The position numbers were made by a program, and so were the translations under genes. Below are positions 1-64,000 of a DNA stretch of 64,000 nt, piece after piece. The stretch is taken from NCBI RefSeq assembly GCF_020618775.1, contig NZ_JAESVB010000004.1, forward strand, positions 248,001-312,000, in the 5' to 3' direction. Origin of the DNA: Acidisoma silvae. GTDB lineage: Bacteria > Pseudomonadota > Alphaproteobacteria > Acetobacterales > Acetobacteraceae. Numbering within the stretch: position 1 is the stretch's first letter; every line of letters begins with the position of its first letter. The notes beneath the pieces were generated by a model that had not been told where the DNA came from, did no database searches, and saw nothing but the letters and a program-made list of their open reading frames with translations.

Positions 1-1023
1 GCCTATTGGGCGGCGGCGGCGAGCTATATGGAATCAATCAAGTCGGGTGCCACGACGATCAACGACATGTATCGTCAATTGGGCGCGCTGGCGCAGGCGG
101 CCGAGGATATCGGCATCCGCGCCGTGCTGTCGAATGACGTGGCACTGCCCGAGCATGACCTGGACAGTCTTCAGGACAATCACGACGCCTATACGTCGCT
201 GCATGGCCGCGCCAATGGCCGCATCCAGGTGCGTATCGGCATCGAATGGCTGCCGCTCTCCTCGGCCGATCTGCTGCGCGAAGCCCGCGCCATGGCCAAT
301 TCGCTTGGCGCCGGCGTTCATGTCCATCTGAACGAGAGCAAGACCGAGGTCGATTTCTGCCTGGAGAAATTCGGCAAGCGCCCGACCGAACTCGCCTATG
401 AATGCGGCCTGCTGGGGCCGGATACGGTCGCTGCCCATTGCGTCTGGCTGGATGACCGTGAAATGCAGATGATGGCGGAAACCGGCACCCATATTTCCCA
501 CAATCCCAATTCCAACGCCAAACTGGGCAATGGCATTGCGCGCGTGCCGGAAATGGTCGGTCTCGGCATCAATGTCGGCCTCGGCCATGACGCGGTCGAG
601 TGCAATAACAGCGCCGATATGTTCGAGGTGATGAAGTATGCCTCGCTGATGCAGCGGGCGAGCCGCGTGGATGCGACGCTGATGCCGGCTGACCAGGTGT
701 TGCGCATGGCGACCCGCAATGGCGCGCGGGCGCTGGGGCATGAGACCGGGCAATTGACGGCCGGCGCCAAGGCCGATGTCATCCTCATCGACACCAATAA
801 CGCCATGTTCACGCCGCTGCTGCGCGACACCGCCATGCACCTGTCCAGCCATCTTGTCTTCGCGGCCAATGGCAGCGTGGTCGATACCTCCATCATCGAC
901 GGGCAGATCGTCATGCAGGGCCGCCGCATGACGCGCATTGACGAGGCCCAGGTGGTGCGCGAGGCCAATGCCGCCTTCCGCCGCATCAAGGACAAGATGA
1001 CAGTCGTGAGGCGCGCACAATGA
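1..1023 (+). CDS. Amidohydrolase, TRZ/ATZ/MtaD-type deaminase family (5' partial)
   Basis: The reading frame is open to base 1, so the N-terminus with the first metal-binding HxH lies outside the window. The visible part has the metal-dependent amidohydrolase hallmarks of the cytosine/S-adenosylhomocysteine/triazine deaminase group: HVHLNE, AAHCVWLDD, HNPNSNAKLGNG and GLGHDAVECNNSADMF, where the Asp of GHD is the usual catalytic/metal residue. The family normally reads GTD there, so the His is a variant. The C-terminus carries the TAGAKADVILID beta-sandwich segment. The expected reaction is hydrolytic deamination or dechlorination of a purine-, pyrimidine- or triazine-like ring; the substrate is not readable. 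The stop overlaps the next start in an ATGA, so both genes are co-translated. Membership in the neighbouring heterocycle locus is inference. Confidence 0.85.
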   Translation, partial: AYWAAAASYMESIKSGATTINDMYRQLGALAQAAEDIGIRAVLSNDVALPEHDLDSLQDNHDAYTSLHGRANGRIQVRIGIEWLPLSSADLLREARAMANSLGAGVHVHLNESKTEVDFCLEKFGKRPTELAYECGLLGPDTVAAHCVWLDDREMQMMAETGTHISHNPNSNAKLGNGIARVPEMVGLGINVGLGHDAVECNNSADMFEVMKYASLMQRASRVDATLMPADQVLRMATRNGARALGHETGQLTAGAKADVILIDTNNAMFTPLLRDTAMHLSSHLVFAANGSVVDTSIIDGQIVMQGRRMTRIDEAQVVREANAAFRRIKDKMTVVRRAQ

Positions 1024-2297
1024 GCATTGATCTGAAAACACTGCTGGCGGCGGTCGACGCGCGCCAGGGCGAACTTGTCGATCTGCTGTGCAAGCTGGTG
1101 AGTTTCGAGACGCCGGCCCCGCCGGCGCGCAATACCGGTGCGGCGCAGGATTATATGGCGAGCTACCTGCGCGAGCTCGGCGCCGAGATCGATATCTGGG
1201 ACGTGCATCCGAATGACCCGAATGTCGTCGGCACCATCAAGGGCAGTGAACCGGCGACCCATCACAGCCTGATCGTCAACGGCCATATCGACGTCGCGGC
1301 GGTGGAGGAGGGCGAACCCTGGGAGACCGGGCCGTTTCAGCCCATCGTCCGCGACGGTTTCATCATCGGGCGCGGCACGGCGGATATGAAGGGTGGCCTG
1401 GCCGGCGCCTTGCTGGCGCTGCGCATTCTGAACGATCACGGCATCAAGCTGCCCGGCGACGTCATCTTCCAATCCGTCATCGGCGAAGAGGTCGGTGAGG
1501 CCGGCACGCTGGAATGCAACAAGCGCGGCTATACCGCCGATATGGCGGTGGTGGTCGATACCACGGACCTGCGCATTCAAGGCCAGGGTGGCGTCATCAC
1601 CGGCTGGATCACCGTCAAAAGCCCGCAGACCTATCATGACGGCACGCGCGGCCGCATGATCCATGCGGGCGGCGGTCTGTTCGGCGCCAGCGCCATCGAA
1701 AAGATGGCCAAGATCATCCAGGGCCTGGGTGAACTGGAACGCCATTGGGCGGTGACGAAGCAATATCCGGGCTGCCCGCTGGGGTCGACCACCATCAATC
1801 CGGCCGTCATCGAAGGCGGCCGCCACGCCGCCTTCATCGCCGACGAATGCCGGCTCTGGGTCACAGTGCATTACTATCCGAACGAGAATTACGCGGATGT
1901 GGTGCGCGAGATCGAGGAGCATGTCGCCGGTATCGCGGCGGGTGACCCGTGGCTGCGCGTCAATCGCCCGACCTTCGTCTGGGGGGGTACGTCGATGATC
2001 ATCGACCGGGGCGAGATTTTCCCGGCGCTTGAAGTGGACCCCAACCATCCCGGCACCAAGATGTTCATGGCCATGCATGAGCAGGTGACGGAAACGCCCG
2101 TGACGCTGACGGTCTCGCCCAGCGTCTGCGACGGTGGCTGGTTTGGTGACGCCGGCATTCCGGCGCTGATCTATGGGCCGGGCACGCTGAAACAGGCTCA
2201 TAGCGTGAATGAACAGGTCTCCATCGCGCAGCTCGTGACTTATACGAAGGTGCTGATGTCCTTCATCCTGAACTGGACGTCGTCCAAGAAGGCGTGA
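1020..2297 (+). CDS. M20 family metallohydrolase (ArgE/DapE type)
   Basis: This 425-residue di-zinc hydrolase begins in an ATGA overlap with the amidohydrolase. The M20 motifs are present in order: VNGHIDV (metal His), GRGTADMKGG (bridging Asp), VIGEEVGEAGT (general base and metal Glu), VVVDTTD, and a C-terminal AHSVNEQV His. Family members remove acyl or formyl groups from amines (acetylornithine, succinyl-diaminopimelate) or act as carboxypeptidases. Its length and class also match YlmB-type formylaminopyrimidine deformylases of base-degraded thiamin salvage. With thiM across the gap that role is attractive, but it is inference. An N-acyl amino acid deacylase is the plain alternative. Confidence 0.85.
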   Translation: MSIDLKTLLAAVDARQGELVDLLCKLVSFETPAPPARNTGAAQDYMASYLRELGAEIDIWDVHPNDPNVVGTIKGSEPATHHSLIVNGHIDVAAVEEGEPWETGPFQPIVRDGFIIGRGTADMKGGLAGALLALRILNDHGIKLPGDVIFQSVIGEEVGEAGTLECNKRGYTADMAVVVDTTDLRIQGQGGVITGWITVKSPQTYHDGTRGRMIHAGGGLFGASAIEKMAKIIQGLGELERHWAVTKQYPGCPLGSTTINPAVIEGGRHAAFIADECRLWVTVHYYPNENYADVVREIEEHVAGIAAGDPWLRVNRPTFVWGGTSMIIDRGEIFPALEVDPNHPGTKMFMAMHEQVTETPVTLTVSPSVCDGGWFGDAGIPALIYGPGTLKQAHSVNEQVSIAQLVTYTKVLMSFILNWTSSKKA

Positions 2298-2310
2298 ACT
2301 ACCATTGATA

Positions 2311-2389
2311 CGTCATCCCCGCGCAAGCGGGGATCTTCTGCTGTAGGCACCGCGCCGATGAGAAGATGCCCGCTTTCGCGGGCATGACG
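2311..2389. repeat. Intergenic palindromic repeat, copy A
   Basis: Two GC-rich hairpins face each other and are bounded by CGTCAT at the left and ATGACG at the right. The left stem is CCCCGC/GCGGGG and the right stem is GCCCGC/GCGGGC. ATCTTCT and GAAGAT lie inside and can pair as a closing stem. The copy sits between the convergent 3' ends of the M20 hydrolase and the Amt-like gene, so it may act as a bidirectional terminator. It is most similar to the copy at 35795. Confidence 0.8.
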
Positions 2390-2400
2390 CATAGGTGTGT

Positions 2401-3774
2401 TTACCGTGTCACTGACGCTGTCTTCAGCTCCGTGACCTCGGCGACCGCCTGCGGGCCGCCCATGAAGCGCGGCCAATAGGTCGCATCCAGACCCTGCGCT
2501 TCCTGCTTGGCGGTGACGCGCAGGCCGATCGTCTTTTCCAGAACAAAGATCACGACAAAAGCGACGACGGCGATGCCGGCTACCATCAGCACCGTGCCGT
2601 GCAGCTGCGTGCCGAAGGAGATGCGCGCATGCTGATAGGCATAGGTGCCTTTGGTGACGTCAAAGAAGCCGCCCTGCATTTTGCCGCTGCCGACGATGCC
2701 GGCCATGATGGCGCTGTAGAGGCCTGGGCCGAAGGCCAGCGGCACGATCTTGGGATCGTCGATGCCCAGGCGGCGCATCACCGCATCCGCCAGCGCCATG
2801 ACGATGGGGCCGAAGAAGCCCACCGCGAAAGCCTGCCAGGGCAAAGCGATATCGAGGAAAGCCGAGCAGGAGATATAGCCGGCGATGGGGCCCAGGATAA
2901 TGTAGATCGGGTTGCCTTTGACGTAAGCGACGATAGTGCCGGATACGCCGCCCGCGACGAGGGCCAGCACGATGCTCATGAACAGCACGCCGAGGCCGCT
3001 GTCATTCACGGCGATGCCGTAGTAGCCCACCCCCGGCACCAGAAAGCCGCAGGCCGGCACGAAAAGCGGAATGGCCAGGATCAGGAAGAAGGCGCCCAGC
3101 GCCATCATCGGGAAGTTCGCCGATACGGGCGCGATGGTCTGGCGCGGCCCCAGGCGCCAGGCAAGAATGCAGCCCCAGATGCCGACGAAGACATACATGG
3201 CGAAATCGCCGACGAAATCATGCAGGCCGCTATTCGTCAGCGCGCTCGCCGAACCATAGGTGAGATAGGCGATGGCCGGGCTGATGAGGCCGCCGATGAG
3301 GGCGGACATGATGACGGCCGGCACGGGCTTCAGACGCTCCACGCCCGCGCTATGCATCAGCATGCAGATGAGCATGGTAAACAGCACGAAGAAGGCCGCG
3401 AAAATCTGCGCCGTATCTGCGCCGGGCACGAAGGCCGGGTCCAGATGCTGCGCAAAGGTATTGAGGTTCGGTCCGAAGATCGACCAGTCCGACAAAGCCT
3501 GGCGCAGCGGATGCGGCACGCCCAGCGCCGTATAGATCTGCCAGTTCCAGGATCCATAGCCCATGACGAGATAGGCGAGGCCGCCGACGGCGCCGCAGAC
3601 CCATTTTTGCACGATGGTATCGACGACGTTCTTGCGATTGACGATGCCGGCATCCAGCAGCGTCAGCGCCACCATGCCCAGAACCACGCCGAAACAGCCT
3701 AAGATGTAGAAGATATCGGATACATAGGCGCCGGCCGTTACCTGCGCCGAAAAGGTTTTTAAGCCCGCCGACAT
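2401..3774 (-). CDS. Ammonium-transporter (Amt) family protein lacking the twin histidines
   Basis: This 457-residue integral membrane protein has about 11 hydrophobic segments. Amt/Rh ancestry shows in NRKNVVDTIVQK (TM1-TM2), HDFVGDFAMYVFVG (TM5), RLGIDDPKIVP and the C-terminal tail TIGLRVTAKQEAQGLD. Aligned by eye with E. coli AmtB, pore His168 (TVVHIN) becomes Tyr (FAMYVF) and His318 (GVHGV) becomes Phe (LAFGP). Ammonium conduction normally needs this pair, so the substrate is probably not ammonium. The gene lies downstream of thiM on the same strand after a structured 151-bp gap; the start is supported by AAGGA about 10 bases upstream. Import of a thiazole, pyrimidine or other heterocycle is inference from context. 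Confidence 0.8.
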   Translation of the reverse strand: MSAGLKTFSAQVTAGAYVSDIFYILGCFGVVLGMVALTLLDAGIVNRKNVVDTIVQKWVCGAVGGLAYLVMGYGSWNWQIYTALGVPHPLRQALSDWSIFGPNLNTFAQHLDPAFVPGADTAQIFAAFFVLFTMLICMLMHSAGVERLKPVPAVIMSALIGGLISPAIAYLTYGSASALTNSGLHDFVGDFAMYVFVGIWGCILAWRLGPRQTIAPVSANFPMMALGAFFLILAIPLFVPACGFLVPGVGYYGIAVNDSGLGVLFMSIVLALVAGGVSGTIVAYVKGNPIYIILGPIAGYISCSAFLDIALPWQAFAVGFFGPIVMALADAVMRRLGIDDPKIVPLAFGPGLYSAIMAGIVGSGKMQGGFFDVTKGTYAYQHARISFGTQLHGTVLMVAGIAVVAFVVIFVLEKTIGLRVTAKQEAQGLDATYWPRFMGGPQAVAEVTELKTASVTR

Positions 3775-3844
3775 TGAAAAGATTCCTTATGGTAAAGCTG
3801 AGAATCCGAATGCCGTGGAAAGGGATTTCATCTCCGCGATGACA

Positions 3845-3913
3845 GGAGGATTGTTTCCTCCCATTTTTGGCAGTCGCGGTTGCAGGATCGCCGAAGCGAT
3901 GATCCTGCAACCG
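3845..3913 (-). other. Two stem-loops in the thiM to Amt-like gap
   Basis: The longer hairpin has 13-bp perfect arms (3877-3889 and 3901-3913) with an 11-base loop. The shorter is GGAGGA-N5-TCCTCC at 3845-3861. Read on the minus strand, both lie in the leader of the Amt-like gene just after thiM ends. Neither is followed by a T-run, so a Rho-independent terminator is not supported. RNA processing, partial attenuation or mRNA stabilisation are possible. No TPP-riboswitch consensus was found. Confidence 0.6.
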
Positions 3914-3925
3914 TTATTGGGTCGA

Positions 3926-4708
3926 TTATTCCGCCGGATTGAGCAGCGACAGGTGATCCAGGAACTGCACGGCGAAGCTGCCGGTGCCAATGGCACCCGA
4001 CGCGCGCTCGGCGGCTTCGGAATAGATGGCATGGGCGGCGGCCACCGCCGTCAAACGGTCTTCGGCATTGGCCAGCATGCCGGCGATGAAACCGCCGAGC
4101 GAGCAGCCGGCGCCCGTCATCTGCGTCATGCGCGCGTCACCGCCGCTGACCGAGATGGTTGTGGTGCCATCGGTGATATAGTCGATAGGGCCGCTGACGG
4201 CCGCGATGGTGCCGGTCTCGGCCGCGACCTTCTCCAGGAAGGGCAGGGCCTTGTCGGAGGTCAGCGTCGTTTCCACGCCCTGGCCGCCGCCATTGCCGCC
4301 CGCCAGCGCGATGAGTTCCGAGGCATTGCCGCGAATGGCGGTGGGCTTGAATTCCAGCAGGCTGCGGATGACGGCGTCATAGTCCGGCGCACCGGCACCG
4401 ACCGCCACCGGGTCCAGCACCCAGGGCACATTGCCTTCATGGGCCGCCCGTGCGGCCGCGCGGATTTCATCCGGCCCACAGCTCATCAGGCAGGCGGCAT
4501 TGATCCAGACGGCATGGGCATGACGACCGAAAACACTGGGCCAGTCCATGGCGCTGCCGATGGCCGGGCCGGCGCCGACGGCGAGCAGAACATTGGCCGA
4601 AAGCCCGGCGGTGACGTAATTGGTCAGCCCGTAGCAGAAGGGCTTCATGGCCTTCAGCCGGGAAAATTCGTGGCGGACGGCGGCGTCCTGCCAGGACAAT
4701 GTTTTCAT
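3926..4708 (-). CDS. thiM: Hydroxyethylthiazole kinase
   Basis: This 260-residue ribokinase-like enzyme phosphorylates 4-methyl-5-(2-hydroxyethyl)thiazole with ATP, the salvage step that feeds thiamin phosphate synthase. Signature blocks are GLTNYVTAGLSANVLLAVGA near the N-terminus, VLDPVAVGA (residues 98-106), AIRGNASELIAL (125-136) and the TGAGCSLG loop with the catalytic Cys202. The start is well supported by AAGGAG upstream. It sits inside a minus-strand run of degradative and salvage genes, 79 bases after the RidA-like gene. No thiD, thiE or tenA is visible in the window, so a purely biosynthetic role is not evident. The kinase may instead trap thiazole released by thiamin breakdown. Confidence 0.92.
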   Translation of the reverse strand: MKTLSWQDAAVRHEFSRLKAMKPFCYGLTNYVTAGLSANVLLAVGAGPAIGSAMDWPSVFGRHAHAVWINAACLMSCGPDEIRAAARAAHEGNVPWVLDPVAVGAGAPDYDAVIRSLLEFKPTAIRGNASELIALAGGNGGGQGVETTLTSDKALPFLEKVAAETGTIAAVSGPIDYITDGTTTISVSGGDARMTQMTGAGCSLGGFIAGMLANAEDRLTAVAAAHAIYSEAAERASGAIGTGSFAVQFLDHLSLLNPAE

Positions 4709-4758
4709 TCACGCTCTCCTTCGGTCAATTATGTGCAGCAACACCTGATTTAGCGATT

Positions 4759-4780
4759 TGACAAGAGATAAGTCTTGTCA
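4759..4780. promoter_or_regulatory. Perfect inverted repeat upstream of thiM
   Basis: TGACAAGA-N6-TCTTGTCA lies between the end of the RidA-like gene (4788) and the thiM start (4708), about 50 bases before thiM. The 8-bp perfect arms with a 6-bp spacer look like a dimeric repressor site. It could equally be a small RNA hairpin separating two parts of the operon. There is no T-run. Confidence 0.5.
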
Positions 4781-4787
4781 TCAATCC

Positions 4788-5180
4788 TTATGCGACAGGA
4801 AGTACAGCGGTCACTTCAAGCTCGATCGTCATCCGGGTGTCGATCAGGCGGGACACCTGCACCATGGTGCAGGCCGGCCGCACCGCAGCGAAAGCGATGC
4901 CATGGGCGGCGACCAGCGCATCCCAATCGGCTTCGTCTGTCAGATAGAGGCGCGTGCGGACGATATCGGCCAGCGTGGCGCCGGCCTGTTCCAGAATGCG
5001 GCCGACTTTGACCACGGCATAGGCCAGCTGGGTGGCGGCATCGCCGGGGCCGTTGGTCTCCACATCCGGCGGCAGGCCGGAACAGCCGGAGACATAGACG
5101 GTGCCGCCCATCACGACAGCGCGGGAATAACCCATCAACTCTTCATACTTGCTGCCGGTCGCAATGGTCTGTCGTGTCAT
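4788..5180 (-). CDS. RidA (YjgF/YER057c/UK114) family protein, non-canonical
   Basis: This 130-residue single-domain protein has the Rid fold signatures VYVSGCSGLPPD, ILEQAGATLADIVRTRLYLTD and IELEVTAVLP. Canonical RidA imine deaminases have PAR in the active site, where Arg105 binds the substrate carboxylate. Here the block reads RPACTMVQVSRL, with Cys104 in that place, so 2-aminoacrylate deamination is unlikely. Members of this wider family serve in catabolic operons, for example RutC in pyrimidine degradation. Its start overlaps the stop of the downstream HAD gene (ATGA at 5177-5180). A hydrolytic step on a reactive ring-cleavage intermediate is plausible but inferred. Confidence 0.85.
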   Translation of the reverse strand: MTRQTIATGSKYEELMGYSRAVVMGGTVYVSGCSGLPPDVETNGPGDAATQLAYAVVKVGRILEQAGATLADIVRTRLYLTDEADWDALVAAHGIAFAAVRPACTMVQVSRLIDTRMTIELEVTAVLPVA

Positions 5181-5869
5181 GATGTAGTCTCCGTAAGATC
5201 GACAGGGGCGGCCAGCGACAGCAGATGGCCCGCCGTCAGGGTGCTGAAATCGCGCAGCGTCAGCGCTGTTTTGTCATCGAAAGCATGCAGGCCGGTTTGC
5301 AGGGCGACGAAGGGAATGCCGAGGCCGGCGGCGGTGCGCTGATCCCACAGCCCGTCGCCCAGAATGACGGCGCGATAGGGGGCTGCGTTCTGGCCCATGG
5401 CGAGCGCCGCAGCCGCGCGGACGATGCCTTCCCGCGTCAGATGCTCGCCACCCGTCGCCAAGGCCAGGTCGTCCGGCGTAAGGCCAAGCCGGGACAGTTT
5501 CAGCTGCGCCATGCGGCGCAGAGACCCCGTGGCGAAAGCGACGTGAACGTCGTCCTGCTCGGCAAGGCCAGCAAGCAGCGCGGCGGCGCCTGCAATTTCC
5601 GGCAGGGCATTGTCGGCCAGATGCTCACGCAGCGCTGCTTCATAGAGTTCGTCGTAGCGGGCGAGTTCATCGGTTGAAATGCCGCGCTTGTGGTAGTGGT
5701 GGAACAGCTCATTCAGCACGCCGAGATCGGTGTAATGCGGATAGGCGCTCCAGGGCTGAAAGGTCACGTCCAGACCGTCTTCGGCCAGAATGCGGGTGAT
5801 CAGGTCATGATGCAGATGGCCGGAATCGATCAGCGTGCCGTCGACATCGAAGATGACGAGCGTTTTCAT
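5177..5869 (-). CDS. HAD-superfamily hydrolase (phosphoglycolate phosphatase-like)
   Basis: This 230-residue haloacid-dehalogenase-type phosphatase starts at the ATG of MKTLVIFDVDGTLIDSG. A longer upstream frame only reads through the amidase gene. Motif I is DVDGTLID, with the nucleophile Asp and the acid/base Asp two residues on. Motif II is ATGS, and the motif IV region is GDGLWDQRTA. The helical cap is C1-type. The start overlaps the amidase stop (ATGA) and the stop overlaps the RidA-like start. The substrate is unknown; hydrolysis of a phosphorylated thiazole, pyrimidine or sugar fragment would fit the locus, but nothing in the sequence fixes this. Confidence 0.85.
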   Translation of the reverse strand: MKTLVIFDVDGTLIDSGHLHHDLITRILAEDGLDVTFQPWSAYPHYTDLGVLNELFHHYHKRGISTDELARYDELYEAALREHLADNALPEIAGAAALLAGLAEQDDVHVAFATGSLRRMAQLKLSRLGLTPDDLALATGGEHLTREGIVRAAAALAMGQNAAPYRAVILGDGLWDQRTAAGLGIPFVALQTGLHAFDDKTALTLRDFSTLTAGHLLSLAAPVDLTETTS

Positions 5870-7260
5870 CCTGCGGCCTCCGGCCAGCGGATGTCGAAGC
5901 CGCGCATCCGTTCCAGCAATGCGGCGACTTGCAGCACGCCTGCATCGTCGAAGCGCTTGCCGGCGATCTGGACGGAGACCGGGCAACCGCCGTCGCCTTC
6001 GTCATGCACCACGACGGTCGCGGCCGGCCAGCCGAGCTGGTTGAACCAGCAGGCAAAGGCCTGATGGGACATCGCGCCCAGAGATGGGTCAGGGCAGGAC
6101 AGTTCGGCCGGGAAGGCGCGCACCGGCAAGGCCGGTGACAGCACATAGTCGAAGCCGTCGAACTGCTTAGCGATTCGCGTGGCCGCGACGGCAATGCGGC
6201 GGTTGACGCCCGCCAGGAAAATCGCGGATTGCGTCAGCATTCCGTCATACATGGCGCCGATCACGGGATGGATGCGGCCACGCTCGGCGGCTGTCAGGCC
6301 GAAATAGTCCGGCGCGCCGATGGACAGCATATACCAGTGGATGGCCATGTAATCGTCGGCGTCTGCCGCGATATCGGCAATCTCGACGATCTCGGCACCA
6401 AGATCGGCCAGACGATCGGCCTGCGCCGCGACGGCGGCCAGCGTCGGCGCATCTGTCGCGTCGCCCCAGCCGGCCTGACGCCAGACGCCGATGCGATGGC
6501 CGTCTAGCCGTGTCAGGCTTTCGCTCGCGGGAACGAATTGCCCCTCGGCCGAGAAAAAATCACCTTCGGAAAATTGGCCGAGTGCCGTCAGCGTCAGTTC
6601 CACGTCGCGGATGCAGCGCGCCAGGGGGCCGGCGCTGCGATAGCTGCCCGGCGGATCATAGGCGATGCGGCCCTGGGTCGGCTTGATGGAGGCAAGGCCG
6701 GATAGCGCTGCCGGCAGGCGGACGGAGCCCACCATATCGGTGCCGAGCGCGACAGCCGCGCCCCCTAGCACGACGGAGGGGCCGGCACCGGAGGAGGAGC
6801 CGCCCGGGCTGGTCTCTGTGTTCCAGGCATTGCGGATGATGCCATGTTCGGAACTGAGGCCGGACATGACCATGGCGAAATCCGGCATCGTCGTCTTGGC
6901 GGTCGGCACCATGCCGGCGGCGCGGGCGCGCTGCACCGGCAAAGCATCACCGGGCGAGGGCGTGCCGGCATGGCAGGCTGTGCCGTGCCAGCGCGGAAAG
7001 CCCTGCATATGGAAACTGTCTTTGAAGCTGACCGGCACGCCGTCCAGCGGGCCCAGCGGCGTGCCGGCTTGCCAGCGTGCCGCACTCGCTTCCGCCTCGC
7101 GCCGCGTCAACGCAGGATCGGTGCTGGCGATGGCGTTCAGCGCCGTCAGCGGTCCGGCGATACGCGCCAGGGCGGCTTCCGCGACATCGACGGGGGTAAA
7201 GCGCCCGTCCGCGAAACCGGCCGTCATGTCGGTCGCCGTCAGCATCGTGATGTCGGTCAT
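5866..7260 (-). CDS. Amidase (amidase-signature family)
   Basis: This 464-residue Ser-cisSer-Lys hydrolase has Lys80 in VSFKDSF, the Gly/Ser-rich SPGGSSSGAG block (151-160) with the cis-serine, and the nucleophile Ser179 in TDMVGSVRLPA. The family usually reads DTGGS there, so the MVGS sequence is a variant. It hydrolyses C-N amide bonds of small molecules such as carbamoyl or acetamide groups. Both ends overlap neighbouring genes by ATGA, in the order sulfurtransferase, amidase, HAD, RidA. In this setting it probably releases ammonia or an amine from an opened heterocycle, which is inference. No signal peptide is visible, so it should be cytoplasmic. Confidence 0.88.
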   Translation of the reverse strand: MTDITMLTATDMTAGFADGRFTPVDVAEAALARIAGPLTALNAIASTDPALTRREAEASAARWQAGTPLGPLDGVPVSFKDSFHMQGFPRWHGTACHAGTPSPGDALPVQRARAAGMVPTAKTTMPDFAMVMSGLSSEHGIIRNAWNTETSPGGSSSGAGPSVVLGGAAVALGTDMVGSVRLPAALSGLASIKPTQGRIAYDPPGSYRSAGPLARCIRDVELTLTALGQFSEGDFFSAEGQFVPASESLTRLDGHRIGVWRQAGWGDATDAPTLAAVAAQADRLADLGAEIVEIADIAADADDYMAIHWYMLSIGAPDYFGLTAAERGRIHPVIGAMYDGMLTQSAIFLAGVNRRIAVAATRIAKQFDGFDYVLSPALPVRAFPAELSCPDPSLGAMSHQAFACWFNQLGWPAATVVVHDEGDGGCPVSVQIAGKRFDDAGVLQVAALLERMRGFDIRWPEAAG

Positions 7261-8129
7261 GGCGTGTCATGCTCCACCGGGAGAGACAGGTCATCCCGCC
7301 AGCCGTTCATGGAATCGTCGTAGATTTTGACGTCACCGATGCCGACAAGGCTGAGCGCCAAAGCGAGCCCCGCCGCATTGATGCCGCCGCCGCAATAGAG
7401 AACGGGCGCGATATCGTGGCTGAGGCCCAGCGCCGAAAGCGCTGCCTCCACGCGCTCGGGCGTCAGTCGGCCGGTGCTGTCCAGCAGGTCCGGGAAAGGC
7501 AGATTGAGGCTGGTCGGAATATGCCCGCGCCTGGGGTCGGTGCTGCCCTCGCCGCGATACTGCGCGCCGCGCAGACCGCAGAGCAGCGGCTGGCCGGGGA
7601 TGTTTCCTTGACCGATCATCGCGGCGACATAGGCGGCATCCACGAACAGATTGGGCTCTTGCGTCGCGGCCAGCGTGCCGGCCGGAACCGGGGCGGCGTC
7701 ACCCGTTTCCACCGCGCCTCCGGCTGACTGCCAGGCGGCCAGACCGCCATTCAGGACCCGGATATTGGTCAGGCCGAAAGCGCGGAACACGCACCACAGC
7801 CGCGCCGCATAGGGGCCGCCGAGCGTGTCATAGGCGACGATGTCGCTATCCGCGTTCAAACCCAAGGCTTGTGCAGCGTGGTCAAAACCAGCGCGCGTCG
7901 GGCAGGTAAAAGGATAGCGGGCCGAGGCGTCCGAAAACGCCTGCATGACATCGGCGAAGCGCGCGCCCGGAATATGGCCGCGCGCAAAGGCGTCGCCGCC
8001 CGGCCCGAAATCCGTGCGGCCATCGGGGCCAGGGATGCGCGCCACCGAACAGTCCAGCACCACAACGGACGCGCGATGAGCGATCAGCCAATCGGCTTCG
8101 ACGAGGGGAGATGCGTTAGCGTTCGGCAC
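7257..8129 (-). CDS. Two-domain sulfurtransferase (rhodanese/SseA-like)
   Basis: This 290-residue protein has tandem rhodanese domains. The N-terminal domain (about 10-140) is inactive, as usual. The C-terminal domain (about 160-285) carries the active-site loop YCGGGINAAG with catalytic Cys246. Thiosulfate or 3-mercaptopyruvate sulfurtransferases move sulfane sulfur to cyanide or protein thiols. The domain-ending RGHIPTSLNLPFPDLLD and DDSMNGWRDD blocks are typical of the family. The start is GTG and overlaps the monooxygenase stop by 14 bases. A sulfurtransferase beside a flavin monooxygenase and thiM suggests handling of sulfur liberated from a thiazole or other S-heterocycle; that link is inference. 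Confidence 0.88.
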   Translation of the reverse strand: MPNANASPLVEADWLIAHRASVVVLDCSVARIPGPDGRTDFGPGGDAFARGHIPGARFADVMQAFSDASARYPFTCPTRAGFDHAAQALGLNADSDIVAYDTLGGPYAARLWCVFRAFGLTNIRVLNGGLAAWQSAGGAVETGDAAPVPAGTLAATQEPNLFVDAAYVAAMIGQGNIPGQPLLCGLRGAQYRGEGSTDPRRGHIPTSLNLPFPDLLDSTGRLTPERVEAALSALGLSHDIAPVLYCGGGINAAGLALALSLVGIGDVKIYDDSMNGWRDDLSLPVEHDTP

Positions 8130-16261: not shown

Positions 16262-16777
16262 TTCCTGATGCCTGGGGTGACCGAGGCAGGGCTCTGTCCG
16301 TCCGGATATTGCTAAAACGACATGAGCGAGGTCGGCTCATCGCCAGGGCGTGGACGGCTCAGGTGATCCTGCTGCGAGAGCGACCTCTGGTGTGAATTGA
16401 ACGGGTTCGGGGTTTGAAGCGAATTGCATCCGCCAAAAGGGATAGTCAGCGGTGACAGGAAACGCTCGGTTACCCATCCCGCGATCTGTGCCTCGCGGCA
16501 GAAAGCTTCGTCAATCAGACGTTCGCTCATTGGCCATTTGGGGGAAATTTCCGTGTTTTGTGCAGTTTAGCACTGAATTTTCTACGGTATGGTATTAGGG
16601 ATTGATTCTAGGGAGGTAAAATCGTTGCGCCGTCAAGGCTCCGCGCGGGCCTGCCGCTTCGCCTTGGCGCGACGGGCCGAAGGCACCTCACGTTGTAACG
16701 TGCGGTGCCTTCGAAACGGTTCTTGAAAGATCGTCAGTTTTGCCTCGCGCGCCCGCGGGCAGCGCGGCCTCCCGGGC
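16262..16777. other. 516-bp gap with a weak ORF and possible promoter
   Basis: This AT-richer stretch separates the protease from the EamA gene. A minus-strand frame at 16312-16530 (72 residues, MSERLIDEAFCRE start) has no ribosome-binding site and no recognisable family. On the plus strand TTAGCA (about 16567) and TATGGT (about 16588) could form a promoter. It is followed by GGGAGG and a tiny TTG frame, then the large palindrome at 16678. A small RNA is possible but unsupported beyond this arrangement. Confidence 0.35.
16678..16713. repeat. 36-bp near-perfect palindrome
   Basis: CGAAGGCACC pairs with GGTGCCTTCG, and inside it CACGTT pairs with AACGTG around a GT loop, with one mismatch between the two stems. 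It is 64 bases beyond the stop of the minus-strand EamA gene and may terminate or stabilise its transcript. There is no T-run on either side. Confidence 0.75.
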
Positions 16778-17689
16778 TTAGGAATGAAGTTTACGTGACG
16801 TCAGCAGCGGGCGCTTGAAGACCTGCGCGGCCATGACGCCGGCCAAAGCGAGGCCGCCGCCGATGACATGAAAGAGCCTGATGGGTTCGCCCAACATTAC
16901 GATCGCACTGACGGCCGTCAGAACCGGCAGCAGATTGATGAAGATGGCGCAGCGACTGGGGCCCAGTTGCGCCACGCCGCGAATCCAGAAGAACGGCAGC
17001 AGGACCGAGGCGAAGGTGCCGGCATAGACGATCAGCGGCCAGGTCTGGCCATTGATCTGCCGCAGCGGCGCAGGTGTCGCCAGATAGGCCGGGATCATGA
17101 TCACCAAGGCGCATAGCGACTGCATATAGGTGCTTTGCCAGCCGCTGACCGGCAGTTTCCAGCGCTTCAGCAGCACGCCATATAGGGCATAGACGCAGGC
17201 ATCGACGAACATCAGCGCGTCGCCGGGATGGATGCCATTGCGCCAGATCGATGCCGGGTCGCCACCGCTGACCAGATAGATCAGCCCCGCGAAGGACAGC
17301 AGGCCGCCGCCCAGCATGCCGGCGGTCGGCGCCTCGCCCAGCATCAGCGCGCCGAGTCCGACGGTCAGCAAGGGCGTCAAGGCGGTGAAGACGGCCATAT
17401 TGGTGGCGGTCGTGGTTTCCGCCGCCAGATAGGACAGGCTTTGGAACAAGCAGGCGGCCAGGAAGCCGAGGATCGCGAATTGGCCCAGATGCGGCCAGAT
17501 GGCGGCACGGTTGCGCCAGGCCGGCCGGGCGACGAACAGGCTCATGATCCCCACCGCCAGAACGAGGCGATAGGAGGTGATGGCCTGCGGCCCGATGGTA
17601 TGGGCCGAAAGTCGCGAGACGATGACATTGCCAGACCAGATCAGGATCGCGGCAAAAGGATAGAGAAGGGCAGCTTTATGCTTGAGCAT
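16778..17689 (-). CDS. EamA/DMT-family transporter
   Basis: This 303-residue inner-membrane protein has ten predicted helices in two EamA repeats. The start is MLKHKAALLYPFAAILIWSGN, whose first helix has the usual WSGN motif; a longer upstream frame overlaps the regulatory gap and is rejected. Typical blocks are TATNMAVFTALTPLLTVGLGALMLGE and CAIFINLLPVLTAVSAIVMLGEPI. It probably exports an amino acid or related metabolite. It is divergent from the AraC-type regulator, which likely controls it. Confidence 0.88.
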   Translation of the reverse strand: MLKHKAALLYPFAAILIWSGNVIVSRLSAHTIGPQAITSYRLVLAVGIMSLFVARPAWRNRAAIWPHLGQFAILGFLAACLFQSLSYLAAETTTATNMAVFTALTPLLTVGLGALMLGEAPTAGMLGGGLLSFAGLIYLVSGGDPASIWRNGIHPGDALMFVDACVYALYGVLLKRWKLPVSGWQSTYMQSLCALVIMIPAYLATPAPLRQINGQTWPLIVYAGTFASVLLPFFWIRGVAQLGPSRCAIFINLLPVLTAVSAIVMLGEPIRLFHVIGGGLALAGVMAAQVFKRPLLTSRKLHS

Positions 17690-17714
17690 GGCATTTCGCT
17701 CTGATGGGTGACGG

Positions 17715-17748
17715 GAACGTCCAGGCTTAACGTCTCGCCATGACGTCC
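17715..17748. promoter_or_regulatory. Three 13-bp-spaced ACGTC direct repeats
   Basis: GAACGTCC (17715), TAACGTCT (17728) and TGACGTCC (17741) recur every 13 bases in the 98-bp gap between the EamA and AraC-type genes. AraC proteins bind tandem direct repeats, so this is a plausible operator for the divergent pair. Confidence 0.45.
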
Positions 17749-17787
17749 GTCTCCCGCTAGAAGGACGCAATATAGCGAGATTGGGAC

Positions 17788-18558
17788 ATGCTGCACGCTG
17801 CGATGCGCTATCAGGATTTTCACGCCACGGATCAGCCGATGGCGGCGATGGAAGTGGATTACGCCAGCGGCGCCTCCACCGGCCTGCATGCGCATCCGCG
17901 CGGCCAACTGCTCTATGCCATCGAAGGCGTCATGATCGTGCGCTCGGCCGCCGGCACCTGGGTGGTGCCGCCCAACCGGGCCGTCTGGCTCGTACCCGAT
18001 CTGGACCATGAGGTGCGGATGAGCGGCGCGGTCAAAATCCGCACGCTGTTCATCGATCCTGCCGCCGCGCCGCATCTGCCCCTTGCCAGCTGCGTGGTTG
18101 CGGTTTCGCCCTTGCTGCGGGAATTGATCATCGCCGCGATGGGCGTGCCTTTGACCTATCAGGCCGATACCCGCGACGAGCGTCTGATGCGGCTGATCCT
18201 GGATGAACTGCGCGCGACGGCGATATTGCCGCTGCATCTGCCCTTGCCGCGTGATGCGCGCCTGCGCCAGATTTGCGCGGCGCTGATCGCCGACCCTGCC
18301 AATCTCCGAACGGCCGCCGATTGGGCGCAGCTTTTCGGTCTCTCGGCCAAGACAATCTACCGGCTATTCGCCCAGGAAACGGGGCTGAGCTTCGCGGAAT
18401 GGCGGCAGCAGGCGCGGCTGCTTTTCGCGCTGGAACGGCTGGCGCAAGGCGGCCGCATTGTCGATGTGGCGCTCGACAGCGGCTATGCCAGCCAAAGCGC
18501 CTTCACCGCGATGTTTCGCCGCCATTTCGGCATGCCGCCGGGAAGCTTCTACCGCTAG
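17788..18558 (+). CDS. AraC-family transcriptional regulator with cupin sensor
   Basis: In this 256-residue regulator the N-terminal cupin (about 10-105) contains HAHPRGQLLYAIEGVMIV and WVVPPNRAVWLVPDLDHEV. The C-terminal AraC DNA-binding domain (about 155-256) carries two helix-turn-helices, with LRTAADWAQLFGLSAKTIYRLF and the family signature IVDVALDSGYASQSAFTAMFRRHFGMPPGSFYR (shown partly as ALDSGYASQSAFTAMFRRHF). Proteins of this layout often regulate an adjacent divergent exporter, here the EamA gene. The ligand is unknown. Confidence 0.9.
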   Translation: MLHAAMRYQDFHATDQPMAAMEVDYASGASTGLHAHPRGQLLYAIEGVMIVRSAAGTWVVPPNRAVWLVPDLDHEVRMSGAVKIRTLFIDPAAAPHLPLASCVVAVSPLLRELIIAAMGVPLTYQADTRDERLMRLILDELRATAILPLHLPLPRDARLRQICAALIADPANLRTAADWAQLFGLSAKTIYRLFAQETGLSFAEWRQQARLLFALERLAQGGRIVDVALDSGYASQSAFTAMFRRHFGMPPGSFYR

Positions 18559-18599
18559 GCGCCGCTGTCTGAAGGGGCCTGCCTGCCGAAGACCGGACA

Positions 18600-18628
18600 T
18601 TGTCATTAGAGTTATGCCTGCTTAACTG
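18600..18628 (+). promoter_or_regulatory. Candidate promoter for the VOC protein gene
   Basis: TTGTCA (18600-18605) and TAACTG (18623-18628) are separated by 17 bases and lie about 100 bases before the start codon. This is a consensus match by eye only. Confidence 0.35.
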
Positions 18629-18725
18629 GTATCTCAGTCGCCGTCATCAGGTCATAGGCTGTCAGCCTGTCGCCCCCTCCGGCAGCCGCAGCCGTTCTGG
18701 CTGTCCGGCGCGTAAGGATCCTCGC

Positions 18726-19226
18726 ATGCTCCCTGTCTACCCGCGCAGCTTTTCCCATATCGGCCTGTCTGTGCCGGATCTTGATGCCGCCGTCAGTTTC
18801 TATACCGACGTGCTGGGCTGGTATCTGATCATGCCGCCGACCCTCATCACCGAGGATGATAGCGCTATCGGCGTCATGTGTTCCGATGTCTTCGGCGCCG
18901 GCTGGAGGCAGTTCCGCATCGCGCATCTGTCGACCGGCGACCGTGTCGGCGTTGAGATATTCGAGTTCAAGAATGCCGAGAAGCGCGAGAACAATTTCGA
19001 ATACTGGAAGTCCGGCGTCTTTCATTTCTGCGTGCAGGATCCGGACGTCGAGGGTCTGGCGGCGAAGGTCGTGGCCGCCGGCGGTAAGCAGCGCATGCCG
19101 GTGCGCGAATACTTCCCCGGAGAGAAGCCCTACCGTATGGTCTATATGGAAGACCCTTTCGGCAATATTTTCGAAATTTACAGCCATTCCTACGAGCTGA
19201 CCTATTCGGCCGGCGCTTACACCTGA
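18726..19226 (+). CDS. VOC-family (glyoxalase/dioxygenase superfamily) protein
   Basis: The 166-residue single VOC domain begins at MLPVYPRSFSHIGLSVPDLDAAV, with AGGA seven bases upstream. Metal-ligand positions are His in SHIGLSV, Glu in VGVEIFEF, His in VFHFCVQD and Glu in NIFEIYSH. DPFGNIFEIYSH is the typical closing motif. The reaction is not readable: lactoylglutathione lyase, a dioxygenase and a resistance-type binding protein all share the fold. It is followed 39 bases on by an old-yellow-enzyme gene with a small inverted repeat between, so the two may be co-transcribed and act on the same alpha,beta-unsaturated compounds. Confidence 0.82.
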   Translation: MLPVYPRSFSHIGLSVPDLDAAVSFYTDVLGWYLIMPPTLITEDDSAIGVMCSDVFGAGWRQFRIAHLSTGDRVGVEIFEFKNAEKRENNFEYWKSGVFHFCVQDPDVEGLAAKVVAAGGKQRMPVREYFPGEKPYRMVYMEDPFGNIFEIYSHSYELTYSAGAYT

Positions 19227-19245
19227 TCTGAAATCTTAAGATCAG
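19223..19245. repeat. Inverted repeat between VOC and OYE genes
   Basis: CTGATCT-N9-AGATCAG overlaps the end of the VOC gene and ends 21 bases before the OYE start. The 7-bp perfect arms could be an operator or a weak intercistronic hairpin. Confidence 0.4.
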
Positions 19246-19265
19246 ACAATCAAAGGATAGATAGA

Positions 19266-20381
19266 ATGTCGGCTTTGTTTCAGCCCTTCGAGCTGAAGGA
19301 CGTGACGTTGCGCAACCGCGTCGCGGTTCCCCCCATGTGCCAGTACAGCGCCGTGGATGGGTTCACCAATGAATGGCATTGGGTGCATTACCCGGCCATC
19401 GCGCGCGGCGGCGCCGGCCTGGTGATTGTGGAAGCGACCGGCGTTTCCCCCGAAGGGCGCATCACGCCCGGGTGCACGGGCCTGTGGGATGACGCGCAGG
19501 TTGACGGCATGGCGCGGATCGCGGCCTCCATCAAGGCGGCGGGCTCGGTGCCCGGCATCCAGATCGGCCATGCCGGCCGCAAGGCCAGCGCCAACAAGCC
19601 CTGGGAAGGGGATGACCATATCCCCGATGGCGCGCCCGGCGCCTGGCAAACCATCGCGCCCTCCGCCATCGCTTTCGGCGGCGGACTGCCGAAAGTGCCG
19701 AAGGCCATGACGATCGCCGATATCGAGCGCGTGCGCGCCGATTTCGTGGCCGCCGCCCGCCGCGCGCGCGACGCTGGCTTTGAATGGCTGGAGCTGCATT
19801 TCGCCCATGGCTATCTGGGGCAAAGCTTCTTCAACCCGCAATCCAACCAGCGCACCGATCAATATGGCGGGGACTTTCAGGGCCGCAGCCGGTTCCTGCT
19901 GGAAACGCTGGACGCGGTGCGGGACGTCTGGCCGGAAAACCTGCCGCTGACGGCGCGTTTCGGCGTCGTCGAATATGACGGGCATGACGACCAGATTCTG
20001 CCGGAATCCATCGAACTCGCCAAAGCCTTCCGGCGCGGCGGTCTCGACATGCTCAGCGTTTCGGTCGGCTTCTCGACGATGGGCGGCGATATCCCCTGGG
20101 GTACGCCTTTCCTGGGACCGATTGCCGAGCGCGTGCGGCGCGAGGCTGAACTGCCGGTCGCATCCGCCTGGGGCCTGGATGACCCGGCGGTCGCCGAAGG
20201 CCTGGTCGCCGACAAGCAGATGGATCTGGTGATGATCGGCCGCGCCCATCTCGCCAATCCGCATTATACCTACGCGCTGGCCCAGGCTTTGGGCGAGAAA
20301 GACCCGGACTGGATTCTGCCGGCGCCCTACGCGCATTGGCTGTCGCGCTACAGCGGCGCGGGCAAGCGCGCTGAGGTGTAA
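19266..20381 (+). CDS. NADH:flavin oxidoreductase, old yellow enzyme (YqjM-like)
   Basis: This 371-residue FMN TIM-barrel ene-reductase reduces activated C=C bonds with NAD(P)H. YqjM-class features are the PMCQYSA loop, whose cysteine tunes the flavin, the HFAHGYLGQSFFNPQSNQRTD active-site block, and the C-terminal DLVMIGRAHLANPHY phosphate-binding region. The usual HxAHGYL spacing is kept as LHFAHGYL. The start has AAGGATAG upstream. It probably detoxifies or metabolises enals, quinones or nitro compounds together with the VOC protein. Confidence 0.92.
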   Translation: MSALFQPFELKDVTLRNRVAVPPMCQYSAVDGFTNEWHWVHYPAIARGGAGLVIVEATGVSPEGRITPGCTGLWDDAQVDGMARIAASIKAAGSVPGIQIGHAGRKASANKPWEGDDHIPDGAPGAWQTIAPSAIAFGGGLPKVPKAMTIADIERVRADFVAAARRARDAGFEWLELHFAHGYLGQSFFNPQSNQRTDQYGGDFQGRSRFLLETLDAVRDVWPENLPLTARFGVVEYDGHDDQILPESIELAKAFRRGGLDMLSVSVGFSTMGGDIPWGTPFLGPIAERVRREAELPVASAWGLDDPAVAEGLVADKQMDLVMIGRAHLANPHYTYALAQALGEKDPDWILPAPYAHWLSRYSGAGKRAEV

Positions 20382-20395
20382 CGACGATTTCTTGT

Positions 20396-20495
20396 GTCAT
20401 GCGCGGCTTCATGCCGCGCATCTACCCGGTCAGGCGCCCAGACCGCGTTTGGGCGCCACGGTCGGTAGACCCGCGGCATGAAGCCGCGGGTGACG
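20396..20495. repeat. Intergenic cloverleaf repeat, copy C
   Basis: This 100-bp element is bounded by GTCAT and GGTGAC. The left hairpin is GCGCGGC-ttcat-GCCGCGC, the centre GGCGCCCA/TGGGCGCC, and the right CCGCGGC-atgaa-GCCGCGG. ATCTACC and GGTAGA form the closing arms. It is nearly identical in plan to copy D at 33893. It lies between the convergent ends of the OYE and rpiR genes. Confidence 0.85.
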
Positions 20496-20518
20496 ATAGA
20501 GGTTAAAGTCTTGGCGGC

Positions 20519-21424
20519 TTAATCCGGGTCTTCTTCGCTGCTTGCCGGCCCCGTGCGGAAATGGCTGAGCGTCATCTTCATGTCGCGCATGCGGTCCATC
20601 TGATCGCCATGGCGGCGCAGGGCCACCGCCGTCGACAGCACATCGATGATGACCAGCGCCGCCACCCGTGAGGTGGTGGGCGTAAAGGCGTCGGTATTGT
20701 CCAGCGTCTCCACCAGCAGCGTGATATCGCACAAATCCGATAGCGCCGCCCGCGCGCCGGTCAGCGCGATGGTGCGCGCGCCATGGTCACGCGCGATGCG
20801 CGCGGCTTCGATGATGCCGTGGGACTGGCCGGTATTGGAAATGGCGATAACCACATCCTCCGGCCCCATCATCGCCGCCGCCATGACCTGCTGATGGTTG
20901 TCGGCCAAGGCGCGGCACGGCACGCCGAAAAGGGGGAATTTCTGCTCGGCATCCTGCGCCACGATGGCCGAGGCGCCGAAGCCGAAGAAGGTGATGCTGC
21001 GGGCGGCGGCGAGCAGCTCGATGGCCGCGCCCAGGGCTGCCGCATCCAGATGATGCCGCGCCCAGTCCAGGCTCGTCATGGTATATTCGAAGATCTTCTC
21101 CACCACGGCGGAGGGCGGGTCATCGGCGCGGATGACGGAATGGGTGGCGGGCGTGCCAAGGGCGACGCTTTGGGCCAGGCGCAGCCGGAAATCATGAAAG
21201 CCCGTGCAGCCGACGGCCGTGCAGAAGCGGATGACGGTGGGCTGGCTGACATCGGCCAGTTTCGCGACCTCGGCCACCGTGCCGGCCAGAACCTGCGCCG
21301 GATTGCCGAGCACGAGATCGGCGACCTTGCGTTCGGACTTGCGCAATTCGTCGAGCGACAGCCTGACGACTTCCAGAATATTCGGCCCGGCGCGGCGGGG
21401 ATTGGGCTCCGGAATACGGGACAT
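20519..21424 (-). CDS. RpiR/HexR-family transcriptional regulator
   Basis: This 301-residue protein has an N-terminal HTH_6 domain (about 15-90; LAGTVAEVAKLADVSQPTVIRFCTAVGC) and a C-terminal SIS sugar-phosphate-binding domain (about 130-270; ITFFGFGASAIVAQD and DVVIAISNTGQSHGIIEAA). Such regulators sense phosphosugars, for example KDPG for HexR. It is divergent from the first sugar ABC transporter. Two 15-bp operator-like sites lie in the gap and recur before the second ABC system, so it is the likely regulator of the whole island. A KDPG aldolase gene within the target operon fits a HexR-like effector, but that is inference. Confidence 0.9.
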   Translation of the reverse strand: MSRIPEPNPRRAGPNILEVVRLSLDELRKSERKVADLVLGNPAQVLAGTVAEVAKLADVSQPTVIRFCTAVGCTGFHDFRLRLAQSVALGTPATHSVIRADDPPSAVVEKIFEYTMTSLDWARHHLDAAALGAAIELLAAARSITFFGFGASAIVAQDAEQKFPLFGVPCRALADNHQQVMAAAMMGPEDVVIAISNTGQSHGIIEAARIARDHGARTIALTGARAALSDLCDITLLVETLDNTDAFTPTTSRVAALVIIDVLSTAVALRRHGDQMDRMRDMKMTLSHFRTGPASSEEDPD

Positions 21425-21538
21425 GGGGACAGGCGCTTTCGATAGGGCTTGGGCGAGGTCTTGCTCTGCGATAGGCTAACCCGGCCGCGTCTGGCAACAG
21501 GCGGTGAGGGGCAAGCCAGGGCAAAGACCGGCAATATG

Positions 21539-21553
21539 TGTAGCGATACTACT
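21539..21553. promoter_or_regulatory. Putative RpiR operator O1a
   Basis: TGTAGCGATACTACT has the form TGTAG-N5-CTACT. It sits 115 bases upstream of the rpiR start and 84 bases (start to start) from O2a. The same half-sites at the same spacing occur at 29365. The pattern resembles the TGTAAT-type palindromes known for HexR. Confidence 0.65.
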
Positions 21554-21622
21554 TTTGTCGGGCGATATTTGCGTTTTCGGGACCAAAAACTTTCAAAAAC
21601 GGCATTGCCGCCCCGGGTTTCG

Positions 21623-21637
21623 TGAATTAAAACTACA
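21623..21637. promoter_or_regulatory. Putative RpiR operator O2a over the first ABC promoter
   Basis: TGAATTAAAACTACA (TGAAT-N5-CTACA) overlaps a possible -10 (TTAAAA, 21627-21632) placed 16 bases after TTGCCG (21605-21610). Occupancy would block transcription of the sugar-binding-protein gene at 21760. The matching site in the second system is at 29449. Confidence 0.6.
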
Positions 21638-21759
21638 GAATGGCCGGGGTGATGGACGGCCGAGGGACTCAAGCCGCGACGCTCCGTCGATAAGAGCGGC
21701 CCCTGTCGTCATCGGGTTGAAGAAACGAAGCAAACAAAAAGACTACATTGGGGAACGAG

Positions 21760-22752
21760 ATGAAAAGACATCTGTTGATGGCGGCAGCCGTATTCGGCGG
21801 CAGTCTGGCGGGCGCGAGCCTGCTGACGGCACAGCCCAGCTTCGCCAAGGACGAGAAGATCGCCGTCATCATCAAGGCGACCGATTCGGATTTCTGGCAA
21901 TATATGGTGGTGGGCGCGAAGAACTACGCGCATGACCATCCCGGCGTCAGCGTCACCGTCTACGGGCCGCCGTCTGAAACCGATGTCGATCAGCAGGTCT
22001 CGATTCTGGAGAATGTGGTGACACGTCATCCCGATGGCATCCTGATCGCGCCGTCCAGTTCCGACGCGCCGGTGGAAGCCATCGGCCAGGCCATGTCGGA
22101 AGGCATTCCCGTGGTGACGGCCGATAACCGCGTCCATGGCGTGACCGTGACAGGTCATCTTTCCACCGACAATATCAAGGCCGGCGGCCAGGCGGCGCAG
22201 ACGCTGGTGGATATGCTGAAGGCCGCCGGCAAGCCGCTTACGGGCAAGGTCGGCATGATCAGCGCCTATGCGGGCGTGCAGGTTCTGACAGACCGCGACA
22301 AGGGCTTCTCCACGAAGCTCGCTGAAATCGCGCCGGACCTGAAGCTGCTGCCGGTGCGCTATATCGACAATGATATCCAGAAGGGCATGTCTTCCGCGAC
22401 CGACGTGATTTCCGCCAATCCCGATATTCTCGGCTTCTTCGCCGATAACAACCATGCGGCGGACGGCACTGCGCTGGCCATCCAGAGCAGCGGCAAATCC
22501 GGTCAGGTGATTGCCATCGGTTTCGATTCCGATCCGCAGGAAGTGGATGCGCTGAAAAGCGGAGACCTCTCGGCCCTCGTGGTGCAAGACCCGTACAGCC
22601 TCGGCTATAAGGGCGTGCAATTCGTCATCGACGCCATCAACAAGAAGCCGGTAGCCGCCTATACCGATACCGGCGTCGCGCTGATCACCAAGGCCAATAT
22701 GGATCAGCCGGCGATGAAGGGACTGCTCAACCCGCTGACCCGCAAGGAGTAA
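21760..22752 (+). CDS. Sugar ABC transporter substrate-binding protein (CUT2, ribose type)
   Basis: The 330-residue periplasmic protein has a signal peptide (MKRHLLMAAAVFGG to about Ala29 in PSFAKDE) and a two-lobe Peripla_BP_4 fold. Family blocks include VSILENVVTRHPDGILIAPSSSDA, GHLSTDNIKAGGQAAQ and GFFADNNHAADGTALAI. It would capture a pentose, polyol or related sugar for the permease and ATPase encoded next. The start ATG follows GGGGAACGAG; a TTG 12 bases upstream is less likely. It is the first gene of a three-gene operon under the O1a/O2a sites. Confidence 0.92.
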   Translation: MKRHLLMAAAVFGGSLAGASLLTAQPSFAKDEKIAVIIKATDSDFWQYMVVGAKNYAHDHPGVSVTVYGPPSETDVDQQVSILENVVTRHPDGILIAPSSSDAPVEAIGQAMSEGIPVVTADNRVHGVTVTGHLSTDNIKAGGQAAQTLVDMLKAAGKPLTGKVGMISAYAGVQVLTDRDKGFSTKLAEIAPDLKLLPVRYIDNDIQKGMSSATDVISANPDILGFFADNNHAADGTALAIQSSGKSGQVIAIGFDSDPQEVDALKSGDLSALVVQDPYSLGYKGVQFVIDAINKKPVAAYTDTGVALITKANMDQPAMKGLLNPLTRKE

Positions 22753-22756
22753 GGGC

Positions 22757-24280
22757 ATGTCGGCGGCAGCCCAGGTTATGCAAGGGCAAGGCGCGCAGCC
22801 GTTTCTGCGCCTGGAGCATATTTCCAAAAGCTATCCAGGCGTGCGCGCCCTGTCCGATGTCACGCTGGACGTGATGCCCGGTGAGGTTCACGCCTTGCTG
22901 GGGGAGAATGGTGCGGGCAAATCAACCCTCATCAAAATCCTCATGGGTGTCGTTCAGCGGGATGAGGGCAGCATCCATCTGGACGGCGAAGCGGTGGAAA
23001 TCCGCTCGCCGCTGCGCGCCCAGGCCTTGGGGCTTGCCGCCGTCTATCAGGATGTGACTCTCGCCCAGCCTTTGACGGTGGGCGAGAATTTCTTCCTCGG
23101 CCATCTGCCGCGCAAGCGCGGCATGGTGGATTGGGGCCATATGCGGCAGGAGACGGAGCGCTTTCTCCGCTCGCTGGGCATCATGACGGATGCGCGCATG
23201 CGCGTGGGTGACCTGCCCATCGCGCAGCAGCAGTTGATTGCCATCGCCAAGGTCATCTGGGGTGGTGCCAAGCTCATCGTTTTCGATGAGCCGACGGCGC
23301 TGCTGACCAATGCCGAGACCGATATCCTCTTCGGCATTATCGAGAAGCTGAAGCAGGAAGGCCGGTGCGTCATTTATATCTCCCACCGGCTGGAGGAGAT
23401 TTTCCGCATCTGTGACAGTGCCACCATCCTGAAAGATGGCGGCTTCGTCCGCCGCGTTCAGGTGGCCGACGTCACGGAAGACGATATCATGGCCATGATG
23501 GTCGGGCGCAGCCTGGAAGCGGCCTTTCCGCATCGTCCGCCGACGCCGGGCGCGGTCGCTCTGGAGCTCAGCGGCATCACCGCCGCCGGCCGGCTCGACA
23601 ATGTCGATCTGACGCTGCGGCAGGGCGAAATTCTGGGTCTCTACGGCTTGATCGGTGCCGGGCGCACCGAATTGCTGCGCGTGATTTTCGGCGCGGACCC
23701 GATGGATAGCGGAGAGATGCGCATCGCCGGCAAAACCGTGGTGCCGCGCTCGCCGCTCGGCATGATCCGCGAAGGCGTGGCCTTGCTGACCGAGGACCGA
23801 AAGCACCAGTCCCTGGCGCTGCAATTGGATGTGCATGTCAATATGAACCTCGTCGTCAGCCAGAATCAGGGCAGGTTCGGCCTGCTGGAAGGCGGCAAGG
23901 AAGATGCGGTCACCAAGCGTTTCATCAAGGCGCTGAATATCCGCACCCCGTCGCCCTACCAGAAGGTTCTCAATCTCAGCGGCGGCAACCAGCAGAAGGT
24001 CGTCATCGGCAAATGGCTGGCGGCCGATCCGCGCATCGTGCTGTTCGACGAGCCGACTATCGGCGTCGATGTCGGGGCGCGCGTTGAAATCTACGGCCTC
24101 ATTCACAGACTGGCCGACGAAGGTCGCGCCGTCATCGTCGTCTCCTCCTATCTGCCGGAGGTGATCGGCATTTCGGACCGTATCGCGGTCATGCATAAAG
24201 GACGCATCATGGGCATCGTCGACAAGGAGGAGGCAACGGAGGAAAAGCTGCTGCGCCTCGCTTCCGGACTGGCCGCATAA
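22757..24280 (+). CDS. Sugar ABC transporter ATP-binding protein (RbsA/MglA type)
   Basis: This 507-residue protein contains two fused nucleotide-binding domains. The first has Walker A GENGAGKST (49-57) and Walker B LIVFDEPTA. The second has the degenerate GLIGAGRTEL loop, the signature NLSGGNQQKVVIGKWL and IVLFDEPTIGVDVGA, as usual for CUT2 ATPases. The first signature is also atypical (IAQQQLIAIAKV). It powers import by the permease encoded next. Spacing is 4 bases after the binding-protein gene and 1 base before the permease. Confidence 0.94.
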   Translation: MSAAAQVMQGQGAQPFLRLEHISKSYPGVRALSDVTLDVMPGEVHALLGENGAGKSTLIKILMGVVQRDEGSIHLDGEAVEIRSPLRAQALGLAAVYQDVTLAQPLTVGENFFLGHLPRKRGMVDWGHMRQETERFLRSLGIMTDARMRVGDLPIAQQQLIAIAKVIWGGAKLIVFDEPTALLTNAETDILFGIIEKLKQEGRCVIYISHRLEEIFRICDSATILKDGGFVRRVQVADVTEDDIMAMMVGRSLEAAFPHRPPTPGAVALELSGITAAGRLDNVDLTLRQGEILGLYGLIGAGRTELLRVIFGADPMDSGEMRIAGKTVVPRSPLGMIREGVALLTEDRKHQSLALQLDVHVNMNLVVSQNQGRFGLLEGGKEDAVTKRFIKALNIRTPSPYQKVLNLSGGNQQKVVIGKWLAADPRIVLFDEPTIGVDVGARVEIYGLIHRLADEGRAVIVVSSYLPEVIGISDRIAVMHKGRIMGIVDKEEATEEKLLRLASGLAA

Positions 24281-24281
24281 T

Positions 24282-25280
24282 ATGGCAATCACCAGTCCCG
24301 GCATCGGCCGCGCCAAGGCCGCCAAGTCTCCCGCCTCCAGCTTCTCCTTCTGGCATCGCTACAGCACGGAACTGACGCTGGGCGCGATCTTGATCGTCTT
24401 CTTCCTGATCCTCAGCTTCGCCTCGCCCTATTTCTTCACGCCCTCCAACCTCGCCAATCTGGTGAAGCAGTCGGCCATCAATGGCATCATCGCCCTTGGC
24501 GTCACGGCCATCATCATCACCGGCGGCATCGACCTGTCGGTGGGCGCCGTCGCCGGGCTGACCGGCGTTGTCACCGCCATGCTGATGGTGGGCGGCAGCG
24601 GCGTGTTCGTCTCCTGCATCGCCGGGCTGGTGGCGGCGGTTGTCATCGGCCTTGTCAACGCCGTCATGATCTATGAAGGCGGCATCCCGCCTTTTATCGC
24701 GACGCTGGCGACCATGACGATGGTGCGCGGCCTGATCAGCCTGATCACCAATGCGATGATGGTGACAGGTTTGCAACCGGCCTTTCTGAAATTCGGCGAG
24801 GCCGATTACGCTGGGATTCCGTCGCAATTCTGGGTCTGGATCGGCCTTGCCGTGATCATGGCTTTTCTGCTGACGCGCACGCGGCTGGGGCGCAATTTTT
24901 ACGCCATCGGCGCCAGCCAGGAAGTGGCGCGGCTGAGCGGCATCAATCTGCGCCGCACCATCTATGCGGTCTATGGCCTGGGTGCCTTGCTGGCCGGTAT
25001 CGGCGGTCTGGTGTTGACGGCGCGCGTGCGTATGGCCGCGCCCACGGCGGGCGAAGGGTATGAGCTTTATGCCATTGCGGCGGCCGTCATCGGCGGCGCC
25101 AGCCTGAACGGTGCGCAGGGGTCTGTGCTCGGCGCCATCCTGGGTGCGCTGATCATGACCACCATTACCAATGGCGGCAATCTGCTGGGCATCGACGCCT
25201 TTACTTTGCAGATCGTCATCGGTGCGCTGATTGCGGGCGCGGTCTGGCTGGACAAGCTGCGCAAGGGCGGCAGGCGGTAG
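24282..25280 (+). CDS. Sugar ABC transporter permease (RbsC type)
   Basis: This 332-residue membrane protein of the BPD_transp_2 family has about ten helices. Diagnostic segments are ALGVTAIIITGGIDLSVGAVAGL in the middle of the protein and AAAVIGGASLNGAQGSVLGAILGAL near the C-terminus, which contacts the ATPase. It forms the channel of the first sugar importer. It is the last gene of the operon. Its stop is 2 bases from the stop of the convergent MBL-fold gene, leaving no room for a terminator. Confidence 0.93.
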   Translation: MAITSPGIGRAKAAKSPASSFSFWHRYSTELTLGAILIVFFLILSFASPYFFTPSNLANLVKQSAINGIIALGVTAIIITGGIDLSVGAVAGLTGVVTAMLMVGGSGVFVSCIAGLVAAVVIGLVNAVMIYEGGIPPFIATLATMTMVRGLISLITNAMMVTGLQPAFLKFGEADYAGIPSQFWVWIGLAVIMAFLLTRTRLGRNFYAIGASQEVARLSGINLRRTIYAVYGLGALLAGIGGLVLTARVRMAAPTAGEGYELYAIAAAVIGGASLNGAQGSVLGAILGALIMTTITNGGNLLGIDAFTLQIVIGALIAGAVWLDKLRKGGRR

Positions 25281-25282
25281 TC

Positions 25283-26143
25283 TTAAGGCGCGAGCCGGTA
25301 TTCCATACCCGTGGATGCCGGCAGCAGCTGGATCGGCAAATCAGACTTAGCCGCGGCCGCTTCGATCTCCGCGCGCGGCAGGGTATTGAAATCGAACATG
25401 TCGAAGTGATGCGCGATCATCGTCGGAATGGCCGCTGCTTCGGTCAGCGCGATGGCTTCGCCGAGTAAAAAGTTACCCGGCACGCGCTGCGCCGCCAAAG
25501 CCGGTGACCGTCCGTTCACCGGCAGCAGCGCCAGATCGGCACCGAGCGCCTGCACGTCCGCGATCTGTCCGGGAAAGGGAATGCTGTCGCCCGAGTGAAA
25601 GACGGTGACACCAGCGACGGACATGCCGTAGCCGAGAAAGAGATGAAGGCCGTCTTCATCCCGCTCCAATGTCTCATGCGCGGCGCGGAGCGCCCGCAGT
25701 GTCAGGCCGGACAGGGGGAAAAGGCTTTCGCCGGCTTCAATCGCCAACACGCGATCATCAGTCACACCACCGCGCGCCATGGCTTCCGCCCGTTTCGCGC
25801 GCGGGGCTACCACGCGCGCTTGCGGCTGCAATGCCAGAAGCGGCTGCAAGGTGCCGGGGTCCATATGATCGGTATGGGCATGGCTACACAGCACAAGGTC
25901 GATCGGCGGCAAATCCTGCACTGCAATCGGCGCCGGCATCATGCGCCGATGCGGCAAAGGCTTGCCGCGATATTTCTCGGCCAGTGAATCCGACAGATAG
26001 GCGTCTATCAGCAGGGTCAGGCCAGCGCCCCTGATCAGAAAACCGGCCTGGCCCAGCCAGTAAAGACAGAGACCCTCACGGGGTTCCCGCAGTCGTGACG
26101 CGAGCGGCCCCGCAAAGGGCTGGGCGTCACACCGGACGGGCAT
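25283..26143 (-). CDS. MBL-fold metal-dependent hydrolase (UlaG-like lactonase)
   Basis: This 286-residue metallo-beta-lactamase-fold enzyme has the zinc motif LCSHAHTDHMD, a second-site Asp in FHSGDSI, and a late His in MIAHHFDMFD. The overall plan matches UlaG, the L-ascorbate-6-phosphate lactonase. The start is ATG 26143 (MPVRCDAQPF), overlapping the dehydrogenase stop by 17 bases; the much longer frame upstream is a shadow of that gene. As the last gene of a sugar-catabolic operon, a lactone-opening role after sugar oxidation is the best guess, but it is inference. Confidence 0.83.
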   Translation of the reverse strand: MPVRCDAQPFAGPLASRLREPREGLCLYWLGQAGFLIRGAGLTLLIDAYLSDSLAEKYRGKPLPHRRMMPAPIAVQDLPPIDLVLCSHAHTDHMDPGTLQPLLALQPQARVVAPRAKRAEAMARGGVTDDRVLAIEAGESLFPLSGLTLRALRAAHETLERDEDGLHLFLGYGMSVAGVTVFHSGDSIPFPGQIADVQALGADLALLPVNGRSPALAAQRVPGNFLLGEAIALTEAAAIPTMIAHHFDMFDFNTLPRAEIEAAAAKSDLPIQLLPASTGMEYRLAP

Positions 26144-27071
26144 GGTCACCCTGCAAAGCCGCCAGCAGGTTCTGCACGGCGATGACGGTCGCGCGGTCAA
26201 CGCTCTCTTCCGTGAAGGCGCCGATATGGCTGGTGGCGATGACATGCGGATGCCCGGCCAGTGCCAGCGACCGTGGCGGCTCCTCGGCAAAGACATCGGC
26301 CGCATAGGTATCCAATTGGCCGCTTTCGATGGCGGCGAGCACGGCGGCCTCATCCACAAGGCCAGCACGCGCGGTATTCACCAGAATGGCGCCATGGCGC
26401 ATGATGGCGAGATGTTCCGCGTCGATCAGCGGACGGCCATCGGCAGGCGGCGGGCAATGCAGCGTGACGATATCGGAGTCCGCCAGCAATGCCGGAATCT
26501 CCGCCCAGCGGAAGTCATGCGGGCTTTCGAAATTCGGCCGCATCGGGTCATAGCCGATGACGCGCGCGCCGAGCGCGCCCGTCAGCTTCGCGACGTCGCG
26601 GCCGATGGCCCCGCAACCGATGACGCCGACGGTCGCCGCGCGCAATTCGCGGCCGCGCCGGCGTGGCCAATGGCCGGCCTTGATGCCGGCATCCGCCGCC
26701 GGGACATGGCGCAGGGCTGAGAGGATCAGGGTGAGCGCCAGCTCCGCGACACCGGCGGCATTGGCGCCGTCGGCGGTCAGCACCGGAATGCCGCGCGCGC
26801 GCAAATGCGCGACCGGCAGATTGTCGGTGCCCACACCATTGCGGGCGACGGCGCGCAGGCTGCCGGCGGCGGCGATAACGGCTTCCGACACCGGCTCCAC
26901 CCCCGCAATCCAGCCGATGCAATCCGGGATCAGGGACAGCAGTGCGGCTTCGTCCGGCTGCTTTCCCGCCGGCCCCAGCACAATTTCAAAACCCTGAGCT
27001 TCGAAATGCGCGAAGGCGGGATGGGGATGCGCGGTCAAGCTGCGCGGCGTGACCAGAATTTTTCCAGACAT
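26127..27071 (-). CDS. D-isomer-specific 2-hydroxyacid dehydrogenase
   Basis: This 314-residue NAD(P)-dependent enzyme has the Rossmann motif GVIGCGAIGRDVAKL (about 147-161) and the family catalytic set: Arg in LVNTARAGLVDE, Glu in ADVFAEEPP and His in IATSHIGAFTEES. It interconverts a 2-oxo acid and a D-2-hydroxy acid, as in glyoxylate/hydroxypyruvate or phosphoglycerate dehydrogenases. It lies 4 bases after the AroE-like gene and overlaps the lactonase-like gene. In the island it could reduce the 2-oxo acid product of the aldolase step or oxidise a sugar acid; the direction is not readable. Confidence 0.92.
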   Translation of the reverse strand: MSGKILVTPRSLTAHPHPAFAHFEAQGFEIVLGPAGKQPDEAALLSLIPDCIGWIAGVEPVSEAVIAAAGSLRAVARNGVGTDNLPVAHLRARGIPVLTADGANAAGVAELALTLILSALRHVPAADAGIKAGHWPRRRGRELRAATVGVIGCGAIGRDVAKLTGALGARVIGYDPMRPNFESPHDFRWAEIPALLADSDIVTLHCPPPADGRPLIDAEHLAIMRHGAILVNTARAGLVDEAAVLAAIESGQLDTYAADVFAEEPPRSLALAGHPHVIATSHIGAFTEESVDRATVIAVQNLLAALQGDHARPV

Positions 27072-27075
27072 GATA

Positions 27076-28035
27076 TCAGGCCCGTTTCACGGCGCCGACC
27101 TCGCCCGCGATGCGCGCCAGCGCATCGAAGTCCGGTCCGCTGGTCGGAATGTCGATATGGAAGACCTCGGCAATCACCTGCGTCCAGCCATGGATGAAAT
27201 AGGTCCAGCCGTCTTCGATCTGGAGATGTTTCGCTGTTTCCTGCGCGCGCGCCTGATCGAGGAAGATGAGATTGCCGCGATAGTTCAGATCCCAGACGAT
27301 GGCCTGTTCGGGGAATTGCACCGCATCCGTCAGCGGCGATCCTGGCGCGTCCTTGCCCAGACCCGTGGCATTGATGACCAATGAACCGGGTTTCAGCCCG
27401 GCCACGACGGCATCGTTATCGGCAGGATCGGGGGCGACCACATAGTCCAGCTTCGCCGTCGTCGGCACCTGCGCATGAATGCGGCGGATTTCGTCCAGCC
27501 GGGCAGGGCTGCGGTTGGAGACGATAATGCGGCTCGGCACATTCGCGCCGCGTGCTTCCCGCATCAGATGCCAGGTGAGCGCGATGGTCGATCCGCCCGC
27601 GCCCATCGAAAAAACCTCAGCCCCGGTCTTGGCGAAATGATCGGGCGGCAGAAATCCGTCCAGCGACAGGCCGGAACTGATCGGGTCTTTGGCGTGGCAG
27701 ATCAGCTTGCCGTCCTGTTTGGAGATGCAGCTCGTCTCATCCATGAAGGCCGCATGCGGGTCGATGACATCGAAAAGATCATGACAGGCTTTGAACAGAT
27801 CGATCTTGTGCGTCGTTACCAGCGCGCCGGCCGAGTGCGGATCGTCGCGGATGAATGCCACCGCCGCGCGATAGGCAGCGGGGTCCGCATGCAGCGGAAA
27901 ATCAATGCCCTTGATTTCGGCATCAAGGCCAAGATGCGCGGCCCACGCGGGAAAAACCCGCATGATGGAGCTTTGCCCGGTAGAGACGCCGATAAAATAC
28001 AGCGTCGGTTTTGTGGCAGGTGCGGGAAGGGGCAT
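27076..28035 (-). CDS. Shikimate dehydrogenase (AroE)-like oxidoreductase
   Basis: This 319-residue protein has an AroE-type substrate domain followed by a Rossmann domain. The N-terminal IGVSTGQSSIMRVFPAWA replaces the usual SxSxSP substrate motif with a STGQSS variant. The catalytic Lys is in GALVTTHKIDLF. The nucleotide loop is MGAGGSTIALTW, followed by SNRSPARLDEIRR. Substrate-binding residues differ enough that shikimate itself is doubtful, and no other shikimate-pathway genes are near. It sits between KDPG aldolase and a 2-hydroxyacid dehydrogenase in the sugar operon, so it probably oxidises a polyol, inosose or deoxy-sugar acid. The start is supported by GGAGAG. Confidence 0.78.
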   Translation of the reverse strand: MPLPAPATKPTLYFIGVSTGQSSIMRVFPAWAAHLGLDAEIKGIDFPLHADPAAYRAAVAFIRDDPHSAGALVTTHKIDLFKACHDLFDVIDPHAAFMDETSCISKQDGKLICHAKDPISSGLSLDGFLPPDHFAKTGAEVFSMGAGGSTIALTWHLMREARGANVPSRIIVSNRSPARLDEIRRIHAQVPTTAKLDYVVAPDPADNDAVVAGLKPGSLVINATGLGKDAPGSPLTDAVQFPEQAIVWDLNYRGNLIFLDQARAQETAKHLQIEDGWTYFIHGWTQVIAEVFHIDIPTSGPDFDALARIAGEVGAVKRA

Positions 28036-28051
28036 ATCTGTTCTCTCCAGC

Positions 28052-28699
28052 TCAGCCGCCGCGCGCGGCGCGCACGCGGGCGACGGCCGCGCGGGCCTTG
28101 GCCGCGATGTCGGTCCAGCGGCCGTCGGCCATGTCCTTGGTGGTCGCGATCCAGGTGCCGCCGACCGCCAGCACGGTCTTGATCGTCAGCCATTCCGCGA
28201 TGGTGCTTTCCGTGACACCGCCGGTCGGGATGAAGCGCGGCCCCAGATGCGCGAAGGGCGCGGAAACCCCGGCCAGGGCGGCGGGACCGCCGGCAATGCC
28301 GGCCGGGAAGAACTTGCAGAGCCGGGCGCCGAGTTTGATGGCGGCGCCCAATTCGCTCGGCGTCATGATGCCGGGGGCGAAGGGAAAGTTGCGTGTCGTG
28401 GCGCCGGTCACAATCTTGGCGTCGAAGCCCGGGGCGAGGCCAAAGGCCGCGCCCGCTGCCTGCGCGGCATCCAGCGAGGCGATGTCCAGAATGGTGCCGG
28501 CACCGACCAGAAGATCGGGCCGCTTGTCGCGCAGGATATGCATCACATCCGCCGCCGCCTTGGTGCGGAAGGTGATTTCCGCGAGGGGCAATCCGCCCTC
28601 AAGCAAGGCATCGGCCAACGGAATTGCGTCGTCCACGCTTTCTATGGCGATGACAGGCACGACGCCGATGGCGCCGATGCGGTCCAGAAGATCGGTCAT
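28052..28699 (-). CDS. eda: 2-keto-3-deoxy-6-phosphogluconate aldolase family (Eda)
   Basis: This 215-residue class I aldolase of the Entner-Doudoroff family cleaves KDPG, or a related 2-keto-3-deoxy acid, to pyruvate plus an aldehyde. The general-base Glu is in PLAEITFRT, the phosphate/substrate Arg follows in the same segment, and the Schiff-base Lys is in LCKFFPAG. GAGTILD and PTGGVTE complete the barrel. ATG 28699 (MTDLLDRIG) is chosen; the longer frame overlaps the isomerase gene. Given the context the true substrate may be KDPGal or another keto-deoxy acid rather than KDPG. Confidence 0.9.
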   Translation of the reverse strand: MTDLLDRIGAIGVVPVIAIESVDDAIPLADALLEGGLPLAEITFRTKAAADVMHILRDKRPDLLVGAGTILDIASLDAAQAAGAAFGLAPGFDAKIVTGATTRNFPFAPGIMTPSELGAAIKLGARLCKFFPAGIAGGPAALAGVSAPFAHLGPRFIPTGGVTESTIAEWLTIKTVLAVGGTWIATTKDMADGRWTDIAAKARAAVARVRAARGG

Positions 28700-28700
28700 G

Positions 28701-29345
28701 TCAGGTCTCGTTCTTGCTATCGTTCTTGCTATTGGCGGCATAAAGCACCGCGATCTCGTCTGCCGGACGCGGCTTGTACAGCCGATTGTCGCGCAGCCCC
28801 CAGCCGTCGGCTGTGGCCACCACACGCTGCCGCATGCCGCCCGCACGTTCGATGATAGCATAATCCTGGCCGGAATCGGCCGGATACATGAAGCTCATCA
28901 CCAGTTCCGTCGTGCCGACATTGACGGAGCGGTGAATCCAGAAGGGCGGCACGTAGCACATGTCACGCGGGCCGATGGGCATGGCGCGGATATCGCCTTC
29001 GGGGCTTTCCAGCAGCATGACGCCCTGGCCCGCCTCGCCGTAATAGATTTCCGGGCGGTCGGCGCGGGCATGAATATGGCCGCGCGTGAGATAGAACTCA
29101 TCGCCGATCCGGCCAGGCTCCATGCGGGTGACGCCGAAAATCAGGTCTCCGGCATTGGCCGAGGGCCGGTAGTCCGTCACCTCATAGACCAGGGCGTCGC
29201 CTTGGCCGAGTGCGGCGGCGAAGGCCGTCTGGTCTTCGTACAGACCCTTTAAATCCGAGAGCTGCTTCGTATAGCGGCCCGAGGCCTGGCCCAGTCGCCC
29301 GGCGGAGACCGAGACGGGGCAAAGGATCGGCTCCTGCAGGTGCAT
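28701..29345 (-). CDS. Cupin-type glucose-6-phosphate isomerase family protein
   Basis: This 214-residue cupin belongs to the archaeal-type phosphoglucose isomerase family (GPI, PF06560 by recall). Metal ligands appear as His90 and His92 in TRGHIHARADRPEIYYG, Glu99 and His138 in PPFWIHRS. Known members interconvert glucose-6- and fructose-6-phosphate. In bacterial sugar operons their substrate is often unproven, and another aldose/ketose phosphate is possible. It is the first gene of the minus-strand catabolic operon, and a TATAAA (29380-29385) plus operator O1b lie just upstream. AGGGAAG provides the ribosome-binding site. Confidence 0.85.
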   Translation of the reverse strand: MHLQEPILCPVSVSAGRLGQASGRYTKQLSDLKGLYEDQTAFAAALGQGDALVYEVTDYRPSANAGDLIFGVTRMEPGRIGDEFYLTRGHIHARADRPEIYYGEAGQGVMLLESPEGDIRAMPIGPRDMCYVPPFWIHRSVNVGTTELVMSFMYPADSGQDYAIIERAGGMRQRVVATADGWGLRDNRLYKPRPADEIAVLYAANSKNDSKNET

Positions 29346-29364
29346 GACGCTTCCCTATGCGTTT

Positions 29365-29379
29365 TGTAGTTTCACTACC
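29365..29379. promoter_or_regulatory. Putative RpiR operator O1b
   Basis: TGTAGTTTCACTACC (TGTAG-N5-CTACC) lies 20 bases upstream of the cupin isomerase start. It is immediately downstream of a minus-strand TATAAA, so it would cover the start of the catabolic operon transcript. It is the counterpart of O1a, again 84 bases from its partner O2b. Confidence 0.65.
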
Positions 29380-29385
29380 TTTATA
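29380..29385 (-). promoter_or_regulatory. Candidate -10 of the minus-strand catabolic operon
   Basis: TATAAA on the minus strand abuts operator O1b; the -35 region (GATTTT at a 17-base spacer) is weak, which would fit an activator-dependent or tightly repressed promoter. This was judged by eye. Confidence 0.4.
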
Positions 29386-29448
29386 CGCCCTTGTTCACGA
29401 AGAAAATCCCCAAAATTGCATCAAGACCGTTGACGTCCGGAATATTCA

Positions 29449-29463
29449 TGAATTATTGCTACA
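29449..29463. promoter_or_regulatory. Putative RpiR operator O2b over the second ABC promoter
   Basis: TGAATTATTGCTACA (TGAAT-N5-CTACA) overlaps a possible -10 (TTATTG, 29453-29458) placed 17 bases after TTGACG (29430-29435). It is 41 bases before the binding-protein start. It matches O2a in both half-sites. Confidence 0.6.
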
Positions 29464-29503
29464 AAAAACAACGCGATCACGCGATTGTACGGGGGAAACA
29501 AAC

Positions 29504-30487
29504 ATGACGTTCACAGGACTTCGCCGCCTGGCGCTGGGATCTGCCCTGGCCGTCACCTTGGCGCCTTTTGCGACCCATGCCGCCCATGCGGCCTGTTCGG
29601 TCGGCGTGTCGATGTTCACGCTCGGCGCGCCCTATTACGCGGCGCAGATGGCCGCCGCCGTTGATGAGGCAAAAAAGGCCGGCTGCACGGTCACCACGGC
29701 CGACGGCCAGAACGATCTCAGCAAGCAGATCGGCGACGTGGAAGACATGGTCTCCAAAGGCATTCAGCTCCTCATCATCAATCCGCGGGATCCTGAAGCG
29801 ATGGTGCCTGCCGTCAATGCGGCGGCAAAGGCAGGCGTGAAGGTCGTCGTCATCGACAGCGGCCTGGACCCCAAGGCGAAATATGTGACCCTCGTGCAAT
29901 CCTCCAACGACCAGAACGGCTTCCTGGTCGGCCAGTGGCTGGCGGATAAGATGAGCGGCACGCCGATGAAGATCGCGCTGATCTCGGGCGACAAGGGCAA
30001 TATCGTGGGTGAGGAACGCCGTCTTGGCGTGCTCAAGGGCGTGATCGAGGAACAGCTGGTCAAAAGCGGCCATGCCGGCTTCGACGTCGTCGCCCAGGGC
30101 TGGGGCGGCTGGAATACCGATGGCGGGCTCAAGGCCATGGAAGATATTTTGACCGCGCATCCGGACGTCAATGTCGTGCTGGGTGAGAATGACTCGATGG
30201 TGCTGGGCGCGCGCGATGCGCTGCGCGAAGCCGGCAAGCTGAAGGGCGTTCTGCTGGTCGCGGCGGCCGACGGCCAGAAGGATGCGCTGGAACTGATCCA
30301 GAAGGGCGAATACGGCGCGACAGGCCTCAACAATCCCGATCTCGTGGCGCGGACGGGCGTCGATATCGGGCTGAAGGCGGTCGCCGGCAAGCTGCCGGCG
30401 GATTTCCCGCGTGTTGACTACACGACGCCGGAAGTCATCACCAAGGACAATGTCGCCAAATTCTACAATCCGAAGGCCGTTTTCTGA
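29504..30487 (+). CDS. Sugar ABC transporter substrate-binding protein (CUT2)
   Basis: This 327-residue periplasmic protein starts at MTFTGLRRLALGSALAV, a signal peptide ending near HAAHA. The mature part has the ribose/galactose-binding fold, with SMFTLGAPYYAAQMAAAVDEAKK, KGIQLLIINPRDPEAMVPAV and GENDSMVLGARDALREAG. The GGGGGA ribosome-binding site supports this start over a longer upstream frame that crosses the promoter. It is only distantly like the binding protein at 21760, so the two importers probably differ in specificity while sharing operators. Confidence 0.92.
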   Translation: MTFTGLRRLALGSALAVTLAPFATHAAHAACSVGVSMFTLGAPYYAAQMAAAVDEAKKAGCTVTTADGQNDLSKQIGDVEDMVSKGIQLLIINPRDPEAMVPAVNAAAKAGVKVVVIDSGLDPKAKYVTLVQSSNDQNGFLVGQWLADKMSGTPMKIALISGDKGNIVGEERRLGVLKGVIEEQLVKSGHAGFDVVAQGWGGWNTDGGLKAMEDILTAHPDVNVVLGENDSMVLGARDALREAGKLKGVLLVAAADGQKDALELIQKGEYGATGLNNPDLVARTGVDIGLKAVAGKLPADFPRVDYTTPEVITKDNVAKFYNPKAVF

Positions 30488-30510
30488 TCGGTCGGGTTGA
30501 GGGATAGGGC

Positions 30511-32052
30511 ATGAGCGATCTTCTGACGCTGACCGGCATCACCAAATCCTTCGGTGGCGTCAAGGCGCTCAAGGGCGTGGACTTCTCCCTGGCACGGGGA
30601 GAGGTTCATGCTTTGCTCGGCGAAAACGGCGCCGGAAAATCCACGCTGATGCGCGTGGTCGGCGGAGAGATCCAGCCCGAAGCCGGCAGCATCACCTTCG
30701 AAGGCCGCAGCCTGACACTGACGGATCCGAAAGCGGCGGCCGATCTCGGCATTGCCGTCATCCATCAGGAACTGGCGCTGGCGCCTGATCTGTCGGTCGC
30801 TGAGAATATCTTCATGCGGGAATTGCCGGCGGCGATCGCCTGGGGAAAGCTCAACCGCCGCGCGCGCGCGGTGTTGGACCGTATGGGCTTCGAGCTCGAC
30901 GTGCGCCGCCGCGTGGGTGACTTGGCCGTCGCCCAGCAGCAGGTGGTGGAAATCGCCAAGGCGCTGTCGCGCGACGTCAAGGTCATCGTCTTCGACGAAC
31001 CGACGGCCGTGCTGTCGTCCCGCGATGCCCAGCGTCTGCACGACATCATTGCCGTGCTGCGCGCATCCGGCGTCGGCATCGTCTATATTTCGCATCGGCT
31101 GGAAGAGGTCTTCAAGATCGCCGACCGCATGACGGTGATGAAGGATGGCGCCCTGGTCGGTGTCACATCGCCGCAGACGTCGACGATTGATGACGTCATC
31201 CGCATGATGGTCGGCCGCAATCTGTCTGCCATGTTCCCCAAAGCCGCGCATCGCAGCATCGGGGCCGAAGTGCTGAACGTCGAAAATCTGCGCCGTGGCA
31301 TGAAGGTGCGGGGCGTCAGCCTGTCCGTGCGCGCCGGGGAAATCGTGGGCCTTGGCGGTCTGGTGGGTTCCGGCCGCACGGAAACCGCGCGCCTCATCTT
31401 CGGGGCGGACGCCAAGGAAGCCGGTGAAATCCGCCTGCACGGCAAGGCGGTGACCATCAAGTCGCCATTGGATGCGGTTCTGGCCGGCATCGGCCTGGTG
31501 CCGGAAGATCGCAAACATCACGGCGCGATCCTGGATATGTCGATCCGCATCAATACCACGATGGCGCGGCTGAAACCCGTCGTGAACGCCATGGGGTTCA
31601 TCCGCCGCCACAAGGAACGCGATACGGTGACCGCACTCGGCCAGCAGTTGCGGCTGAAATCGGCCGGGCCGGAAGCCCCCGTTTCCAGCCTCTCGGGCGG
31701 CAATCAGCAGAAGGTCGTGCTGGCGAAATGGTTCCACGCCGGGGGTGACGTCATCATCCTGGATGAGCCGACACGCGGTGTCGATGTCGGCGCCAAGACT
31801 GAAATCTATGGCCTGATCGAAGAACTGGCGGCGGCGGGGCGCGCCATCCTGGTTATCTCCTCCGAACATCAGGAATTGTTCGGCCTCTGCGACCGCGTTC
31901 TTGTCATGGCGGAAGGTGAATTGCGCGGCACCTTGCTGCCGGATGACTATTCCGAAGAAAAGCTTCTCGCTTTGGCGATGACGCAATCCGTGGCCGCCGA
32001 TCACGCAGCCCCGCTCGATCTTCCCGCGCATACGCATCAGCCGGTGAATTGA
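30511..32052 (+). CDS. Sugar ABC transporter ATP-binding protein (RbsA type)
   Basis: This 513-residue tandem ATPase has Walker A GENGAGKST (37-45), a first-domain signature region VGDLAVAQQQVVEIAKAL and Walker B VIVFDEPTAVLSS. The second half has GLVGSGRTETAR, SSLSGGNQQKVVLAKWF and VIILDEPTRGVDVGAK. It energises the second sugar importer. It is 23 bases after the binding-protein gene and 1 base before the permease gene. Confidence 0.94.
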   Translation: MSDLLTLTGITKSFGGVKALKGVDFSLARGEVHALLGENGAGKSTLMRVVGGEIQPEAGSITFEGRSLTLTDPKAAADLGIAVIHQELALAPDLSVAENIFMRELPAAIAWGKLNRRARAVLDRMGFELDVRRRVGDLAVAQQQVVEIAKALSRDVKVIVFDEPTAVLSSRDAQRLHDIIAVLRASGVGIVYISHRLEEVFKIADRMTVMKDGALVGVTSPQTSTIDDVIRMMVGRNLSAMFPKAAHRSIGAEVLNVENLRRGMKVRGVSLSVRAGEIVGLGGLVGSGRTETARLIFGADAKEAGEIRLHGKAVTIKSPLDAVLAGIGLVPEDRKHHGAILDMSIRINTTMARLKPVVNAMGFIRRHKERDTVTALGQQLRLKSAGPEAPVSSLSGGNQQKVVLAKWFHAGGDVIILDEPTRGVDVGAKTEIYGLIEELAAAGRAILVISSEHQELFGLCDRVLVMAEGELRGTLLPDDYSEEKLLALAMTQSVAADHAAPLDLPAHTHQPVN

Positions 32053-32053
32053 C

Positions 32054-33043
32054 ATGACCCAATCCACAACTGTGGCCCCCGTCGCCGCACCGCGTCGTTC
32101 GTTCGATGCCGGCGAATTCTTTCGCCGCTACGGCACCGTCTGCATCTTTCTGGTGCTGGTCCTGGGCGCGAGTTTCGAATCGAACGCCTTTCTGAGCGAC
32201 CGCAATATCATGAACGTGCTGCGCCAGATTTCCGGCACCGGCATCATGGCGGTCGGCATGCTCTTCGTTATTCTGACGGGCGGCATCGATCTGTCGGTCG
32301 GCTCCATTCTGGCGCTTGGCAGCGTTGTCAGCGCCATTGCCATCGATGCGCATGGCACGGGCGCGGGCGTCGGCATTTCGGTCGGTGCCGGCGCGCTCTG
32401 CGGTCTCGTCACCGGCGTGCTTGTGGCCTATGCGGGCCTGCCGCCTTTCGTCATCACGCTGGCCGCCATGACGGCCGTGCGCGGCTTCGCGCTGATCGTC
32501 TCTGACGGCCAGCCGATCATGATGGACGACGATGCCAGCACGGTCATCACCAATTTCGGCTCCGGCTTCTTTCTCGGCATTCCCGATCCGGTCTGGCTGA
32601 TGGCGCTGGTCTTCGTGGTGGCCGGCGTGGTGCTGGGTTTCACCAAATTCGGCCGTCTGGTGAAGGCCATCGGGTCCAACCGGGAAGCCGTGCGCCTGTC
32701 GGGCATCGCCGTGCCGCGTTACGTGATGGCGGTCTATGTCATTTCGGGCGCCTTGGCGGCGCTGGCCGGTGTCATCACCACCAGCCGCACGGGTGTCGGT
32801 TCGGGCGTCGTCGGTGTCGGCGCCGAGCTGAACGTCATCGCCGCCGTCGTCATCGGCGGCGCCAGCCTGATGGGCGGCAAGGGTGGCGTCATCAACACGC
32901 TGCTTGGTGCGCTGGTGATGGGCGTCATCGCCAATATCATGAACCTGGTCGGCGTGCCCGGCTATAACCAGCAGGTCTGCATGGGGGCCATCATTGTCAT
33001 CGCCATGCTGCTGCAGCACGGGTCTCGCTGGTTCAAGCGCTGA
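32054..33043 (+). CDS. Sugar ABC transporter permease (RbsC type)
   Basis: This 329-residue inner-membrane protein has the BPD_transp_2 hallmarks AVGMLFVILTGGIDLSVGSIL and AAVVIGGASLMGGKGGVINTLLGALVMG. A soluble stretch of about 30 residues precedes the first helix. It completes the second CUT2 importer, with the SDR gene following 34 bases later in the same direction. Confidence 0.93.
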   Translation: MTQSTTVAPVAAPRRSFDAGEFFRRYGTVCIFLVLVLGASFESNAFLSDRNIMNVLRQISGTGIMAVGMLFVILTGGIDLSVGSILALGSVVSAIAIDAHGTGAGVGISVGAGALCGLVTGVLVAYAGLPPFVITLAAMTAVRGFALIVSDGQPIMMDDDASTVITNFGSGFFLGIPDPVWLMALVFVVAGVVLGFTKFGRLVKAIGSNREAVRLSGIAVPRYVMAVYVISGALAALAGVITTSRTGVGSGVVGVGAELNVIAAVVIGGASLMGGKGGVINTLLGALVMGVIANIMNLVGVPGYNQQVCMGAIIVIAMLLQHGSRWFKR

Positions 33044-33077
33044 GTTTTCATCACCCTCCTTCTGACGGGGCTAAGCC

Positions 33078-33851
33078 GTGTATCTCGAAAAATTCAGGCT
33101 GGACGGAAAAGTCGCCGTCATCACGGGTGCCGCGCGGGGTATCGGCCTTGCCTGCGCCGAGGCGCTGGCGGAAGCGGGGGCTGCCGTGGTGCTGACGGAT
33201 ATGAACGCGGCTGCGGCCGAAAGTGCCGCCGCAACTCTCGCGGCGCGCGGCTATACCGCCTCGGCGGAAGCGCTGGACGTGACAGACCCGCGCGCGGTGG
33301 AGCGCGTGCATGACGCGGTCATCGCCCGCCACGGGCGCTGCGATATCCTGGTCAATAATGCCGGCATCGCCATCAGCAACCGCCCGGCCGAGACCATGGA
33401 TGACGCAACCTGGCTGAAAGTGCTGGACGTGAACCTGAACGGCACCTTCTGGTGCTGCCGCAGCTTCGGCGCCACCATGCTGAAGAACGGCACCGGGGCC
33501 ATCGTCAATATCGGCTCCATGTCCGCCGATATCGTCAATCGTCCGCAGGAACAGAGCCAGTACAATGCCTCCAAGGCTGGCGTGCATCATCTGACGCGGT
33601 CGCTCGCCGCCGAATGGGCGGCGCGTGGCGTGCGCGTCAATGCGGTGGCCCCGACCTATATCGACACCGAACTCAATTCATACGTCTATGAGAATGCCGA
33701 GATGTATAAGCATTGGGTGGGCGGCACGCCGATGAACCGCCTGGGCCGCACCGAGGAAGTCGCTTCCGTCGTACTGTTCCTGGCCTCCGACGCGGCCAGC
33801 CTGATGACGGGGTCTATCGTTCTGGCCGATGGCGGCTATACCTGCTGGTAA
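33078..33851 (+). CDS. SDR-family oxidoreductase (polyol/sugar dehydrogenase-like)
   Basis: This 257-residue classical short-chain dehydrogenase has TGAARGIG for cofactor binding, the structural NNAG motif, and the catalytic Ser plus YNASK (SQYNASKAG). The closing ASLMTGSIVLADGGYTCW is typical of polyol dehydrogenases such as galactitol- or arabinitol-type enzymes. The start is GTG with GGGG upstream. It follows the second ABC importer in the same transcription unit, which suggests that the imported sugar alcohol is oxidised here to a ketose, the likely substrate of the FGGY kinase. That order is inference. Confidence 0.9.
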   Translation: MYLEKFRLDGKVAVITGAARGIGLACAEALAEAGAAVVLTDMNAAAAESAAATLAARGYTASAEALDVTDPRAVERVHDAVIARHGRCDILVNNAGIAISNRPAETMDDATWLKVLDVNLNGTFWCCRSFGATMLKNGTGAIVNIGSMSADIVNRPQEQSQYNASKAGVHHLTRSLAAEWAARGVRVNAVAPTYIDTELNSYVYENAEMYKHWVGGTPMNRLGRTEEVASVVLFLASDAASLMTGSIVLADGGYTCW

Positions 33852-33892
33852 GAAGCACGGATCGGCTCGGGATAGACGGAAACCGAAATTTT

Positions 33893-33994
33893 GCGTCATG
33901 CGCGGCTTTATGCCGCGCATCTACCCGTTCGGGCGCCCAGACCGCGTTTGGGCGCCGCAGCGGGTAGACCTGCGGGACAAGCCCGCGGGCGACG
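33893..33994. repeat. Intergenic cloverleaf repeat, copy D
   Basis: Bounded by GCGTCATG and GGGCGACG, this copy has GCGCGGC-tttat-GCCGCGC, a GGCGCCCA/TGGGCGCC centre and TGCGGG-acaag-CCCGCG on the right (imperfect). It separates the SDR gene from the kinase gene, two genes in the same orientation, so it may partly terminate the transporter transcript. Confidence 0.85.
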
Positions 33995-34053
33995 ATAGCG
34001 GGGACGTTTCAATCGACACCCGACCGGCTTTTGGTGGCTGGGGAGAGGATAAA

Positions 34054-35556
34054 ATGGCCGAAGGCCTGACGCTCGCGATCGATATCGGCACCGGCAGCGC
34101 GCGAGCGGCGCTGGTGGACGGGCAGGGCGTGGTTCTGCGTGTCGCGGCGCGGGAGCATGATCAGATCGTGCCGCAATTCGGTTGGGCCGAGCAGCGCCCG
34201 GCGCAATGGTGGGACGGTACGGTCGCCGCCATCCGGGACTTGCTGGACGGCATGCCTGAAGCGCGGCAGTCTATCGAAGCCATCGCCGCCTGCGGCCAGA
34301 TGCATGGCACCGTGCTGGTGGACGGTGATGGCGATCTCACCCGCGACACCGCGCCGCTGTGGAATGACAAGCGGACCGCCGCCGCCGTCGCCGCTTTCGA
34401 GACGGCCAATCCCTCGGCCGATTATCTCAAGCTGACCGGCAATCCGCCGACGCCGGCCTGGCCCGGCTTCAAGCTGGCCTGGCTACGCGACAATGACCCT
34501 GGGGCCTATGCCCGCGCCGCGCATGTGCTGATGCCGAAGGATTATATCAATCTGCGGCTGACGGGCGTGGCCGCCATGGATCGCGGCGATGTCTCGTGCA
34601 GCTTTCTCAATGACTGCGCGACCGATGACTGGTCTCCCGCGATGATCGCGGCTTTGGGGCTGGATGCGGCCAAGCTGCCGCCGGTGCGTGACCCGCGCGA
34701 TATCCTGGGTGCGGTCACGCCGGAAGCGGCACGGGAGACGGGTCTGCGCGCCGGCACGCCGGTGCTTGTCGGCAGCGCGGATTATCCCGCCGCTCTGTTG
34801 GGCGCCGGCGTCTGCCGCCCGGGTCTGGCGTCGGACGTCACTGGCACCTCCTGCATCATGACGGTGATCGCGGAACGCCCGATCCTGGACCCGGAAATCT
34901 GCAATGTCGCGACCGTCGAAGGCGGCTGGGGCGCGTTCGTGCTGCTGGAAACGGGTGGGGATGCGGTGCGGTGGGCGCGGCGCGCGCTGCATGAGCGGCG
35001 GCTGGATTACGCGGCGATCATGGATCAGGCAGAAACCGCGCCGGCCGGCTGCGACGGGCTGTTCTTTCTGCCCTATCTGACCGGGGAACGGTTGGGCGCG
35101 CATCGCAATGCGCGGGCGCAGTTTTTCGGCCTCGGCGCCGGCCATGGCCTCGCGCATCTGGACCGGGCGCTGCTGGAAGGCGTGGGTTTCGCCGGTAACC
35201 GCGCGCTGCGCATCATGGCTGACCGCGCCGGGCAAAAGGTGGAGCGTGTCATCGCCACCAGCGGCGGCGCCAAAAGCCCGCTCTGGCTGAAGATCAAGGC
35301 CAGCGCCTATAATCTGCCGATCCTGGTGCCGCGCGAGGCCGAAAGCGGGCTGGTCGCCTGTGCCGCCATGGCCGCCGCCGCCACGGGGCGTTTCGCCTCG
35401 CTGCATGCGGCGGTGGATGCTTTCGTGCGATTCGAGCCTGAAATCCTGCCCGACCCGGCCTGGGCCGAGCGCTATGCGCGCATGCAGCCGATTTTCGATC
35501 AGCTCTATCAGCAGAGCCAGTCGCTGTATGATGCGCTGGACGCGCTATCGGATTGA
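34054..35556 (+). CDS. FGGY-family carbohydrate kinase (xylulokinase-like)
   Basis: This 500-residue sugar kinase of the actin-like ATPase fold has an N-terminal phosphate loop AIDIGTGSARAALVDG, the substrate block ACGQMHGTVLVD and PLWNDKR, and a C-terminal ATP site with VIATSGGAKSPLWLKIKA. The start is ATG 34054 after GGGGAGAGGAT; the upstream extension runs through repeat copy D and is rejected. It phosphorylates a ketose or polyol using ATP. Xylulose is the nearest known substrate class, but the unusual gene company (KDPG aldolase, AroE-like protein, lactonase) leaves the substrate open. Confidence 0.9.
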   Translation: MAEGLTLAIDIGTGSARAALVDGQGVVLRVAAREHDQIVPQFGWAEQRPAQWWDGTVAAIRDLLDGMPEARQSIEAIAACGQMHGTVLVDGDGDLTRDTAPLWNDKRTAAAVAAFETANPSADYLKLTGNPPTPAWPGFKLAWLRDNDPGAYARAAHVLMPKDYINLRLTGVAAMDRGDVSCSFLNDCATDDWSPAMIAALGLDAAKLPPVRDPRDILGAVTPEAARETGLRAGTPVLVGSADYPAALLGAGVCRPGLASDVTGTSCIMTVIAERPILDPEICNVATVEGGWGAFVLLETGGDAVRWARRALHERRLDYAAIMDQAETAPAGCDGLFFLPYLTGERLGAHRNARAQFFGLGAGHGLAHLDRALLEGVGFAGNRALRIMADRAGQKVERVIATSGGAKSPLWLKIKASAYNLPILVPREAESGLVACAAMAAAATGRFASLHAAVDAFVRFEPEILPDPAWAERYARMQPIFDQLYQQSQSLYDALDALSD

Positions 35557-35589
35557 CGTCAGAGGGGCGGGCAGGGAAGTCTGCGCGCC

Positions 35590-35871
35590 ATGCGCAAACT
35601 CCTTTTCGCCCTCACTGTCCTCTCGCTGCCTTTGGCGGCGCAGGCGGCGGGGACAGAATTTCCCTTCTATGCCGCCTATAAGTCCTGGATTGATCTATCA
35701 ATGTACCTGCGGCGGCCTGGAAGCAGGGGATTGGCCGGTATTGTTCCGGTCCGCGCCATAAAGTCTGTCAGGCTTGACCAGAATTACCTTCGACCGTCAT
35801 GCCCGCGAAAGCGGGCATCTTCTCCTGGTTGTAACGCCAAAGCAAGAAGATACCCGCTTTCGCGGGTATGA
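35590..35871 (+). pseudogene. Truncated secreted-protein gene running into a repeat
   Basis: The frame begins with a convincing signal peptide (MRKLLFALTVLSLPLAAQAA, cleavage before GTEF) after AGGGAAG. Past about residue 45 the sequence loses protein character. The tail from 35795 to the stop is simply a translation of repeat copy E. This looks like the 5' remnant of a small exported protein cut by rearrangement or by insertion of the repeat. A genuine short exported peptide is less likely. It starts 33 bases after the kinase gene. Confidence 0.5.
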
Positions 35872-35873
35872 CG
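35795..35873. repeat. Intergenic palindromic repeat, copy E
   Basis: It is bounded by CCGTCAT and ATGACG and has hairpins GCCCGC-gaaa-GCGGGC and ACCCGC-tttc-GCGGGT, with ATCTTCT and AAGAAGAT as closing arms. It is closest to copy A at 2311. It interrupts the signal-peptide gene fragment. Confidence 0.82.
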
Positions 35874-35910
35874 CTGTTTCAATCAAAATCTGACAGAATC
35901 TAGTGTTTCT

Positions 35911-35960
35911 GCAACCGCGCTACCCGAGCTTGGTCAGGCAAGCGCGGGTAGTGCGGTTGC
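35911..35960. repeat. 50-bp near-perfect hairpin downstream of the DUF1993 gene
   Basis: GCAACCGC, CTACCCG and GCTTG pair with CAAGC, CGGGTAG and GCGGTTGC around a 6-base loop, with single mismatches between blocks. It lies 23 bases past the DUF1993 stop on the minus strand. There is no T-run, so Rho-independent termination is uncertain. Confidence 0.7.
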
Positions 35961-35982
35961 TTCGGTCAAAAGATGGCAGGTT

Positions 35983-36492
35983 CTAGACACCCGCGAGATA
36001 GGTCATCTTGCCGATTTCGACGCCTTGATGCCGCAACAGGCCATAGGCCGTGGTGACATGGAAGAAGAAATTGGGGATGGCGAATTGCGTCAGGTAATCG
36101 CCGCCGTTTTTGAAGACATGTGGTTCGCCGCGTGTCGGAATGGTGATGCTGCGGTTTTCGCTGGCATTGATCTGCTCGGGCGTAAAACTTTCCGCATAGG
36201 CGATGACTTTCGCAATGCGGGCCTTGAGTTCGTCGAAGGTGGTTTCGGTATCGGCGTGGCTGGGCGGCGTTTCACCGCTGAGCCGCGCCGCGCAGGCCTT
36301 GGCGGCGTCGGCCGCGCTTTGCACCTGACGCGCAAGATTGAACATATCGGGCGCCAGCCGGGCTTCGATCATCGTCGCCGGGTCAATATCCTGTGCCGCC
36401 GCATGGGCGGCGGCCTTGTCCAGAATGATGGATAGGTTTTGCAGCATGCGTACCATCATCGGGATGGATGCATCGTAGAGTGAGAAGGCCAT
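35983..36492 (-). CDS. DUF1993 family protein
   Basis: This 169-residue soluble, mostly helical protein has the DUF1993 pattern: MAFSLYDASIPMMVRMLQNLSIILDKA at the start, ARLAPDMFNLARQVQSAADAAK in the middle, and FAIPNFFFHVTTAYGLLRHQGVEIGK at the end. The family resembles DinB-type four-helix bundles, and its biochemical role is unknown. No secretion signal is visible. It appears monocistronic, bracketed by the strong hairpin at 35911 and the perfect palindrome at 36582. Confidence 0.88.
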   Translation of the reverse strand: MAFSLYDASIPMMVRMLQNLSIILDKAAAHAAAQDIDPATMIEARLAPDMFNLARQVQSAADAAKACAARLSGETPPSHADTETTFDELKARIAKVIAYAESFTPEQINASENRSITIPTRGEPHVFKNGGDYLTQFAIPNFFFHVTTAYGLLRHQGVEIGKMTYLAGV

Positions 36493-36581
36493 GATCGCGC
36501 TCCGTTTGGAGGCGGCAGGCTAGTCTCTATCGCCCGCGTCGCAAAGCCGTGCCGGAGCAGAGGCCGATTTTCGCCACGCAA

Positions 36582-36611
36582 CTGTCACGCGCGGCCGGCC
36601 GCGCGTGACAG
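36582..36611. repeat. Perfect 30-bp palindrome
   Basis: CTGTCACGCGCGGCC is followed directly by its reverse complement, giving a 15-bp arm with no spacer. It sits between the aldo/keto reductase stop (36653) and the DUF1993 start (36492) on the minus strand. It may terminate the reductase transcript or bind a dimeric protein. There is no T-run. Confidence 0.8.
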
Positions 36612-36652
36612 TGGGTTCAGCAGGACATAGGCTGCCTAGGTGCTTTGGCGCA

Positions 36653-37534
36653 TCAATGGCCGATGCCCTTCTGCTCCAGCAGTTCCAGCTTGGCCATCGC
36701 GCCTTCCGAAAGATGGATCTGCGTCGCTTCCAGATTTTCACGCAAGTGCGCCCGCGAACTGGTGCCGGGGATGAGCAGGATATTGGGCGAGCGCTGTAGC
36801 AGCCAGGCCAGCGCCACCTGCAACGGTGTCGCGCCCGCATGCTCGGCCACTTCCGACAGAATGCTCGATTGCAGCGGCGAAAAGCCACCCAGCGGGAAGA
36901 AGGGCACATAGGGAATGCCTTCATCCGCCAGCCAATGGACCAGCGTCTCATCCTCACGATGGGCGAGGTTGAAGGCATTCTGCACGCAGACGATGGGGGC
37001 GATCTTCTGCCCGTCCTCAACCTGCTTGCGGGTGACATTGCTGAGGCCGATATGCTTGATCTTGCCCTCGCGCTGCATGTCCGCCAGGGCGGTCATCTGC
37101 TCTTCCAGCGGGCCTTCCGCCGGCCCGTGGATCGAATGCATGCTGCGGAGATTGACGACCTCCAGCTGTTCCAGCCCAAGATTGCGCAGATTGTCTTCGA
37201 CCGCCGTGCGCAGCTCCGGCGGCGACATGGCGGGCAGCCAGCCGCCCTTCTCGTCGCGGCGGGCCGAGACCTTGGTGACGATGACGAGATCCTGAGGATA
37301 GGGATGCAGCGCCTCGCGGATGATTTCATTCGTCACATGCGGCCCGTAGAAATCCGACGTATCGATATGGTCGACGCCGGATTCCACTGCCTCGCGCAGC
37401 ACGGCAATGGCTTCCGCGCGGTCGCGCGGCGGCCCGAAAACGCCGGGGCCGGCCAATTGCATCGCGCCATAGCCCATACGGCGAACCGGGCGGTCTCCCA
37501 GCACATAGGTTCCAACGTCCTTGATTGTCGCCAT
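36653..37534 (-). CDS. Aldo/keto reductase
   Basis: This 293-residue NADPH-dependent TIM-barrel oxidoreductase begins at MATIKDVGTYVLGD after AGGAGAG; the longer frame upstream overlaps the promoter and LysR gene. The catalytic tetrad region is DHIDTSDFYGPHVTNE (Asp and Tyr), with Lys in VIVTKVSARRD and the His position replaced by the RSMHSIHG segment. The C-terminal LIPGTSSRAHLRENLEA binds NADPH. It resembles the plant-pathogen and YajO/oxidoreductase group with broad aldehyde specificity. It is divergent from a LysR regulator that probably controls it. Confidence 0.9.
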   Translation of the reverse strand: MATIKDVGTYVLGDRPVRRMGYGAMQLAGPGVFGPPRDRAEAIAVLREAVESGVDHIDTSDFYGPHVTNEIIREALHPYPQDLVIVTKVSARRDEKGGWLPAMSPPELRTAVEDNLRNLGLEQLEVVNLRSMHSIHGPAEGPLEEQMTALADMQREGKIKHIGLSNVTRKQVEDGQKIAPIVCVQNAFNLAHREDETLVHWLADEGIPYVPFFPLGGFSPLQSSILSEVAEHAGATPLQVALAWLLQRSPNILLIPGTSSRAHLRENLEATQIHLSEGAMAKLELLEQKGIGH

Positions 37535-37613
37535 GGTCGCTCTCCTCTTCGTTCCTGGGACAGGATTTAGGGACTGTTTGGCCGCGCGATAACCGCCGAT
37601 AAAGCGCACACCC

Positions 37614-37631
37614 TGTTCACATAGGCGAACA
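37614..37631. promoter_or_regulatory. Candidate LysR operator
   Basis: TGTTC-N8-GAACA is a perfect 5-bp-arm palindrome ending immediately before the LysR start codon, of the T-N11-A type favoured by LysR proteins. Autorepression is the simplest reading. Confidence 0.45.
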
Positions 37632-38540
37632 ATGGCGGCTGATCTCAACGAACTTTCCCTCTTTCTGGCGGTCGCCCGCGCCGGTGGTTTTCGCCAGGCC
37701 GCCCGTGGCCTGGGCCTTAGCCCCTCGGGCCTGAGCGAGGCCGTCAGCCGGCTGGAAACCAGGCTCGGCCTGCGCCTGCTTCACCGCAGCACCCGCAGCC
37801 TGGCCTTGACGGAGGCGGGCGAGCGGCTGGTGGCCCGTCTGGCGCCCGCCCTGAGCGAGGTCGAGGCAGCGGTGGAGGCCGCGCAGAGTGCCGCCGGACA
37901 TCCGGCCGGTACGCTGCGCCTGAACGTGCCGGTCAGCGCGGCAAGGCTGGTGCTGCCGGCGCTGATCCCGCCCTTTCTCAAAGCCTATCCGGATATCCGG
38001 CTGGAAATCACGGCGGAGGAGAGCTTCGTCGATATCCTGGCGGCCGGCTGCGACGCCGGCATCCGCTATGACGAGCGGCTGGAGCAGGACATGATCGCGC
38101 TGCCCATCGGCCCGCGCCGGCAGCGCTATGCGCTTGGCGCCGCGCCGGACTATCTGGCGGCGCGGGGCGTGCCGCAGCATCCCCGCGATCTGCTCAACCA
38201 TGCCTGCATGCGTGGCCGTTTCCCCAGCGGCTCGGCCGATGTCTGGGAATTCGAGCGCGACGGCGAAACGCTGGCGGTGGACCCGACAGGCCCGCTGCTG
38301 GTGACCATCGGCCCGGCGACCGAGCTTGCGGTGGATGCAGCCCTCGGCGGCCTCGGTCTCGTCTATCTGTTCGAGGATTGGCTGCGGCCGCATTTTCAGG
38401 CCGGGCGGCTGGTGCCGCTGCTGGAAGACTGGTGGCCGTCTTTCTCAGGGCCGTTCCTGTATTATTCCGGCCGGCGGCTGGTGCCGCCGCCCTTGCGGGC
38501 CTTTATCGATTTCGTGCGGAGCGCCAGTCCGGTGGAATAG
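37632..38540 (+). CDS. LysR-family transcriptional regulator
   Basis: This 302-residue protein has an N-terminal winged helix (LNELSLFLAVARAGGFRQAARGLGLSPSGLSEAVSRLETRLG region, shown in part as GFRQAARGLGLSPSGLSEAV) and a substrate-binding domain from about residue 90, including LRLNVPVSAARLVLPALIPPF. This is the DsdC/GcvA-like subgroup typical of regulators of aldo/keto reductases and oxidoreductases. It is divergent from the aldo/keto reductase gene with 97 bases between the starts. Confidence 0.9.
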   Translation: MAADLNELSLFLAVARAGGFRQAARGLGLSPSGLSEAVSRLETRLGLRLLHRSTRSLALTEAGERLVARLAPALSEVEAAVEAAQSAAGHPAGTLRLNVPVSAARLVLPALIPPFLKAYPDIRLEITAEESFVDILAAGCDAGIRYDERLEQDMIALPIGPRRQRYALGAAPDYLAARGVPQHPRDLLNHACMRGRFPSGSADVWEFERDGETLAVDPTGPLLVTIGPATELAVDAALGGLGLVYLFEDWLRPHFQAGRLVPLLEDWWPSFSGPFLYYSGRRLVPPPLRAFIDFVRSASPVE

Positions 38541-38570
38541 TTCCGGTGGAAAATAGTTCCGGCGGAATGG

Positions 38571-39308
38571 TTAAGGCGCCACCAGCGCGTCATAGCCCGA
38601 GAGCGCAGCCTGGGCCTGGCTCGGCGACATGTCCGACTGCAAAACCTGCGTGGCAGTGGCGTGATCGCCGGTCAACTCGCTGGCCAGCGCGTAATCCTGC
38701 CGAACGCGCGGCGTCGCGTCCGACGCTGCTGCCAAAGGCGCGAGAAGGTTGCGCGCCTGGCTCGCCTGGCCCGACAGCGCCATGGACAACGCCAGATTGA
38801 CCATGGGCGCGCGGGCGTCGGGCGCCACGCCCAAAGCGAGCGCATAGGCTTTCTGCGCTTCCGCATGATGGCCTTGCAGGTCGCGGGCGATGCCGAGGTC
38901 GTTCAGCGCCGCCACATTGCGCGGCTGTTCCGTCACCACAGCCAGGAACAGCGTTTCCGCCTTCAGCGGATCGGTGGCCAGTGCCAGGCGGCCGAGGCCG
39001 AGGCGGGCGGGAATTGAGTCCGGCGCCAGAGCCAGGGCCTTGTTGAAGTCGATCAGCGCGTTTTCCGGCAGGCCCGTCTCGGAATAGGCTTCGCCCTGCA
39101 TCACCAGCGCATCGATGTCGTTGGGCGATTGCGCCAGCTTCACCGTGCTGATGCGCAGCGCGATCTGCGGCGCACCGCTGTCCAGCGCGGCTTGGCCGAC
39201 ATTCAGCCCGGGCAGTTGCGTGCCCGGCTGCGGGGCGGTGCAACCGGCGAGCAGGCCGAGGCCAAGCAAAAGCGCCGAGGCAGTGTGATAGGGGGACAAT
39301 AGAGCCAT
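38571..39308 (-). CDS. tadD: Tad pilus TPR lipoprotein (TadD-like)
   Basis: This 245-residue protein has a lipoprotein signal peptide (LLLGLGLLAGC) followed by about five tetratricopeptide repeats, for example PENALIDFNKALALAPDS and HHAEAQKAYALALGVAPDA. TadD is the pilotin-like scaffold for secretin assembly in Flp/Tad systems. ATG 39308 overlaps the tadC stop (TAATG). It is the last gene of the ten-gene Tad operon, as in many alphaproteobacteria. The longer frame upstream lies inside tadC. Confidence 0.87.
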   Translation of the reverse strand: MALLSPYHTASALLLGLGLLAGCTAPQPGTQLPGLNVGQAALDSGAPQIALRISTVKLAQSPNDIDALVMQGEAYSETGLPENALIDFNKALALAPDSIPARLGLGRLALATDPLKAETLFLAVVTEQPRNVAALNDLGIARDLQGHHAEAQKAYALALGVAPDARAPMVNLALSMALSGQASQARNLLAPLAAASDATPRVRQDYALASELTGDHATATQVLQSDMSPSQAQAALSGYDALVAP

Positions 39309-40240
39309 TAGTGGTGGAAGGCCTTCATCAGGTTCAGCGCTGCCGGTCCGGCCACGACGATAAAAATGCACGGTAAGATCAACACGATCATCGGCAAAGT
39401 CAGCAAAACCGGCAGCCTGGCGGCGCGTTCCTCAAAACGCGTCAAGGCTTCCTGCCGCATTTCGATGCCGAGCGCCCGCAGCGCCTCTCCCATGGGCGTG
39501 CCATATTGCACGGACTGGATAAGCGTCGTCGCGACACGTTTGAGGCTGTCCAATCCCGTCCGTTCCCCGAGCGCGGTGAGCGCCGTCGCACTATTCACGG
39601 CGATTTGCAACTCGCTGACGGTCTGGCTGAATTCGCGGGACACCGTGGGATGGGCGAAGCCGATTTCATTCGCAACCCGCTGCATGGTCGGCACCAGACC
39701 CAGCCCGGCCTGGGTGCAGATTACCATCAGGTCCAGCGCATCCGGCACGCCGAGTTCCAGCTTGGTCCGATAGGCCGAACGCACCGAATCAACCGCTTTG
39801 TCGGGTAGCAGCAGGCCGATAATCGCCGCGATGAAAGGCGCGATATGGGAGACCAGGCGCGGCAGCGTGATTTCATGGGTCAAAGCGATGACCAGAAGCG
39901 GGCAGGCGATGACCAGAAGAATCTTCGCGCCGATGAAAAGGCCGAGCGCATTGCCCTGGCGCAGCCCGGCCAAGGCAAGGCCCTCCTCGAATTGCTTGAG
40001 GGTTTTGGGTGACAGCAAGCCGCTGCGCTGAATGCCACGGCCGAACGCGCTGACCAGCCCGACCAGATTAGGCCCACTCGCCTCAGCTTGCCCCTTCTCC
40101 TGGCCCCATTCGCCGCGCACCAGACGCAGCCGGCGATTGAACTGGTTTTGGCGGCGCGTCGAGATCATCAGAATACCCGCCGCGACGGCGGCCATGACAA
40201 TCAGGATGAAGCCGAAGATCAGAATGAGTTGTGGGGTCAT
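39308..40240 (-). CDS. tadC: Tad pilus inner-membrane platform protein TadC
   Basis: This 310-residue member of the type II secretion F (GspF) family has an N-terminal helix (LILIFGFILIVMAAVAAGI), a cytoplasmic domain with LDLMVICTQAGLGLVPTMQRVANEI and two C-terminal helices. TadB and TadC form the inner-membrane platform through which the ATPase drives pilin polymerisation. It is 13 bases after tadB and overlaps tadD. Confidence 0.93.
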   Translation of the reverse strand: MTPQLILIFGFILIVMAAVAAGILMISTRRQNQFNRRLRLVRGEWGQEKGQAEASGPNLVGLVSAFGRGIQRSGLLSPKTLKQFEEGLALAGLRQGNALGLFIGAKILLVIACPLLVIALTHEITLPRLVSHIAPFIAAIIGLLLPDKAVDSVRSAYRTKLELGVPDALDLMVICTQAGLGLVPTMQRVANEIGFAHPTVSREFSQTVSELQIAVNSATALTALGERTGLDSLKRVATTLIQSVQYGTPMGEALRALGIEMRQEALTRFEERAARLPVLLTLPMIVLILPCIFIVVAGPAALNLMKAFHH

Positions 40241-40253
40241 GACAAAACCGCGC

Positions 40254-41219
40254 TCATTTCAGCGCACCCTTGATCATATTCCGCATGATGAACAGGGCGA
40301 CAGTCAGGAGCAAGATGCCGACCACAAGAAGCTTCTGCCCGGTATGGGTTATGAACAATACCAGGATATAACTCGGATTGACGAAAAAAAGCAGGATGGT
40401 CATGAGAAAGGGCATCGAGCCTAGAACCATGGTGCTGCTGCGGCTTTCCGACGTCAGCGCAAAGCCGCGCGCCTTAAGCGCGACGCGTTTGCGAATGGTG
40501 TCGGCCAGCAGTTCCAGCGATTCCGAAAGGCCACCGCCGGCCTGCGCCTGCAAACTCAGCGTCGCGGCAAAGAAACCGTATTCGGGCAGGGCCGTGCGGG
40601 CCGCGCTGGCGCGCAGGGCGACGTCCAGCGGCGTGCCGATGGCGATATCTTCCGACAGACGCAGGAATTCCGCCCGTGTCGGCTCCTGCGCCTCACGGGC
40701 GACGATGCGCATGGCTTCCGGTACCGGTACGCCGACGCGCACCGCGCGGATGATCATCGCCAGGGCGTCCGGAAACTGGCGGAACATGATGTCGCGATGC
40801 TTGTCACGCCATTGTCCGAAGAGGGTGCGACTGCCAATCAGCCAAATCGGCGGCAGAACGATCCAGGCGAGTTTGCCCAGCAGCACGGCGCAGATCATGG
40901 TCGCGATGCGCGCGACGAGAAGCGTCACCAACAGAACGACCCACCAGGGCAGACGATAGATTCCGCGTTCCGCATAATCGCAGCCGAAAATCATCAGGGC
41001 CCGGCTGAAGATGGTGCGATCGGATCGAACCGCTGCGAGCGCGACCGGTGCCGCCGCCACCACCTTTCGCGGCGCCGTTATGCGTGTCGCGCGATCGATG
41101 CGCGCGTCCAGCAAGGCCTTCTGCTTTTGCCCGCTCGAAATCAGAAGGCCCATGCCGCCCAGTCCCATCAGGACCAGCAGAGCAAGCAGAAGCAGGATGT
41201 GCAGAAGGCCGGGGCTCAT
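40254..41219 (-). CDS. tadB: Tad pilus inner-membrane platform protein TadB
   Basis: This 321-residue GspF-family protein has helices at the N-terminus (LLLLALLVLMGLGGMGLLI), around residues 90-130 and at the C-terminus. The cytoplasmic domain contains FPDALAMIIRAVRVGVPVPEAMRIVA and LSLQAQAGGGLSESLELLADTIRKRV, the typical TadB blocks. Its start overlaps the tadA stop by ATGA, ensuring a fixed ATPase-to-platform ratio. Confidence 0.93.
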   Translation of the reverse strand: MSPGLLHILLLLALLVLMGLGGMGLLISSGQKQKALLDARIDRATRITAPRKVVAAAPVALAAVRSDRTIFSRALMIFGCDYAERGIYRLPWWVVLLVTLLVARIATMICAVLLGKLAWIVLPPIWLIGSRTLFGQWRDKHRDIMFRQFPDALAMIIRAVRVGVPVPEAMRIVAREAQEPTRAEFLRLSEDIAIGTPLDVALRASAARTALPEYGFFAATLSLQAQAGGGLSESLELLADTIRKRVALKARGFALTSESRSSTMVLGSMPFLMTILLFFVNPSYILVLFITHTGQKLLVVGILLLTVALFIMRNMIKGALK

Positions 41220-42595
41220 TCCGAATCCAGGGCGTCCATCCAGGCCTGGTCGAGATTGAAATAGGCAAGCCGGGAATGGGCCGCCGGCCGGTCACGCGAG
41301 ACCGCATAGCGGGTGCGGAAACGTCCGTCGGGGCCTTCGCCCAATATCTCCAGCTTGAAGATGTCGTTCATGATGACGACGTCGCCTTCCATGCCGCAGA
41401 CCTCTGTCACCTGCTGCACGCGCCGCCCGCCATCGCGCTGGCGGCCGACCTGCACGATCAGGTTCACGGCGCCGACGATCTGCGTGCGGATGGCGAAGGA
41501 GGGCAGACCCATATTGCCCATCTGCACCATGTTCTCGATACGGGTGAGCGCATCGCGGGTTGTATTGGCATGGATCGTCGACATGCTGCCGTCATGGCCG
41601 GTATTCATCGCTTGCAGCATGTCGAAGGCTTCGCCGGCGCGCACTTCACCGATGATGATGCGGTCGGGCCGCATACGCAGGGCGTTGCGCACCAGATCGC
41701 GCTGCGTCACTTCGCCCTTGCCTTCCAGATTGGGCGGCCGCGTTTCCAGGCGCACGACATGCGGCTGCTGCAATTGCAGTTCCGCCGCGTCTTCCACCGT
41801 TACCACGCGCTCGCCGGGGTCGATGAGCTGTGACATGGCATTCATCATGGTGGTCTTGCCGGACCCGGTGCCGCCGGAAATGACGACGTTGAAGCGTGCC
41901 GAGGCCGCAAGCTTGAGGATGCTGGCGACCTGCTGCGTCATGGTGCCGAAGCCGACCAGATCGTCGAAATTGATCGTCCGTTTACGGAATTTACGGATGG
42001 AGATATAGGGCCCGTCCAGCGCCAGCGGCGTGAAGACGATATTAACGCGGCTGCCGTCCTGAAGGCGCGCATCCACCATGGGGCTCGATTCATCCACGCG
42101 CCGGCCGACGGCCGTTGCGATGCGCTGGCAAATGCCCGCCAGATGCTCGGTATCGCGAAAGCGCACATTCGCCTGATAGACCTTGCCCAGGCGCTCGATA
42201 AAGATGCGGTCCGGGCCGTTGACCATGATATCGGCAATCGTATCGTCGGCCAGCAGAGGCTCCAGCGGTCCCAGGCCCAGCATGTCATTCACAAGATCGC
42301 CTGCAAGCTGCCGCTGCTCGCGCGCATTGAGCTGAATACGCCGGTCGGTCGCGATTTCACCGATCAGCCGTTCCACCTCGGTCTGCAAACGCTCCGGCGC
42401 CACGGCCGCCACGGCGGCCGGGTCCAGCCGGCCCAGGCACAGCGTGCGCAATTCCGCGATGATGGCCGCCGGCGCGCTATGGACGGGGATAGCCTGCGCG
42501 GGGGCCGCTTCCGCCGCGATGACTGCCGGCAAGGCCATCGCCTCGGCCATGGTCGGGCGACGCCCGAAAGCCGGACGGACGGCCGTGCCGCTCAT
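41216..42595 (-). CDS. tadA: Tad pilus secretion ATPase (TadA/CpaF)
   Basis: This 459-residue VirB11/GspE-type ATPase has an N-terminal regulatory domain, Walker A GGTGSGKTT, Asp-box TVEDAAELQL, Walker B RPDRIIIGEVRAGEAFDML, and the His-box GHDGSMSTIHANTTRDAL. It powers assembly and, in some species, retraction of Flp pili. It overlaps both neighbours by ATGA (tadB and cpaE). All catalytic motifs are intact, so the system should be functional. Confidence 0.95.
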   Translation of the reverse strand: MSGTAVRPAFGRRPTMAEAMALPAVIAAEAAPAQAIPVHSAPAAIIAELRTLCLGRLDPAAVAAVAPERLQTEVERLIGEIATDRRIQLNAREQRQLAGDLVNDMLGLGPLEPLLADDTIADIMVNGPDRIFIERLGKVYQANVRFRDTEHLAGICQRIATAVGRRVDESSPMVDARLQDGSRVNIVFTPLALDGPYISIRKFRKRTINFDDLVGFGTMTQQVASILKLAASARFNVVISGGTGSGKTTMMNAMSQLIDPGERVVTVEDAAELQLQQPHVVRLETRPPNLEGKGEVTQRDLVRNALRMRPDRIIIGEVRAGEAFDMLQAMNTGHDGSMSTIHANTTRDALTRIENMVQMGNMGLPSFAIRTQIVGAVNLIVQVGRQRDGGRRVQQVTEVCGMEGDVVIMNDIFKLEILGEGPDGRFRTRYAVSRDRPAAHSRLAYFNLDQAWMDALDSE

Positions 42596-43839
42596 CGGGG
42601 CTTGCCGAGCAACTGCCGCAGGCCGCCAAACCGCGACTTCGATCCGCTGCTTGTCTGGCTGGCCGTAGCCCCGAGCTGATTGGCCAGTTCCTCGATAGCG
42701 GAGCGGAAGGCGCTGCTTTGCGTGCTCGCGGGCTGTCCCATGGTCACAGCATGGCCGATCTGGCGCGGCAGGTCTGGGATGGTGACGTCGATGGCCGTCT
42801 TCAGGGCATCCTCCACCTGCTGACGTTTCAGGCCGCCAGGCATACCGAGCCGGTTCAGAACCAGGGTCGCGCGCTGCTGCCCGGTGCTGCCCGGCATCAG
42901 GCGCAGCGCATCGCGCACCGAACTCAGCGTCGGCGTCAGCACGATGACGCGATGACCGGACGCCGCCAGAAGCTCACGCCCGAAGGCATGGGGCTGCCAG
43001 CGGACGTCGCCGATGATGAAATTATAGCGCCGAGCGAGGGCTTCCAGCAGTTGCGGCGCGGCACCGGTGGCATAGGCGATTTCCTGCGCCAGCTTTTCCT
43101 GCGCCGCTAGCACATGCAGGCGCGGAGAGACGGGTACGGCGGCGCGTTCGGCCAGCAGGGTGTCGATACGCTCTGGCGCTTCCAGCGCGGCACGCAGACC
43201 CGGGCTCGGCTCGATATCGAGCATGAGCGCCGCCGTGCCGAGATAGAGATCGGCGTCCAGCAACACCGTATGACGCCGCAAGGTCATGCCCAGATGCCAG
43301 GCCAGATTGGCGGCGACGACGCTGGCGCCCACACCGCCGCGCGCACCGGTAATCGTCACGAAACGTCCGCCGCGCTTGGCGGCCGCCGCCTGTCCGGCGG
43401 CCATGGGCACGAAATGCTGCGCCACCACATCGCGGGTCAAAGGCTTGGCCAGATATTCCGCGACGCCAAGACCGCGCGTGATTTCGCGGTACAATGTGAG
43501 GTCGCTGGAATCGCCGATGACCAGCACGCAGGTATCGGGCTCCACCACCTCGGACAGCTGCGTCAGCGCCATCAGCGGCTCGTCTTCGCCGGTGATGTCT
43601 ACGATGAGCAGGCGCGGCGTCACCGCCTTCTGCTGCACGGCGATTGCGGCCCGCAGGCCACCGCGCCGGATTTCCATCGGCTCGATCAGCGCATCGGCGA
43701 AGCCATCACGCAAGGCGCTTTCGCTTGCGGCATCGAGCACGAAGGCCATGGCGGCCGGGCGGTCCGGACGGTTGACGTCGCTGGCGGCGTCGGTTCCGGC
43801 CGCCATGGCAACGGTGGACGAGCTTTGCCCGCGCGACAT
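42592..43839 (-). CDS. cpaE: Tad pilus localisation ATPase (CpaE/TadZ)
   Basis: This 415-residue protein has an N-terminal receiver-like domain without a clear phosphoacceptor (about 35-150) and a C-terminal ParA/MinD-like domain. The deviant Walker A reads TGARGGVGASVVAANLAW, lacking the signature lysines, as is common in TadZ. CpaE places the pilus machine at the cell pole. ATG 43839 shares a base with the cpaD stop (TGATG); a TTG just before it is rejected. Confidence 0.9.
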   Translation of the reverse strand: MSRGQSSSTVAMAAGTDAASDVNRPDRPAAMAFVLDAASESALRDGFADALIEPMEIRRGGLRAAIAVQQKAVTPRLLIVDITGEDEPLMALTQLSEVVEPDTCVLVIGDSSDLTLYREITRGLGVAEYLAKPLTRDVVAQHFVPMAAGQAAAAKRGGRFVTITGARGGVGASVVAANLAWHLGMTLRRHTVLLDADLYLGTAALMLDIEPSPGLRAALEAPERIDTLLAERAAVPVSPRLHVLAAQEKLAQEIAYATGAAPQLLEALARRYNFIIGDVRWQPHAFGRELLAASGHRVIVLTPTLSSVRDALRLMPGSTGQQRATLVLNRLGMPGGLKRQQVEDALKTAIDVTIPDLPRQIGHAVTMGQPASTQSSAFRSAIEELANQLGATASQTSSGSKSRFGGLRQLLGKPR

Positions 43840-44189
43840 CAATTGCCCCCACCGAGTGCGGCGCTGAGATCGGCCAGGGCGGATGCGGCATTATTGCCGG
43901 TGCCGCTGCCACTGCTGCTACCGGTTGAGCCGTCCAGACCTTTCGGCTTGTCGGCCATAATCCGATCGATGGGTATCGTGCTGTCGTAATGCGTCGGCGT
44001 GCTTTCGCCATGGCCCGCGATCAGGTCATTGGGATCGGCGACCATGACAGCGATATTGGCCGGAATGGCGCCAGTCGGCTGCCACATGCCGTCACGCTGA
44101 TAAGGATCGGTCATGGCACAACCGGCGCAGCCAAGCGCCGCCAGTCCAAGGCAGAGCAGAATGCGCAGGCTTGGCATTGTCCCGGTCAT
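43839..44189 (-). CDS. cpaD: Short Tad pilus lipoprotein (CpaD-like)
   Basis: This 116-residue lipoprotein has a signal ending in LAALGCAGC, then MTDPYQRDGMWQPTGAIPANIAVMVADPNDLIAGHG, which matches the C-terminal CpaD core (N-x-A-x-M-V-x-P-x-D-L). CpaD proteins are usually about 200 residues, so this one lacks much of the N-terminal half. The Gly/Ser-rich tail is also unusual. It is placed between cpaC and cpaE exactly where cpaD belongs, with ATGA overlap to cpaC, so it is probably a minimal functional form rather than a pseudogene. Confidence 0.78.
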   Translation of the reverse strand: MTGTMPSLRILLCLGLAALGCAGCAMTDPYQRDGMWQPTGAIPANIAVMVADPNDLIAGHGESTPTHYDSTIPIDRIMADKPKGLDGSTGSSSGSGTGNNAASALADLSAALGGGN

Positions 44190-45520
44190 TGCACGATGAA
44201 CCCGGCGCTGCCCGGGATCTGCATCGGCACTTTGGGCTGGCCGTCAGCCACCTGACGCAACTGCAACAGCCGCTCCAGATCGGAAGGCGGCGGCGAATCG
44301 GCATCCAGCGAATTCAATGCAGCAGGGTTGTCGACGGGGCGCACGATATAGGGCGTGATCAGGATGACGAGTTCCTTCTCTTCCCGCACCAGGTTGTTGG
44401 ATCGAAACAGGGCGCCGACATAGGGAATATCGCCCAGGATCGGGACGCCGGTCGTGTCATGCGTCTCATTGGTTTCAAGCAGGCCGGCAATGGCAAAGCT
44501 CTGTCCGCTGCCAAGCTCCACCGTGGTCTCTGCCTGCCGCACCAGCAGCGCCGGAATCTGGATGGCGGAATTATCAACGGTCAATGTAATTGCGCCTTGG
44601 GTGGTCAATTCGCTGACTTCGGGCTGAACATGCAGATTGATGCGCCCGGAGGAAAGGACCGTCGGCAGGAACTTTAGGCTGACACCGTAGCTTTTGAAAT
44701 CAATGGTCACGGTGCCGTTTTGCTCGGCCACTGGTATGGGATATTGGCCGCCGACTTCGAAGCTGGCGGCCTGTCCGCTCATCACCGTCAGCGTCGGCTC
44801 GGCCAGGATTTTCGCCAGATTATCCTCTGCCAGTGCCTCTATGACGGCGCTGACGCTGGGGGCGGCTAGCGATGCCGCGCCGGCGGCCGTGTCGGTGATG
44901 GGATTGGAGACGGCGAAGGTCAAAGCGGAACTGCCGATGGAGGCGACCGCTGCCCAGTTCGCGCCCAGTTCCCGCGTCACGGAGCGGTCAATTTCGGCAA
45001 TGCGCACCTGCAAGGTCACCTGCGTCGACATGGCAACGGTCACTTCGTCCAGCAGGCTCTGCTTGCTATCCAAAAAGCCATTGGCCAAGCGCACGGCGGT
45101 GGCATGCTGTTCCGGCGTCTGCACCTGGCCGGTCAGGCTCAGGCCATTCGGCTCCGCGTGAACCTTCAGGTCCAGACCGGGCAGAACGGCATTGATGGCG
45201 GCTTCCGCCTCGTCCGCCGAGAAGCTGGAAGGCTGCACGGTGACGTTGTAACTGCCGAGAGAACGGCCATCCGCGCCTGTTGCCGCGATTGTCGTTTCAC
45301 CGGGGGCGATGCCGAAGACGAACAGGCTATTGGCGCTGGCGGGCTTCACCTCGGCGACCTTTGGATTGGCGACGAAGATATTCGCGGCATTGCCGCGCAG
45401 CGTGATGATTTTGCCTGTGCCGATGGTCAGCGCGATGCCTGGCGGCGCTGCCGCCACGGCTGCATGGGAGGCGAAGAGGGCAGCGGCGATGATGATCGCC
45501 AGACAGGCGTTCCGCAGCAT
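44186..45520 (-). CDS. cpaC: Tad pilus outer-membrane secretin (CpaC/RcpA)
   Basis: This 444-residue secretin has a signal peptide (ACLAIIIAAALFASHAAVAA), an N-terminal BON-like/N0 domain (LTIGTGKIITLRGNAANIFVANPKVAEVKPA region, in part ANIFVANPKVAEV), and the secretin core with ISFVGGQ-like EVGGQYPIPV and VPILGDIPYVGALFRSN. It forms the outer-membrane pore for Flp fibres. It overlaps cpaB by one base and cpaD by ATGA. Confidence 0.94.
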   Translation of the reverse strand: MLRNACLAIIIAAALFASHAAVAAAPPGIALTIGTGKIITLRGNAANIFVANPKVAEVKPASANSLFVFGIAPGETTIAATGADGRSLGSYNVTVQPSSFSADEAEAAINAVLPGLDLKVHAEPNGLSLTGQVQTPEQHATAVRLANGFLDSKQSLLDEVTVAMSTQVTLQVRIAEIDRSVTRELGANWAAVASIGSSALTFAVSNPITDTAAGAASLAAPSVSAVIEALAEDNLAKILAEPTLTVMSGQAASFEVGGQYPIPVAEQNGTVTIDFKSYGVSLKFLPTVLSSGRINLHVQPEVSELTTQGAITLTVDNSAIQIPALLVRQAETTVELGSGQSFAIAGLLETNETHDTTGVPILGDIPYVGALFRSNNLVREEKELVILITPYIVRPVDNPAALNSLDADSPPPSDLERLLQLRQVADGQPKVPMQIPGSAGFIVQ

Positions 45521-46359
45521 CAGAAATGGAAATCCTGTTCGTCAGAGCCTTGAAAGACGTGAACGGCCGCCGTCTGGGATTTCGCCGAGGGCAGGTCGGC
45601 CATGGCCTGCGAGACGTCCTGCGCCCAAATCGTTCGGCCGCTATTTTTCGATAGTGCCGTGCCGGCATCGGCCGAGCAGACCGCCAGCGACAGTTGGCCG
45701 ATGCGTGCTGCCAATTGCACGCGCTCGACACCGGTTTCAGTCACTTCCAACGTCACGGTGCGCGCCGTGGAGGTATTGGTGGAAGGTGCGCCCGGTGCCG
45801 CGCCCTGCACCAGTTCCTGGTCGATCGCGATGACGCGCACGTTGCTGAGCACGGCTTCCGCCGATACGCGCCGCCCGAGCGGGACGGAGGAATCGTCGAT
45901 CGACTGCGTCATGATGACGTCGACACGGTCGCCCGGCCAGATCAGCCCTGCGGTACCGCTGACGGCATCGACGCCGATGGTCACGGCCCGCATGCCCGGT
46001 TGCAGCACGGCGGCCAGAAAGCCGTGATCGCCTGGCCGCATGACGTCTGCCGGCAGGATGACATCGTCCTTCGCAAGCGAGCGGCGGATCATGCCGCCGA
46101 TCAGATCGCGCCGGGCATCCGCGCTGTCGGGTGTCGCGTCCGTCGGCACATCGGTGGTGGGAAATGTCTTGGCCTCAAGATCGTCCGATTTCAGCAGCGT
46201 GCCAGCCCGCACGTCATGCGCCAGCGCGATGACCGCGACGGTGCGCGGCACGACCTTGTGGGTGGCGGCTTTCGGCGGATGCGCAGAGACCCAGGCGACG
46301 GCACCAAAACCGGCAAGGCCGATAGCCATGATGGCAAACAGGAACAGACGGACGATCAT
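45520..46359 (-). CDS. cpaB: Tad pilus assembly protein CpaB/RcpC
   Basis: This 279-residue protein has one N-terminal membrane anchor (LFLFAIMAIGLAGFGAVAWV), an SAF domain (VIALAHDVRAGTLLKSDDLE) and the RcpC-type domain (GMRAVTIGVDAVSGTAGLIWPGDRVDVIMT region, in part AGLIWPGDRVDVIMT). It is a periplasmic component linked to the secretin and possibly to peptidoglycan. The start overlaps the cpaA stop by ATGA. Confidence 0.93.
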   Translation of the reverse strand: MIVRLFLFAIMAIGLAGFGAVAWVSAHPPKAATHKVVPRTVAVIALAHDVRAGTLLKSDDLEAKTFPTTDVPTDATPDSADARRDLIGGMIRRSLAKDDVILPADVMRPGDHGFLAAVLQPGMRAVTIGVDAVSGTAGLIWPGDRVDVIMTQSIDDSSVPLGRRVSAEAVLSNVRVIAIDQELVQGAAPGAPSTNTSTARTVTLEVTETGVERVQLAARIGQLSLAVCSADAGTALSKNSGRTIWAQDVSQAMADLPSAKSQTAAVHVFQGSDEQDFHF

Positions 46360-46883
46360 GCAGGGCTAATCAACAACGTGAGAATCGCACCGGATGCGAT
46401 GCCGACGCCATAGGGAAGGGGACCGCCACGGCGGATACGGAAACGCTCTGTCCGCCAGATGCGCGCTAGCAATCCGGTGGGCCGAGGCCCCGGTTTTGGC
46501 ACAAGCCGGCGCAGCGCGATATAGACAAGTGCGAGAATACCGCCCGCCAGTCCGACGAGGGCGATATAAGTTGTGATGGCGGCCGCCGGCAGCAGCAGCA
46601 CGGAGGCGCTGATCAGTTTGACGTCGCCGCCACCCATCCATCCGCGCAGATAGCAGACCATGGCGCAGAGAAAGACGATCGCGGCCGCCAGCAGAGCGAC
46701 AGCGGCGTGGCCCTGGACAATGCGCAGCACGAGACCGATCGCGACCAAGGCGATGCAGATACCGTCTGGAATGATCCGAACGGCGATATCGCAAAGCGAT
46801 GCCATGACGAGCAGCAGAATGGCACCGCCGATGAGCGCGGGCGCGCCAAAGCCAGCCCAATAAAGCGAAAGATAAGGCTGCAA
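46356..46883 (-). CDS. cpaA: Prepilin peptidase (CpaA/TadV, A24 family)
   Basis: This is a membrane aspartyl protease of about 175 residues that processes Flp and TadE/F pilins. The two catalytic aspartates are in LCDIAVRIIPDG and the GGGDVKLI motif, among about five helices. The start is uncertain. The open frame reaches TTG 46934, but that part is the hairpin following flp; TTG 46883 (LQPYLSLYWAGF) has CGGAG upstream and keeps the first helix, so it is preferred. Poor initiation plus the hairpin would keep the peptidase well below the level of the pilin. Confidence 0.85.
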   Translation of the reverse strand: MQPYLSLYWAGFGAPALIGGAILLLVMASLCDIAVRIIPDGICIALVAIGLVLRIVQGHAAVALLAAAIVFLCAMVCYLRGWMGGGDVKLISASVLLLPAAAITTYIALVGLAGGILALVYIALRRLVPKPGPRPTGLLARIWRTERFRIRRGGPLPYGVGIASGAILTLLISPA

Positions 46884-46906
46884 ATCGGCTCCGATATCCT
46901 GAAAGG

Positions 46907-46936
46907 TGTTGCGGCACTCCGTAGAGTGCCGCAACA
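46907..46936 (-). other. Stem-loop between flp and cpaA
   Basis: Perfect 13-bp arms (46907-46919 and 46924-46936) enclose a CGTA loop, starting 5 bases after the flp stop. Without a T-run it is more likely a processing or stabilising hairpin, or a leaky attenuator, that raises pilin mRNA above that of the downstream machinery genes. Confidence 0.75.
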
Positions 46937-46941
46937 GACTT

Positions 46942-47133
46942 TTACATAGCGGTGTTCACGCTGGTGAAGATGCCGTCGACGGTTTTGCCAAGCGCGGCGA
47001 CGCCGACGGCGATGACGGCGGCGATCAGGCCGGCGATCAGCGCGTATTCCACGGCGGTGACGCCGCGCTTGTCGGACTTCAGGGCCGCAATCGCGTTGGT
47101 GCAATAGGTCGTGACGGCCAGAAGATTGGTCAT
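46942..47133 (-). CDS. flp: Flp-type major pilin
   Basis: This 63-residue type IVb pilin precursor has leader MTNLLAVTTYCTNAIAALKS, with cleavage expected after Gly24 in DKRG|VTAVEYALIAG. Glu29 and Tyr30 form the Flp motif at positions 5 and 6 of the mature protein. The mature hydrophobic helix of about 39 residues polymerises into the Flp fibre. ATG 47133 has GGAG upstream; the longer frame is rejected. It is the first gene of the Tad operon, with its promoter in the AT-rich gap upstream. Confidence 0.95.
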   Translation of the reverse strand: MTNLLAVTTYCTNAIAALKSDKRGVTAVEYALIAGLIAAVIAVGVAALGKTVDGIFTSVNTAM

Positions 47134-47511
47134 GAGATTCTCCAATATCGGATTACGGGCGATGGGTGTCGAAATTCGCCTCGGTGAAAAAGTTGCAATA
47201 TCAGCATGAAATCTGCGTCGATAGTCGCGAAATCTTCTCCATCCTGAGGGACTTCGCACTAGAAGCGGCAAAAGATTTTCAAAACAATTTCAGCGAACCG
47301 ATTTTGTGCGAAAGGACGTACGCCCTGAAATAGGAAACACCAGAGTATCAATGGGTTAACGCGAAAGCCGGGGTAATTTTATCCTAAACCTGTCATGAAA
47401 ACCTCAGCCTTTTGAATTAGTATTTTCAGCTAGAACTCAGATTTTAACACTAAACTCACGGTTCCGTGAGTTTAGTGTTTGCGATTGCGGTACCCTTTTA
47501 TAAGTAACGCT
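47134..47511. promoter_or_regulatory. AT-rich flp promoter region with a perfect 16-bp inverted repeat
   Basis: This 378-base gap has no gene. It holds the flp promoter (not precisely assignable) and, at 47446-47479, AACACTAAACTCACGG facing its reverse complement across a TT spacer. The inverted repeat is about 30 bases past the end of the lytic transglycosylase gene and may terminate it or bind a regulator. GTTAACCCAT on the minus strand near 47350 weakly resembles a CtrA half-site. Confidence 0.5.
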
Positions 47512-48189
47512 TCAGCGCGTGCCGCTGCCGCTGTCCGGCAGAATGACATGCGGCAAAGGAGAGGTCGCGGGCAGCAGAACGAGAACTTCCGCTTCAATTC
47601 CGCCGCCCTGAATCGCGCCGTCATTGTCTGTGTCCAGGGGGGCGCCACCCCAGCGCGCCAGCACGCGGTCGCGATAGGGAATGCCGAAAGCCGGTGACGC
47701 CGAGTGATAACTCATGACCGCCGCCGGCCAGGATCCAAGGCGCTGATGGAGATCGGACAGAAAGCGCGCCGCCGCCGTCGCATTCGCATCCGGGTCGAAG
47801 GCGGCATCCGCTGTCGCGAAGGCCAGCGGGTGATAGGTCAGGTCAACCTGGAAACAGCCGACATCGATCATCGGCGTGCCTTGCGCCTGCAAAGCCGATA
47901 GGGCCTTTACGGCGGCGGGCAGATTGGGCAGATACAGGCTATTGCCATTGGCATCGATTGTCCAAGGCCAGGGCTCAACCTTTCCGGATGGTGCGGTTCG
48001 GCCGCTTTCGATCTCACCGATTGCGGACAGCAGACCGAGCGGGATGCCAAAGCGTTTTTCTGCGTCGGCGGCGGCGTCCAGGCAGGTTCTTGGCAGGGCA
48101 TCTGCGGCACGTGCCGGGGCCTGGGCGCAAAGAAGAAACGGCAGCAGAGCAAGTGACAGACGCGTTGACGTGTTTCGGAAAAACTTCAT
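47512..48189 (-). CDS. Lytic transglycosylase (SLT-domain) protein
   Basis: This periplasmic peptidoglycan-cleaving enzyme of about 225 residues begins at MKFFRNTSTRLSLALLPFLLCAQAPARA, a signal peptide; earlier in-frame starts (to 48228) would only lengthen the leader. The SLT core has the catalytic Glu in LLSAIGEIESGRTAPSG, then PWPWTID and MIDVGCFQVDLTYHP. Its location between flp and the TadG/TadE genes suggests that it opens the cell wall for pilus assembly. Confidence 0.88.
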   Translation of the reverse strand: MKFFRNTSTRLSLALLPFLLCAQAPARAADALPRTCLDAAADAEKRFGIPLGLLSAIGEIESGRTAPSGKVEPWPWTIDANGNSLYLPNLPAAVKALSALQAQGTPMIDVGCFQVDLTYHPLAFATADAAFDPDANATAAARFLSDLHQRLGSWPAAVMSYHSASPAFGIPYRDRVLARWGGAPLDTDNDGAIQGGGIEAEVLVLLPATSPLPHVILPDSGSGTR

Positions 48190-48286
48190 CTCGACGATGA
48201 CAGGCCTATTCGCCATAAAGCGGTTCACGGATTGGATAAAATCGGATCGGCATGTCTTCGATCATAGTTCCCTCTCAAACGCCATC

Positions 48287-49591
48287 ATGATTCGCCGAAA
48301 ATCTGTTCGCGCCTTGAACCGGCGTGGCGCGGTTGCGGTATGGGTGGCACTGATCCTGACACCGACACTGCTGATCATCGCGCTTGGTCTGGATGAAGCG
48401 CAGTTGAGCCTGACGCAGATCGAGTTGCAGCGCGCGGCCGATATCTCGGCCTATGCCGGCGGTCTTCGCGCCGCCAGCAGCGCGACGGGCGTTCCGAGCA
48501 GTTGCGCCAGCGCCAGTAACAAGCTGGATTGCGCCTATGCCAATGCGGCCGCCGATCTGGCGGAAGTCGCGACAGCGCCCAGCACTTCGGCCCGCAGTTG
48601 GAGCGATACTAGCCTGACCTTGACGGACAATCTGATAACGGCGGCGGTGGTGAAGGGCATCAAAAACACCAGCGATGTCGCGGTCTCCGTGACGCTGACG
48701 AAATCCTTGCCGGCGCTCTTCGCTTATCCCGTCAACGGCAAGCTGACCTATACCGCCAGTAACACGGCCATTGCCGAGGTCGTGGCCGGCACCGCCAGCG
48801 GCGCGCAGCCTTGCCTTGTATCCTTGACCAATGACATCACGCTCAGCGGCAATTTCAACCTGACGCTGAATGACTGTTCTATGCGGTCCAACAACGCCAT
48901 CGCGATGAGCGGCAATGGGGATGTGGTCGCCAGCGGCATCTATGCCGACAAGACCATCACGACCAGCGGTAACGTCAACATCAACGGCACCGAATATCCG
49001 AATGACGGTCAGATCAGCGACCCTTACGCATCCGACAGCGCTCTCTACGGCTCCAGCGGTGCCTTCACCAAGCTGGCGACGGCGACCGGTAGCGCCTTTT
49101 CCGGTGGCGGCAGCCTGTCGCCAGGCACCTATTCCAGCCTGACCATCACCTCCAATCTTACGCTGGCTGCCGGTCTCTATCTTGTTACCGGCGGCATCAC
49201 CGTATCAGGCAATTCCGCCATCAACGGCACGGGTGTGACCATCGTCTCAGGCGGCGCCATCCAGATGTCCGGTAATATCAATTTCAACGTCACCGCGCCG
49301 ACCAGCAATGTCAGCGGTGGCATTCCCGGCATTCTCATCGCCGATAATGGCACCGGTGGCGAAAGCGTGTCGGGCAATTACTCAGCCTCGACTTCAGGCG
49401 TCATCTATCTGCCGAATAGCGGCTATACCGAAAGCGGCAATGGTGGGGTGAACGCACAATCATCCTGCATGGAACTGATCGCCGCCGAGGTGACGATCAG
49501 CGGCAATGCCAATCTGGACGGCGATTGCAACAATGGCGCTTTGTCCTTTGGTAGCGTGCCGGCCGTGCCGACGGTATCTTTAGTCCAATGA
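48287..49591 (+). CDS. TadG-like pilus-associated protein with SGN-repeat C-terminal domain
   Basis: This 434-residue protein has an N-terminal pseudopilin-like helix (RRGAVAVWVALILTPTLLIIALGLDEAQL) shared with TadE/TadG proteins. The C-terminal half is Gly/Asn/Ser/Thr-rich and carries eight SGN tripeptides (about residues 187, 208, 227, 307, 328, 362, 383 and 405) in strand-like repeats, probably a beta-helix or beta-solenoid. It contains a few cysteines. It is divergent from the transglycosylase and overlaps the next tadE start by ATGA. It may be a tip or anchoring component of the Flp pilus. The exact start is inferred; no strong ribosome-binding site is seen. Confidence 0.75.
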   Translation: MIRRKSVRALNRRGAVAVWVALILTPTLLIIALGLDEAQLSLTQIELQRAADISAYAGGLRAASSATGVPSSCASASNKLDCAYANAAADLAEVATAPSTSARSWSDTSLTLTDNLITAAVVKGIKNTSDVAVSVTLTKSLPALFAYPVNGKLTYTASNTAIAEVVAGTASGAQPCLVSLTNDITLSGNFNLTLNDCSMRSNNAIAMSGNGDVVASGIYADKTITTSGNVNINGTEYPNDGQISDPYASDSALYGSSGAFTKLATATGSAFSGGGSLSPGTYSSLTITSNLTLAAGLYLVTGGITVSGNSAINGTGVTIVSGGAIQMSGNINFNVTAPTSNVSGGIPGILIADNGTGGESVSGNYSASTSGVIYLPNSGYTESGNGGVNAQSSCMELIAAEVTISGNANLDGDCNNGALSFGSVPAVPTVSLVQ

Positions 49592-50043
49592 GCGGCGCTC
49601 TGTATGACAGGCGTCGCAGCGGCGTCGCGGCGGTTGAGTTTGCACTCTGCCTGCCACTGCTGATGATCATGATGGGCGGCATCACCGACCTTAGTCTGGA
49701 GATGCGCAGCAAGATGCTGCTGGCGACCGGTGTCAGCAATGCCGCGAGCGAGGCCATCGCGACCAAAGGGTCTGCCACCGCCGCCACGCTGCAAACCCTG
49801 GTGACCGATAGTTCCGGCCTGACGGGGGTGACGACTACGGTATCCGCGTTGGCCTATGAATGCGCCTCCGGCACGCCGGCCACGCTGAAGGCATCTTCTT
49901 CCGGCAGCACCTGCACCAGCGGCGGCACGGCAGGGGAATATCAGACGATCACCGCCAAATATACCTATACGCCTTTGATGCCGGCCTTCAGCGCGGTGGT
50001 GAAGACGGCTTTGACGGAAACCGCGACGGTACAGGTACAATGA
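49588..50043 (+). CDS. tadE: TadE-like minor pseudopilin
   Basis: In this 151-residue protein a short basic leader (YDRRRSGVAAVEFALCLPLL) gives the GVAAVEFA cleavage/pseudopilin motif and is followed by a single membrane helix (LMIMMGGITDLSLEM). The periplasmic part has two cysteines (ECASG and STCTSG). TadE and TadF are processed by the CpaA peptidase and needed for Flp fibre formation. It overlaps both neighbours by ATGA. Confidence 0.87.
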   Translation: MSGALYDRRRSGVAAVEFALCLPLLMIMMGGITDLSLEMRSKMLLATGVSNAASEAIATKGSATAATLQTLVTDSSGLTGVTTTVSALAYECASGTPATLKASSSGSTCTSGGTAGEYQTITAKYTYTPLMPAFSAVVKTALTETATVQVQ

Positions 50044-50459
50044 TCGGGATCAAGCGCAGCAAGGCAGGCGTCGCGGCCGTGGAATTCGCCATGGCCTGGC
50101 CTTTGGCCTTTGTCATTTTCGCGGGAACATTCAGCATCGGTACGATCTGCTGGATTCAATCCGGCTTGCAGGTCGTCGCTTTTGGAACGGCGCGCTGTCT
50201 GGCTATCGGCGAAACCGCCTGCCCTGCCGGAAACGGGCCGGCCTATGCGGTCAGTCTCGCCAATACCCGTCTGTATAAAAATGTCATTACCGCATCCAAT
50301 GTCGCTGTCACGAGCGCGACCACCTGCAATGGCGCGAGCGGTAGCTACAGCCAGGTGACGATCACCGATTCCAGTTGGATCGCCAATGTCCTGCCGTCCA
50401 AATTGAGCAAGCTGGCCTTGGTCGTGAAGGCCTGCTACCCGACCATGAATTCAAGCTGA
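50040..50459 (+). CDS. TadE/TadF-like minor pseudopilin
   Basis: This 139-residue protein begins MIGIKRSKAGVAAVEFAMAWPL, with the same GVAAVEFA processing motif as its upstream neighbour, then a helix (LAFVIFAGTFSIGTICWI). The periplasmic domain has paired cysteines (ARCLAIGETACPAG and TTCNGA). ATG 50040 overlaps the previous stop by ATGA; a longer frame starting at 49860 is rejected. Its 3' end overlaps the convergent CtrA-like gene by 9 bases. Confidence 0.85.
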   Translation: MIGIKRSKAGVAAVEFAMAWPLAFVIFAGTFSIGTICWIQSGLQVVAFGTARCLAIGETACPAGNGPAYAVSLANTRLYKNVITASNVAVTSATTCNGASGSYSQVTITDSSWIANVLPSKLSKLALVVKACYPTMNSS

Positions 50460-51206
50460 GACCAACTCAGCCGCGTCATGCCGGGCGCGCTTGCGCACGT
50501 CGCTCGGCGCGTCGTCGCGCCGCCGCTCGGAGGGCGGCTGAAGGTCAAGTTTGAAGCCGTGGCCCCAGACGTTCTTGATCAGATAGCCCGCGCCACGGTC
50601 CGCCAGCTTCTTGCGCAAGCGGCAAATCAGCACATCGATCGCCTTGATCTCGGGCGCGTCTCTACCGGCATAAAGATAGGCGAGGCAGGCCTCGCGATTG
50701 AGCGGCAGCCCATGCTTGCGCACCAGCAGTTCCAGAAGCTGATATTCATTCGGGCTCAGATGCAGGGCTTCGCCATTCACCGTAATGGCACGCTGCGCCA
50801 TGTCGACTTCAACCGGGCCATAGGCCAGAGTCGAGCTCATGTGGCGTTCCGTCCGGCGCAGCACGGCGCGCACGCGCGCCAGCAATTCGTCTATCGGGCA
50901 AAGCACGGTGACCACGTCATCGGCCCCGAAATCGAGGATGCCTATCTTGAAGCGTAGGTCATTGGTTTGCGTAAAGGCAAAGACAGGGAGTTCAATCCTG
51001 GCGCGGCGAATGCGGCCGATCAGCGTCTTGCCCTCATAGACCTCGTCGTCGAGGTCTATGAAAACGGCGTCGAAGGGCGTTTCAGACAGGCATATGAACG
51101 GGTCTTGATGCGCCTGCGCCAGCACGCGGGTGACCCCGCGCCGGGCGAGTTCCGTCTGATCATCAGCACGACGAAACGGCTTGCCGCCGACTTGCAAAAT
51201 GCGCAC
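50451..51206 (-). CDS. CtrA-like response regulator with degenerate receiver
   Basis: This 251-residue OmpR-type regulator has a DNA-binding half (about 124-225; LSPNEYQLLELLVRKHG, IKAIDVLICRLRKKLAD, NVWGHGFKL) closely like the alphaproteobacterial cell-cycle regulator CtrA. The receiver keeps Asp51 (VFIDLDD) and Thr79. It has lost the acidic pair that binds magnesium (QVGGKPF in place of the usual EDD), and the conserved Lys is Val101 in VVTVLCP. Phosphorylation control is therefore doubtful. A 25-residue basic/acidic tail is added. Its place at the end of the Tad cluster suggests pilus regulation, as CtrA regulates pilA in Caulobacter. Confidence 0.85.
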   Translation of the reverse strand: MRILQVGGKPFRRADDQTELARRGVTRVLAQAHQDPFICLSETPFDAVFIDLDDEVYEGKTLIGRIRRARIELPVFAFTQTNDLRFKIGILDFGADDVVTVLCPIDELLARVRAVLRRTERHMSSTLAYGPVEVDMAQRAITVNGEALHLSPNEYQLLELLVRKHGLPLNREACLAYLYAGRDAPEIKAIDVLICRLRKKLADRGAGYLIKNVWGHGFKLDLQPPSERRRDDAPSDVRKRARHDAAELVSA

Positions 51207-51672
51207 TTAAGTTGACCTGGTCTAAACGGGATAAGATATCGGGCGAGATCTTAAAATGTCTTCGCAACTCACCTCTGGACGAGGCAAGGATCGCGCCGGC
51301 AGATGAAAGAGCTTGTCTCATAGATTTGATCCAAAAAAAAGATAAAAATCGATGTAACAGAGGCGCTTAGCGTCTTGTTTTGCTTGCCTTGGCCGCGCCG
51401 CCGCGCGCCACGCGGGCAGGGGCGATGGGCAGCCGGAACATCCCGATGATTCGTTGCAGATTTTGATATGGCAACGAAATCGCATCCCGCCGGGAGTTTG
51501 GCTGCGGTATCGGCTCGGCGGTTCTTCATGCCATAACAATAATCGAGTCACTGGCCGGATGGCCCTGGTGACAATACGAAGAAATCGACGTGAAAACGCC
51601 ACGCTCCCGGTCGGAAGCGTGGCGCCAGGCAAGGTTTGATTTGGCCAATGCCGGCCCGTCAGGCGTCAGGCG
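51207..51672. other. 466-bp gap without a gene
   Basis: It contains the promoter region of the CtrA-like gene, an A-rich run near 51333-51350 and the permease terminator at 51593-51624. Short frames here (for example 51269-51529 on the minus strand) have no ribosome-binding site or recognisable domain. Confidence 0.6.
51593..51624 (-). terminator. Rho-independent terminator of the NCS1 permease gene
   Basis: On the minus strand, stem CGCCACGCT/AGCGTGGCG (51597-51605 and 51616-51624) is followed by TTTT (51596-51593), 49 bases beyond the permease stop. Confidence 0.75.
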
Positions 51673-53130
51673 TCAAACGAGCCGCATTTTGGAAATCGCC
51701 GTATAGATCAGCGCCGCGATGATGCCGCCGATGAAGAGGGAGAAGGTGGCGATCTGCCCGGGGATGAAATTCAGCGCGATGGCCAGAAGCGTCGATGGCA
51801 CCACCGCCATCACCGCCACGGGATTGACGCCGCCTTTATACCAATAGGTGTCGCCGGGCTGGTCGCTGAATAAAGCCGGCACATCCACCTTTTGCATCTT
51901 CACCAGATAATAGTCGGCGAGCAGGATGCCATACAGCGGCCCGATGGCGGCGGCCAGAAGATCGACCGTGTAGTGGATGGCGGCCGGGTCACTGAACAGG
52001 TTCCAGGGCGTGATGAAGACGGCGCCGATGGCGGCCAGCATGCCGCCCATGCGGAAGCTGATGCGGCTGGGCCAGACATTGGAGAAGTCGAAAGCCGGGG
52101 AGACGAAATTCGCCACGATATTGATGCCGATGGTGGCCGTGACAAAGGTGAAGGCGCCCAGCAACGCGACGGCGGTATTGCCGATGCGGCCGACCGTGAT
52201 GACGGGATCGGTGATCATCTTGCCGAAAACCGGAATGGTGCCCGAGACGACGACGACGGTGATGATGGAGAAAAACAGGAAATTGACCGGCAGGCCCCAC
52301 AGATTGCCGCGCTTCACGTCCTTATAGCTGCGGCAGTAGCGTGCGAAGTCGGCGAAGTTCAATGTCGGACCGGCGAAATAGCCGGCGACCAGGGCGGTGG
52401 CGACGATCATCTGCCACACCACCGCGCCGCCATGCAGATGGGTGGCGGACAGATCGAAGCTGATATTGCCCATGCCCGCGACCTCGACGATCCAAAGGGC
52501 CAGCGCGATCATCACGGCATAGACGGCCGGTCCGGCCCAGTCGATGAAGCGCTTGATGCTTTCCATGCCGCTCCAGAAGACGACGGCCTGCAAAACCCAG
52601 ACAAGCAGGAAGCTCAGCCAGCCCATGCCGTCCAATCCCGCGAAGCTGGAATGGCTCAGGCTGGCGAGGCTGGGGAAGAATTTCAGCAGCACGATGTTGA
52701 GCGCGCCGGAGGCGAGATAGGTCTGGATGCCGTACCAGACGACGGCGATCAGCCCCCGGATGATGGCGGCGATATTCGCGCCATAGACGCCGAAGGAAAT
52801 GCGCGCCACCACGGCATAAGGCACGCCGGCATTTTGCCCAGCCTTGCCGAGCAGATTGGCGAAGAACTGGACGATGGAAATGCCGACGAGAAGGCAGATC
52901 AACACCTGCCAGCCGGTCAGGCCGAGCGCGAACAGAGAAGCCGCGAAGACATAGCCGCCGACGCTGTGCACGTCCGCCATCCAGAAGGCGAAGATATTGT
53001 ACCAGGTCCAATGCTGGGTCTTGTCGCGCGGGGCGGCCGCGCCGTCGCGGGCGAGGGGGGCCAGATCGTCATTATAAAGCCGATCGGAATAGTCGGCCGG
53101 AATATCTTGGGGGGACGTCGCGACACTCAT
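51673..53130 (-). CDS. NCS1-family nucleobase/allantoin/thiamin-type permease
   Basis: This 485-residue cation symporter has twelve predicted helices. The NCS1 hallmarks are DKTQHWTWYNIFAFWMADVHSVGGYVFA near the N-terminus, the AGQNAGVPYAVVARISFGVYGANI block, and PTLNFADFARYCRSYKDVKRGN in the middle. Transported substrates in this family include cytosine, purines, hydantoin, allantoin, pyridoxine and thiamin precursors; the sequence alone does not choose between them. It is divergent from the class II aldolase gene and has its own terminator. Confidence 0.92.
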   Translation of the reverse strand: MSVATSPQDIPADYSDRLYNDDLAPLARDGAAAPRDKTQHWTWYNIFAFWMADVHSVGGYVFAASLFALGLTGWQVLICLLVGISIVQFFANLLGKAGQNAGVPYAVVARISFGVYGANIAAIIRGLIAVVWYGIQTYLASGALNIVLLKFFPSLASLSHSSFAGLDGMGWLSFLLVWVLQAVVFWSGMESIKRFIDWAGPAVYAVMIALALWIVEVAGMGNISFDLSATHLHGGAVVWQMIVATALVAGYFAGPTLNFADFARYCRSYKDVKRGNLWGLPVNFLFFSIITVVVVSGTIPVFGKMITDPVITVGRIGNTAVALLGAFTFVTATIGINIVANFVSPAFDFSNVWPSRISFRMGGMLAAIGAVFITPWNLFSDPAAIHYTVDLLAAAIGPLYGILLADYYLVKMQKVDVPALFSDQPGDTYWYKGGVNPVAVMAVVPSTLLAIALNFIPGQIATFSLFIGGIIAALIYTAISKMRLV

Positions 53131-53309
53131 CGCCCACCTCCCTGCCGGTCAGAGGGATAGGCTGAAGTCGCCAGCCGGCGCGTGCTGCGCCCGTTTCCAG
53201 TCTCCGTCATCGTCAGGGGCTCCTTGCAATGAAATGCCTTATGGAGCCGTGCAACTTTGTAACCGTCCCAGGCTGAGCCTAGGCGAATCCACGGCCCTGT
53301 CCATCTTTT

Positions 53310-53327
53310 TTGACAAACTGTGTACAC
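53310..53327. promoter_or_regulatory. TTGACA box and GTGTACAC palindrome in the permease/aldolase gap
   Basis: TTGACA (53310-53315) followed by the perfect palindrome GTGTACAC (53320-53327) lies in the 294-base divergent gap, about 100 bases before the aldolase start. It may be a promoter with an overlapping repressor site; no well-placed -10 is evident. Nothing else was recognised in 53131-53424. Confidence 0.4.
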
Positions 53328-53424
53328 TTTTATGTCTTTGCGGCGGCCAGAGGGCAGCTTGCCGGGCCGTGTGGGCCGGTGCCAAGCTCCGGCGTAGCAA
53401 CGCAGCTTCGAGGATCGCCACGTC

Positions 53425-54216
53425 ATGGCCCATGAATTCACCACCGCCGGCCAGCAGGCCGGGGCCAATAGCCTGGGCGAGATCGATCACGCGGCGCTGC
53501 GCCAGGCGCGGATAGACTTGGCCGCCTGTTTCCGCATGGCCGCGAAACTGGGATTGGAGGAGGGCATCTGCAACCATTTCTCCGCCCTCGTGCCGGGCCG
53601 GGACGACTTATTCCTCGTCAATCCTTATGGGCTGGCTTTTCGGGAAGTCACCGCGTCCAGCCTGCTGGTCTGCGACTTCCACGGCAATGTGCTGGAAGGC
53701 GAGGGCAAGCCGGAAGCGACCGCCTTCTTCATCCATGCCCGCCTGCATAAGCTGAAACCTCGCGCTCGGGTGGCGTTCCACACCCATATGCCGAATGCGA
53801 CCGCTCTGAGCATGGTGGAAGGCGAACCCTTCGTCTGGGCCGGACAGACGGCGCTAAAATTCTACGGCCGCACGGCGGTGGACGAAGCCTATAACGGTCT
53901 GGCGCTGGACGAGGCGGAAGGGGACCGCATCGCGGCCTCCATGGGCGACGCTGACATCGTCTTCCTGCGCAATCACGGCGTCATGGTCACGGGCCCCACC
54001 ATCGCGGAAGCCTGGGACGATCTCTATTATCTGGAGCGCGCGGCGGAAGTGCAGGTGCTCGCCCTGTCCACCGGCCGCCGTCTGGTGCCGGTGCCGGCCG
54101 ATATCGCGGCGCGCACGGCCGCTCAGATGCGCGAGGGCGACGCCGAAAGCGCGCGCCTGCATCTGGACAGCGTCAAGCGGGTGCTGGGCCGGGAAGACCC
54201 TGCCTTCGCAACGTAA
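53425..54216 (+). CDS. Class II aldolase/adducin-domain protein
   Basis: This 263-residue zinc-site protein of the fuculose/ribulose-phosphate aldolase fold has metal ligands Glu in KPEATAFFIHARLHK, HTH in VAFHTHMPNA and His in FLRNHGVMVTG. GICNHFSALVPG is the usual N-terminal phosphate loop. Many proteins of this class without a sugar-kinase partner act on non-phosphorylated or unknown substrates, sometimes as decarboxylases. It is divergent from the NCS1 permease and 71 bases ahead of the AtoE-like gene. The pathway is unknown. Confidence 0.88.
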   Translation: MAHEFTTAGQQAGANSLGEIDHAALRQARIDLAACFRMAAKLGLEEGICNHFSALVPGRDDLFLVNPYGLAFREVTASSLLVCDFHGNVLEGEGKPEATAFFIHARLHKLKPRARVAFHTHMPNATALSMVEGEPFVWAGQTALKFYGRTAVDEAYNGLALDEAEGDRIAASMGDADIVFLRNHGVMVTGPTIAEAWDDLYYLERAAEVQVLALSTGRRLVPVPADIAARTAAQMREGDAESARLHLDSVKRVLGREDPAFAT

Positions 54217-54287
54217 CGGCCCTGATGCCTCCCCAGCCCATCGCGATTAGGGCATGAAGGGCGGATAACAGGGAAACGAATCGCGCC

Positions 54288-55655
54288 ATGAAGACCAGTT
54301 CCGTGCGAAAAGCCTCGCCGCTTGCCAGGGTGACCGGGGTCTTCGTCTATCTGTTCGAGCGGCTGCTGCCGGAACCCTTCGTCTTCGCCATTCTACTGAC
54401 GATCCTGACCGCCATTCTGGCCTTCGTCTTCGCGCCCAAGCATACGCTGCCGGAGGTGCTGACAGGCTGGTATGGCGGCATTTTCCAGATATTCCCTTTT
54501 GCCTTCCAGATGGTGCTGATCCTGGTGACGGGATACGCGCTCACCAGTGCGCCGCCGGTGGCCGCGCTGCTGCGGCGGATCGCCGCCATCCCGAAGACGC
54601 CGCGCGGCGCCGTGGCGCTGACGGTTTTCGTGGGCCTTGTCACCGTCACGCTCAACTGGGGTTTCGGCCTTGTTGCCTCGGCGGTTTTCGCCCGCGAAAT
54701 CGCCAAGCGCCACCGGCTGGATTTCGCCTGGCTTCTGGCCGCCGCCTATAGCGGCTTTCTGATGTTCCCGGCCGGCCTGTCCAGTTCCATCGCGCTGGCG
54801 CAGGCCACACCGGGCTCGCCGCTCAATATCACCGAAAAGCTGACCGGGGCGGTGGTGCCGCTCGGCCAGTCCCTGCTAGCGCCCTTCAACCTCGTGCCGT
54901 CCATCCTGCTCTTCATTGTCCTGCCCTGGCTGTTCAGCCGCATGGAACCGGCAGAGGCCGATAGGCAGCCGGCCGACCAGGCGCGGCTGGCGGAGGAGGA
55001 CAAGCCCAAACCGCGCGCGGTCAGTATCGGGTTCGGCGGTGTCATGGATCGCGCCTGGATCCTCAATCTGGCGCTGGTCGTGGCCGCCTTCGGCTATATC
55101 GGCATGCAGGTGGCGCACGGAACCTTTCATCTCGACATCAATACGCTGATCCTGATTTTCCTGGCGCTTGGCCTGCTGCTGCATTGGCGGCCCATCGCCT
55201 ATGTCGATGCCGTCAATAACGCCGCACGGGTCACGGGATCGCTGCTGCTGCAATACCCCATCTATGGCGGCATCATGGGCATGATGACGGCGACAGGGCT
55301 GGCCGCCGTCATCGCCAAATGGTTCATTGTCATTTCAACGCCGATGACGCTGCCCTTCTGGGCCTTTATCTCGTCGATCATCATCAGCATTTTCGTGCCG
55401 AGCGGCGGCGGCCATTGGGCCGTGCAGGGCCCTTTCATCGTGCCGGCCGCCGCCGCCCTTCATGTCAGCCAGGCCGCCGCCGCCCAGGCCGTGGGCTACG
55501 GCGAGGGCGTCGCCAATATGATCCAGCCTTTCTGGGCGCTGCCGCTGCTGGCCATTGCCGGCATCGGCATGCGGCGCGTGCTGGGCTTCACGGTGATGAG
55601 CTTCTTCGTCTCGCTCGTCATCTTCGGTGCCTCCGTGCTGTTTCTGGTCCGCTGA
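54288..55655 (+). CDS. Short-chain fatty-acid transporter (AtoE family)
   Basis: This 455-residue membrane protein has about twelve helices and the AtoE/YbhI-type blocks LFERLLPEPFVFAILLTILTAI, LNWGFGLVASAVFAREIAKR, FPAGLSSSIALAQATPGSP and FVPSGGGHWAVQGPFIVPAA. AtoE imports short-chain fatty acids such as acetoacetate and butyrate. No ato CoA-transferase or thiolase genes are nearby. The stop overlaps the beta-lactamase start (TGATG), which couples two functionally unrelated proteins. Confidence 0.92.
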   Translation: MKTSSVRKASPLARVTGVFVYLFERLLPEPFVFAILLTILTAILAFVFAPKHTLPEVLTGWYGGIFQIFPFAFQMVLILVTGYALTSAPPVAALLRRIAAIPKTPRGAVALTVFVGLVTVTLNWGFGLVASAVFAREIAKRHRLDFAWLLAAAYSGFLMFPAGLSSSIALAQATPGSPLNITEKLTGAVVPLGQSLLAPFNLVPSILLFIVLPWLFSRMEPAEADRQPADQARLAEEDKPKPRAVSIGFGGVMDRAWILNLALVVAAFGYIGMQVAHGTFHLDINTLILIFLALGLLLHWRPIAYVDAVNNAARVTGSLLLQYPIYGGIMGMMTATGLAAVIAKWFIVISTPMTLPFWAFISSIIISIFVPSGGGHWAVQGPFIVPAAAALHVSQAAAAQAVGYGEGVANMIQPFWALPLLAIAGIGMRRVLGFTVMSFFVSLVIFGASVLFLVR

Positions 55656-56515
55656 TGTCGGCGCTCACCCGCCGCGCGATGCTGGCCGGCGCCGCCGCAT
55701 TGGCTGCGGCGCCGGCGTATGCCGATACGGTCGCGGGCGATATCGCGGCATTGGAAAAACAGAGCGGCGGACGCCTGGGCGTTTTCGGGCTCGATACGGG
55801 CTCGGGCCGCAGCATCGCCTATCGTGCGGGCGAACGCTTCCCACTGTGCAGCACCTATAAGCTGCTGACGGTGGCAGCGGTGCTGCATGGCGTGGACAAG
55901 GGCGCCGTCACGCTCGATCAGCGGATTGCCTATGGGCAGGCCGATCTGTTGGACTATGCCCCGGTGACGCGCAAAAACGTCGGTGCCGGCTTCATGACGG
56001 TCGGCGCGCTTTCCGCCGCCGCGCTGGAATGGAGCGACAATACGGCCGCCAATCTGCTGCTGGGGGTGATCGGCGGCCCGCAGGGCTGGACGCGCTTCGC
56101 GCGCTCGCTGGGCGACCGGGTGTCGCGGCTGGACCGGACGGAGCCGACGCTGAACACGGCCATTCCCGGCGACAAGCGTGACACGACAACGCCGCAGGCG
56201 ATGGTGAATGACCTGCGCGCCGTGTTGCTGGACGATGCGCTGACAGAACCGTCGCGTGCGCAACTCAATGCCTGGCTCCTGGCGAGCCAGATCGACGGCG
56301 CTCTGCTGAAGGCCGGTCTGCCGGCAGGCTGGCGGGTGGGTGACAAATCCGGCGCGGGCGCCTACGGCACGCGCAACGATATCGGCATCCTCTATCCGCC
56401 CGGCGCCGCGCCCATTCTGGCGGCCGTCTATTATACGGAGACGACGCAACCCATGGCCGCGAGCAATAGGCTGATTGCCGATTGCGGACGCATCATTGCT
56501 CAGGCGTTTTCCTAA
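55655..56515 (+). CDS. Class A beta-lactamase
   Basis: This 286-residue serine beta-lactamase has a Tat-like signal (LTRRAMLAGAAALAAAPAYA). Catalytic motifs are CSTYK (Ser66, Lys69; Ambler 70/73), SDN (127-129; Ambler 130-132), Glu163 in RTEPTLNTAIPGDKRDTTTP (Ambler 166), and KSG (231-233; Ambler 234-236). A Cys precedes the nucleophile, but the partner Cys at Ambler 238 is absent. It should hydrolyse penicillins and perhaps cephalosporins in the periplasm. The TGATG overlap with the fatty-acid transporter and the absence of an ampR-type divergent regulator suggest constitutive chromosomal expression. Confidence 0.95.
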   Translation: MSALTRRAMLAGAAALAAAPAYADTVAGDIAALEKQSGGRLGVFGLDTGSGRSIAYRAGERFPLCSTYKLLTVAAVLHGVDKGAVTLDQRIAYGQADLLDYAPVTRKNVGAGFMTVGALSAAALEWSDNTAANLLLGVIGGPQGWTRFARSLGDRVSRLDRTEPTLNTAIPGDKRDTTTPQAMVNDLRAVLLDDALTEPSRAQLNAWLLASQIDGALLKAGLPAGWRVGDKSGAGAYGTRNDIGILYPPGAAPILAAVYYTETTQPMAASNRLIADCGRIIAQAFS

Positions 56516-57408
56516 AACTCCGCCGTCTCGAAAATCCCCGCGATCCAGTCCAGAAACACCCGCAGGCGCGGCGCCAATTGGCGGTTCTGCGGATAGAGTG
56601 CGGAGAGTGGCGTCGGTGACGGCGGGTAATCCGCCAGCACCTCCATCAGCGCACCGCTGGCGAGGTCTGCTGCGAAGCGGTAGCGCGGCGCCTGCACCAG
56701 CCCGAAGCCGGAGCGCGCCAGGTCGGCCATGGTATCCGAATTATTCACCGTCATCCGGCTGGGAATGCGCATGGTCCGCAACGCGCCGTCGATGAGAAAT
56801 TCCAGCGGCAGAATCTCGGCATTGCGGGAGGAGACGAAGCCGACCATCCGATGACCTTTCATCAGATCCCCCGGCCTTTGTGGAATGCCGTGCTCGGCCA
56901 GATAGGCAGGGCTTGCGACCGTTACCTCCTTTATCAGCCCCAGACGGCGGATGATCAGGCTGCTGTCGCTCGGCTCGCCGGCACGAATGACGCAATCCAC
57001 GCCCTCCCGCACCAGATCGATCAGCCGGTCGCCCTGGCCCAGATGCAGGTCGATCAGCGGATAGCGCGCCATAAAACCGGGCAGATACGGCAGCAGGAAG
57101 CTGCGCGTGAGCTGGCTATTGGCATCCACCCTTAACAGGCCGCGCGGCCGCGCATCACGGAAACCGGCCTCGGCCTCGTCCAGGTCCAGCAGCCAGGCCA
57201 AGCAGCGCTGATAATAGCTCTGCCCGTCCAGCGTGGGCGCGACGTGGCGCGTCGTGCGTTCCAGCAGCCGCACGCCCAGATGGGCTTCCAGATCGCGGAT
57301 TGCCTCGGTCGCGGTGGAGCGTGGCACGCCAATATCGGCGGCGGCAGCGGTGAAGCTGCCGCGCTCCACCACGCGGATGAAAAGGCGCATGCGGTCGATC
57401 CGGTCCAT
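56512..57408 (-). CDS. LysR-family transcriptional regulator
   Basis: This 298-residue protein has an N-terminal HTH (ERGSFTAAAADIGVPRSTATEAI) and an effector domain with LRVDANSQLTRSFLLPYLPGFMARYPLI. It belongs to the large DsdC/CrgA-like subgroup that controls adjacent oxidoreductases. It is divergent from the SDR gene at 57512 and convergent with the beta-lactamase, whose stop it overlaps by 4 bases. The SDR is the likely target. Confidence 0.9.
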   Translation of the reverse strand: MDRIDRMRLFIRVVERGSFTAAAADIGVPRSTATEAIRDLEAHLGVRLLERTTRHVAPTLDGQSYYQRCLAWLLDLDEAEAGFRDARPRGLLRVDANSQLTRSFLLPYLPGFMARYPLIDLHLGQGDRLIDLVREGVDCVIRAGEPSDSSLIIRRLGLIKEVTVASPAYLAEHGIPQRPGDLMKGHRMVGFVSSRNAEILPLEFLIDGALRTMRIPSRMTVNNSDTMADLARSGFGLVQAPRYRFAADLASGALMEVLADYPPSPTPLSALYPQNRQLAPRLRVFLDWIAGIFETAEF

Positions 57409-57511
57409 GGCATATTATTCGCCATATTCGAACAGTCTTGCCAAGATGCCTGGCATTATCCGCCTGTGGGCGAGGGCTATATCCAGTCTCAGCAAGAGCA
57501 GGAGACAGTCG

Positions 57512-58249
57512 ATGACCGACTCACAACGCGTGGCAATCGTAACCGGCGGCTCCAAAGGCATTGGCGCCGCCATATCCCGGCGTCTGGCGCAGCACGGTAT
57601 CTCGGTGGTCGTGAATTACAGTCGCGGCCGGGATGAGGCTGAGCAGGTGGTGGCTGCCATCGCGGCGGCCGGGGGCCGGACCATTAGTGCCCAGGCCGAT
57701 CTGGGGGCAGCGGAGGGCGTCACCACGCTGTTCGACGCGGCCGAACAGGCTTTCGGCGGCGTCGATATCCTGGTGAACAATGCCGGGATGATGAAGCTTG
57801 GCGCTATTGCCGAGGTAACGGACGCGGATTTCGATACGCAACTGGCACTGAATCTCGGCGGTGTCTTCCGGGGGATGCGCGAAGGCGCCAAGCGCCTGCG
57901 CGACGGCGGGCGCATCATCAGCTTTTCCTCCAGCGTCGTCGGCCTCTATCAGCCCGGCTATGGCGTCTATGCCGGAACCAAGGCGGCAGTCGAAGCCATG
58001 ACACATATCCTGGCCAAGGAAGTGGCCAAGCGCGGCATCACCGCCAATGTCGTGGCGCCTGGACCGGTGGAGACGCAGCTGTTTCTGGAGGGCAAGGCCG
58101 AGGCGCAGTTGAAGGCCATCGCCGGCATGAATCCCTTCGGCCGCCTGGGCCAACCGGACGACATCGCCCAGGTCGTCGCCTTTCTGGCCAGCCCCGACAG
58201 CGGCTGGATCAGCGGCCAGACCATCCGCGCCAATGGCGGCATGATTTGA
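57512..58249 (+). CDS. SDR-family oxidoreductase
   Basis: This 245-residue classical short-chain dehydrogenase has the cofactor motif TGGSKGIG, then VNNAG, the catalytic Ser in ISFSSSVVG and YAGTK with the Tyr and Lys of the active site (GVYAGTKAAVEAM). It resembles FabG-like and glucose-dehydrogenase-like enzymes using NADP. ATG 57512 has AGGAGA upstream. It is divergent from the LysR gene at 57408 with 103 bases between, the common arrangement in which the SDR removes or makes the regulator's ligand. Confidence 0.9.
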   Translation: MTDSQRVAIVTGGSKGIGAAISRRLAQHGISVVVNYSRGRDEAEQVVAAIAAAGGRTISAQADLGAAEGVTTLFDAAEQAFGGVDILVNNAGMMKLGAIAEVTDADFDTQLALNLGGVFRGMREGAKRLRDGGRIISFSSSVVGLYQPGYGVYAGTKAAVEAMTHILAKEVAKRGITANVVAPGPVETQLFLEGKAEAQLKAIAGMNPFGRLGQPDDIAQVVAFLASPDSGWISGQTIRANGGMI

Positions 58250-58287
58250 CGACACACTGTTGTCAGTAGGCATGGCGCAGTGACGGT

Positions 58288-59184
58288 TTAGGGGGCGGGT
58301 GTCGCGCGCAAGATGTCGATCACGGCACGAAGGCCAGCGGAGACATATTTTCGCGACGGATAGTAAAGGTAAAGCGGGCTTTCCGGCTCAATCCAGTCCG
58401 TCAGGCAATCCACCAGCCGGCCGCTGCCGATATAGGGCCGCGCCCGATCCGCCCAGACATAGGCCAGCGCGATGCCGGACAGGGCCGTCTCGATCATCAG
58501 CTCATGGTCATGCAAGGTTATGGGGCCGGTCGGCTCGAAGTCGATCTGCTGGCCGTCCCGTCCGAAGGACCAGGGATAGGCAATGCCGCTGGGATGCATA
58601 TTGCGAATGCAGACATGGCCCCGCAGGTCCGGGGGCGTCAGGGGGATGGGCCGTCGCGCGAAATAGGCGGGTGAGCCGACGACGGTGAAGGACAGGCGCG
58701 GCTTGATGCGCACGGCCGTCATGCCGTCGCGCAGGCTTTCGCCCAGGCGAATGCCGGCATCGAAGCCTTCCGCCACGATATCGACCAAAGCATCGGTCGC
58801 GACGATTTCGAGTTCCAGATTGGGGTTTTGCGTCATCAGCGGGCCGATCACCGGACCGAGCACGAAGGGCGCGATGGAGTTCGGCACCGTCATGCGCACG
58901 CGGCCGAAGGGCGTGTCGCGGAACTGGTTCAGCGTGTCCAGCGCCGTGCCGATATCGGCGAAGGCGGGCGACAGATGGGCGAGCAGCTGCGACCCGGCAT
59001 CCGTCAACGACACGCTGCGCGTGGTGCGGTTCAGCAGGCGGATACCAAGCCGGGCTTCCAGATTGGAGACGGCATGGCTGATGGCGGAGGCCGTGACGCC
59101 ACGCTCCTCGCTGGCCCGGCGAAAGCTGCAATGCCGGGCGACAGCGTCAAAAGCGGCCAGCTCGGACAGATCGGTCGTGCGCAT
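58288..59184 (-). CDS. LysR-family transcriptional regulator
   Basis: This 298-residue protein has the N-terminal HTH with CSFRRASEERGVTASAISHAV and an effector domain opening VRMTVPNSIAPFVLGPVIGPL. It is the DsdC-like type with a SIxxRHG-less effector site, as in regulators of short-chain dehydrogenases. It is divergent from the SDR gene at 59299 (114 bases between starts) and convergent with the SDR ending at 58249. Confidence 0.9.
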   Translation of the reverse strand: MRTTDLSELAAFDAVARHCSFRRASEERGVTASAISHAVSNLEARLGIRLLNRTTRSVSLTDAGSQLLAHLSPAFADIGTALDTLNQFRDTPFGRVRMTVPNSIAPFVLGPVIGPLMTQNPNLELEIVATDALVDIVAEGFDAGIRLGESLRDGMTAVRIKPRLSFTVVGSPAYFARRPIPLTPPDLRGHVCIRNMHPSGIAYPWSFGRDGQQIDFEPTGPITLHDHELMIETALSGIALAYVWADRARPYIGSGRLVDCLTDWIEPESPLYLYYPSRKYVSAGLRAVIDILRATPAP

Positions 59185-59298
59185 TACTGAACTTCACTCA
59201 AGATTGTGAGGAGAACTATAGCGCTAATAGGAGCAATCGAAAGAGCGCAAAACGCTCTCGCACCCGGCAATGGGCCGGGGATCATCGAGGGACAAGCT

Positions 59299-60129
59299 AT
59301 GAAAACCTGGTTCATCACCGGCGCGTCACGCGGTTTCGGCGCCCTGATCACGGAACGTGCGCTCGCCAAGGGCGATGCGGTCATCGCCACCGCCCGCAAT
59401 CCCAAGGCCATTGCCGATCGCTTCGGCACCCACCCCAATCTGCTGGCGGTGGCTTTGGACATTACCAATGAGGACCAGGCAAAGGTCGCGGTGCAGGCGG
59501 CCGTCGATCGCTTCGGCCGGATCGACGTCCTGCTCAACAATGCCGGTTTCGGCCTGATGGGTGCGGTGGAGGAGGCGTCGGGTGCTGAGGTGGAAGCGCA
59601 GTTCCGCACCAATGTCTTCGGGCTTTTGAACGTCACCCGCGCCGTGCTGCCGCATATGCGTCAGGCCAAGACCGGCCGCGTCCTCAATATTTCATCAATC
59701 GGTGGCTATCGCAGTGCGGCGGGTTTCGGCGTCTATTGCGCGACCAAATTCGCGGTCGAAGGCCTGTCGGAGGCGCTGCATGATGAATTGGCGCCGCTCG
59801 GCATTCATGTCACGGTGGTGGAGCCGGGCTATTTCCGCACGGACTTTCTGGATGCCGCCTCGCTCTCGGTCAGTCCGACCGTGATCGCGGATTATGAGGC
59901 GACGGCCGGCCGCGTGCGTCAGGTCGCGACCGGATTGAACCATAATCAGCCGGGGGATCCGTCCAGGCTGGCCGATGTGCTGATCGCCTTCGCCGATGCG
60001 CCCAACCCGCCCGTGCGCCTGCCGCTCGGCAGTGATACGGTGGCCGCCATCGAAGCCAAACATGCGTCCGACGCGGCGATGATCGCCGATTGGCGCAGTG
60101 TTGCGGTGTCTACCGACTTTCCCACGTAA
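59299..60129 (+). CDS. SDR-family oxidoreductase
   Basis: This 276-residue enzyme starts MKTWFITGASRGFGALITERALAKGD with cofactor motif TGASRGFG. The catalytic Tyr and Lys are in GVYCATKFAVEGLSEAL, with LNNAGFGLMGAVEEAS as the structural block. It is of the retinol/17-beta-hydroxysteroid dehydrogenase-like SDR subgroup that also includes many uncharacterised bacterial reductases. Its stop is 13 bases before the DUF1330 start, so the two genes form an operon under the divergent LysR. Confidence 0.9.
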   Translation: MKTWFITGASRGFGALITERALAKGDAVIATARNPKAIADRFGTHPNLLAVALDITNEDQAKVAVQAAVDRFGRIDVLLNNAGFGLMGAVEEASGAEVEAQFRTNVFGLLNVTRAVLPHMRQAKTGRVLNISSIGGYRSAAGFGVYCATKFAVEGLSEALHDELAPLGIHVTVVEPGYFRTDFLDAASLSVSPTVIADYEATAGRVRQVATGLNHNQPGDPSRLADVLIAFADAPNPPVRLPLGSDTVAAIEAKHASDAAMIADWRSVAVSTDFPT

Positions 60130-60142
60130 AAGGAACAGAGCC

Positions 60143-60430
60143 ATGTCTGCTTATTTCGTCATGATCCGCGAAAAGACCACAGATGCCGCGGCCCTCGCGG
60201 AGTATGGTGCCAAGGCTGGCGGTACGCTTGCCGGCCACAGCATGAAGCCGATCGCCTTCTATGGTGCGCTGGATCAGGTGGAGGGTGAGCCTGTCGAAGG
60301 CGCGGTCATCCTGGAATTCGCGGATATGGCGGCGGCCCGCGCCTGGTACGACAGTCCGGCCTATCAGGAGGTCGCGAAACTGCGTCATGCCGGGTCGGTC
60401 TCGCGGACCTTTTTCATCGAAGGCGTGTGA
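60143..60430 (+). CDS. DUF1330 domain-containing protein
   Basis: This 95-residue small ferredoxin-like/dimeric alpha-beta barrel protein has DUF1330 signatures MSAYFVMIREKTTDAAALAEY, VEGAVILEFADMAAARAWYDSPAYQEV and a C-terminal FFIEGV. The family is uncharacterised and often encoded beside SDR enzymes. It is translated from ATG 60143 after AAGGAACAG. Possible roles are binding or isomerising the SDR substrate. Confidence 0.9.
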   Translation: MSAYFVMIREKTTDAAALAEYGAKAGGTLAGHSMKPIAFYGALDQVEGEPVEGAVILEFADMAAARAWYDSPAYQEVAKLRHAGSVSRTFFIEGV

Positions 60431-60463
60431 GCAATCTGGCTGCACGTGCGTCTTCTCTCAGCC

Positions 60464-60496
60464 TCATGCCGCGCTTGGCCAACTAGGCGCGGCATG
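60464..60496. repeat. Single intergenic hairpin related to the repeat family (copy F)
   Basis: TCATGCCGCGC-N11-GCGCGGCATGA lies between the convergent ends of the DUF1330 and receiver genes. It resembles one outer arm pair of the longer copies and could terminate both transcripts. Confidence 0.7.
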
Positions 60497-60537
60497 ACGC
60501 TGTTTGAATGAAAACCTGAAAAGCGGAGCGTGCAGCT

Positions 60538-60987
60538 TCACTTTGGAAAATTCTGGTTGGTCGCGATCAGCACTGTCTGCGGCCGTGGCAGACTTTTCAG
60601 CAAATCAGCCATGGTGCGCGGCCGCAAGACCGTGCAATTCAAATCAGCCCGTCCGACGGCGGCTTTTAAAACGCCGAGCTTGTGCATATCGATATGGCAC
60701 AGCACGACGACGGGCGTTTTCGGAAAGGACATCCGCAGCGCGGCGATATCGTCAAGATTGCCGTCTCGGCATTCCCGATAGTAATAGACGATGGCGTCAA
60801 ACTTCCAAGACAGATGCCGTGCGCATTCGGCCGGCGTGCTGAACGGCAGACAATCGATGGACCCATCGGCAACCGCAATCGCCTCGATCAAGGCCTCTCT
60901 GGTCAGCAGAAAATCGTCAACGAGCGCAACCTGTATGCGGGGTTTTAAAGGGTCATAGGGGAGGCCGTTCCTATCGCGAATACCCAT
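60538..60987 (-). CDS. Stand-alone degenerate receiver-domain protein
   Basis: This 149-residue protein is a single CheY-like fold without an output domain. VALVDDFLLTREALIEAI matches the first strand and the acidic pair. The phosphoacceptor position is Tyr in FDAIVYYYRECRDG (families read xxxLLDL). The later Thr and Lys positions read VVVLCHID and CTVLRPRT, so they are Cys and Arg. It cannot be phosphorylated in the usual way and may act as a protein-interaction module. ATG 60987 is preferred over GTG one codon earlier. It is convergent with the DUF1330 gene. Confidence 0.7.
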   Translation of the reverse strand: MGIRDRNGLPYDPLKPRIQVALVDDFLLTREALIEAIAVADGSIDCLPFSTPAECARHLSWKFDAIVYYYRECRDGNLDDIAALRMSFPKTPVVVLCHIDMHKLGVLKAAVGRADLNCTVLRPRTMADLLKSLPRPQTVLIATNQNFPK

Positions 60988-61321
60988 CACGATCGCCCTT
61001 CTTGGTTGCGGATGGCGTGTGGCTAGATGCCGTCATTCATGGCGGGTTTGCAGTGTCGGGGGAGTTGTGCAGTAAGCGCACCTATCAGAAGAACTATCTT
61101 TTATTCTATGAGAATATGACGTAGCCATACCGAATACTGTCGATTGGCAATCGGTCTTAGTCAATAGGATATTTTGTCCAACGATGATGACGATTGTGCT
61201 TGCGAATTATTCAGCCAAACGCAGCAATTTCTGTCAGAATCGCTCAAAGGCAATCAGCATCACGTCACGCGCTTGCCTGGATTTGTATGGCAGGCGCAAG
61301 GCAATGCGCGCAGGCACCCGG
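60988..61321. other. 334-bp gap without a recognisable gene
   Basis: This comparatively AT-rich stretch lies downstream of the trmJ stop and upstream of the receiver gene, and probably holds the receiver promoter. Plus-strand frames at 61174-61601 lack ribosome-binding sites and overlap trmJ in antisense. Nothing else was identified. Confidence 0.6.
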
Positions 61322-62101
61322 TCAGGTGCCGCGCTTGGCGTGCCGTCCACGCGACAGTTCGGTGATCATGCCGTGCAGCGTGCGCAATTCCTGCTCGGTC
61401 ACTTCGCCGCGCTGGAACAGATGGCGGACATTGCGCACCATGCCGGGGCGCTTCTGTTCGTTGCGCAGGAAACCGCAATCGTCCAGCTCGCGCACCAGAT
61501 GGCCAAGGAAATTCTCCAGCTCGCCCTTGGTCGCGACCCGGGTCTCATTCGTCATCAACTCGCGCGGGGATGACGGTTCATCGGCCATCCACCATTCATA
61601 GGCCATCACCATCACGGCTTGCGCGAGGTTGAGGGACATGAAGGCGGGGTTGAGAGGATAGCGCACCAGCATATCGGCATGGGCCATGTCGTCATTCTCC
61701 AGACCCGCGCGTTCCGGGCCGAACAGAATGCCGGTGCGCAGGCCGGTGACGGTGGCGGCGCGCAATTCGGCGGCAGCCCCACGCGCCGTCAGGATCGGCT
61801 TGATGATATGGCGCGGGCGCGGGCAGGTGGCGGCAACATGATGCAGATCGGCCACCGCCTCGGCGACCGTCTCGAAAACCTCGGCCGCTTCCAGAATGCG
61901 GTCGGCGCCCGATGCCATCCGCCAGGCGCGTTCCTGCGGCCAGCCGTCGCGCGGGGCGACCAGGCGCAGATGAAACAGCCCGCCATTGGCCATGCAGCGC
62001 GCGACCGAGCCGATATTGTCGGCCAGTTGCGGGCGCACCAGGATGACGACCGGGCTATTGCCAATGGGGCCGATATCGGCCCCCGCGTCGCGGCCGGTCA
62101 T
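61322..62101 (-). CDS. trmJ: tRNA (cytidine/uridine-2'-O-)-methyltransferase, TrmJ-like
   Basis: This 259-residue SPOUT-class methyltransferase has a knotted AdoMet site: NIGSVARCMANGG near the N-terminus (motif 1 Arg), GILFGPERAGLENDD (motif 2) and YPLNPAFMSLNLAQAVMVMAYEW (motif 3). It probably methylates the ribose of residue 32 of tRNA anticodon loops. A C-terminal extension of about 70 residues is typical of TrmJ. The start overlaps the cysS stop by ATGA, making a two-gene tRNA operon. Confidence 0.9.
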   Translation of the reverse strand: MTGRDAGADIGPIGNSPVVILVRPQLADNIGSVARCMANGGLFHLRLVAPRDGWPQERAWRMASGADRILEAAEVFETVAEAVADLHHVAATCPRPRHIIKPILTARGAAAELRAATVTGLRTGILFGPERAGLENDDMAHADMLVRYPLNPAFMSLNLAQAVMVMAYEWWMADEPSSPRELMTNETRVATKGELENFLGHLVRELDDCGFLRNEQKRPGMVRNVRHLFQRGEVTEQELRTLHGMITELSRGRHAKRGT

Positions 62102-63465
62102 TGGGCCGCATCCGCCCGGCGCCAGGTGGTGCCGCCCGGTCCGTCTTCCAGCAGAATGCCCTGCGCCAGCAATTCGGCACGAATGGCGTCTGCCTTGGCG
62201 AAGTCCTTGGCCTTCCGCGCGGCGAGGCGATCGGCAATCGCCTGTTCCACCCCGGCGGCATCGATGCCGCCCTGGAACCAGGCCTGCGGATCGGCCTGGA
62301 GAATGCCCAGCACGCGCCCGGCGGCATGCAGCCCGGCAGCGGCCAGCGCGTCGCCCGCCATGGCGCGGTCGGCGAGGTTGTGCAGCGCCGCGATGGCGGC
62401 CGGCGTGTTCAGGTCATTGCACAGGGCCTCCATCACTTCGGCCGGCACCGGCGCGTTCGGCTCCTCGGCGAAGCTGGGCGCATGGCGGGATAGCGCGCGG
62501 TAGAAGCGGTCCAGCTCCTTCCGGGCCTCCACCAATCCCGTCTCGGTGAAATCGACCGAGGCCCGGTAGTGGGAGCGGAGCAGCAGGAAGCGCACGGCCT
62601 CGCCGGGGGCGATGCCCAGCACGTCACGCACGGTGCGGAAATTGCCCAAGGACTTGGACATCTTCTCGCCGTTCACCAGCAGCATGCCGTTATGCATCCA
62701 GGTGCGGGCGAAATGGCTGCCGGGGAAGGCGCAGCAGCTTTGGGCCATTTCGTTTTCATGATGCGGAAAGATCAGGTCGCCGCCGCCGCCATGAATGTCG
62801 AAATCCTCGCCCAGATAGCGCCAGGACATGGCCGAGCATTCAATATGCCAGCCCGGCCGGCCGTAACCCCAGGGGCTGTCCCAGCCCGGCATATCGCCGG
62901 TGGAAGGCTTCCACAGCACGAAATCCCCGGCGTCGCGCTTGTAGGGGGCCACTTCCACCCGCGCCCCGGCGATCAGCTCGTCCTGGCTGCGGCCGGACAG
63001 ATGGCCGTAACGCGGGTCGCTTGCGACCGCGAACAGAACATGACCTTCGGCCGCATAGGCATGGCCGCCCGCGATCAGCCGCTCGATGATATCGATCATC
63101 TGCGGAATGTTATCGGTGGCGCGCGGCTCGATATCCGGCGGCAAAGCGCCCAGTTCCGCCATGTCGGCGTGGAAATCGGCTGTCGTCTGCTCGGTGATCT
63201 CAGCGATGGAAACGCCGCGCTCGGCCGCGCGGATCATGATCTTGTCGTCGATATCCGTGATATTGCGGACATAGGTGACACGAGGAAACAGCTCGCGCAG
63301 CAGCCGGGCCAGCACGTCGAAGACGACGACCGGCCGGGCATTGCCCAGATGCGCCCGGTCATAGACCGTCGGCCCGCAGCAATAGAGGCGGATATGCTCG
63401 GGGATGAGCGGGCGGAAGGCCTCTTCCCGGCGGGTAAGGCTGTTATGGAGCGTGAGCGCGTGCAT
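62098..63465 (-). CDS. cysS: Cysteine--tRNA ligase
   Basis: This 455-residue class I aminoacyl-tRNA synthetase starts MHALTLHNSLTRREEAF. The signature HIGH loop is AHLGNARP and the KMSKS loop is GEKMSKSLGNF. The cysteine-specific zinc site is formed by LYCCGPTVY, WHIECSAMS and PHHENEMAQS. The C-terminal domain ends GTTWRR. It charges tRNA-Cys. A longer frame (63516) adds an unconserved leader and is rejected. It is co-translated with trmJ. Confidence 0.96.
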   Translation of the reverse strand: MHALTLHNSLTRREEAFRPLIPEHIRLYCCGPTVYDRAHLGNARPVVVFDVLARLLRELFPRVTYVRNITDIDDKIMIRAAERGVSIAEITEQTTADFHADMAELGALPPDIEPRATDNIPQMIDIIERLIAGGHAYAAEGHVLFAVASDPRYGHLSGRSQDELIAGARVEVAPYKRDAGDFVLWKPSTGDMPGWDSPWGYGRPGWHIECSAMSWRYLGEDFDIHGGGGDLIFPHHENEMAQSCCAFPGSHFARTWMHNGMLLVNGEKMSKSLGNFRTVRDVLGIAPGEAVRFLLLRSHYRASVDFTETGLVEARKELDRFYRALSRHAPSFAEEPNAPVPAEVMEALCNDLNTPAAIAALHNLADRAMAGDALAAAGLHAAGRVLGILQADPQAWFQGGIDAAGVEQAIADRLAARKAKDFAKADAIRAELLAQGILLEDGPGGTTWRRADAAQ

Positions 63466-63556
63466 ATTGGCCTTTTGCCGCCCCGCGCGCCGGCCCGCAA
63501 GCGCCCGGTAGAGCAAAGGAGGGGAGCGGCAAGGCCACTCCCCCCAGCACGATCAA

Positions 63557-63862
63557 TCAGTAGCCGTAGCTATAGCCGTAGACATAGCCCTGGGGCGGCG
63601 GAGGCGGGGGCGGCGCGTAATAGCCGTAGGGCGGCGGCGGCGGGCGGTCCCAATGGCGGTGCCAGTGATGCTCATAATCGCCGCGCCATTCGTGGCGGTC
63701 ATCATGGCGCCATTCCTGGTGATAGCCGTTCCAGTCGGCCTGCTGAACCAGCGCGGGCGCGGCATGGCGGTCCATACCGCCCATCGGTGCGGCATGGGCC
63801 GCGACCATTGGCAAAGCCAGCGAGAAGGCGCCGGCGGCGAGGGTGGAAAGAAACAATCGCAT
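63557..63862 (-). CDS. Small secreted His/Tyr/Pro-rich protein
   Basis: This 101-residue exported protein has a signal peptide MRLFLSTLAAGAFSLALPMVAAHA, then a mature segment with WNGYHQEWRHDDRHEWRGDYEHHWHRHWDRP-type His/Trp/Arg repeats (in part HEWRGDYEHHWHRHW), a polyproline run and a YGYSYGY end. The composition suggests metal binding or a cell-surface coat, but no family function is known. The upstream frame to 63922 is rejected because GGGAG precedes ATG 63862. It lies 91 bases before cysS on the same strand. Nothing was recognised in 63863-64000. Confidence 0.72.
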   Translation of the reverse strand: MRLFLSTLAAGAFSLALPMVAAHAAPMGGMDRHAAPALVQQADWNGYHQEWRHDDRHEWRGDYEHHWHRHWDRPPPPPYGYYAPPPPPPPQGYVYGYSYGY

Positions 63863-64000
63863 GGAGAAAACTCCCGTTCTCATGGATCGGACTCTGGGTG
63901 CCGCTGATGGCGGCAAAGCCACCGCCGCATGGCGAAACCAAGGCGGGCGTTCACGTTTTCGGGCGGTCCGGCCGGGGCTTCAGGGCCAGCGGGGGCTCGG

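Follow-up and report, generated by a model that had tools for sequence, protein, structure and literature searches.

Two sugar importers encoded in a 64,000-nucleotide stretch of the Acidisoma silvae genome (the window) are each preceded by a pair of 15-bp palindromes, a site A of the form TGTAG-N5-CTAC[T/C] followed by a site B of the form TGAAT-N5-CTACA, with a start-to-start spacing of 84 bp in both cases. This arrangement raises the question of whether a regulator of the RpiR family, encoded beside the first pair, acts on both promoters by bridging the two sites and closing a DNA loop, as had been predicted from the sequence. The four sites and the two 84-bp spacings were confirmed by direct reading (Table 1). 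The first pair lies between the minus-strand regulator gene and importer 1, and the second between the minus-strand catabolic operon and importer 2.

Table 1. Coordinates of the features discussed, numbered from the first nucleotide of the window
Feature	Position	Strand	Basis or remark
RpiR-family regulator, HTH_6 + SIS, HexR/RccR-like	20519..21424	-	Pfam, NCBIfam and PDB matches
Predicted operator A1, TGTAGCGATACTACT	21539..21553	+	direct reading; faces the divergent regulator gene; kept in Acidisoma cellulosilyticum
Predicted operator B1, TGAATTAAAACTACA	21623..21637	+	direct reading; importer 1 side; 84 bp from A1
Sugar-binding protein 1	21760..22752	+	Peripla_BP_4; best NCBIfam model D-allose binding protein, 148 bits vs cut-off 335
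Importer 1 ATPase	22757-24280	+	family search
Importer 1 permease	24282-25280	+	family search
Divergent catabolic operon	25283..29345	-	ORF list and family searches
MBL-fold protein	25283-26041	-	catabolic operon
PGDH-like 2-hydroxyacid dehydrogenase	26127-27071	-	catabolic operon
Shikimate-dehydrogenase-like (SDH-like) protein	27076-28035	-	catabolic operon
KDPG/KHG aldolase	28052-28720	-	catabolic operon
Cupin-type glucose-6-phosphate isomerase (GPI)	28701-29345	-	catabolic operon
Predicted operator A2, TGTAGTTTCACTACC	29365..29379	+	direct reading
TATAAA, putative -10-like element of the catabolic operon	29380..29385	-	by reading; abuts A2; weak -35
TTGACG, putative -35-like element of importer 2	29430..29435	+	puts the -10 inside B2
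Predicted operator B2, TGAATTATTGCTACA	29449..29463	+	direct reading; over the putative -10; 84 bp from A2
Importer 2	29504..33043	+	
Importer 2 binding protein	29504-30487	+	family search
Importer 2 ATPase	30511-32052	+	named by similarity to annotated genes in relatives
Importer 2 permease	32054-33043	+	named by similarity to annotated genes in relatives
SDR dehydrogenase	33078-33851	+	after importer 2
FGGY kinase, xylulokinase-like	ORF 33829-35556	+	34051-35556 searched; 336 bits vs cut-off 380
Fifth match to TGWAK-N5-CTAC	50425		window pattern count

Within the window, the common pattern TGWAK-N5-CTAC has five matches against 0.24 expected, a number reached in none of 100 shuffles, and two pairs (sites within 200 bp) with one common spacing arose in none of 2000 window shuffles in two-base blocks. 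The genome search that had been suggested as a check gave a negative outcome: the loose pattern is unenriched genome-wide (50 matches vs 110 for the reversed control), so that the paired arrangement alone is special. The strict palindrome GTAR-N5-YTAC occurs at 17 places in the genome, including both A sites of the window (its reversed control, of other composition, gives 609 per strand), and none of the 17 lies within 300 bp of another. A perfect palindrome elsewhere in the same genome (C7, around position 59494) was rejected as a candidate; it falls inside a 360-aa open reading frame that is glycosyltransferase-like by eye.

The recurrence of 84 bp in the two promoters does not stand as independent evidence. 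The interior between the sites is 39% identical between the two window promoters (p 0.005) and 46% identical in the sister species (p 0.0004), which speaks against independence of the two spacers. These identities suggest that the two promoters are probably one duplicated module with an inherited spacing of 84 bp; as the copies look related by descent, the doubled spacing is weak evidence alone. The nearest named relative found, A. cellulosilyticum, belongs to the same genus (filed under Acidocellaceae by NCBI) and has a regulator that is 90% identical. In a comparison of these two species, the first spacer aligns gap-free at 64% identity, and the stretch separating B1 from the gene shows a net length difference of 20 bp; the second spacer is 78% identical, also without a gap, but its constancy says little because the flanks there are nearly constant in length as well. 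Another genome of the genus (G004) carries a pair-like arrangement of TGTAGTTTCTCTTCA and TGTAGATAATCTAGA, 73 bp apart, at 5707-5794 of locus L026, away from the GPI gene.

The regulator shows the domain composition of the RpiR/MurR family, with an N-terminal HTH_6 domain (8.9e-20, 70.9 bits against a gathering threshold of 28.3) and a C-terminal SIS domain (7.7e-19, 68.2 bits against 25). It had been described as RpiR/HexR-type, and the RpiR part of this description holds; the HexR part does not, as HexR is the best NCBIfam model but scores 264.1 bits, below its cut-off of 296, and the predicted operators are of the type bound by RccR. The best solved-structure matches are 8k3b and 8ju9 (the latter with E 2e-62 and 42% identity), and 8JU9 is named as RccR in PMC12713135. 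The predicted A sites of the window fit TGTAG-N5-CTAC, consistent with the RccR-type operator TGTAGT-N3-ACTACA, and the perfect form TGTAGTN3ACTACA is found in L034, L035, and L045. Among the nine KDPG-contact residues defined in the RccR structure (PMC10810197), S139, H164, S183, K270, and R277 are kept in all 58 orthologue rows, window included, S185 and S188 are each T in 56 of 58 rows (T and S, respectively, in the window), and H148 and R152 are replaced by Q and L, respectively, in every one of the 58, so that the set expected of an RccR orthologue sensing KDPG is incomplete. In RccR, H148 and R152 contact the KDPG carboxylate, and the R152A change abolished KDPG binding (PMC10810197). 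Since both residues are replaced in every row and R152A loses KDPG, we infer that the effector is another phosphosugar, probably not KDPG itself.

The genes at 25283-29345 and 33078-35556 form a widely kept cluster of cupin GPI, KDPG/KHG aldolase, SDH-like, PGDH-like, MBL-fold, FGGY kinase, and SDR genes, and a literature search for the pathway of this GPI/aldolase/kinase cluster found no matching paper. Relatives were collected by means of regulator orthologues in named contigs (5 loci), in the window's own family within the genome set (7 of 299 genomes at E <= 1e-75, own included), in a class-wide sample (5 of 385 at 1e-80, own included), in the family of the Phyllobacterium genome G692 (24 of 394 at 1e-80), and in plasmid records (13). 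A further family was reached via the SDH-like protein (15 of 299 at 1e-100) and is labelled Burkholderiaceae after one member, G1530 (Paraburkholderia). Sites upstream of GPI were called with a weight matrix built from 21 sites at a threshold of 7 bits, and 50 loci were scored, leaving out L026, whose GPI lies at the contig edge. In 36 of these, GPI, SDH-like, PGDH-like, MBL, and regulator genes occur in this order on one strand.

Absence of the sites from orthologous promoters had been named as grounds for abandoning the prediction; instead, 44 of the 50 scored loci have at least two sites over threshold ahead of their cupin-GPI orthologue, which gives these control regions the two (predicted) operators that characterize looping repressors. 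The six loci that lack a called pair are L027 (best site 5.0 bits), L029 (7.2 and 5.7 bits), L069 (9.7 and 5.8 bits), L047, L048, and L071. L048 and L079, the latter with a diverged operator form, are one and the same record. In L047 (Sinorhizobium meliloti) and L071, GPI stands in tandem about 50 bp after an SDR gene, with no pair directly upstream. Possible three-operator arrays are seen upstream of GPI in L049 (44 + 175 bp) and, counting sub-threshold sites, in L062 and L069 (approximately 73-74 + 62-63 bp).

In the Burkholderiaceae loci (L079-L089), the operators upstream of GPI have shifted to GTTAR... and GATAG-N5-CTATC forms, with motif and register set by eye on the alignment. The diverged pair, 84-86 bp apart, occurs in 11 of the 17 further loci overall and co-occurs with the regulator: all 11 loci whose examined stretch contains a regulator orthologue (at least 51% identity) have it, and none of the six whose stretch lacks one does (four Burkholderiaceae loci and two Rhizobiaceae plasmids).

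Freely varying spacing in relatives had likewise been named as an argument against the prediction. Spacing does vary, but mostly by whole helical turns. Besides the 84 bp of Acidisoma, spacings of 62-63, 73, 96-97, 104-105, 113-115, 124, 135, 156, 167-171, and 281 bp were called, together with 44 and 175 bp in L049. At 10.5 bp per turn, 43 of the 45 called spacings (44 to 281 bp) fall within 0.25 turn of an integer; the two exceptions are L063, at 171 bp or 16.29 turns, and the 175-bp spacing of L049, at 16.67 turns, and the 96-97 bp of L028-L030 (9.1-9.2 turns) count as borderline. Individual comparisons illustrate the pattern. L060 and L061, with close regulators and identical A and B sites, differ as 104 vs 114 bp, their alignment containing one 10-bp gap plus smaller gaps that cancel out; the spacing is 124 bp in L067; and L074/L075 (62/63 bp) stand 5.0 turns from their sisters L070/L073 (115 bp).

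As many loci share a length by descent, they were reduced to 12 two-site length classes marked on the regulator tree, including the Burkholderiaceae pair and the sub-threshold L029 (in the 96-97 class) and omitting L049, L062, L063 (sister of the 167-170 group), and the 115-bp loci L054, L059, L070/L073, and L072. All 12 classes are in phase (R 0.758, p 0.0004; V-test p 7e-5), the best period in a free scan of 9 to 13 bp is 10.40 bp (p 0.0012), and the signal persists when the window lineage is removed (n=11, V p 3e-4). Dropping L029 gives 12/12 (p 6e-5), adding L063, L062 (135 bp), and both L049 spacings gives 14 of 16 in phase (V 0.558, p 0.0007), adding instead L049 and the inner spacings of L062 and L069 (with their sub-threshold sites) gives 15 of 16, and the 21 distinct raw spacings give R 0.56 (p 0.001). 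Sister-group contrasts, comprising 11 differences, agree (V 0.71, p 2e-4), and still do when only differences exceeding 12 bp are counted (n=8, p 0.006) and when Acidisoma is removed from these larger ones (n=7, p 0.016). Because classes and contrasts were drawn on the tree after the lengths had been seen, the cluster-based test is most to be trusted: random representatives of regulator clusters are phased at 80% identity (19 clusters, p 2e-5) and 70% (9 clusters, p 0.010), and the most conservative clustering, at 60% (4 clusters), is non-significant (p 0.20). Clustering the control regions themselves by DNA identity at 70% proved too permissive, with 37 of 44 rows in one cluster, and regulator clusters were used instead. 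Control distances measured from tblastn match edges show no phase (intergenic length p 0.59, GPI to A p 0.87, B to gene p 0.53). The spacing is thus constrained to helical phase, non-significantly so at the coarsest clustering, and since it moves mostly in whole turns, cooperative or looped binding across each pair is favoured.

Such A-B phasing is the trace that a DNA loop would be expected to leave in evolution, and the simplest explanation, which we consider reasonably probable, has a single RpiR oligomer bridging A and B and closing a repressive loop. The four sites would be operators of the regulator, and a single oligomer per control region, probably a tetramer of two dimers, would bind both palindromes; the ability to hold two DNA sites at once is suggested by analogy with the published tetramers of RccR, MurR, and NanR. 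In the second region, where B would cover the importer -10 and A would abut the -10 of the divergent operon, bridging would close an 84-bp loop and shut both promoters. The spacer DNA would have to be stiff and correctly wound, keeping the sites on the same helix face and limiting length changes to whole turns, and a phosphorylated sugar intermediate would relieve repression. As originally worded, the claim of looping and silencing is partly supported, in that whole-turn spacing favours cooperative or looped binding within each pair taken by itself.

A first alternative, which we regard as rather unlikely, holds that no loop forms and that each operator blocks one of two divergent promoters, A that of the catabolic operon or regulator and B that of the importer, the spacing being the distance between promoters. 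The earlier remarks on the promoters of the second system appear plausible by reading, and both of its sites overlap or abut -10-like elements, as this arrangement would have it. Across relatives, 33 of 44 loci have a TTGAC 14-19 bp ahead of site B, so that the -10 would fall inside B; it is downstream in three (L074-L076) and was not seen in eight. In 33 of the 44 loci, the first gene recognised within 600 bp is divergent, which also fits, and in eight none is recognised. Against independent blocking, however, the pair is also present in the three loci where that first gene is tandem (L043, L051, L054), and the whole-turn steps over 62-281 bp would be left without a reason. In L074, L075, and L076, the nearest TTGAC follows site B, and B does not cover the -10, so that repression may work differently there.

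It is less probable still that a third protein bound between A and B, either an activator common to both promoters or a protein that bends DNA, keeps the promoters on one face and renders RpiR bridging unneeded. A central palindrome, TTGCNNNGCAA, is found between the sites in 19 of 44 loci (7 or 8 of 8 letters; e.g., L028, L042, L044), the spacing between it and A shows weak phasing (p 0.02), and the Burkholderiaceae loci share a central GGGTTTTC-like block, all of which would suit such a protein. However, the distance from TTGCNNNGCAA to B is unphased (p 0.29), and loci whose best central match is at most 6 of 8 letters (84, 62/63, 73, 124, and 104 bp) are still in phase, so that TTGCNNNGCAA fails to explain the phasing. 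In the window the best match has 5 of 8 letters, and the element is not evident. TTGCNNNGCAA may mark a second regulator, such as an activator, or a bending protein. Finally, chance arising from few independent length changes (approximately 11 by reading of the regulator tree) and shared ancestry, for which the non-significant 60%-identity clustering could speak, is very improbable, as the phasing survives removal of the window lineage, reduction to representatives down to 70% identity, and sister contrasts, and control distances are flat.

Looping is textbook knowledge for LacI, AraC, and GalR. For RpiR regulators it is only proposed in the available text of the literature found, though solved sugar-binding domains are tetrameric. 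More tentatively, an RpiR phosphosugar sensor may be a true looping repressor, with a loop that has been remodelled by whole turns, over a range of about 6 to 27, across alpha- and betaproteobacteria. Because the sugar phosphate spans the dimer-dimer interface in RpiR tetramers of known structure, the effector may act on the bridge itself to open the loop and not simply release DNA. Natural promoters here constitute a ready spacing series from 62 to 281 bp for one orthologous regulator, which makes selection on helical phase measurable and the loop model directly testable.

Among known systems, LacI, AraC, and GalR share with the model proposed here two operators per control region, one bridging oligomer, and the importance of helical phase; they belong to other protein families, and the evidence here is evolutionary only. 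The searched text of open-licence papers yielded no description of helically phased operator spacing for a member of the RpiR family. The HexR proteins of Pseudomonas and relatives provide the best NCBIfam model, and a KDPG-aldolase-family enzyme is encoded in the adjoining operon here, but the regulator falls under the HexR cut-off (264 vs 296), and the HexR site is given as TTGT-N7-8-ACAA (PMC5489143). S. pneumoniae NanR and E. coli MurR are RpiR tetramers for which looping has been discussed and two-site bridging proposed, respectively (PMC12713135). Unlike the putative repressor considered here, NanR is described as an activator, and the MurR sites lie 17 bp apart; no phased spacing was found for either in the accessible part of that paper (PMC12713135).

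The closest parallel is Pseudomonas RccR. It differs in that it targets central carbon genes and also uses a 28-bp site, and in that its KDPG-carboxylate contacts H148 and R152 are Q and L in the orthologues studied here. Its 15-bp site consists of the repeats TGTAGT/ACTACA, with two copies upstream of aceE that are "separated by 68 bp" (PMC5489143), which corresponds to 83 bp centre to centre (7.9 turns) if counted edge to edge and to 6.5 turns if counted start to start. A pattern search for the aceE pair matched 21 viral contigs and none of 193 genomes of the phylum, and no discussion of helical phasing of the RccR site pair was found in the available portions of PMC5489143 and PMC10810197. 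In the aceE footprint, two protected sites lie on either side of a segment with many hypersensitive bands, and binding seemed cooperative (PMC5489143), and the RccR/KDPG crystal is tetrameric (PMC10810197). RccR resembles the present regulator in family and in sequence (42% identity), its 15-bp palindrome matches that of the predicted operators, and it combines two such sites upstream of aceE with a phosphosugar bound across the tetramer.
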